Source: an uncultured Clostridium sp.
Lineage (GTDB): Bacteria; Bacillota; Clostridia; Lachnospirales; Lachnospiraceae
DNA length: 33,769 nucleotides
Direction: 5' to 3'
NCBI GenBank assembly: GCA_947178445.1
Contig: CAMWYJ010000029.1
Location: 1-33,769 of the forward strand
Shown: in pieces, positions 1 through 33,769 of the stretch
How the letters are laid out: every line of letters starts with the position of its first letter
How positions within the stretch are numbered: the first letter of the stretch is position 1
Position numbers and translations under genes: made by a program
The notes under the pieces: generated by a model
Told to the model about the DNA's origin: nothing
Database searches by the model: none
What the model saw: only the letters and a program-made list of their open reading frames with translations

Positions 1-2
1 TG

Positions 3-158
3 TCCGTATTGCAGACAATGACATGCTTTTTTCGGTGGTGTCTGACCGGAATTGATGCACATGTGGTTTTCAAGAAGGCAAAGATCAAAGGCGACCATTA
101 CCTCTATGCATTTGAGGATGCAGGGAAGGCTCCCAGGGAAAAAGCCACCTATAATTAA
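3..158 (+). CDS. 3' end of an unidentified plus-strand gene (cut by window edge)
   Basis: An open frame enters from the left edge and ends at TAA 156-158, giving about 51 residues ending in GKAPREKATYN. I do not recognise the family. A second frame (from base 2) is also open for 17 codons and reads VRIADNDMLFSVVSDRN before its stop at 53-55. The first part of that frame and the last part of the first frame both look protein-like, so a frameshift near base 45-52 is possible. The gene converges on the minus-strand operon and their stop codons overlap (155-157 against 156-158). No terminator with a T tract is visible between them. Confidence 0.4.
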   Translation, partial: SVLQTMTCFFRWCLTGIDAHVVFKKAKIKGDHYLYAFEDAGKAPREKATYN

Positions 159-1096
159 CGCTTTACCCGCCGTACATCTTTTATAAGTTTATGAGAAGGA
201 AAAAACATTTCATCCAACCACACAACAGTCTTTAAACTGATAATTTTCCGCAGTTTTCCATTCCATAAAAATTCATATTTATAAAATTTACCCCTTCCTT
301 CAAAAGATATAATATCAAAAGATTTCGCCGCCCATTTCAAATCAGCCTCTGTAAAATCCTTTCTTAAATATAATTCTCCGTTTCTCAATGCTGGAATCCT
401 GCGTATCAGATATTCATCTTTGTAGAAATTCAATACGAACTGACCATATGTTTCAAATTCAGAAAATCCGCTCCTGGGCAGTTCACTCCTTTCAATTGCA
501 TTAATTATTTTCTCCCAGTATATCTGCCCGGGAATATTGTCATTTTCTTCTATTTTATTTAATAGTGAAAGAACAATTTCTTTTCTTAATACCATATGTT
601 CAGAGATGAAAGAAAAACCGGTTTCTCTTATCCTTAAATCAGGAAGCAATGTCTGAATCGTTTTAAAATATGGTAAATGGTACTCTGATTTTACATCAAA
701 AAAAAGTCTCCCATCTCTTCTGGACATTGCAAGGCGTTTCAATGGAATTGTATCAGCATCCCATACCAAATATTCTTCCTCATCGCATACCCTGGCATAG
801 CCCAACTTAAGAAATTGCTGAAAGTACCACCCTGTGCGTTTCACAGCATGCAGATTCCTATGCTTGACTGCTTGCTTCACAGTCTGGAAACTTAGACCTT
901 CCAACATTTTATCTTCATCCATGAAACATATATCTGAAATTTTTTCACATTTCTGCTGCAGACTTGCACTTCCAACTATGATAATTTTTTTATGCCGAAT
1001 ATTCCGCTTAACGTATAAAATTGTTTCATTCAATATCCACATATTTGCTGAACTCACAGGTATAACTATATTCATATTAAACGCTTTGTTTGCCAA
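155..1096 (-). CDS. Putative glycosyltransferase, DUF6492-like
   Basis: This is the last gene of the long minus-strand operon, 313 residues. It resembles DUF6492-type proteins, GT-A-like transferases found in glycan loci. A likely metal-binding DAD triad sits in WDADT at residues 112-116, and an aromatic WYFQQ segment precedes it at 90-94. No signal peptide or membrane segment is visible, so it should be cytoplasmic. The start used is TTG at 1096, with AAGGA five bases upstream, 14 bases after the previous stop; an ATG at 1075 in front of NIVIPVSS has no obvious ribosome binding site but begins where the fold begins. Donor and acceptor are unknown. It lacks the small Rossmann domain that many neighbours carry. 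Confidence 0.7.
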   Translation of the reverse strand: MANKAFNMNIVIPVSSANMWILNETILYVKRNIRHKKIIIVGSASLQQKCEKISDICFMDEDKMLEGLSFQTVKQAVKHRNLHAVKRTGWYFQQFLKLGYARVCDEEEYLVWDADTIPLKRLAMSRRDGRLFFDVKSEYHLPYFKTIQTLLPDLRIRETGFSFISEHMVLRKEIVLSLLNKIEENDNIPGQIYWEKIINAIERSELPRSGFSEFETYGQFVLNFYKDEYLIRRIPALRNGELYLRKDFTEADLKWAAKSFDIISFEGRGKFYKYEFLWNGKLRKIISLKTVVWLDEMFFPSHKLIKDVRRVKR

Positions 1097-1110
1097 GTCA
1101 ATCCTTAATA

Positions 1111-2235
1111 CTAGACAAATAATTCCTCCACTGAAATTGTTTTATATCCGCATTTCTTTTTAATTTCTTTGTTTATGGTCTGATATTCATAAAACGGTGT
1201 TATCACTATAATATCTACCATCTCCCAATCCTCTGTCCAGTCTACAATTTTCAATCCTGGGAAAACAAGGTTTCTATTTCTATCAATACCAAAACTTACT
1301 TTTATGTCACTTTTAACAAGTTCACTAAATAATCTTTGACCCACATCCCCCATGCCATAAATTGCTATCGTTCTAAAATCATTTCTATTAAAATACTCTG
1401 ATATTTTTTTATTATCCTGATAATATTGTATCCATTTATTCATAAGTTTTATTGTTTTAAAATACTTATCTGAAAGTTTTCTATATCTATTTAACTCATC
1501 CACTACATTTGTGTCAAAACCTTCAATTTTTTTTTGTTCCATCAAAAATTTCCAATATTGCACATTTTGAGAGTCCACTTTATCCCTGTATAACAGACTA
1601 GCTGACATGCCTTCCTTTACAGCCGTATATCCGTCTGTAGACGATATTCCGCTGGAGTCATAATGAGTAATAACTATTGGGGAACATGCGAAGGAACATT
1701 TTTTCAGATAACATCTACTAAAAAAATCATAATCCATTCTGACTTTAAAAAAGGGATTAAAATTACCCACCTTGCCAAATACATCCCTGCGTATAAACGT
1801 GGCCTGATGAGGAATCATAGAACTTTCCCATAAACGCAGCCCCTCTTCCTCATCTTTGGGAATACAGGCATTTAAAATAGTTGAAATAGAAAACGTATAT
1901 ATTTCAGAGGGATTTTCTTCCAACTTTTTTGATACAATATCCAATGCTAAATCATTTATGAAATAATCACCACTATTAAGGAAAAAAAGATATTCGCCTT
2001 CCGCCTTACCTATTCCTTTATTAAATGCATCACTAATTCCCTCATCCCGTTCACTACTGACATTTAACTTTTCATGTGAACGCTTGTTCAACTCGGCTAA
2101 TGTCCGATCTGTAGAACCGCCATCAATCACAATATACTCGAAATCTCTATAACGTTGAACCAAAACAGAATCTACCGTTCTGCCTATAGAGTCCTCTGCG
2201 TTGTAACATATTGTAATAATTGAAAATTTAGTCAT
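1111..2235 (-). CDS. Family 2 glycosyltransferase with C-terminal Rossmann-like domain
   Basis: 374 residues, cytoplasmic. The N-terminal GT2 domain begins TKFSIITICYN and has IDGGSTD (37-43) and NSGD (87-90) in place of the usual DxD, as in WcaE-like GT2 enzymes. It should transfer a sugar from a nucleotide donor to the growing glycan. From about residue 287 to the end lies a separate domain starting RTIAIYGMGDVGQRL and ending ISVEELF, the small Rossmann-like module shared across this locus. The linker before it (MNKW...YF) resembles the linker in the WbsX-type protein at 5233-6750 and the stand-alone protein at 10914-11402. The start at 2235 is chosen for GGAGG six bases upstream; the frame is open further, to 2256. 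A 143-base gap precedes it with no convincing promoter. Confidence 0.85.
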   Translation of the reverse strand: MTKFSIITICYNAEDSIGRTVDSVLVQRYRDFEYIVIDGGSTDRTLAELNKRSHEKLNVSSERDEGISDAFNKGIGKAEGEYLFFLNSGDYFINDLALDIVSKKLEENPSEIYTFSISTILNACIPKDEEEGLRLWESSMIPHQATFIRRDVFGKVGNFNPFFKVRMDYDFFSRCYLKKCSFACSPIVITHYDSSGISSTDGYTAVKEGMSASLLYRDKVDSQNVQYWKFLMEQKKIEGFDTNVVDELNRYRKLSDKYFKTIKLMNKWIQYYQDNKKISEYFNRNDFRTIAIYGMGDVGQRLFSELVKSDIKVSFGIDRNRNLVFPGLKIVDWTEDWEMVDIIVITPFYEYQTINKEIKKKCGYKTISVEELFV

Positions 2236-2378
2236 AGACACCCTCCATCCCAACATTTCTAAATTTAATGGATTCTCAACATCAACTCCCCTTAACTAAG
2301 TGCTGTCAGTTCAAAATTCATCTTATTCCTTCCGATCTATAATGATATTATATCTATCTAAAGCAGATTTACGCGAAA

Positions 2379-3914
2379 CTACAGCCCCAACGCCTCCACA
2401 ATCCTCTTACAGTTACAGCCATCCCCATATCGATGCATCTTTTTCCTTAATACCCGTCGCTTTTCTCCCGTAGAGTCTACACCCGCCCCGATCTCCCTTA
2501 CAAAAGAGCAAAAGTCCTCAAAGGAAAACAATTCCTTGCCTGGCAGCCACTCCTTAATATTGGGAAATACAAACCCTCTGCTTTTCGCATATTCCTCCAC
2601 ATCGTCCAGCGTAAATCCAAGCGGCCGATCCAGCAGCATATAGTCCACTGCGGCTGAGGAATAATCACTGATCATAGCGTCCGCATGCCCCAGCAGCTGG
2701 TTGATCTGTATGTCCAGATCCGCAAGCTGTTCATTGTCCAGCGCCACTATATTTCCCATATCAAACCTGCCTATTTTTTCCCTGTCCTGGAACGGGTGCA
2801 GCTTTAAGACAAGCACCATATCAAGACTCCGTAAAAGCCCATCCAACTGCGATAATTCCTCATATGTACTGACTAGGGGAAGTCCTGTCTGCCCCTCCAG
2901 ATCATACTCGTTCAGATTATCAAGCCCTGCTTTCGCCGTGCGGAATGTCGGCAGCCAGAAAATGTATTTCTGCGCTTTTGCAACTCCCAGCTTCTCCTGC
3001 CAGTCCCTGGCGGGACAGAAGAGCCAATCCTGCTTTGCATATCCCGTCACCAGCATCTGGTCAGCCCGGAGTCCATAAATATCCTGGTGAATTTTTGAAT
3101 AGACTTCACTGATCACCGTCGTATATTCATATCTTTTCTCACAGCGCACAAAATTCACCCTCGTTTTGAAACCACAGCCATGCCACAGTTGAACGCGTGT
3201 CTGATCCGGGCGGCAGTTTCTCGCAAATCCGTATGCGTCCGTAAAAAAGATGTACTTTGCAAGACAAAGCGCCCTGTAATAGCGGTCGCGCTCCTCCCTG
3301 TTTTCTGAGACAGACCAGTCAAAGGACAAAAACTCGACGTTTTTATAGTTTCGCCACTTATCAAACTCCTGCGGGTTCTTTACCAGCCAGACCAATTGAT
3401 ACCGTTCGTTATACCCTTGCGCAAGCATATATTCAAACAAAGCCCGTGCGTTATCCGCAAAGTCCATTCCCTTCACATAGGCAGAACTCTGAGGACCGCT
3501 GCGAAATACAATCCTATTTTCGAGCGCATGATTCTGATAATGCTCCCGGTATACCAGCTCACATTCCGTATCCCGGTTTGCAAAATAGTAAATAATATCT
3601 GCATTTTCCGCGACACAGCTACTTTGGCATAAAGTCTCATAATCCTCTCGGTAATAGTCATCCGTGATTAGAAGGATGTTCTCCTTCCAATCGATCTGTG
3701 AAAGATAGGACGAGTCCATTACCGGCAGTCTTCTGCCGCAGAACAGCAATTCCCCCTGACTGCGCTTATTGTCATCTATGATTCCCAAAAGCTTATCCTG
3801 CAATGGGAATCGGGCACACAATTCCCTGAGATAGGATTCGGATTTTCCATAACAGACAATACCCTTGCCCACAACACTCTCTATATTTTCCTGCACTAAA
3901 CGTTCCAGTCTCAT
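2379..3914 (-). CDS. CDP-glycerol glycerophosphotransferase-family protein with N-terminal Rossmann-like domain
   Basis: 511 residues. The main domain (about 120-511) fits the TagB/TagF glycerophosphotransferase family (PF04464), which transfers glycerol-phosphate or a similar polyol phosphate from a CDP donor. Family landmarks are visible: LWHGCGFK at 243-250, the KLHP segment with H373, and SDYSS at 416-420. Residues 17-105 form the locus-wide Rossmann-like module (IVCYGKSESYL, then IIDDNK). There are no membrane segments, so it is probably cytoplasmic or peripheral. AGGAG lies six bases before the ATG. It suggests that the glycan carries phosphodiester-linked polyol groups, in line with the LicD protein at 15428-16681; the actual substrate is inference. 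Confidence 0.85.
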   Translation of the reverse strand: MRLERLVQENIESVVGKGIVCYGKSESYLRELCARFPLQDKLLGIIDDNKRSQGELLFCGRRLPVMDSSYLSQIDWKENILLITDDYYREDYETLCQSSCVAENADIIYYFANRDTECELVYREHYQNHALENRIVFRSGPQSSAYVKGMDFADNARALFEYMLAQGYNERYQLVWLVKNPQEFDKWRNYKNVEFLSFDWSVSENREERDRYYRALCLAKYIFFTDAYGFARNCRPDQTRVQLWHGCGFKTRVNFVRCEKRYEYTTVISEVYSKIHQDIYGLRADQMLVTGYAKQDWLFCPARDWQEKLGVAKAQKYIFWLPTFRTAKAGLDNLNEYDLEGQTGLPLVSTYEELSQLDGLLRSLDMVLVLKLHPFQDREKIGRFDMGNIVALDNEQLADLDIQINQLLGHADAMISDYSSAAVDYMLLDRPLGFTLDDVEEYAKSRGFVFPNIKEWLPGKELFSFEDFCSFVREIGAGVDSTGEKRRVLRKKMHRYGDGCNCKRIVEALGL

Positions 3915-3944
3915 GTGAGACTCCTGTCCCCCCTTTACATAAAT

Positions 3945-5141
3945 TCAAAAGCAAAAGCGGAACGTATCCCTCACCCACCTTGGCTTTTTCCAATATAGCC
4001 TGTTCTCCAAAATACCACGCTCCATGAGCGACTGCTTAATAGACTTCATGGTTTCTTCATTGTCCACCGCAATTAAAATCTTGTCATAATCTTCCGGATG
4101 AAGCTCTTCCGGTCCTTTGACTCTTCCCGATATACGGTTAGAATCAAATAATTCCACCCTCTTAAAATAACCTGTTTCACACACTTGGGCGTGATAACAG
4201 CTTCCTACACTTCCGGCTCCATAGAGTGCAATAGAAATCCCCTTCTTAAAATCTTCAAAGGGAAAAAGCCAGAATTTCTCACTTTTTACTCCTAAACCTA
4301 TTCTCAGCATATGACGCAAAGCTGCCACAGAGTAATATCTTACCTGATCATAAAGCTCCTCTGATTGATCAGCTATGTCCAATAAATCACATAACAACCG
4401 TTGATAAGAATCAATCGCCCTGACATCCCTTTTTAATGATATTGAAGCACTATGGATTCTGTAATGATACAGGGATTTTTCCAAAATCCCCACTCTGTTT
4501 GAATGCAGAATACACTTAAGAACGCTAAGTACGTCCTCCCCCCAATATACATGTTCATTTATCTCCGACAATACGTTCATAATAATTTCTTTTTTGATTA
4601 ACTTATCCACCAGATGAGGTTCTATTTTCCTGTCCCTTGCATAATCTGTTCCAAACGCCAATATCCCTGGCAATATTTTCTTCTGCACCGCCTCATAATC
4701 ATACACTCCTGGGGCGGCCTCATTGCATCTTTGAATCGACAGTCCTCCCTTCTCATAAATCAACCCACAACAAACCATATCCAGCGAATTTCCCCTGGCA
4801 TACCCCAACATTTCCTCATACATATTGACATCAATCCAATCATCGCTGTCCACAAACCCTATATATTCGCCCTTTGCACAGGTGACCCCTGTTTTTCTCG
4901 CATAACTCTGCCCATGGTTTTCAATATGGAGCACTCTGACATTATCATATCTGGCTGCATATTCATCACAGATAGAACCACTGGCGTCCGTGGAACCATC
5001 ATCCACAAGTACAATCTCCATACTCTCTACCGTCTGAGCCACCACACTATTCAGGCATTCCCTCAAATATTCTGCCGTATTATAAACAGGAACTATAATC
5101 GATAGCTGCTTCTCATATCTGTTATGTTCCATCCCTATCAT
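3945..5141 (-). CDS. Family 2 glycosyltransferase with C-terminal Rossmann-like domain
   Basis: 398 residues. A classic GT2 domain: LSIIVPVYN at 13-21, VDDGSTD around 46-52, and the metal-binding FVDSDDW with DSDD at 98-101. Residues 302-398 are the extra Rossmann-like module (ISIALYGAGSVGS, FDSNR, then a conserved end around RLYW). The ATG at 5141 overlaps the stop of the small upstream frame at 5138-5221 as ATGA, which argues for translational coupling and for this start; an internal ATG at 5132 also has GAGGG at a good distance. The enzyme should add one sugar in the cytoplasm. Donor and linkage cannot be read from sequence. Confidence 0.85.
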   Translation of the reverse strand: MIGMEHNRYEKQLSIIVPVYNTAEYLRECLNSVVAQTVESMEIVLVDDGSTDASGSICDEYAARYDNVRVLHIENHGQSYARKTGVTCAKGEYIGFVDSDDWIDVNMYEEMLGYARGNSLDMVCCGLIYEKGGLSIQRCNEAAPGVYDYEAVQKKILPGILAFGTDYARDRKIEPHLVDKLIKKEIIMNVLSEINEHVYWGEDVLSVLKCILHSNRVGILEKSLYHYRIHSASISLKRDVRAIDSYQRLLCDLLDIADQSEELYDQVRYYSVAALRHMLRIGLGVKSEKFWLFPFEDFKKGISIALYGAGSVGSCYHAQVCETGYFKRVELFDSNRISGRVKGPEELHPEDYDKILIAVDNEETMKSIKQSLMERGILENRLYWKKPRWVRDTFRFCF

Positions 5142-5221
5142 CCCTCACTTTTTGCAGTTGCTTTCTCTGACTCGATTCCTTTTTCTGCCGCATCCGCAAC
5201 CTGATCAATTGTGTAATCCAT
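5138..5221 (-). CDS. Small protein of 27 residues, unknown function
   Basis: A short frame fills the gap between the WbsX-type gene and the GT2 gene. It starts with ATG at 5221, with AAGGA seven bases upstream, and stops at 5138-5140, overlapping the next ATG as ATGA. The product begins MDYTIDQVADAAEKG, is charged and Ala/Glu/Lys-rich, and should be mostly helical. I recognise no family. It may be a real small protein, a coupling peptide for the downstream GT2 gene, or the relic of a larger gene. The good ribosome binding site and exact fit between neighbours support translation; its size makes function uncertain. Confidence 0.45.
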   Translation of the reverse strand: MDYTIDQVADAAEKGIESEKATAKSEG

Positions 5222-5232
5222 TGCCATATCCT

Positions 5233-6750
5233 TTACAGCCCTATTTGGAATTCTGACTCTTTCAGAATTGTCTCTAAAGAAATCAGCTTATAGTCACCAT
5301 ACTTTATCAACTCTGCGCGGATATCTTCCATAAAAAATACAGACGATACTACGATTACATCACATTCTGGCAATTGAACCGATGGAAGATAAACCGGCAC
5401 TGGTGTGCATAGTTTATCCCCCTTGCGGTCAACCAAAAATGCAACCTGCACACAGCTGTCTTTCATTTCCTCTATAAAATGCCTTCCCAGAATCCCATAC
5501 CCATATAGCCCTATTTTATTATATCCCTTATCCAGTAGGTACTTGTCAAGCCTGATGCCTTTCTCCCGCAAAGTCATCCAGGCATCCAGTAAATTCAGGT
5601 ATGCTTCAAATTTATTGCTTCTTTGCTGTATATATCGTATTTCATCCTCATCCGCGCGTGTTTTATTGTGATACTCTGTAATCTTATCTTTATAGTTTTC
5701 TTTTGCCGTCGGGATCATCTCTAAAAATGCCCTGCCATATTGCACATCCGGCTCCAGGTACATCCCTTCCCCCCACTCGTTCCATGCATTGATAAAGACT
5801 ATCTCATTGCCGTCCGCGGCATTTTTTGCCATTAGTTCTGTCAGGTAACAGCCGAATTTTTCCGGCGTGGCATGTGCAATCACCATTCCTTTCCTGCCTC
5901 TTCTCGGCGTATCATCATACCCCACAAAGCCACCATAATATATATTCTGTCTGGAAACAGGAACCGCATTTAATATTTTGCTCCACACATCGTCATATTC
6001 TATTATCCTCACCGTATTTTGTATCTGGGATTCTGAAAAACTCCTGCTGCTCTTTCCCGGTTCACTGTATAAAACGGCATCCAGGCAGCTTTCGTGCGAG
6101 TTTAAAAATCCCCCTATTACATATAACCCCTGCAGCCCGTTTTCCTCTGCCAGTTTTCTCCAAAAAGACAGCATTTCATCCAGACAGGGGATACTTTTAT
6201 AAATCATAAACAATGGCTTTCCGTCAACCCTGATATACCTGGGATCCCGGAAAAAAGGAAGCATATAGTCAAAATGCTCCTTCCACTGCTCCTCTGTTCC
6301 ATATGCCTGCTCCAGCAGGATTCCATTCCCTTCCCTCTCCTGGCTGGCATCCATTACATTTGACCATACATTTGCTCCACGGATCTGACTCCATGTCCTC
6401 GCCCAGGATTCATTTGCCCAGTAAAAGCAGAATGGCATGTCAATATCCGTCCACTCCAATAAGTTTTCTACAGGTTTTTCCAATATCTGCCTGCCATCCT
6501 TAAACCAATAATGGTATATACAGACACCATCCACACCATACTGTTTCATAAGGTCTGCCTGCCACTGCATCGTACCCTTATCCAGCAGATCATAATAGTA
6601 GTTATCCAGCGGGATATGGGGCTGGCAATGTCCAGCAAACAGTGGCTGCGCTTTTCTGGCAGCCACCCAGTCTGTAAAGCCTTCCCCCCACCACTCATCG
6701 TTTTCTTTTACCCTGTGGAATTGCGGCAGATAAAACGCTAAAACCTTCAT
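5233..6750 (-). CDS. WbsX-type (GH99-like) glycosyltransferase-associated protein with C-terminal Rossmann-like domain
   Basis: 505 residues. The first ~370 match the WbsX family (PF14307): the start LAFYLPQFHRVKENDEWW, then GEGFTDW (22-28), IYHYWF (78-83), WANESWARTW (111-120) and NAWNEWGEG (321-329). Members occur in O-antigen and capsule loci and have a GH99-like barrel; they are thought to process or transfer sugars, but the reaction is not well defined. Residues 411-505 are the Rossmann-like module (KIGLYGYGILGRHF, VDRKGD, ISLETIL), preceded by a linker (LLDAWM...LDKYL) like those of the proteins at 1111-2235 and 10914-11402. AAGGAAG precedes the ATG. No signal peptide is seen. Confidence 0.85.
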   Translation of the reverse strand: MKVLAFYLPQFHRVKENDEWWGEGFTDWVAARKAQPLFAGHCQPHIPLDNYYYDLLDKGTMQWQADLMKQYGVDGVCIYHYWFKDGRQILEKPVENLLEWTDIDMPFCFYWANESWARTWSQIRGANVWSNVMDASQEREGNGILLEQAYGTEEQWKEHFDYMLPFFRDPRYIRVDGKPLFMIYKSIPCLDEMLSFWRKLAEENGLQGLYVIGGFLNSHESCLDAVLYSEPGKSSRSFSESQIQNTVRIIEYDDVWSKILNAVPVSRQNIYYGGFVGYDDTPRRGRKGMVIAHATPEKFGCYLTELMAKNAADGNEIVFINAWNEWGEGMYLEPDVQYGRAFLEMIPTAKENYKDKITEYHNKTRADEDEIRYIQQRSNKFEAYLNLLDAWMTLREKGIRLDKYLLDKGYNKIGLYGYGILGRHFIEEMKDSCVQVAFLVDRKGDKLCTPVPVYLPSVQLPECDVIVVSSVFFMEDIRAELIKYGDYKLISLETILKESEFQIGL

Positions 6751-6817
6751 TTTCAGAATCTTCCTTACCTTCTTTTCTTAATTTATTATCTTTGCCGTTT
6801 ATACTTTTTTCATGTTG

Positions 6818-8755
6818 TTATACGCAAAAATGGTGTTTTAATCCCTGTTCTTCTAACATCGGGATTACCTGCTCCTGATTTCTTTCATCCAGACACAGTA
6901 CCACTCCACAATCCTCTGATACCCTGACTTCTGATAAATACCTTACCGGCATCCCATCAAATAGCTCCGGCTTATCCCGCCCGTCAGACACCACATATGC
7001 TTCCACATCAGGCAAGAACATTTTATGCTTTTCGGCCATATCCCCTATGCCATAAACAAGTATTCTGGGATACTTTGTGCAAAACCTCTCCAATGCCCCC
7101 AGTAAGATTCTTTCCTTCATCTTATTAAAATCGTCAAAAACACCATACTGCCTTCTGACTTGAGCTGCGATCTGGTTCAGATAATACTGCGAATTTACCT
7201 CTTTTATAGAGGCATATTCCGAGCTTTCAACAATCCCGGAATAATAGCCTGCATCCTGGGCAAGATAACTCCATATGTATGGCAGATAGGGACACTCTTC
7301 CTCTTCCAGATTCCCCAGCTTTTTCAAGATACAGCCACGGCTCCAGAAATCCTCTGCTATCCTGAATGGCGCCTTAAGCCCAGAGACCTGGCATCTGAGT
7401 CCTAATTTTTCCGTTATATGCCGCACTGTTTTATAATTCCCGTTCCACCCTCTCCCATACTCCTTAAAATATTCCCCAAAATCAGGCTGTGGTGTCGCCA
7501 GAAATCCTAACCGGGATTCTTTTTCAAACAGATCCAATATCCCCCATATATGTTCAGTACTTTTAATCATATTTTCCCATACATTATAAAAATATGATTT
7601 CCCTATGCAGCTTGGCTTCCTGTCAGATGACATATCTGCATCATGGAGCATACATACAAAATCATAATTACTGAATCCTGCAAGTATCTCCGCTATTTCG
7701 TTTAACTTAATTGTCTTACATTTAATTCCCTGCATTTCGTAGATATCCAGCAATTCACTGCACTCAGAAAAAATGCTTACCGTGAAACCGGACGGCACTC
7801 CCCGCAGGTAATCCAATATATATTCCGCCGACTCCTTGAAGGCAACTAAAACTATGACAGCTACCTTCCTGTCAGCGCCCTTGTCCTGGCCTGCCGGGAT
7901 AATGTACTGCAAATGGAGGCTTCTCTGTAAATCTGCCATATTCAATGTACGGATAATGTTGTCCCAGATAAGGTTTACATCATAATCTGTTGCATTTTTT
8001 ACATAGTCAATTGCCTGTCGCAGGTTCTGCTGCGTTTGTAGGTTTAATGTGTTAAATGCAAGCTGCTGCTTTTTCAGAAACGGGAAATTCCGCTTTTCAA
8101 TAAGTTCATAGGAAATCATCCCATATTGCATATAGTTATTTGCAATATTAACGGAATCATTTGGCTCTGTATCAGCCAATGTGGCAAAACTATATCCTAA
8201 ACTGCTAAAATAGTGTGTAAACCTCACTTCGTGCCGTGATACCACATCTCTGAAGGCAGCATAATAAGGCATTTCCTCCCAGTATACTCTGAATTGGCGG
8301 CAGCGCAGCATTCTGGAGCGGATTACAAGGAAATACGATTGGATATGCTCATACATATATCCCATGCTAATGCTTTGGCATTCCCCATGCTTTGCCAAAC
8401 CCCAGAAATCAACATCTTTCTCCCCCATCTCAGCAAATATGTCTTCCATAGGCTTAAAAGGACCAAACATTGAGTCATTAGCCAGTACCAGTTCATCATA
8501 TTGCAGGACTTTTTCCCAGCCTAAGAAATCACATAGGGCATCCTTAAATCCACCCGCGTCATAACCTATATTTTTCCTGTAGAATATCTCATCCGCATAT
8601 TCTTCAAGGATGTCCAATCCGCCAGCAATTTCCGTTTCATTACAGACCACTGCGATATAATCCACACAGGTACCCAGCTCTTTCAGCATACAGCCTATAT
8701 ATCTATCCACTATATTTTGTTTATCATATGTAAGATAAATACATAAGCGCTTCAT
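6818..8755 (-). CDS. RgpF-type (rhamnan synthesis F) glycosyltransferase with C-terminal Rossmann-like domain
   Basis: 645 residues. The N-terminal part matches the RgpF family (PF05045): MKRLCIYLTYDKQNIVDRYI, KNIGYDAGGFKDAL (61-74) and LANDSMFGPF (91-100). In streptococcal rhamnose polysaccharide synthesis, RgpF-type proteins help extend rhamnan chains. A second stretch from about 295 contains FVCMLHDADMSSDRK, consistent with a DxD-like site. The last 84 residues (562-645, ILVYGIGDMAEKHK) are a divergent copy of the locus-wide Rossmann-like module. AAGGAG lies eight bases before the ATG. No dTDP-rhamnose genes lie in this window, so the precise donor is open. Confidence 0.85.
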   Translation of the reverse strand: MKRLCIYLTYDKQNIVDRYIGCMLKELGTCVDYIAVVCNETEIAGGLDILEEYADEIFYRKNIGYDAGGFKDALCDFLGWEKVLQYDELVLANDSMFGPFKPMEDIFAEMGEKDVDFWGLAKHGECQSISMGYMYEHIQSYFLVIRSRMLRCRQFRVYWEEMPYYAAFRDVVSRHEVRFTHYFSSLGYSFATLADTEPNDSVNIANNYMQYGMISYELIEKRNFPFLKKQQLAFNTLNLQTQQNLRQAIDYVKNATDYDVNLIWDNIIRTLNMADLQRSLHLQYIIPAGQDKGADRKVAVIVLVAFKESAEYILDYLRGVPSGFTVSIFSECSELLDIYEMQGIKCKTIKLNEIAEILAGFSNYDFVCMLHDADMSSDRKPSCIGKSYFYNVWENMIKSTEHIWGILDLFEKESRLGFLATPQPDFGEYFKEYGRGWNGNYKTVRHITEKLGLRCQVSGLKAPFRIAEDFWSRGCILKKLGNLEEEECPYLPYIWSYLAQDAGYYSGIVESSEYASIKEVNSQYYLNQIAAQVRRQYGVFDDFNKMKERILLGALERFCTKYPRILVYGIGDMAEKHKMFLPDVEAYVVSDGRDKPELFDGMPVRYLSEVRVSEDCGVVLCLDERNQEQVIPMLEEQGLKHHFCV

Positions 8756-8798
8756 TTATACGACTCCTTGACAATGTTTTTTCTTTTCCCCATACACC

Positions 8799-10820
8799 TT
8801 ATATTCCCTGTTTAATATCAATAATTTCCGGGCCACTGCTGATCCCATATTTTAAGCCATACAAGTATTTGGGTATATCAACGCTTTTTTCTATTGTTTC
8901 CGAAACCAGCATGGCCACATAACCGAATGTGCTTCCCGGAGTCGGAATGATTATTTTTCCCAATGACATCAGATACATGTCAACATAACTGCTCCCGCCC
9001 ATATTGCCGGCCACAAAAAGCACCCTGTCTTTGACTTTATCAATCCCTAATTCTTCCTCATGCTGCTCACACCAATCCAAATCATCTGAGAAAATAAAAT
9101 ACTTTTTGTTTTTATATTTTTCAATAGCCTCCACTATCTGGATCGCTTTCTGGAAATAGTCCATGTCAGCTGACATACCGCAGTATACAAAATCTCCCCT
9201 GCGGATATGGATCATTACCCCATCTGCCTGTGTTATCTCTTTTACATAATCCCTGTTTTTTTCGTTCAGCTCCAGTCTGAACCGCAGACTGTCCCTTACC
9301 CACTTCCTGTTATACAGAAGCCAGTCTTTCACCTTCCCTGTTGCCCAGATTCCAATATAATATGTATTCTGCCCCCTATGCATCAGGAAATTCGTCATGC
9401 TGTTCCGCCCATATGGCCTTTCAAGTATATAGGTATCAACATAATAGCTGTTATTTGCTTCCAAAAATTCTGCCCGTGTCCACCCATCCTTTACAACCTC
9501 TATATCAATTCCATTTTCCATCAACACCTGTCCCAAAGGAAAACTATAGCTATATTTAACAGAGAGCTCCTTCCTGGCTTTCAACAGATACGCCTTCCAT
9601 GTCTCTTCATCAAAATAATCACTCAGCAGATGAATCGGAATATCAAAGACCTCTGCCACCTCTGCCCTTTTAAAGTAATAAAACCCGTTCCTTTTCCTTG
9701 TCTCTGATACCATCATCCGCACTTCTTCCAGGGGCATTGAGGGAAGCGCCCTGGAAATCCTTCTGACATTTTCATCTTCATCATATATATCCAGGTTTAA
9801 AAGCGTGTCATCAAAAATTACTGTCCGCCCTGACTCTTCCTCCAGAAACCTGCCAAATAAATATATCAGCACCTGGTTCGCCAGCCCGCTGACCAATTGT
9901 ACAATATGTACAGGATTTGCATTGGAAGCTGCCTGATATTCTTGTCCCTCCAATTTACCATTTGTAAACTGCAGGACACTCCTGACAATGCTGTCCTCTG
10001 TCAATTCAGTTTGCAGAGCTTTGTTTCTGCATGAAAACATATCCTCCGGCAGTTTTCCTTCCTCCACAAGAAATCCCGCATTTTCTAAAGCCTGTCCCGT
10101 TTTCTTTGCCCCCTGGCCACAGACAGCATAGAAAACCTTATCTGCCATGCGTCCCAGGATGCTTTCTGGTTCACTGCCTTCGCAATCAGTCACCACAATG
10201 ATGTGTCCTATACTGTCATATTTTGACAGTTCCTCTATTAAAGCAGCTGACCCCTCTATCATTTCAGAACCAATAATCAACACTAACTTTTTAACACCAT
10301 AAACAGCGGAAAGCACTTTTTTTAAATCCTCTGCCCTACAATCATCCCTCACTATATACCGATATTCAGACATTACATTTTTATTTAGTTTCTGCTCCCA
10401 TGGCTTTTCTTCATCCTTACTGACATTATTTACAATCTGAAAAAATTTATCCCTGTCCCTGATTGTCCTCTTTAAATATGCCGTTTCATACAGATATTCA
10501 ATTTGTCCAAAAGAGAAGAATGAGAATCCCCCATTTATCCCCTTTAACTGGAACATAATGGAATCAGCCACATTCGACGAAAAACTGCATATAAAAATAA
10601 GTGCACCTGGGTATATATCCTTGATCTGCTCTGCTGACATTATGGAAAGCTCATAAAATTTTTTTCCTGTTTTTTGAGAGTTATTATCCCCTGCTGCCGC
10701 GATTTTGACATTTAACTTCCTCAATAACCGATAGCATATTTTCCCTGCCGTTTTTGTGCCCCATATAATAATTGGATGCTGGCAAGCCTGATTGTACATA
10801 ATCTGCAGTCTATTATCCAT
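8799..10820 (-). CDS. GT11 fucosyltransferase-like protein with N-terminal Rossmann-like domain
   Basis: 673 residues from the ATG at 10820 (AGGGG just upstream); the frame is open to a GTG at 10844. The C-terminal half, from about 305, resembles family 11 alpha-1,2-fucosyltransferases: VSGLANQVLIYLFG near its start, HIRRGD at 538-543, then IFSDDLDWC and a PGSTFGY segment. Family 11 enzymes use GDP-fucose. Residues 16-104 are the Rossmann-like module (PIIIWGTKTAGKICYR, AAGDNN). Between them, about 150-300, is another alpha/beta stretch (KKLVLIIGSE, HIIVVTDCEG) that I cannot assign. At more than twice the usual size for GT11, this is an unusual three-part architecture. Confidence 0.8.
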   Translation of the reverse strand: MDNRLQIMYNQACQHPIIIWGTKTAGKICYRLLRKLNVKIAAAGDNNSQKTGKKFYELSIMSAEQIKDIYPGALIFICSFSSNVADSIMFQLKGINGGFSFFSFGQIEYLYETAYLKRTIRDRDKFFQIVNNVSKDEEKPWEQKLNKNVMSEYRYIVRDDCRAEDLKKVLSAVYGVKKLVLIIGSEMIEGSAALIEELSKYDSIGHIIVVTDCEGSEPESILGRMADKVFYAVCGQGAKKTGQALENAGFLVEEGKLPEDMFSCRNKALQTELTEDSIVRSVLQFTNGKLEGQEYQAASNANPVHIVQLVSGLANQVLIYLFGRFLEEESGRTVIFDDTLLNLDIYDEDENVRRISRALPSMPLEEVRMMVSETRKRNGFYYFKRAEVAEVFDIPIHLLSDYFDEETWKAYLLKARKELSVKYSYSFPLGQVLMENGIDIEVVKDGWTRAEFLEANNSYYVDTYILERPYGRNSMTNFLMHRGQNTYYIGIWATGKVKDWLLYNRKWVRDSLRFRLELNEKNRDYVKEITQADGVMIHIRRGDFVYCGMSADMDYFQKAIQIVEAIEKYKNKKYFIFSDDLDWCEQHEEELGIDKVKDRVLFVAGNMGGSSYVDMYLMSLGKIIIPTPGSTFGYVAMLVSETIEKSVDIPKYLYGLKYGISSGPEIIDIKQGI

Positions 10821-10913
10821 TATTCCCCTGCCCCATATAACCACTATTTCTCGTAAGATAGCACTGAAAACCAGTTTTCCGCCCGTATTCCAAAAAGCGG
10901 GCTTCGCATGACC

Positions 10914-11402
10914 TTATATCTCATACAAAATGTCCTCAAGTGAAACAATGGGGCAGCTTACCTTTTCCCGTAGCTTCTCCTCTATTTCATCAAAAAAAGT
11001 AATCGCCGTTACAACAATGGCATCCACTTCATCAAAAGGCTCCTCCATCCCAATAATATCTACCTCTGTATAGATTGTGCCCGCATTTTTGTCTATGCCA
11101 TAAGCCACATGGATGTCTGTGTTTTTCAACTCATCAATCAGCGTTTCCCCGGCATAACTCATTCCATAGACTGCAATATTCTTAAAACCTTCTTTCTCAA
11201 AATACGCAGAAAGATTTTTGCCCTCCTGCTTCACCTTCACCCACTGATTCATCATAAGGAACAGCGCCAGATGCTTCTCTGACATCTGGCTTTTTTTACT
11301 TAATTCCTTTCCCATCTTTTGGTTCATACTGGCTCCCCCGGCTGCTGCCCCGACTGCTGCCCCGGCCAATGCTGACAATACTGAAATAACTCCCTTTTTC
11401 AT
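10914..11402 (-). CDS. Stand-alone Rossmann-like module with hydrophobic N-terminus
   Basis: 162 residues. Residues 4-25 are a Gly/Ala-rich hydrophobic stretch (VISVLSALAGAAVGAAAGG) after MKK, so a membrane anchor or glycine-zipper helix is likely; no clear signal peptidase site is seen. Residues 73-162 are the same Rossmann-like module fused to neighbouring enzymes (FKNIAVYGMSYAGETL, YGIDKN, VVTAITFF, ISLEDIL-like end), and the linker before it (MMNQWVKVKQEGKNLSAYF) resembles those of the proteins at 1111-2235 and 5233-6750. There is no catalytic partner domain. GGGAGG lies nine bases before the ATG. It could be a membrane tether, a regulator or a subunit of a complex formed through these modules; this is inference. 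Confidence 0.75.
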   Translation of the reverse strand: MKKGVISVLSALAGAAVGAAAGGASMNQKMGKELSKKSQMSEKHLALFLMMNQWVKVKQEGKNLSAYFEKEGFKNIAVYGMSYAGETLIDELKNTDIHVAYGIDKNAGTIYTEVDIIGMEEPFDEVDAIVVTAITFFDEIEEKLREKVSCPIVSLEDILYEI

Positions 11403-11425
11403 TTACAAAGTCCTCCCTATTACTT

Positions 11426-12691
11426 TCACAGGCTATACTTCTTTTTTTGACTCCTTTTGCAAATATCTTGATAAATTTCTAATAGTTGGGTCATATTATT
11501 TTTTCGGCTGTATAATTTTTCCGCTGTTATTTTTCCATTATCCGACATCATTACTGCTAATTTATTATTTCCGAATACCGCACAAACACTCCTTGCCAAT
11601 CCCGTGTAATCACACGATTTAAAAAGCACCGCATCCCTTCCGTTATGTGCAATACTGGATACTCCTCCGACATTGGAGGCCACGACCGGCAGCCCTACAA
11701 GCATGGCCTCACCCACTGAATTGGGTGAATTTTCACAATTCGACGGCATAACCATGACATGGGCCTTATGCAACATACGATACATATCTTTCTCATTAAG
11801 AAAACCCACAAACTTAACTGCTTTATCAAGCTTTTCTCTCTTAATAATTTTTCTTATATATTTTCCATAAGCCGTTTCTTTCAAGAATGTATCATTTCCC
11901 GCCACATATACTTTTGTGTCAGGAAATCTTTTCCTGATATCCGGCAATGCATAAAGCAATGTATGTAATCCCTTTATTTCATAACTTCCCTGACTCACAA
12001 AAACAGAATGCCGCTCTACATTATGTATGTTCCATTGGCCCTCATAAAATATGCTCCTCAATGTTTCTGAGCAATAATAATACTTACACGAGGGATTTAT
12101 TCTTTTTACACACGCCTTGTCCCATTCAGTTCTGCCAATAACATATTTAACTTTACGCAGTGCTTCTTTTTCATTAAGCCCACGTCTGTAAAATTGATAT
12201 TTTTTCCTTAATGAACTGTCCCATCCACATCTGCCAATTTTTACAGCCAGTGCATCTTTTAATGAAATTCCATCTAAATAATGTTTTGCACATTCTGATA
12301 CCAGGCCCTGAATGGATACCACTATGCTCTGGGAATCTGAAACCGCATTTATACATTCAATTGTATGATGCATCTCCGTACCAAATATGTGGACGATATC
12401 TGGATTTATTTGACGGATTATTTTTTCTAAATTCTCCTCATTCCGCTTATCTGTAATATATGGAGAACCATGCTTTGAGTAATTATAATATCCCCAGAAC
12501 GAGATATTATTAATCGTGGCCCGCATTGTATATTGCGTCCTCATCTGCGGAAAAACATAATAAAATTCAATCCCCTCCTGCCTGCGCAATTCATCGGAAA
12601 TCCCCACAAGCCAATTCTCATTACCGTATTTCATACCAACAGATCTGTACATTTCCGGCAAAGGAGTGTTGCACAGCCACATTATTTTCAT
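11426..12691 (-). CDS. Family 4 glycosyltransferase
   Basis: 421 residues from the ATG at 12691 (an in-frame ATG lies two codons upstream). It is a GT-B retaining transferase: an N-terminal segment with MKIMWLCNTPLPEM, a C-terminal Rossmann domain opening with VFVSQGSYEIKGLHTLL, VKFVGFLNEKDMYRMLHKA, and the EX7E nucleotide-sugar motif with glutamates at 320 and 328, followed by AMLVGLPVVASNVGG. It acts in the cytoplasm on a lipid-linked or protein-linked acceptor; donor unknown. TGAGG lies seven bases before the start. Unlike most neighbours it has no added Rossmann-like module. Confidence 0.9.
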   Translation of the reverse strand: MKIMWLCNTPLPEMYRSVGMKYGNENWLVGISDELRRQEGIEFYYVFPQMRTQYTMRATINNISFWGYYNYSKHGSPYITDKRNEENLEKIIRQINPDIVHIFGTEMHHTIECINAVSDSQSIVVSIQGLVSECAKHYLDGISLKDALAVKIGRCGWDSSLRKKYQFYRRGLNEKEALRKVKYVIGRTEWDKACVKRINPSCKYYYCSETLRSIFYEGQWNIHNVERHSVFVSQGSYEIKGLHTLLYALPDIRKRFPDTKVYVAGNDTFLKETAYGKYIRKIIKREKLDKAVKFVGFLNEKDMYRMLHKAHVMVMPSNCENSPNSVGEAMLVGLPVVASNVGGVSSIAHNGRDAVLFKSCDYTGLARSVCAVFGNNKLAVMMSDNGKITAEKLYSRKNNMTQLLEIYQDICKRSQKKKYSL

Positions 12692-12704
12692 ATACATACC
12701 TCAC

Positions 12705-12821
12705 TCAATGCATGACCAAAAACAACCATAACGTCATTTCATTGCGATATTCCCTATGCCATTTTACAACGCAGGCTTCCATTCCATCTTTTCTATCAAG
12801 AGCGGCCTCTTCTGTCATCAT
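12705..12821 (-). CDS. Small protein of 38 residues, unknown
   Basis: The frame starts with ATG at 12821, overlapping the stop of the deacetylase gene as ATGA, and ends at TGA 12705-12707, just before the GT4 gene. The product begins MMTEEAALDRKDG and ends NEMTLWLFLVMH. The hydrophobic end resembles the segment just before the Rossmann-like module in the stand-alone protein at 10914-11402 (HLALFLMMNQW), so this may be the truncated start of another such protein. It is otherwise unrecognised. Support comes from the coupling overlap and from filling the gap; length alone is weak evidence. Confidence 0.4.
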   Translation of the reverse strand: MMTEEAALDRKDGMEACVVKWHREYRNEMTLWLFLVMH

Positions 12822-14161
12822 CCATATAATCCCCATATTCTATTCATTTTCTTTTCAATATCTTCCCCTTCATAAACCATATGGCGGGGGATATTATACA
12901 TTTTGTCCTCCACATTAACGTTCCCGTTCCTGACCAGCATTGTCTTCTTTATTCCGCATTCAGATAGTATTTGATCTGCCGCATCACATCGGTCGCCTGC
13001 TGCCCCAAAAGGATACGCAAACACATCAACTTTTTTGCCAATTTTCCTTTCTAAAATCCCTAAAGAACCCTCTATTTCCGAACGCAGTAACTCCTTTGAA
13101 TGAATATCTCCCATAGATAAATGCGACTTGGTATGACCGCCGATCGTTACATATGGTGATTCTGCCATTCTTACTAACTCTTGTGTATTCACACACCTAA
13201 GTTCGCAGGTGCCTGGTTGTTCCAGTCCCAGCTTTGTCCGAAGTTCCCTCATGCTGTTTCTTCGTTCAACCGGGTTCATATCTTTCATACGGTTTCTAAT
13301 AGTAAGACATGCATTCTCTCTGCCACTTGAATCTGTAACCTTGTATGGAATACCGTCCAGCTCAAATTCGCCAGTATATTTATCAATAATAAATATTTTT
13401 TCCAGCTCATCCCACCAATACATTTCATCCATATCTATCAGATCGGTACTTACGAACACTGTTGCAGGCACATGATATTTTTCCAGAATTGGCAGCGCGA
13501 ATCGGTAATTATCCACATAACCATCATCGAAGGTGATAACAACATATTTCTCGCCGGCTTCAACTATATTGCTCCACTCTTCTTCCAACTTCAAAACTTT
13601 ATAGTTCTCACTGATATACTTAATATGCTTTTCAAACGTCTGAGGAGAAACATTCAGTTTCCAAAAATTATAATTTGAATCTATTATCCTATGGTACATC
13701 AGTACGGCGATATTCTTTTGCGGAACAATACAATCAAATAGAGTCCTGCTGTCAATTACATCCAATTCCTTTTGAGTAAGCGTTATATAATGATACTGCT
13801 TTCTATTTTCAAGTTGTTTAACTATTTCTACACTATGCTTCTCTGATACAGCAACTATTATCAAATCTTCTTCCGCAGATTCACCATCAAGAGTCCTCTG
13901 GGCATCATATTCTTCTAAAGTAATAACTTCTCCCCCTAAAACGACCCTTTGTCCATCCGACTTACTCACAATAAATTTTTCAATATGCCCTATGTTCTGT
14001 TCCTGCAGAAATGCATAAAGCATTCTTCCATACATTCCCGCACCATAAAGATATATCCTATGGTGAGCGCATGCACGTCTTAATTTTGTAATAATACTAA
14101 TCATAATTATCTGCTCATTTTGACTTGTGCTTAATCTTGCCATAAAGCCAGTCGCTTTCAT
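12818..14161 (-). CDS. Polysaccharide deacetylase (CE4) with N-terminal Rossmann-like domain
   Basis: 447 residues if the ATG at 14161 is used; TTG 14176 and a later ATG are alternatives and none has a strong ribosome binding site. Residues ~36-140 are the Rossmann-like module (IYLYGAGMYGRMLY). From ~150 on is a NodB-type CE4 domain: AVLMYHRI, TFDDGY (210-215) supplying the catalytic and metal-binding aspartates, HTKSH (343-347) with the metal-binding histidines, and FAYPFGAAGD. CE4 enzymes remove acetyl groups from N-acetyl sugars. Most act outside the cell, but no signal peptide is visible here, so this one may act on cytoplasmic intermediates. Its stop overlaps the following small frame. 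Confidence 0.85.
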   Translation of the reverse strand: MKATGFMARLSTSQNEQIIMISIITKLRRACAHHRIYLYGAGMYGRMLYAFLQEQNIGHIEKFIVSKSDGQRVVLGGEVITLEEYDAQRTLDGESAEEDLIIVAVSEKHSVEIVKQLENRKQYHYITLTQKELDVIDSRTLFDCIVPQKNIAVLMYHRIIDSNYNFWKLNVSPQTFEKHIKYISENYKVLKLEEEWSNIVEAGEKYVVITFDDGYVDNYRFALPILEKYHVPATVFVSTDLIDMDEMYWWDELEKIFIIDKYTGEFELDGIPYKVTDSSGRENACLTIRNRMKDMNPVERRNSMRELRTKLGLEQPGTCELRCVNTQELVRMAESPYVTIGGHTKSHLSMGDIHSKELLRSEIEGSLGILERKIGKKVDVFAYPFGAAGDRCDAADQILSECGIKKTMLVRNGNVNVEDKMYNIPRHMVYEGEDIEKKMNRIWGLYG

Positions 14162-14205
14162 ATAGACTATTTCCAAATCATTTTTCGTTTACAGTTCTGA
14201 CATAT

Positions 14206-15399
14206 TTATAGCATTGACAACGACATACTCTTAGAATATGGCTGCCATAAAATTAATTTTCTATCTATACCCATTTGAGATAGATAATCTATAATTTCCC
14301 TGGCCAGATTGCCCTTTTGCACCGCCACAATAACGCAGTCAAATTCTAATGCACTAATTAAAGCCGGATCGCTTATGTCCATATAAGGAGAATGGATATT
14401 CCTGTAATTGCGATCCATCCAACCAACTATTTCAATGCTTTCATAATTGGTTAACTGCTCATATATGTTTTGCCCAACAATCCCTGCCCCATATAGAACG
14501 ATTCTTCTATCCAATAATAAATCTATGAACTCACATACATATTTTTCCTTAACCTGAAATTCCTTTGATGAAAGCAAACTAAAATCACCAAATATCCTTC
14601 GAGCAAAAAATATCTCGCATTTGTCTGATAATACAGAATAGATTTTATACTTCCTTAGAGTTCGTTCTATTTCTTCATATAATGAAACTTTGTCCGACAG
14701 CGCCGTCAAAAACTTTCTCGGATGATTAAGCGATTTCTCTCTTATTACATAATGGTAATAGGCATCCGGAATAAGCATCATGCTTCGGCATTTCATTATT
14801 AAGTGGCAAAGACAAATCAAGTCTTCTCCATACTGCTGAGAATCAGGAAGCTCCATAAAGCAGTCATATATCACGTCTGTTTTATAAATGCATCCATACA
14901 AATTGCAATCCATAATTTCTTTCTCAGCATCCCATCCAAATACATAATCCCGTAATAATTCTATACGTAAATCTGGATTTAAATCCCCCTCTTTATACAA
15001 ATGAACCTGTTTGATAAATTTCTGGTTCCTGCCATTTATCATATAATTAGAGTGAACAAAATCCACATCATTCTCATTTATAAGCTCATATAACTTTTCA
15101 ACATAATCTCTTTCAGCATAATCGTCCCCATCCACAAAAACAATGTACTTGCCTTTCGCATGTACTAAGCCGGTTTTTCTTGCGCCTACCGAGCCTTTGT
15201 TTTCCTGATATACATAAATGATTCTGGAATCCTGACTGGCAAATTGTCTGCATATTTCTCCGGATCCGTCTGTGGAACCGTCATCTACAACAATAATCTC
15301 AATATTGGTATAGTTTTGCTGTATAATGCTCTCTACGCACTTTCCTATGTAATCTTTAATGTTATATACAGGAATCAGTATGCTGACAAGATCACTCAT
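14206..15399 (-). CDS. Family 2 glycosyltransferase with C-terminal Rossmann-like domain
   Basis: 397 residues. The GT2 domain has VSILIPVYN at the N-terminus, VDDGSTD at 38-44 and VDGDDY with the DGDD metal site at 90-93. Residues ~298-397 are the Rossmann-like module (RIVLYGAGIVGQNIY, WMDRNY, VIVAVQKGN, ILW). The ATG at 15399 is preferred because GGATGGAG precedes it at nine bases; an ATG at 15414 is the alternative, and the frame runs open into the upstream gene. It is closely similar in plan to the gene at 3945-5141, so one may have arisen by duplication of the other. Donor and acceptor are unknown. Confidence 0.85.
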   Translation of the reverse strand: MSDLVSILIPVYNIKDYIGKCVESIIQQNYTNIEIIVVDDGSTDGSGEICRQFASQDSRIIYVYQENKGSVGARKTGLVHAKGKYIVFVDGDDYAERDYVEKLYELINENDVDFVHSNYMINGRNQKFIKQVHLYKEGDLNPDLRIELLRDYVFGWDAEKEIMDCNLYGCIYKTDVIYDCFMELPDSQQYGEDLICLCHLIMKCRSMMLIPDAYYHYVIREKSLNHPRKFLTALSDKVSLYEEIERTLRKYKIYSVLSDKCEIFFARRIFGDFSLLSSKEFQVKEKYVCEFIDLLLDRRIVLYGAGIVGQNIYEQLTNYESIEIVGWMDRNYRNIHSPYMDISDPALISALEFDCVIVAVQKGNLAREIIDYLSQMGIDRKLILWQPYSKSMSLSML

Positions 15400-15427
15400 T
15401 TTCTTTATCTCCATCCTACTCATATCT

Positions 15428-16681
15428 CTAATATTCTTCTGTAAACAGAAAATTGGGATTTTCCTTATGCACCCCATACCTGTTGGGAAGCAGCATAAAA
15501 TCCTCCCCATACATTTTTGTAAGGATTACTTCTGCCTTTGCAGGTGCTTCAAAATACACATTTTCAAATAACATAGAATGCGTCTCGTAAATATCATCAA
15601 ATCGGTAAAACTGCTTATCAAACCATCTTCCCGGAGATGCTACATACGCTGTACCCACTGCACTATCTACCGCCCTTCCAAGTAAATCTCCTTTATCCGG
15701 TTTCTTTGAAAACAAAGGATTCTTTTTCTGGAACTCTAAAATCAAATCATAAAAATCTCCATCCTGATTCCAAAACTCCCTATATTCATCAATCTTTTGC
15801 CTATATGTCCTCAAATCTGCATCCGCCGGAAAAACATCAAGCGGAACAATATCCACGATCCTGTTTCTGTTAAGCGTGTCAAATCCCTCAAATTCCCCAT
15901 TTTCCGTAACAGCCAATGTGATTTCTCCATATTCCAGATAAACAGTATACGGCTTCTTCCCTGAAACACCTGCTTTACGCCACTTATTCTTAACAGGTTC
16001 ACGATCAGCCAATATATATACCTCATAATTTTTCAGCAAATATTCACACAACATATTATACTCATATCTCGGAATGCAAAAATCAAGGTCATAATCCCAG
16101 GGGATAAATCCCTTATGCCGCACAGCTCCAAGCAGTGTTCCCGCCTCCATAACGGGAACGATGCCAAGCGCATTTTTATACTCCTCAAAAGCCTGGACTG
16201 TATAGGATAAAATGCGCAGCTGCTTTTCACGAAGTTTTCCCACTGCGGGGGTAAGCGCATCGGGTGTCACATGACGCAGCAGCCACTTATTCTGCGCTAA
16301 ACGAATGTCTTTTACGCTCTCTTGTTCACATCTATATTCTTTTCTATTCCTGTCCAAAAACTGACTTGCACTTCCCCAACGTCTTTTAACATCTGAAAAT
16401 ACACTGTACTGGCATATCCCCCTCTTTTCTAATTCATATGCTACCTGATGTATAACCCAGCACCGCTTTATCGTGATAACAATTTCACATTTGTTCCGCA
16501 ATTCGCTATCGTTATCATAATGTGTCATAAAATCTTCAAACGACATCACGCTCTTTCCATATGCGCCATTTTTTTGAACCTCAGCACTATTGTCAATAAA
16601 ACAGACGACATTATCCTTTCCAAACCAGCTTAATGCCTCCTGGCCGCCTTGCCCCGCTCCATATAATATTACCTTTCGCAT
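15428..16681 (-). CDS. LicD-family phosphotransferase with N-terminal Rossmann-like domain
   Basis: 417 residues. The protein begins directly with the Rossmann-like module (RKVILYGAGQGGQEAL, CFIDNS; about 1-107). The rest is a LicD domain (PF04991) with the signature GTLLGAVRHKG followed by FIPWDYDLDF at about 181-201, where the aspartates bind metal. LicD proteins transfer phosphocholine, phosphoethanolamine or related groups from CDP donors onto cell-surface sugars. The start at 16681 has GGGAGG six bases upstream and replaces a longer open frame to 16738. No choline-activation genes are recognised in this operon, so the group transferred is not known; the nucleotidyltransferase-kinase fusion at 29628-31118 in the opposing operon is a possible but unproven link. 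Confidence 0.85.
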   Translation of the reverse strand: MRKVILYGAGQGGQEALSWFGKDNVVCFIDNSAEVQKNGAYGKSVMSFEDFMTHYDNDSELRNKCEIVITIKRCWVIHQVAYELEKRGICQYSVFSDVKRRWGSASQFLDRNRKEYRCEQESVKDIRLAQNKWLLRHVTPDALTPAVGKLREKQLRILSYTVQAFEEYKNALGIVPVMEAGTLLGAVRHKGFIPWDYDLDFCIPRYEYNMLCEYLLKNYEVYILADREPVKNKWRKAGVSGKKPYTVYLEYGEITLAVTENGEFEGFDTLNRNRIVDIVPLDVFPADADLRTYRQKIDEYREFWNQDGDFYDLILEFQKKNPLFSKKPDKGDLLGRAVDSAVGTAYVASPGRWFDKQFYRFDDIYETHSMLFENVYFEAPAKAEVILTKMYGEDFMLLPNRYGVHKENPNFLFTEEY

Positions 16682-16747
16682 ATATGTCCTCCCTTGTCTG
16701 AAAGCAGCATCTAATCTATATATATTTTCAAAATCCATATGCTTCTT

Positions 16748-17878
16748 TTAATCACTTCCAATATAATCAATATAGTTCTTTAAATTGTATAATTGATTTG
16801 TTTCTTTTATAATTTTATCGAACTTGATCGCATCTCGATAGGCTGCCAGGTGCAAGCGCTGTAGTTCCTCGTTTGCTTCTAAATCTGTATAATTTACCGC
16901 CAAAGCATTCAGATCAATATAAATAAGGCTTTCTGTTGCCTGATTTATGCTGCATACTGTATGGTCATTGACCCATACACTACAAGTAAACTGGCCCTCT
17001 ATTATATTATTTAATAGCTCCATTCCGTTATCGATTTCAAACAATATCTCATCATGTTCCTTATCCCTCAAAATCATCTCTTTTCTACCATATGGTAAAC
17101 ATATCCATTTATCCCCTATCCATACTGCATTCACAAACGGGTATATCTGATAAGAATATTTCTCCTCAACACTACTTTCCAGAATCAGTCTTCCATTTAA
17201 ATCATATTCTGCAATATATGATGTACCGACATCATTCCTGTTTCCTTTACAACAAATTACATGATACCGCCCGTTACTCGCCTGTATATTCTCCAGAATC
17301 CACTTTTCTGGCTTATCTCCAAGATACATACAGGAAATTTTGTCATTTGGGTCCAGCGTGACTATTATGTTTGAATTTGATACGGGAATACAGATACATT
17401 CATCCAACACAATTGCCCTTGTCCAAAACCAATATAGAGTAAAGTTTTCTAAATCAGATAATTCCGACTGCACATCAATATATGCAACTGTGCCGTCCTT
17501 CAAATTGTACTTCAATATCTCTGATTTACTTCCAAATGCATAAAGGAACTGCCCCCGCTTTACACAACCCATTAATTCAAGGCTTTTCTTTACTGCTATT
17601 TTCTCGAAGTCAGCAGTATATAAATCATAAACATACATGGTTTCCTGGAAATGCGGAAAAACATACAGTTTATGATCACAATAGAACAAAGTGCGGTACG
17701 AGCATTCTCCCCGAGAATTCGGTATCTTCCATATACATTTTAACTCTTTGGAAAATAGATTGACCTCCATAATAAAACCACTGAGTTCAGCAACATACCA
17801 AATCCTTTCTCCATCTGTTACTTCAACCTTATGACTTAACAAATATTGATTAATCATATAATGACCCTTGCCTTTCAT
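16748..17878 (-). CDS. Uncharacterised protein, probable beta-propeller
   Basis: 376 residues. I do not recognise the family. The sequence is made of short beta-rich units with recurring aromatic-plus-hydrophobic strands (IWYVAELSGFIMEV, LYVFPHFQETMYVYDL, FLYAFGSKSEILKYNL, YIAEYDLNGRLI, WICLPYGRKEM), suggesting a seven-bladed beta-propeller. No signal peptide, so cytoplasmic. The ATG at 17878 overlaps the stop of the upstream gene as ATGA; a later ATG at 17857 is possible. It lies between the LIC12162-type transferase and the LicD gene. A carbohydrate-recognition or scaffold role is a guess. Confidence 0.65.
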   Translation of the reverse strand: MKGKGHYMINQYLLSHKVEVTDGERIWYVAELSGFIMEVNLFSKELKCIWKIPNSRGECSYRTLFYCDHKLYVFPHFQETMYVYDLYTADFEKIAVKKSLELMGCVKRGQFLYAFGSKSEILKYNLKDGTVAYIDVQSELSDLENFTLYWFWTRAIVLDECICIPVSNSNIIVTLDPNDKISCMYLGDKPEKWILENIQASNGRYHVICCKGNRNDVGTSYIAEYDLNGRLILESSVEEKYSYQIYPFVNAVWIGDKWICLPYGRKEMILRDKEHDEILFEIDNGMELLNNIIEGQFTCSVWVNDHTVCSINQATESLIYIDLNALAVNYTDLEANEELQRLHLAAYRDAIKFDKIIKETNQLYNLKNYIDYIGSD

Positions 17879-19698
17879 TCGTCTAAATAGGACATGATCC
17901 TTTCTATCCATATTTCCTTTGCATTCTCTGGAAAATATGTATATTTATCACGAATTTTCCTCACAACCCGCTGACGCTCCGGTTCGTTCCACCAACTTTC
18001 CACATCATTATGAATACTATTCACTAAAGCCGCCAACTTCTCAGGAGTTTCCGCAATGATACCAACTCTAATCATTTCCTCAACATCTTTGTAATTGTCA
18101 TTCACTTCCACAAATAGCCCGATGGGATTATACAATATAACAGTAGGTTTACCCACACCTATCGCTTCCAGTGCTGCCGCTCCCATTATTTCTGAAATGA
18201 CAAGCTTCGCATGACATATACTTCCCAAAAATGAGGGAGCATCATCAAAAATCAACTCTGGAACTAATTCCATTACTTTCTCTTTATTCTTCCACTGGGT
18301 TTTATGAAATGGATGTAAGCGGAATTTCAATTCTGATATAACATCCTTATCCAACATTTTGAGAAATTCCAGTTCCCCCTCCATATATCTCTGCCAACTC
18401 CATTCGTACAGACTAAGCCTGCCGCGATGCTGCATATAAGAATAATTTGTATAAATTATCGTATTTTCAATTTCCTTATTCATATCCGGCAGTCTGAAAA
18501 AGTTAATATATGGCATGCGTATAAATTGAGTTGATAATTTATTGTTATTAATTTCACCACAAATAAGGCACTCATCACACATCTGAAATTCCGTCAGTAC
18601 ATACCAGCTATATCCCCCCAGACCATACGAAAGACCATGCATCAAATCCACTTTTAAAACATGTTCCACATCAATATTCATCATATATATTTTAAACAAC
18701 TCATTGATTGCTGTTCCCTCGCAGTCATATAGTAACACCTTGGGGTTTGATCCCCACTTATAATTATCCAAAGCCATCGCTTTTAAATTATCAAATTCTT
18801 CTAAATACGCAATCGGAATAAAATTGCCGACTACATTATAGATCAAACGCACAAATTCATCTGTTTCTTCATCTCCTGTATGCCGTTCCCGCCTTCTCCA
18901 TTCTACATCCAAAGCCCTGTTTGGATTCATGCTTTTCCTGACCTTGCTTGTATAATCTAAAAAATATCCGGAAATCTTACCATATTTCTTTTCTATAATT
19001 TCCTTGTATAGAGTAAACTTAATATAGGGAGACTGAATAACTATATCATCCTGCAAATTTGTCTTTTCCTTATATTCTCTATACTCGTTTTCAAAGTTTC
19101 TAACATGCTCCGGTAATTCCCCATAATTATATAAATACAAGGGCATCCTTGCGTAATTTTCGCTATTGTCAATCACAATATTAGCAATGCCCGATATATA
19201 CTTAAGCAATAAACTATATTCGTATTTATGAAAGCCAAAATCATCCTGTAAAAGAATTCCAAAATCAATCTGATCTAATGCCGCCACAACACAATCCGAA
19301 TTGTATAAATTCACATGAAATATCCTATTTTCACTTTTGATTCTTTTCAATTTAATGTATTTATCATACATAGAAGGCAAAAAATATGCTAACCAAAAAT
19401 TTAACAGAATGCGCCATTTGTATTCACTATAGTCAGCTTGATGGTATTCATTTAATATGCCTTTTAAATATCTTATTGTTTTATCCTTTACCTGATCCAA
19501 GTAAAGATATATGCTATGTATATCATCATACGTTAGATTATCATCTTCAAGCACCTCATAATTCTTCCCATTGCGTATACACCAATCTATACCATTTACG
19601 CAAAACGAACCTGCCCACACATAGCAGTCGTATCCTGTTGGAACTTCATATTCATCAGTTAGTCCCAGATAATATTTCATTTCCCGTTCGACATTCAT
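17875..19698 (-). CDS. LIC12162-family putative transferase
   Basis: 607 residues. The N-terminal third, with the paired segments DDIHSIYLYLDQVKDKTIRY and KWRILLNFWLAYFLPSMYDKY, and the C-terminal FRLHPF, IFDD and HAKLVISEIMGAAALEAIG segments, fit the LIC12162 family (TIGR04331) of putative sugar transferases in surface-glycan loci. The C-terminal half looks GT-B-like. It is the last gene of the sugar-activation module and could be the enzyme that transfers the unusual activated sugar made by the genes upstream. GAGGTG lies seven bases before the ATG. Substrate and mechanism for this family are not established to my knowledge. Confidence 0.7.
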   Translation of the reverse strand: MNVEREMKYYLGLTDEYEVPTGYDCYVWAGSFCVNGIDWCIRNGKNYEVLEDDNLTYDDIHSIYLYLDQVKDKTIRYLKGILNEYHQADYSEYKWRILLNFWLAYFLPSMYDKYIKLKRIKSENRIFHVNLYNSDCVVAALDQIDFGILLQDDFGFHKYEYSLLLKYISGIANIVIDNSENYARMPLYLYNYGELPEHVRNFENEYREYKEKTNLQDDIVIQSPYIKFTLYKEIIEKKYGKISGYFLDYTSKVRKSMNPNRALDVEWRRRERHTGDEETDEFVRLIYNVVGNFIPIAYLEEFDNLKAMALDNYKWGSNPKVLLYDCEGTAINELFKIYMMNIDVEHVLKVDLMHGLSYGLGGYSWYVLTEFQMCDECLICGEINNNKLSTQFIRMPYINFFRLPDMNKEIENTIIYTNYSYMQHRGRLSLYEWSWQRYMEGELEFLKMLDKDVISELKFRLHPFHKTQWKNKEKVMELVPELIFDDAPSFLGSICHAKLVISEIMGAAALEAIGVGKPTVILYNPIGLFVEVNDNYKDVEEMIRVGIIAETPEKLAALVNSIHNDVESWWNEPERQRVVRKIRDKYTYFPENAKEIWIERIMSYLDE

Positions 19699-19742
19699 TT
19701 TATATCACCTCAAAACCTAATTTAATAATCATCTGTTAGTCT

Positions 19743-20906
19743 TCATTTACATTTTTTTGCAATAATGCGAATAATCGGCGGGTTACTCCTGCCATACGGA
19801 GCGAAGTCTCTATCTTCGCATGAATAATCTATTAAAAAACCTGCCTCAGACAGCTTTGATTCCAATTCTTCTTTTACTAGAAACCTTCTGTAATGTCCAT
19901 CATAATAAAAAGCATTGCGTCCAACCTTTTCCCCTTTCTCAAATAAGTCATCATGTATGCTTCTGACTTCTATAAAAAACATCCCCCCCACCTTCAACGA
20001 ATTATACACATTTCTTATCATCTCACTTTCCTGCTCTTCATTAATTGCATGCAAAGAAAATCTACTATAACAGTAGTCGTACTGACTTACAAACAGCGTA
20101 GATGAGCACACAAAATCATCACAAATAAAGCACAGATTTTCCATGTTATATTTTTTTTGCAATTCACTTATAACTACATCAGAAGCATCAATTGCCATTA
20201 CGTTTAATCCATTCTTTGCAAAAAAGACGCTATCTCGTCCATTTCCGCATCCAAGTTCCAACAAATTCTTATTTTTTACCATATTACTCGCAGAAAAATG
20301 AGCAAATAACGATGGTTCCTCTGGGCAGACATTGCTATTATAATATTCGTTCCAATATGTAACATCTCTATCAAAATTAGATGATTTCTTTAGTTTAAAC
20401 TTTAAAATTTCTTCAACGCATTGCTTCACTGTTATGCTTCCGTCATTATTCAAGACAAGGTCCGGTGTTTCCGGATACTCAACTTTTATATCAACTCCTG
20501 CCAAGTGCTGAATCTTTCCGTCCTCATACTGCGAATACATACCTTTTTGGTCACGCATTTTCAAAACATCCATGGGAACATCCAAAAACACTTCACAATA
20601 TACTTTATTATTTAAGCGATTCCATTGACGGACTTCCTCATACATTGCAATTGTGCAGCATATCACAATCATCCCCTGATCCGTAAGACTTTTGCATAAA
20701 AGTGCATACTTTTTTGCCCTTTTCCGTCTATCCCCATCGCTGTATCCCAACTCATCACTAACGATATTTTTTAGTATATCCCCGTCAAGCAAGATTACAT
20801 TTTCATGCTCCTTTCGCAGCTCATAATATAATCTATTTCCTACTGTCGTTTTCCCCGCCCCTGATAATCCTGTTATCCAGTATAAAATACCCTCATTCCT
20901 TCTCAT
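19743..20906 (-). CDS. CysC-like (APS kinase-type) kinase fused to class I methyltransferase
   Basis: 387 residues. Residues 1-165 resemble adenylylsulfate kinase: Walker A GLSGAGKTT at 13-21, LLDGD, LGYSDGDRR, and RDQKGMYSQYEDG near 118-131. From ~190 is a SAM-dependent methyltransferase with ELGCG at 217-221. APS kinase makes PAPS for sulfation, but no sulfotransferase or ATP sulfurylase is seen here. CysC homologues in glycan loci can act on other substrates; in Campylobacter capsule synthesis a CysC-like kinase phosphorylates cytidine diphosphoramidate. The fusion implies that phosphorylation and methylation act on one compound. AGGAAGG supports the start at 20906; the frame is open to 20933. 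Confidence 0.8.
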   Translation of the reverse strand: MRRNEGILYWITGLSGAGKTTVGNRLYYELRKEHENVILLDGDILKNIVSDELGYSDGDRRKRAKKYALLCKSLTDQGMIVICCTIAMYEEVRQWNRLNNKVYCEVFLDVPMDVLKMRDQKGMYSQYEDGKIQHLAGVDIKVEYPETPDLVLNNDGSITVKQCVEEILKFKLKKSSNFDRDVTYWNEYYNSNVCPEEPSLFAHFSASNMVKNKNLLELGCGNGRDSVFFAKNGLNVMAIDASDVVISELQKKYNMENLCFICDDFVCSSTLFVSQYDYCYSRFSLHAINEEQESEMIRNVYNSLKVGGMFFIEVRSIHDDLFEKGEKVGRNAFYYDGHYRRFLVKEELESKLSEAGFLIDYSCEDRDFAPYGRSNPPIIRIIAKKCK

Positions 20907-20951
20907 TAAATGCCTTCCTTTTCTTTTTGGCAATGTTGTCTTAATAGTTTT

Positions 20952-22013
20952 TTACAATACTACTTTTTTATATACGCGTATAAATTCATCTGTAATCCGC
21001 TCATTTCCAATATTAATTCTGATATATTTATTTAATTTACACGCTATTAATATGCCATTCTCTTTAAATGCCTCATATGTCGCTTTTAAATCCTTCTCAC
21101 ATGGAATCAGCAAAAAATTAGCATGACTATTCACATACAAAATATTATTTTCAGAAAGTCTTTTTTCTAAATACTTTTTTTCTCTTCTGTAGTCCGAAAA
21201 CAACTGTTCAAGAATATCTGTCCGCTGCATCAGCTTTTCTCCAAATTTTAACGAAATTGCACTTACGGCAGCCGGAGCCGCAATTCTTTTTACATCATAT
21301 ATAATGTCCTCATTTGCTGCCAAAAAACCTAACCTGACTCCGGCCAAACCCATTATTTTGGAGAATGTCCTTAAAACAATTAGATTGTTGTATTGCAAAA
21401 TTTTACTTATTACGGATGTATCATAGAATCCATAGTAAGCTTCATCCACAATCACGAGCGTACCTGTTTTTTCTGTATATTCAAGTAACTGCATTAATTT
21501 ATCAGGTTCAATAATAGCTCCCGTTGGATTATCCGGATTTACTATTATTGCCATTTTTGCTCCCTTTTTTATCTCCTTCATATACTTGTCAAACGGAAAT
21601 TCAAATTCCTTCTTATCATCCAGCTCATAATCAACCAGTACAGCTTCTGCGCCATACATAGTGGTATACACACCATACATTTCAAAGGTTGGATTAGTCA
21701 TAATGACCCTGTCATTTTTATCAACATATACTTCAAAAATCATTTTTATAGCACGATCAGATCCATTTGTAACAAATATGTTTTCTCTGGGTATATTCAG
21801 TCTATCTGCTATTGCTTCTGTACATTGTCTCTGATTGGGATATGTTGCCAGACAGTTGCTGTCAATTTCACCAAGTACATCTTTAATGAATTCCTCCGGT
21901 AGTCCATCAATGCTTTCATTCCCGTCCATTCGAATATACTGTGTTCTATCTAAATCACTGAAATAATTGGCCGTACGAATTACATGCTTATATGTATCTT
22001 TTAATTGCTCCAC
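20952..22013 (-). CDS. HisC-like (class I/II) PLP aminotransferase
   Basis: 353 residues. Fold-type I aminotransferase of the histidinol-phosphate aminotransferase/threonine-phosphate decarboxylase type: NPDNPTG at 159-165, DEAYYGF at 190-196 and FSKIMGLAGVRLGF, with the PLP lysine at 219. The rest of a histidine operon is absent, and sugar aminotransferases of the LegC/DegT type are a different family, so the substrate is probably an amino-acid-like or phosphorylated small molecule used to decorate the glycan. GTG at 22013 is preferred because GGGGGTG sits just upstream, two bases after the previous stop; an upstream GTG at 22031 would overlap it. Confidence 0.8.
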   Translation of the reverse strand: MEQLKDTYKHVIRTANYFSDLDRTQYIRMDGNESIDGLPEEFIKDVLGEIDSNCLATYPNQRQCTEAIADRLNIPRENIFVTNGSDRAIKMIFEVYVDKNDRVIMTNPTFEMYGVYTTMYGAEAVLVDYELDDKKEFEFPFDKYMKEIKKGAKMAIIVNPDNPTGAIIEPDKLMQLLEYTEKTGTLVIVDEAYYGFYDTSVISKILQYNNLIVLRTFSKIMGLAGVRLGFLAANEDIIYDVKRIAAPAAVSAISLKFGEKLMQRTDILEQLFSDYRREKKYLEKRLSENNILYVNSHANFLLIPCEKDLKATYEAFKENGILIACKLNKYIRINIGNERITDEFIRVYKKVVL

Positions 22014-22015
22014 TT

Positions 22016-22864
22016 TTACACCCCCGCACACCTTTTACATATTTCACTTAAAGATTTAATATTTTCGTGTTCTTTTCGAATTTGCAATATTCTTTCACAG
22101 TTCCATAATTCTTTTAATGAACATGTATTTGCGTCTCCATAAATCAGACTGCCTGACCAATCTGTAGAACATGCTATTGCTTTTCCTTCCCAATTAATTA
22201 TCATCCTGTCTAATTCTATACATGGTATTTTTTTAGCTGATGCAATATTTTGGGTTACTGAAAAGTTGCAATTATCAGGTTTTATTCCCGAAGCATTATG
22301 GATTGGGTTAATCCATAATTCACTTGCGTATGGTCCAAACATACTTTTAAAATCATCCCGTTCATTGCAGTTAATTGTACTCTCGGCAAAGTATCCAATT
22401 AATTTGCATTTAATGTTCCTCTCTTTAATATAATTGCTCACTTTAACAAAATTCTCTTTTACCTGATGAAATACATCATTGTTAGTAATCTTTTTGTATG
22501 TCTCGCTCGTTGCGGCATGAATAGAAAATTTTAAACTGTCTAATCCTTCGTCAATCACCGGAAATATTACTTCCGGTGCGGCCAAAGCACCATTCGTATC
22601 CAGATAAATATAGGTGTATCCTTTCCTTTTTGCTACACCAACATAATTTGCCAGGCCTTTACATAAGCACGGCTCTCCCATTCCATGAAAGCTTATTTTT
22701 CTTGCACCATTGTCATACGCTTCCGAAATGAGTCTTAGCATCAATTGTTCATCTATGTAGCCTCTTTTTCTTTTGCTGACAAGGCTCCCGCAAAAAAAGC
22801 ATTTATTATTACAACAATTCGTAGCTTCAATCATTATCTCTGTCGGAAACTTTTTCTCATACAT
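22016..22864 (-). CDS. Radical SAM protein with C-terminal cysteine cluster
   Basis: 282 residues. Radical SAM signature CX3CX2C with C18, C22 and C25 (CNNKCFFC), binding a [4Fe-4S] cluster, followed by KISFHGMGEPCL. A SPASM-like C-terminal region has CIELDRM, ACSTDWSG and the end EICKRC, likely for a second cluster. Such proteins modify sugars, peptides or small molecules by radical chemistry in the cytoplasm. The ATG at 22864 has GGGGAGG eight bases upstream; the frame is open to 22924. It overlaps the methyltransferase gene by eight bases. The substrate is unknown; context points to the activated sugar or its side group. Confidence 0.85.
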   Translation of the reverse strand: MYEKKFPTEIMIEATNCCNNKCFFCGSLVSKRKRGYIDEQLMLRLISEAYDNGARKISFHGMGEPCLCKGLANYVGVAKRKGYTYIYLDTNGALAAPEVIFPVIDEGLDSLKFSIHAATSETYKKITNNDVFHQVKENFVKVSNYIKERNIKCKLIGYFAESTINCNERDDFKSMFGPYASELWINPIHNASGIKPDNCNFSVTQNIASAKKIPCIELDRMIINWEGKAIACSTDWSGSLIYGDANTCSLKELWNCERILQIRKEHENIKSLSEICKRCAGV

Positions 22865-23621
22865 TGATATTACCTCCCCAAAGGTCATCCGGAAATTCAA
22901 AATGCACTGTCGGCTTGCCATCATACTCGTTAGTCAACGCCTTTCTAATTGCAGCCACACTCATGCAAAGCTTATCATATTTTACCACGGTTCCATCAGC
23001 GGGGGCATGCCAGTAGCCAAATGCTTCAATCAAATCCGCTGGATTATCTTTTAATCCTAAAATCATTTTTAAAAAGTCCTCAATATTAAATACAACATAA
23101 TTTGCAACTTCATTGTCGTCCAATCTCTGATACGCTTCATTAACATTATTTATTGTTTCATTATTAGTTAATCTTACTGAAATAACCAAATACCCCCCTT
23201 TTTTTACTTTTGCCCAGCATGATTTCAGCATGCCTGTAACATCTATATTAAAGTCAATACAGCCCAGGGAGGTAACAATATCATATTGCTTATCTTCATT
23301 GTATCCAGCTATATCTTCGCATATGTACTGATGAGGAATGGGAAGACAATTGTGCTCACTTGCATACTCAATCTCTTTCTTATTACAATCAATACCTGTA
23401 TAATACTTAATATTAAAATTATCGCTCAACGCCTTCCCGAGTCCACCACACCCACACCCTGCGTCTAGCAGTTCAAACCCTTGGGCATATCTGTCAATAA
23501 TCCTTTTTAATATCTTTTTTTCTGAGGGATAAAACTCTTCCCATGTCATCCTTTTCTCACTATAATAATTAAAAAAGCTTTCACTCTCATATTTAATATT
23601 TGTTTTTTCATTCTCTCTCAT
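22857..23621 (-). CDS. Class I SAM-dependent methyltransferase
   Basis: 254 residues. Methyltransferase motif I is LLDAGCGCGGLGKAL near 56-70, with YTGIDCNKKEIEYA and DIVTSLGCIDF following. It probably methylates an oxygen, nitrogen or carbon of the unusual sugar or its substituent. The ATG overlaps the stop of the CBS-nucleotidyltransferase gene by one base (TAATG), and the 3' end overlaps the radical SAM gene, so translation of these three is probably coupled. Specificity cannot be told from sequence. Confidence 0.8.
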   Translation of the reverse strand: MRENEKTNIKYESESFFNYYSEKRMTWEEFYPSEKKILKRIIDRYAQGFELLDAGCGCGGLGKALSDNFNIKYYTGIDCNKKEIEYASEHNCLPIPHQYICEDIAGYNEDKQYDIVTSLGCIDFNIDVTGMLKSCWAKVKKGGYLVISVRLTNNETINNVNEAYQRLDDNEVANYVVFNIEDFLKMILGLKDNPADLIEAFGYWHAPADGTVVKYDKLCMSVAAIRKALTNEYDGKPTVHFEFPDDLWGGNINV

Positions 23622-24673
23622 TATATTGTCCCATACCTTTTCTTCATTTTCTCTAGTTCATCCAGTTGTCCCATATCATACCAGTCGTTTCCGTCAATTG
23701 TAACCTGTCCGATTTTTTCACCTGCATTTAAACATCTCTGAATCAATTCAGGCATATCAATTTTTTCGGAATCATCTATATAATCCAGTAATTTTGCATT
23801 ACATAGATACATACCGGTATTCACTTTATACTCAACCCGAGGTTTTTCACACAGACAAATGACATTGCCATTATCAGATATTTCTACTGTTCCGTAGGGC
23901 ACACAGTACTCTCTATTGGCCAAAACCATCGTCATAATATTACCCTTTTTTTTGTGTTCTTCCCAAATAAAGTAATAGTCCGTGTCGATAACAACATCGC
24001 AGTTTGTCACAAAAAAATTATCCCTACACACCCCCTTTGTATACTTAATTCCGCCTGCAGTTCCTAAGAAAGAAGGTTCTTCAATAAAATATAGATCACT
24101 GTACGAACTATCTTCCTTAAAATAAGCTTCAATTAACTTTTTTTTATAATTAATAATGACATACTTTTTATAGCAGCCATATTCTTCAAATTTGTCAAAT
24201 ATACGCTCTAATATCGTCTTTGAGCCAATGGGAATTAAAGGTTTGGGTATTATTTCCGTATAGGGTTTTAGGCGTGATCCAAACCCGCCGGCCATTATGA
24301 CAACAGGAATACTCTCTTCAATCTTTCGGATAGATTCCTTGTTATTTTTCAGTCTTTCTATCCTGATGATTTTCATTTGATTATCCACAATTGGAATCGC
24401 GGTCAGATCGTTCTCTATCATATAATCTTGATAATTGGCGCTATCATTTTCTTTGAAAAACTTTGGACTATAATTAATGATCTTACAGACGCTTTCGTTC
24501 AATGCCCCCCCCTTAAGCAAATGCCTTCTTACGTCTCCATCAGTCATAGAACCTTTTAATACATAATCGCTAACCAAAAATACTGTTTTAGATATCCCCT
24601 GATCAATCACTCTCATCGCGTCTTCAATTGTCATATTTTCGTTGATAAGCATTGTTTTTTCTAATTCAGTCAT
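23621..24673 (-). CDS. Nucleotidyltransferase with N-terminal CBS pair (PtmE-like)
   Basis: 350 residues. The N-terminal ~115 residues carry two CBS repeats (TIEDAMRVID, SMTDGDVRRHLLKGG; then LTAIPIVDNQMKII). The nucleotidyltransferase domain follows with VIMAGGFGSRLKPYT (AGGFGSRL at 128-135), KPLIPIG, FFVTNCDVVID and DMGQLDE. The same domain order is known in PtmE, the glucosamine-1-phosphate guanylyltransferase of Campylobacter legionaminic acid synthesis. With the LegB-like and CMP-sugar synthetase genes upstream, a GDP-sugar role is reasonable but not proven. The ATG at 24673 with GGGA upstream is chosen over a longer open frame to 24703. Confidence 0.85.
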   Translation of the reverse strand: MTELEKTMLINENMTIEDAMRVIDQGISKTVFLVSDYVLKGSMTDGDVRRHLLKGGALNESVCKIINYSPKFFKENDSANYQDYMIENDLTAIPIVDNQMKIIRIERLKNNKESIRKIEESIPVVIMAGGFGSRLKPYTEIIPKPLIPIGSKTILERIFDKFEEYGCYKKYVIINYKKKLIEAYFKEDSSYSDLYFIEEPSFLGTAGGIKYTKGVCRDNFFVTNCDVVIDTDYYFIWEEHKKKGNIMTMVLANREYCVPYGTVEISDNGNVICLCEKPRVEYKVNTGMYLCNAKLLDYIDDSEKIDMPELIQRCLNAGEKIGQVTIDGNDWYDMGQLDELEKMKKRYGTI

Positions 24674-24719
24674 ATCATTTCCCTTATATATCATCCGGCA
24701 CACTTTGCCGGTTTTAGGT

Positions 24720-25697
24720 CTATTCGCAAAAAAACCGGTCTATTCCCTTCAGTCTTAAGGTGCAATTTTCACATATAGTATTTGACAATGTCTCATGATC
24801 CAAAAATTTTTTTCTATATTGTTTATAGCTTTCACTATTCCACGCGTTTTTGAGATTAAAATCCTTTTTCAAGTCATAAAAAACGCAATTGGTATCATAC
24901 GCTTCACAACATGGCACAACCTCCAGATTAGCATTAATATACATTGTGTCAAACAGTAAAGGGCAGATAAAATCTGATTTTATTTCTGTTTGCGTATCAT
25001 CAATAACCTGATAATCCTTGATAAACTGTTCATCACAACTGAGCCTCTGCAGCATCACAGGAATAAATACAATATCATCTACATATTCACCAAATATTTT
25101 TTTGAAATCTTCCTGTATTCCAATTGTCTTTTTAGTAATTACACAGGAAATGGAGGTAGCAACTTTTAGTGAATTGTCTTTGATATAATTATGCATACAT
25201 TTAAGATTATCAAATACTTTATCAAAGTCATCTGACCCATGCAGCTCACGATACATGCTTCTGTTTGTCGCATTGATTGATATTCTGATGCTGTCAAGCC
25301 CTGCATCCAGCACTTCTTTCATCCTGTCCGGCGTGGCAAAAACTCCGTTTGTAGTGATAAATGTATATGCAAAACCTGCTTTTTTAGCATAAGAAATAAT
25401 CTCCGGCAAATCCTTGTATAAGAAAACTTCTCCCGCTAAATAGAAACCAATTTCTTTTTTTCCAATTCCATGCTCTTGTGCCATATCAATCAATGCTATT
25501 GCATCCTTTTTTTTCATGGCCGTCAAAAAAGGGCTGCTCGGTGCATATTTACCATGAAACGGACAGAACACACAGGATTGATTACATGTACTATTTAACT
25601 CGATATTTAACGATTGAGGCACCGGTGGATTTTCACAAAAATTTATAACTTTTCCCAACCGCTCCTTCATATGCTGTTTCATAATTCCTTCACTCAA
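24720..25697 (-). CDS. Radical SAM/SPASM-type protein
   Basis: 325 residues. CX3CX2C with C38, C42 and C45 (CNQSCVFC); C-terminal cysteines in VVPCCEAYDTNC and ICENC suggest an auxiliary cluster. It shares the plan of the radical SAM gene at 22016-22864 (sub-motifs such as GLDSIRISINAT against GLDSLKFSIHAA, and FKKIFGEY against FKSMFGPY), so the two are probably paralogues acting on related substrates. TTG at 25697 is taken as start because GGGAGG lies nine bases upstream; ATG 25682 is the alternative. Confidence 0.85.
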   Translation of the reverse strand: MSEGIMKQHMKERLGKVINFCENPPVPQSLNIELNSTCNQSCVFCPFHGKYAPSSPFLTAMKKKDAIALIDMAQEHGIGKKEIGFYLAGEVFLYKDLPEIISYAKKAGFAYTFITTNGVFATPDRMKEVLDAGLDSIRISINATNRSMYRELHGSDDFDKVFDNLKCMHNYIKDNSLKVATSISCVITKKTIGIQEDFKKIFGEYVDDIVFIPVMLQRLSCDEQFIKDYQVIDDTQTEIKSDFICPLLFDTMYINANLEVVPCCEAYDTNCVFYDLKKDFNLKNAWNSESYKQYRKKFLDHETLSNTICENCTLRLKGIDRFFCE

Positions 25698-25751
25698 TTT
25701 TACTATCCTCCCAGTAATCCGTTTTGTTGGAACAAATCCGAAAAATACGCT

Positions 25752-26447
25752 TTAGCCATTATATGAATAACACTTTATAATTTGTTCCGCCAGGAAAAAA
25801 TCAAACTCTGTATCTATGTCCACAGATTTTTGAGGACTCATAATGTACGCATAACTATCCTTACCATATAACTCAAACTGCATGTCCGAATAATTAACCC
25901 TGCATATATAAATTGCGCCATTTAACCGATAATATTGAGGTAAATCCTGTCTTCTCTTATCTCTTATCTCCGGGCTGATAAAACCCTCTAAGCAGTTGTC
26001 TTCCCGTAGTGTATTACATAATAATGGCGAAGTCTCCATTTCGCATACACTGATAACGGATCGTGCCTGTTTTTCTTTAAATATTTCATATGCGTTAATA
26101 ATATCGGCTGCTGTCCTTAATGGAGAAGTCGGCTGCAATAACGTCACCATATCAAACTGTATTCCCTGCTCCCGATACCCATTTAATACTTCCCTTACTA
26201 CTCCCCAGGATGATGCCCGATCTGACGAATTTTCCGAACTTCTCAAAAAGGGAACCTTTGCGCCACAAGATATGGCAATATCCGCATATTTCTCTGAATC
26301 TGTGGAAACCATTACTTCATCAAAACATCCGCTTTTAATTGCTGCCTTTATCGAATATTCCATCAGCGGTTTCCCGTTCAAATTCCTTATATTTTTATCA
26401 ACTAATCCTTTTGAACCGCTCCTTGCGGGTATAATCGCCAAATTCAT
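25752..26447 (-). CDS. CMP-sugar synthetase (acylneuraminate cytidylyltransferase family)
   Basis: 231 residues, the usual length of NeuA/PseF/LegF enzymes. Typical features: AIIPARSGSKGLVDKNIRNL at the N-terminus, GKPLMEYSI, VSTDSEKYADIA, TLLQPTSPLRT and the late VDIDTEFDF. The family couples CTP to a nonulosonic acid such as sialic, legionaminic or pseudaminic acid in the cytoplasm. No sialic-, legionaminic- or pseudaminic-acid synthase (NeuB family) or hydrolysing epimerase is present in the window, so the sugar is either supplied elsewhere or differs from the standard ones. GAGG lies about ten bases before the ATG. Confidence 0.85.
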   Translation of the reverse strand: MNLAIIPARSGSKGLVDKNIRNLNGKPLMEYSIKAAIKSGCFDEVMVSTDSEKYADIAISCGAKVPFLRSSENSSDRASSWGVVREVLNGYREQGIQFDMVTLLQPTSPLRTAADIINAYEIFKEKQARSVISVCEMETSPLLCNTLREDNCLEGFISPEIRDKRRQDLPQYYRLNGAIYICRVNYSDMQFELYGKDSYAYIMSPQKSVDIDTEFDFFLAEQIIKCYSYNG

Positions 26448-26490
26448 TTGCTCTTTTCCTCTGAACTCTATGGATTTTTATGTTATACTT

Positions 26491-27474
26491 CTATATATTA
26501 TAAATATCCGACTTATAACAATTCATATTTTGACTTATCCACTCAATAGTCTCCCCCAGTCCCTGGGCAAGCGTATATTTTGGTCTCCAGTCTGTCAACT
26601 GCTTAATCTTTTCATTAGAGCCCAGCAATCTACTGACTTCGCTTTTTTTCGGTCTAAGCCTTTGTTCTTCACAAAAGGTTTTGGCTTTAGGATTAATCTG
26701 CTTGATTATTTCATTTGCAAGCTCACCAATTGATATTTCTTTTTGAGATGCTATATTGATTTCTTCTCCGACCGTATTGTCTGATTCTGCAATAGCAATA
26801 AAACCTTCCGCCGTATCCTTTACATAGTTAAAATCTCTGGTCGGTGTGAGCGCTCCCAACCTGATTTCCGTCTTTCCTGCTAAAAGTTGCGTAATAATCG
26901 TAGGAATTACCGCTCTTGCAGACTGTCTTGGACCATATGTATTAAAAGGTCTGACTATGACTACAGGTAGCTGAAAGCTTCTATAAAAACTCTCTGCAAG
27001 CCTGTCAGCACCGATTTTGGTCGCCGAGTATGGAGACTGCCCCTGAAAGGGATGTTTTTCATCTATCGGAACATACTGAGCTGTACCATAGACCTCGGAT
27101 GTCGATGTTATCATTATCTTTTCAGTCTCCAGCTCCCGGGCCGCCTGCAATACATTGAGTGTGCCCTTGATATTGGTATCAACATAAGAATCCGGAGAAT
27201 GGTAACTGAATGGGATGGCAATCAGTGCTGCGAGATGAAAAACCATATCTATCCCTTTCATAGCTTCCCTCACCCCATTGGGATCCCTTATATCGCCGCA
27301 AAATATATTAATTTCAGATAGTTTATCTTCCGGTAAAGTGTCAAGCCATCCCCATCTATTAAAGGAATTATAAAATGTAAATGCCTTTACATCATACCCC
27401 TTTTCCAACAGCATCTCTGTTAAATGGCTTCCAATAAAGCCATCTGCGCCTGTAACCAGAACCGTTTTCGCCAT
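26491..27474 (-). CDS. legB: NAD-dependent 4,6-dehydratase, LegB type
   Basis: 327 residues and the first gene of the long minus operon. Extended SDR: TGADGFIG (8-15) binds NAD, TSE at 125-127, YSATK with catalytic Y149 and K153. Long stretches (FYNSFNRWGWLDTLP, AALIAIPFSYHSPDSYVDTN, RPFNTYGPRQSARAVIP, LGALTPTRDFNYVKDT) match the LegB family as I know it; in Campylobacter legionaminic acid synthesis LegB acts on GDP-GlcNAc, giving a 4-keto-6-deoxy sugar. ATG 27474 with GGAAGG upstream is preferred over GTG 27489. About 130 bases of leader separate it from an intrinsic terminator, so expression probably depends on read-through. Confidence 0.85.
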   Translation of the reverse strand: MAKTVLVTGADGFIGSHLTEMLLEKGYDVKAFTFYNSFNRWGWLDTLPEDKLSEINIFCGDIRDPNGVREAMKGIDMVFHLAALIAIPFSYHSPDSYVDTNIKGTLNVLQAARELETEKIMITSTSEVYGTAQYVPIDEKHPFQGQSPYSATKIGADRLAESFYRSFQLPVVIVRPFNTYGPRQSARAVIPTIITQLLAGKTEIRLGALTPTRDFNYVKDTAEGFIAIAESDNTVGEEINIASQKEISIGELANEIIKQINPKAKTFCEEQRLRPKKSEVSRLLGSNEKIKQLTDWRPKYTLAQGLGETIEWISQNMNCYKSDIYNI

Positions 27475-27590
27475 TGCTATACCTTCCACTCTACAATATA
27501 ATTAAATTCCGTATTCGTCCTCATTATCCTATTTTCAAATCATAAAAACCTTTTTATACCAATTACATCTATTGTCTAATTGACATTCAA
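27475..27590 (-). other. Leader of the minus operon between terminator and first gene
   Basis: About 115 AT-rich bases transcribed after the leader terminator and before the legB start. Apart from the GGAAGG ribosome binding site near 27485 I see no conserved structure, gene or second promoter with both boxes. In the opposite operon the equivalent distance is only about 25 bases. Confidence 0.5.
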
Positions 27591-27669
27591 AAATCCCAAA
27601 TAAAAACTATCGTTGCACCAAAAATGCAACGACAGTTCCTCGTCAATTCTTTGTGCCTCCATGCAACCC
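27591..27669 (-). promoter_or_regulatory. Conserved operon leader block (minus operon copy)
   Basis: Read on the minus strand, this block opens with GGGTTGCATGGAGGCACA and ends with GGGATTT after a terminator. It is about 85% identical (roughly 67 of 79 positions) to the block at 29534-29611 on the plus strand, which precedes the other operon, so the two are inverted repeats at the outer borders of the invertible segment. The block starts about 31 bases outside the left recombination site. Conserved sequence before a terminator is what one expects for an attenuator or for loading a processive antiterminator; which one is not shown. Confidence 0.75.
27602..27636 (-). terminator. Intrinsic terminator in the minus-operon leader
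   Basis: On the minus strand a 12-base-pair stem (ACTGTCGTTGCA with TGCAACGATAGT, one G-U pair, loop TTTTTGG) is followed by a T run at 27602-27606. The G-U pair forms only in the minus-strand RNA. It lies between the promoter and the first gene. Compared with the plus-operon copy at 29566-29602, two pairs change together (T-A against C-G), which supports selection on the RNA stem. Confidence 0.8.
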
Positions 27670-27680
27670 CTATATTTTTA

Positions 27681-27706
27681 ATTCTATGATACTTATTTCA
27701 TAGAAT
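27681..27706. repeat. Extra inverted half-site outside the left recombination site
   Basis: ATTCTATGA at 27681-27689 and TCATAGAAT at 27698-27706 are exact inverted repeats. The right arm is part of the left recombination site, so three half-sites lie in a row here. No matching third half-site was seen next to the right site. It could be an accessory recombinase binding site or a leader RNA hairpin. Confidence 0.55.
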
Positions 27707-27722
27707 GAACCATTCTACGAAA
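27696..27722. repeat. Left recombination site (palindromic, core AAC)
   Basis: TTTCATAGAATG, core AAC, CATTCTACGAAA. The arms are inverted repeats with one mismatch. In the reverse orientation the site matches 27 of 29 positions of the site at 29481-29509. The inner arm (towards the recombinase gene) is identical in the two sites; the outer arm differs. The asymmetric core gives it direction. Confidence 0.8.
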
Positions 27723-27747
27723 AGAAGAAATATAAATATTTCTATGT

Positions 27748-27764
27748 CGATATAAAATATATCG
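27748..27764. repeat. Perfect palindrome at the predicted transcription start
   Basis: CGATATA, AAA, TATATCG: a 7-base perfect inverted repeat with a 3-base centre, placed where transcription from the 27770-27798 promoter should begin. This is a typical position for an operator. The binding protein is unknown; the recombinase itself is one candidate. Confidence 0.5.
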
Positions 27765-27769
27765 GCATT

Positions 27770-27798
27770 ATTTTATACTATTTAATACAGACTTGCAA
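27770..27798 (-). promoter_or_regulatory. Candidate sigma-A promoter inside the invertible segment
   Basis: On the minus strand TTGCAA (27793-27798), a 17-base spacer and TAAAAT (27770-27775) form a good -35/-10 pair. Transcription would start near 27763 and run left through the recombination site, the leader and the terminator into legB. It is the best promoter I find in the segment; no comparable one faces right before 29481. Confidence 0.6.
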
Positions 27799-28059
27799 TA
27801 ATTTAATAAATATTTCCGAAAGTCACCTGGTAAATGAGTCTTTTTACGCCGAAATTATATTAAAAAATTATCTATATACTGATATGACTAATCTTCTATG
27901 ATTGACAAAACGTATCTGCGTAACCGCCCATTACTTACCATGAGCCTTTTTCGCCCGTTTTTTGCTTCCCAGATTATACTATACTCAAAACTCAAAACAA
28001 TATCAATAGGAATTTATTTCCCAAACTATAACTTAGTCCTGTTCGGCCCTCATGGCATT

Positions 28060-28109
28060 TTATGTATAATGGATGTGGTTGCTAATTTGCGAAATCTCAT
28101 TATACATAA
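28060..28109. repeat. 12-base inverted repeat upstream of the recombinase gene
   Basis: TTATGTATAATG (28060-28071) and CATTATACATAA (28098-28109) are perfect inverted repeats separated by 26 bases. Each arm contains TATAAT, one per strand, without a clear -35 box. It may be an operator, an arm-type recombinase site or paired promoters. The rest of 27799-28292 is AT-rich and holds no gene I would call. Confidence 0.5.
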
Positions 28110-28292
28110 TCTAATTTCTGCCAGCCATAAACATTGTCTTCCTGTTTCTATATATCAGTTCTCTTGTTTCTTTCATAAGCCACATCATTTTTTTCAAATT
28201 GGCAATAATAACCAGCTGGAACAGATATTTTATAGTCAGTTTTAGGGTCAAAATATCAAATGTACACATCAGCCAACGAAAGGAGATAAAGT

Positions 28293-29450
28293 ATGGCAAG
28301 ACATGGAGAAAATATTCGGAAAAGAGCGGATGGAAGATGGGAAGGACGTTATAGGGTATTTGATGAAAACAGAGGAAATATATACCGTTCCGTATATGGC
28401 GGCACATATGAACAGGTAAAGGAAAAACTGCTCAGAGCCCGGCTGGAACTTACAAATGAAGTAGAAAACCGGGCACCGGCAGAGACTGGTTGCACAAGGA
28501 GGGATGCAGGGCCTTGCACTGCGATATTGTTCTCACAGGTGGCGCAGGAGTGGCTTGCGGATATTGCAGACAAGCGGAAATATTCAACCTATATAAAATA
28601 TGAAACGATTTACAGAACACATCTTGCCAAAGCAGTCGGTTCCTGTAAATTCTCTGATGTGGCCGCTTCGGAAATACAGGCAAATATTCTTGAGCACTTA
28701 TCAGAGGCTTCCCTTTCTCAAAATCTGCAAAAAAATATCTGCTGCGTAGCGAATCAGATCATGATCTTTGCTGGCAGAAAATATTCCATCAATATTACTT
28801 TGTTGGAAAAATCCGGCATAAGGCAGAAGAGCAAACCGGTTAAGACATTTTCAAAGACAGAACAGGCTAAACTGCTCTCCAGTATCTATAGAAAGACAGA
28901 CACATTCAAGATTGCCACATTGCTCTGTCTGTATACGGGCTTACGACTTGGAGAATTATGCGCGCTCAAATGGACTGATTTTGATTTCAAGAACATGTCA
29001 TTGACAGTGAACAGGACTGTGCAGCGAATTGCAGTTCAAAACGGCAAGGACAAGACCTTTTTGCTGGAGACGGACCCCAAAAGTGAAGATTCCAAAAGAA
29101 TAATTCCCCTGACCGCTGAAATTGCAGAACTTCTTGTACGGTTGAGAGGCATCCGGCCCTATGTGTTTGGCGGAGAAAAGCCGTTAGAGCCGAGAACAAT
29201 GCAGTATCGATTCAAAAAGCAACTGACAGAGGCGGGCATTGATGACAGAAATTTTCATATCCTTCGCCATACCTTTGCAACGAATTGTATTGAAAATGGC
29301 ATGGATGTAAAAGCCTTGAGCGAGATTCTGGGACATTCTGATGTGAAAATAACCTTGAACCGCTACGTACACCCTACTATGGATTCTAAAAGAAAGCAGC
29401 TTGGGCGGCTCCCGGACTTTTATGGTCAGATTCTTGGTCATGTTTCCTGA
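28293..29450 (+). CDS. Tyrosine recombinase (probable DNA invertase)
   Basis: 385 residues. The N-terminal part (RKRADGRWEGRYRVFDENRG) looks like the arm-binding domain of Tn916-type integrases, followed by a core-binding SAM-like domain (about 78-180). The catalytic set is complete: R218 in YTGLRLGELCALKW, K263, H322 and R325 in HILRHTF, H348 in LGHSDV, and Y358 in NRYVHP. It lies between two inverted sites, so inversion of its own segment is the likely reaction. AAAGGAG sits seven bases before the ATG. The right site begins 30 bases after its stop. No excisionase or other mobile-element gene is near. Confidence 0.9.
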   Translation: MARHGENIRKRADGRWEGRYRVFDENRGNIYRSVYGGTYEQVKEKLLRARLELTNEVENRAPAETGCTRRDAGPCTAILFSQVAQEWLADIADKRKYSTYIKYETIYRTHLAKAVGSCKFSDVAASEIQANILEHLSEASLSQNLQKNICCVANQIMIFAGRKYSINITLLEKSGIRQKSKPVKTFSKTEQAKLLSSIYRKTDTFKIATLLCLYTGLRLGELCALKWTDFDFKNMSLTVNRTVQRIAVQNGKDKTFLLETDPKSEDSKRIIPLTAEIAELLVRLRGIRPYVFGGEKPLEPRTMQYRFKKQLTEAGIDDRNFHILRHTFATNCIENGMDVKALSEILGHSDVKITLNRYVHPTMDSKRKQLGRLPDFYGQILGHVS

Positions 29451-29480
29451 AAAGACTTGATTTTATGCTTTAAAAAGAGT

Positions 29481-29509
29481 TTTTCGTAGAATGGTTCATT
29501 CTACGAAAA
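29481..29509. repeat. Right recombination site (perfect palindrome, core GTT)
   Basis: TTTTCGTAGAATG, core GTT, CATTCTACGAAAA. The arms are perfect 13-base inverted repeats. The core is the reverse complement of the left site's AAC, so the two sites are inverted relative to each other. In RNA it forms a strong hairpin but has no T run after it, so it is not a terminator. Confidence 0.85.
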
Positions 29510-29533
29510 GGCATCAGATCATTCATACATATT

Positions 29534-29611
29534 GGGTTGCATGGAGGCACACAGAATAGACGAAGACCGTCGTCGCATTGTTGGTGCGACGACGGTTTTT
29601 TTATGGGATTT
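29534..29611 (+). promoter_or_regulatory. Conserved operon leader block (plus operon copy)
   Basis: Same block as 27591-27669 in reverse orientation: GGGTTGCATGGAGGCACA, a terminator, then GGGATTT. It begins about 30 bases outside the right recombination site, the same spacing as on the left. No promoter is visible between the recombinase stop and this block, so in the present orientation this operon should be silent apart from read-through from the recombinase gene. Confidence 0.75.
29566..29602 (+). terminator. Intrinsic terminator in the plus-operon leader
   Basis: A 12-base-pair GC-rich stem (ACCGTCGTCGCA with TGCGACGACGGT, loop TTGTTGG) followed by seven T at 29596-29602. It lies directly before the ribosome binding site of the first gene (AAGGAGG at 29612-29618), an unusual position for a terminator unless it is regulated. 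Confidence 0.85.
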
Positions 29612-29627
29612 AAGGAGGAACCGGGGC

Positions 29628-31118
29628 GTGAATATCGACTATATCGTGGTACAGGCCGGAGGTAAGGGAACCCGGCTGGAATATCTGACAAAAAATAAAC
29701 CCAAGGCGCTGGTGCCTGTGGAGAATCTTCCCATGCTTTTTCATCTGTTTCGCAAATATCCGGATAAAAAATACGTGATTATTGCTGATTACCACAAAGA
29801 GGTGCTTAGGGAGTATCTGGCAAGTTTTGCAAAGGTTAAGTACCAGGTGGTTGATGCGGAGGGAACGGGAACCTGTTCCGGCGTCAGGCAGGCCATACAG
29901 CAGCTGCCCCACAATGTCCCGTTTATGCTGGTGTGGTCTGACTTAATTCTCCCCCAGGATTTCATTCTTCCCCAAGAAGAAAAGGATTATATCGGTATTT
30001 CACAGACGTTTCCCTGCAGGTGGAGTTATCAGAACGGCAAACTGGTGGAGGAAAAATCCACCGAGAAGGGAGTTGCCGGTTTCTTTCTGTTTACCGAGAA
30101 GTCCAAGCTGCAGGACGTACCGGTAAACGGCGAACTGGTACGGTGGATGCAGGAAAAACACTTTGTGTTCGAGGAAGTTGGACTGGCGGGGACCAGAGAG
30201 TTTGGTCTGCTGGAAGAATATAACAAACTGGCACAGGAAAAGTGCAGACCCTTCAATAAGATGACCTTTGACGGGGACGTGGCGATAAAAGAGGGAATCG
30301 ACGAGCAGGGGCGCAAGCTGGCTGTCAGGGAATGCGCCTGGTATGAGGCGGCGCGGGGGAAAAACATAACCATACTGCCAAAAGTATACGGCACAAACCC
30401 GCTGCGGATGGAGCGGATCAAGGGAGAGAATATTTACGAGTGTCAGCTGGCCTACGAACAGAAACGGGAGATTCTGCAGAAACTGGTGGAGGCGCTCAAA
30501 AAGCTACATGACGCGGAGCAGGTACCTGCAGACACTTTCAGTATCAAGGAGGCATATTACAACAAAACCATACAGCGTCTCAGTGCCATTCGGGATCTGG
30601 TGCCCTTTGCGGACAGGAAAGTGATCACCGTCAACGGGAAACAGTGCCGGAACGTATATTTCTATAAGAGGGAACTGGAAAAAGCTTTGGAGCGGCTGCA
30701 CTGTGACAGTTTCTGCCTGATTCATGGGGACTGCACCTTTTCCAACATGATGCTGCGGGAGGACGGAACGCCGGTACTCATTGACCCCAGAGGATATTTC
30801 GGACATACGGAAATCTATGGTGATCCCATGTATGACTGGGCAAAACTGTACTACTCCCTGGTGGGGAACTATGACCGTTTCAATCTGAAGGATTTCCGTC
30901 TGGATATTGGTGAGGAAGAAGTGACGCTACAGATCACCTCCAACCAGTGGGAAGACATGGAGGAAGATTTCTTCCGTATGACGGGTGTAGACAGAGCCGG
31001 AATTAAGCTGCTGCATGCGGTGATCTGGCTCTCTCTCACCACCTATGCCTGGCAGGACTATGATTCGATATGTGGTGCGTTTTATAATGGGCTTTATTAT
31101 CTGGAGGATGTGTTATGA
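29628..31118 (+). CDS. Nucleotidyltransferase fused to APH/choline-kinase-like kinase
   Basis: 496 residues from GTG 29628, nine bases after AAGGAGG; the longer frame from 29532 runs through the terminator and is not used. Residues 1-~220 are a sugar-phosphate-type nucleotidyltransferase (GGKGTRL 11-17, NKPKALVPVE). Residues ~225-496 are an aminoglycoside-phosphotransferase/choline-kinase-like domain with the catalytic HGD at 366-368 and IDPRG with metal-binding D386. The fusion could phosphorylate an alcohol or sugar and then activate it with a nucleotide, giving a CDP- or other NDP-linked group. It is the first gene of the plus operon, with higher GC than most of the window. Confidence 0.8.
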   Translation: MNIDYIVVQAGGKGTRLEYLTKNKPKALVPVENLPMLFHLFRKYPDKKYVIIADYHKEVLREYLASFAKVKYQVVDAEGTGTCSGVRQAIQQLPHNVPFMLVWSDLILPQDFILPQEEKDYIGISQTFPCRWSYQNGKLVEEKSTEKGVAGFFLFTEKSKLQDVPVNGELVRWMQEKHFVFEEVGLAGTREFGLLEEYNKLAQEKCRPFNKMTFDGDVAIKEGIDEQGRKLAVRECAWYEAARGKNITILPKVYGTNPLRMERIKGENIYECQLAYEQKREILQKLVEALKKLHDAEQVPADTFSIKEAYYNKTIQRLSAIRDLVPFADRKVITVNGKQCRNVYFYKRELEKALERLHCDSFCLIHGDCTFSNMMLREDGTPVLIDPRGYFGHTEIYGDPMYDWAKLYYSLVGNYDRFNLKDFRLDIGEEEVTLQITSNQWEDMEEDFFRMTGVDRAGIKLLHAVIWLSLTTYAWQDYDSICGAFYNGLYYLEDVL

Positions 31119-31693
31119 TAGACTATTTTGAGCGGCAATTAAAGGAGTTTGACCATTCTATTCATTCTCTAGATGAGAAGGTTTTTGAGAGATGGGTGAA
31201 TGAGGCGGTGGAAACGCTGAGGTCCAGGCATAAGCTCATTGTATCCGGTCTGGGGAAAAACGTTCCCATATGCGACAAGTTTGTGGGGTCCATGATCTCC
31301 ATGGGGCTGGACGCATACTTTTTGCACACTAACTCCGCAGTACACGGGGATATGGGCGTGGTCAAGGACGGCGATATGGTGATACTGCTCACAAAGAGCG
31401 GGGAGACGGCGGAGTCCATATATTTGGCCGGATTGCTGAAGGAGCGCAGGGTAAATATGTGGCTGCTGACTTTTGTGAAGGACAGTACATTGACCCGGGA
31501 GATTCCCAACTCGGTGGTGCTTGACCTGATGCATGAGGGCGATCTGTGGAATATTGTGCCAAACAATTCAACCACGATGAACCTGATCGTACTGCAGGGG
31601 CTGGCTATGATGGTGGCTAATAAGATGGGGCTTAAGCTGGAGGATTTCAAGAGGAACCACCCGGGGGGAGCGATAGGGCAGCTGTTAAAATAA
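31115..31693 (+). CDS. SIS-domain sugar-phosphate isomerase (KpsF/GutQ-like, no CBS)
   Basis: 192 residues. A SIS domain with LIVSGLGKNVPICDKF, LLTKSGETAE (TKSGETAE at 93-100) and the KpsF-like end HPGGAIGQLL. KpsF/GutQ enzymes interconvert ribulose- and arabinose-5-phosphate, but this protein ends where their CBS pair would start, as stand-alone SIS isomerases do. The ATG overlaps the upstream stop as ATGA (31115-31118), so it is coupled to the kinase-nucleotidyltransferase gene: isomerise, phosphorylate, activate is a plausible order for one small pathway. The substrate is not determined. Confidence 0.8.
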   Translation: MIDYFERQLKEFDHSIHSLDEKVFERWVNEAVETLRSRHKLIVSGLGKNVPICDKFVGSMISMGLDAYFLHTNSAVHGDMGVVKDGDMVILLTKSGETAESIYLAGLLKERRVNMWLLTFVKDSTLTREIPNSVVLDLMHEGDLWNIVPNNSTTMNLIVLQGLAMMVANKMGLKLEDFKRNHPGGAIGQLLK

Positions 31694-31761
31694 TACCAGA
31701 ACAGCAATGAATTGCAACAACTATGACAAAGAGGCGGATCAAGTTGGAAGGAACAGACACA

Positions 31762-32940
31762 ATGCATAATTACGGACTTGAAGAAATGTTAAAGTATGCA
31801 ATGAGTGAAACGGCATATAAAATACTAATTTGGGGAGCCTGTGAAAAAAGTGATTATGTATTAAACTTTTTTAAAGATAACCATGTAGAAATATATGGAT
31901 ATATAGACAGCGCTTACAAGGATAAGTGTGAATATAGGGGATATAAGGTTTATGATAGTAATATCATAAAAAGTCAGAAATTTTATGTATATGTTGCTTT
32001 AGAAAATACATATAATGATATTCTGTTTTTCCTGAACGAGTGTGGATACAAGGAATACCTAGATTTTTGGTATCCCTGCCGTATGGTACGTCTTTGCAGT
32101 TATCAGCCATATTCAGATTATTATGGAAATGAATATGAAGGATATGGCTATGATGTGAAAATAAGCTTGAAAAGGGGTGGGAAGTGTTTTCTTGAAAAAG
32201 GTATAGAAATGAGCAATACCGTTACGATAGAAGTTTTTGATGATTCCGAATTAAGCGTATTAAGCGAATGCAGTATAGGGGAAGGATGCAGTGTCCGTGT
32301 ATGCAACAACAGCTATGTGAAAATATACAACAAGTGCAGGCTTTCAAAGTATTGCACACTCGACAGCAAGCGCGGCAGTGCAATACAATTATGGGGGGGT
32401 GGTGATTTTAGTGAAAGAACAACTTTCAGCGCATTAAGAAACAGCACAATCAGACTCGGATCAAATTGCGAATCTTGGAAATCAAATAATCAGTTCATTA
32501 CGGATTATGGCGGCATGATTTGTATAGGAGAAAAAACAACGTTTAACTATAACTGCATATGTATAGCGGTTCAAAATTCACAATTGTTTATCGGAAACGA
32601 CTGTATGTTTTCCTATGACGTAGTTGTAAGAACTGGCAACCACCATAATCTGTTTGATTTAAAAGAAAATAAAAATTTAACGGCTTGTAAGCAACATACT
32701 ATACGAATAGCAGATCATATATGGCTAGGACATAAAGCCAATATTTTTAGCGGTGCTGATATAGGTAATGGCTGTGTTATAGGCGCAAATTCTTTTATAA
32801 ACCAACAATTTCCATGCAATTGCAGCATTGCAGGTAATCCTGCAAAAATATTGAATAGGAATATTGCATGGAGAAGAGAGAATTATCCATATTATGAAGA
32901 CTATAAAGATTTCGAGGAGTATGATTACAGAGATGATTAA
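31762..32940 (+). CDS. Left-handed beta-helix acyltransferase with N-terminal Rossmann-like domain
   Basis: 392 residues from ATG 31762 (GGAAGG ten bases upstream; ATG 31723 has no ribosome binding site). Residues ~18-108 are the same Rossmann-like module as in the minus operon (KILIWGACEKSDYVL, GYIDSAYKDK). The rest carries many hexapeptide-type turns and ends like an O-acetyltransferase: IRIADHIWLGHKANIFSGAD, IGNGCVIGANSFI, SIAGNPAKIL. It should acetylate a sugar hydroxyl or amine using acetyl-CoA. The hexapeptide region is longer and less regular than usual. Base composition is clearly more AT-rich than the two genes before it. Confidence 0.85.
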   Translation: MHNYGLEEMLKYAMSETAYKILIWGACEKSDYVLNFFKDNHVEIYGYIDSAYKDKCEYRGYKVYDSNIIKSQKFYVYVALENTYNDILFFLNECGYKEYLDFWYPCRMVRLCSYQPYSDYYGNEYEGYGYDVKISLKRGGKCFLEKGIEMSNTVTIEVFDDSELSVLSECSIGEGCSVRVCNNSYVKIYNKCRLSKYCTLDSKRGSAIQLWGGGDFSERTTFSALRNSTIRLGSNCESWKSNNQFITDYGGMICIGEKTTFNYNCICIAVQNSQLFIGNDCMFSYDVVVRTGNHHNLFDLKENKNLTACKQHTIRIADHIWLGHKANIFSGADIGNGCVIGANSFINQQFPCNCSIAGNPAKILNRNIAWRRENYPYYEDYKDFEEYDYRDD

Positions 32941-33769
32941 TAAACAAAAAGCATTTTACCTCAAAATAAATCGAAGCGAAGATTTTGCGTTACGCAATTT
33001 AAGCCGCTGGATAGATGCGGCTTATTTGGCAAAAGCAGATTGCTATATTGTCTGTGACCGAGAAGACCTAGTTGAAAAGATTAAAGATACGATTTTACTA
33101 TCAGGGAGTGCGGAATTTATCAAAAGCGGGAAATCAGCGGATATGGAGACAATTGTAAATCAGATAGCCAGTCGTAATTGGATAAACGCAGCATATGCCC
33201 ATTTGACAACTTTCTGGCATGCGGAGGATATGGGATATGATTACTTTTGGAACATAGATGCTGATGATACGCAATTGTGCCTGTCCGCAGATAGAACACA
33301 AGAGTTGTTTCAATGTGTTGAGAGTTATGCAGAAGAAAACAGTATAGACTGTTTTTCTCTTGATATGTGGAGTTCAAGATTTAACGGAATGCACTGGTCC
33401 TTCGGTATTACATATACAAAAGTAAGAGCAGATTGGCGAAGCTTGTTATTACAGCATTGTAGCGATGTTGAATACAAACAATTTGGCACAGATGATAACA
33501 ACAATGTAGACTGGTTTTTCACATATTTAAAAACCTGTACTGCTTTGAGAATAGAGACGTTCTATTTGGAAAACCTAAAATTTATTCATTATTCCAATGA
33601 TTTTTTTCTAAAGCCTGTCGGCTCAGGATTTTATCACTGGAAGGGGGGAAAACTATTATATCCTATATTATACTACTGTTTCGGGATGAAAGAGCTTGGA
33701 CTCTATCCTATTGCGTCTGATGTCATAAAGCTGGATATCCATATTCAAGATGATGAGGCCAAAGATGCC
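32921..33769 (+). CDS. Putative GT-A-like transferase (5' part, runs off window)
   Basis: An open frame of 283 codons with no stop up to the window end. It starts at ATG 32921, inside the end of the acyltransferase gene, with GAGGAG immediately upstream; ATG 32933 is the alternative. Features: NWINAAYAHLTTFWHAEDMG, then YFWNIDADDTQ with a DAD metal-site-like triad at about 109-111, and DNNNVDWFFTYL further on. The local pattern of aromatic residues and DAD recalls the DUF6492-like protein at 155-1096, but I do not claim homology. The product is probably a sugar transferase of the plus-strand glycan operon. Confidence 0.65.
   Translation, partial: MITEMINKQKAFYLKINRSEDFALRNLSRWIDAAYLAKADCYIVCDREDLVEKIKDTILLSGSAEFIKSGKSADMETIVNQIASRNWINAAYAHLTTFWHAEDMGYDYFWNIDADDTQLCLSADRTQELFQCVESYAEENSIDCFSLDMWSSRFNGMHWSFGITYTKVRADWRSLLLQHCSDVEYKQFGTDDNNNVDWFFTYLKTCTALRIETFYLENLKFIHYSNDFFLKPVGSGFYHWKGGKLLYPILYYCFGMKELGLYPIASDVIKLDIHIQDDEAKDA

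Follow-up and report, generated by a model that had tools for sequence, protein, structure and literature searches.

The locus

The window analysed here is a 33,769-nt stretch of DNA from an uncultured Clostridium sp. of the Lachnospiraceae (contig CAMWYJ010000029.1, positions 1 to 33,769), in which two divergent sets of glycan genes are separated by a segment encoding a tyrosine recombinase. The left operon (155..27489, minus strand; from the ORF list and Pfam) contains 22 open reading frames (ORFs) of at least 80 aa – an earlier note on this DNA had given 23 genes – and is the one that the predicted promoter faces in the assembled orientation. Epimerase, CTP_transf_3, Radical_SAM, NTP_transferase, LicD, glycosyltransferases, RgpF, WbsX and Glyphos_transf are among its Pfam matches, and the ORFs scanned (all but 10914-11402 and 22016-22924) are mostly of glycan type, with 17875-19698 and 16748-17911 giving no Pfam match. 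The right operon (29628..33769, plus strand; identified in the same way) runs to the contig end and is not faced by the promoter; it encodes an NTP transferase-kinase fusion, a SIS protein, a hexapeptide-type protein (below the Pfam cut-off) and one product with no Pfam match. ORF directions and Pfam assignments thus bear out the divergent glycan operons that had been proposed on either side of the segment.

The recombinase gene (28293..29450, plus strand) is complete, encodes 385 aa with Phage_integrase and Phage_int_SAM_3 matches, and points toward the right (‘silent’) operon in the assembled orientation. Its closest solved sequences, by phmmer against the PDB, are the ‘Int protein’ entries 6en0, 6emy and 6emz, which we take to be Tn1549 Int, the best stretch covering only residues 307-373. 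The gene is flanked by two predicted palindromic recombination sites: a left site, TTTCATAGA-ATGAACCAT-TCTACGAAA (27696..27723), with 15 of 18 arm positions agreeing with the family consensus, and a right site (29481..29508), with 16 of 18, in which the left core is inverted. The sites are 28 nt each, inverted, and match at 27 positions; their cores, ATGAACCAT on the left and ATGGTTCAT on the right, are inverted and match each other exactly. The inverted palindromic pair around a complete recombinase gene, and the inversion of its asymmetric cores, had both been noticed earlier and are confirmed by these measurements.

A family of recombinase loci with matched, inverted cores

We assembled a set of 46 loci, consisting of the window and 45 homologues of its recombinase at 37-74% identity (73% being the highest value by tblastn), from collections holding one genome per species. 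A scan of genome contigs yielded 11 of these loci, ten from Lachnospiraceae and one from Enterocloster bolteae. Recombinase matches at E <= 1e-80 occur in 14 of the 397 genomes of the family draw, the window’s own genome counted; matches passing that threshold were found in 20 of 138 genomes of the genus of L016, a close relative (four of them already known), and one of 25 other genomes of the window’s own genus passed 1e-60, at 39% identity. A family search centred on the L016 genome, seemingly much the same draw, gave nothing closer, and an IMG/VR protein search gave no relative of the recombinase. Dropped before the count of 46 were L047, which shares a contig with L018, and two loci of the window’s own genome, L065 and L066, the latter a distant homologue (37% over part of its length) with no inverted repeat of at least 15 nt. 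Two homologues whose matched stretch is interrupted by an in-frame stop (G416, L053; G524, L140) were kept.

Several loci have peculiarities of their own. In L068 (1452-7891) the recombinase homologue is broken near the HxxR motif by sequence containing three ORFs that read as serine-recombinase-like; L017 carries about 2 kb (7144-9158) with a 565-aa stop-free frame between the recombinase gene and the right site, inside the invertible segment and absent from the window and L016; and genome G391 has four cassettes (L050, L056, L057 and L058) beside different genes, two of which share a core.

Sites were sought as TTTCGCAGA and TCTGCGAAA separated by 6-10 nt, with at least 13 of 18 arm positions matching and the right-site scan reaching up to 300 nt beyond the recombinase gene (2300 nt for L017 alone). 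Two sites were found in 37 of the 46 loci, or 36 after removal of L143, a spurious hit at a contig start; for L132 an inverted-repeat call was discarded and the motif pair used instead. The spacer is 9 nt in all 36 loci, and the two 9-nt cores of a locus are inverted-identical in 32 and within one mismatch in all 36, including the window; identical cores in direct orientation occur in none of the 36, nor do cores that are palindromic within one mismatch. Between loci the cores vary, with 29 distinct left cores among 37 loci and sharing in 26 of 1332 ordered pairs (the spurious L143 still counted in both figures). Cores that differ between loci yet match within a locus form the pattern that site-specific inversion requires, and the occurrence of a predicted site pair around the recombinase gene in 36 of 46 loci is beyond chance. 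The earlier note had named loss of the pair from recombinase-bearing relatives as evidence that would count against inversion; the relatives mostly have both sites. Both were not found in ten loci (L019, L022, L023, L026, L052, L063, L139, L140, L141 and L143), five of which have the right site only (L019, L026, L052, L063 and L143); the contigs of L026 and L143 end shortly before the recombinase gene starts, and the inverted repeats of L139-L141, at most 17 nt long, fall outside the counting rule.

Candidate arm-type repeats lie near both ends of the recombinase gene. The right pair, GGTCA-N7-GGTCA (29424..29440, plus strand), is arm-like by spacing only, and 30 of 46 loci carry GGTCA-N5-9-GGTC repeats at their right end, against 0.06 expected from mononucleotide shuffles. 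The left pair, AGTCA-N7-GGTCA (28234..28250, plus strand), has an imperfect first copy, leaving one exact copy in the window, and a GGTCA pair 11-12 nt apart is present upstream of the recombinase gene in 32 of 46 loci. We infer that these repeats are arm-type binding sites.

Arm-like GGTCA repeats, the ‘Int protein’ matches and the many different genes that this recombinase family adjoins would all suit a small integrative element of the Tn916/Tn1549 type, or a remnant of one, with inverted ends and no switching function. Such an element is nonetheless very unlikely, given that the cores of all 36 loci are inverted, allowing one mismatch, and that direct cores, which would permit excision, are seen in none; moreover, every site is a palindrome with both arms complete, the segment’s ORF list contains no transfer gene, and the predicted promoter points out of the segment. 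An inversion cassette is the reading that we prefer.

The predicted outward promoter

A predicted promoter, TTGCAA-17-TAAAAT (27770..27798, minus strand), faces the left operon from just inside the left site. An alignment of the window with L016, L017 and L068 spans this element together with a downstream stretch containing the conserved CCGATATA, and the element is placed 45-48 nt from the site in these close relatives; the stretch from promoter to site (27724..27769, minus strand) is presumably the start of the transcribed leader, with a start point predicted near 27763. The left-facing promoter had been proposed before, and what stands of the proposal is its conservation and a family-wide bias in promoter score; for the window alone a consensus scan is not significant (8 sites against 7.1 expected from shuffles), and its top outward hit is another site, 255 nt from the recombination site, to which we prefer the conserved element as the candidate promoter. 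Over 36 loci, the mean best score within 125 nt of the left site is 10.49 outward, 8.32 in the other direction and 7.53 for shuffles, with the outward score higher in 33 loci, equal in three and lower in none. For the whole stretch to the recombinase gene the corresponding means are 10.62, 8.86 and 8.44, with the outward score higher in 30 loci, equal in three and lower in three.

Between promoter and recombinase gene, the window has about 293 nt (27916..28208, coordinates taken from the alignment) that are absent from L016, L017 and L068; by eye, an inverted TTATGTATAATG / CATTATACATAA pair lies within them. This extra stretch, the one-position difference between the sites and the single orientation seen would fit a former switch that has lost flipping and is now locked in the orientation that places the left operon under the promoter. 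We think such a loss very unlikely, however, because the recombinase is of full length and retains its domain matches, and the two cores match exactly. A cassette still able to invert is the reading preferred here, although a leader search of this assembly gave no contig with an alternative junction.

Leaders outside the sites

Just outside each site is a copy of the same 33-nt leader block (27637..27669, minus strand; 29534..29566, plus strand), the two being inverted and 91% identical. They lie 26 nt (left) and 25 nt (right) from the sites, so that the equal spacing described earlier holds as a near-equal one. Each leader includes a terminator-like hairpin followed by a T-run, as judged by sequence and fold (27602..27640, minus strand; 29562..29602, plus strand). 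Compared with shuffles, the folds have z-scores of -5.5 and -5.2 in the window, -1.6 in L016 and -2.9 in L068, and by eye the pairing is maintained despite sequence changes. These hairpins could stop transcription in either orientation, and their presence in both window leaders, together with a recombinase gene that reads toward the ‘silent’ operon, suggests that the mechanism may exceed a simple promoter flip. A search of 26900-30200 against Rfam gave no match at E values up to 1. They are not general, since terminator-like hairpins lie outside the sites in seven left and three right flanks of 36, some of which are probably the ends of converging genes.

The full leader is confined to these cassettes as far as the searches extend, with four copies at three loci, each just outside a cassette site. 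A 28-nt leader pattern allowing up to three mismatches was absent from the 396 other family-draw genomes and from the 137 other genomes of the L016 genus (overlapping sets), and in IMG/VR it was accepted in L068 only. A second IMG/VR hit, L067, was rejected as being without the leader’s hairpin context, and short-pattern hits with 1-3 mismatches (L015, L070-L084) were rejected when the rest of the leader proved absent by eye. At 20 other loci of the right operon’s first gene (in 18 further genomes) there was no leader, the best match having 9-12 mismatches in 26 positions; two of these loci, L119 and L121, offer hardly any sequence upstream of the match. A possible leader peptide (ATG GAG GCA ...) was considered and dropped, because no ribosome site was apparent and an indel distinguishes the copies.

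Leaders controlled by LoaP have an intrinsic terminator ahead of the operon, preceded by a UNCG-type recognition hairpin, in the portions of the source that describe them (PMC12691694). By sequence and fold the window leaders share the intrinsic-terminator feature, and by eye no UNCG-type hairpin was seen in the leader folds, so that control of this type is only a possibility. Elsewhere in this genome a second NusG-domain gene lies on contig 21, beside genes that read as a capsule locus. At L062 (548-1803) two tandem NusG-like genes follow the promoter side of the cassette, one matching PF02357 and the other without a Pfam match at 1e-5 but similar to the first by BLAST clustering, a layout that recalls the antiterminator-first arrangement of Bacteroides capsule loci.

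Flanking operons in relatives

Beginning about 20 nt beyond the site, the flank to the right of the window’s segment matches the promoter-side flank of L016 at 90.2% identity across 2167 nt, and the left first gene of L016 is 93.6% identical to the window’s right first gene. In L016, therefore, the same leader and operon start lie under the promoter, whereas in the window they lie on the side that it faces away from. The element itself is less alike, at 74% over 1247 nt in its recombinase part and 87% over 68 nt in its promoter part. With flanks at 90% and recombinase parts at 74%, the two junctions do not represent a single allele captured in both states; the element has a different history from its flank, and one way to read the pattern is exchange at the site or close to it. 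Comparison with relatives in search of a flipped segment, which had been suggested as a check, thus yields homologous operons at opposite ends in the window and L016, but not one allele in two orientations. In L068 the promoter, site and leader stand in promoter-facing order, followed beyond the leader by a stretch like the start of the right operon’s first gene and then by a gene that reads as aminotransferase-like.

The main competitor of a two-operon choice is an ordinary on/off inverton serving one operon, with the other a chance outward neighbour under its own promoter. Classifying the loci by crude ORF calls, using the first gene of at least 110 aa on each side, lends this some weight, as 28 of 46 loci are one-sided, with 15 outward on both sides, one inward on both and two lacking data. 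It accounts poorly for the window, where both operons carry the same leader at near-equal distances from the sites, where the homologue of the right operon is found on the promoter side in L016, and whose full leader is absent elsewhere in the 396 family-draw and 137 L016-genus genomes (overlapping). We therefore consider it unlikely here and favour selection between two operons. By Pfam, L016, L017 and L138 have glycan-type genes on either side, whereas one flank of L144 encodes a sigma factor and an ABC transporter; another ten of the 15 two-sided loci had their flanks scanned partly at most. The two-sided layout, as predicted from these calls, recurs in the window’s closest relatives and in L138 (48% identity), yet is in the minority.

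The same families of near genes occur on both sides across loci. Propeller-like genes (by reading) number four on the promoter side and six on the other, and helicase-like genes (by reading) one and three. TnpB-like genes are first or second outside a site in 12 of 46 loci, three on the promoter side and nine on the other (L018:7331-8761, L048:9623-11062 and L053:6051-7394, and also L024, L025, L049, L050, L051, L054, L055, L128 and L134). The three TnpB-like proteins scanned all match Cas12f1-like_TNB, and in an alignment of all 12 the RuvC catalytic residues appear lost at the positions that we take to be catalytic. These genes may encode TldR-like regulators that have lost nuclease activity and are controlled by an invertible promoter.

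Discussion

That the segment is an invertible promoter cassette is strongly supported by sequence comparison, and an either/or choice is the best reading of its layout. We propose that 27696-29508 (1.8 kb) would be a self-contained inversion cassette, in which the encoded recombinase would recombine the two inverted palindromic sites and so flip the segment. The conserved promoter just inside one end would fire outward, reading the left glycan operon in the assembled orientation and the right operon after inversion, and the cassette would thereby act as an either/or selector between two surface-glycan operons. We hold it probable that the window contains such a cassette, with its own recombinase and an outward promoter selecting between the two operons; inversion in this strain, activity of the promoter and exclusive expression are what we infer from it, and there could be other promoters for either operon.

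A more elaborate proposal, distinctly unlikely in our view, is that the cassette is a portable exclusive-choice module. Inversion would move the promoter together with the start of the 5′ leader, and this leader start would allow only transcripts born at that promoter to get past the matching terminator of either flank, where read-through from the recombinase gene toward the silent operon would be stopped. The sites would also serve as joints for swapping whole glycan operons with their leader between genomes, and such exchange would explain flanks that are 90% alike beside a recombinase gene that is 74% alike.

Phase variation is usually seen as a matter of on or off, whereas a cassette that carries its own recombinase and chooses between two glycan operons would ensure that some coat is produced at all times while its identity changes, a point relevant to the pressure that immunity and phages exert on Firmicutes. 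The signature – fixed arms, variable matched cores, a recombinase inside and an outward promoter – makes such switches easy to find and test in Lachnospiraceae.

Comparison with known systems

In Salmonella, Hin is a serine recombinase, and the promoter serves one side, with the other phase set by a repressor. Recombinases occasionally lie inside the invertible segment, as Hin does, according to the relevant portions of a published account (PMC5903667), and the window shares this placement. The same portions describe Mpi of Bacteroides fragilis as one serine-type master recombinase acting on at least thirteen scattered regions (PMC5903667). The B. fragilis invertible promoters resemble the proposed cassette in controlling surface polysaccharides by inversion, but Mpi acts on scattered regions while the window’s recombinase sits inside its own segment.

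Among Clostridia, inverton group 139 has 33 invertons, 32 from Clostridia, nearly all near a recombinase of tyrosine-type invertase group 35, in the section of the source devoted to it (PMC11892184). This group may be the family to which the window’s cassette belongs; unlike for the window, that section mentions no choice between two operons (PMC11892184). Tn916/Tn1549-type integrases provide the closest solved recombinase sequences, and the window’s candidate repeats are arm-like by spacing, but its sites are arranged for inversion.

The earlier note knew of no described case of the two-sided layout, and in a search of the open-licence literature we recognised no description of a two-sided glycan layout. 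The statement is too strong for two-sidedness as such, because of a surface-protein precedent in Campylobacter fetus. Its sap locus, reportedly described by Dworkin and Blaser in 1996, is said to have a single promoter on an invertible segment, with this one promoter serving opposed surface-layer genes; the segment is also said to carry other cargo. The sap system thus parallels the proposed cassette in its single invertible promoter, and differs in that its targets are S-layer proteins whereas the window’s cassette is flanked by glycan operons. As in the C. fetus type, the window has target genes that point away from a single promoter segment on either side.
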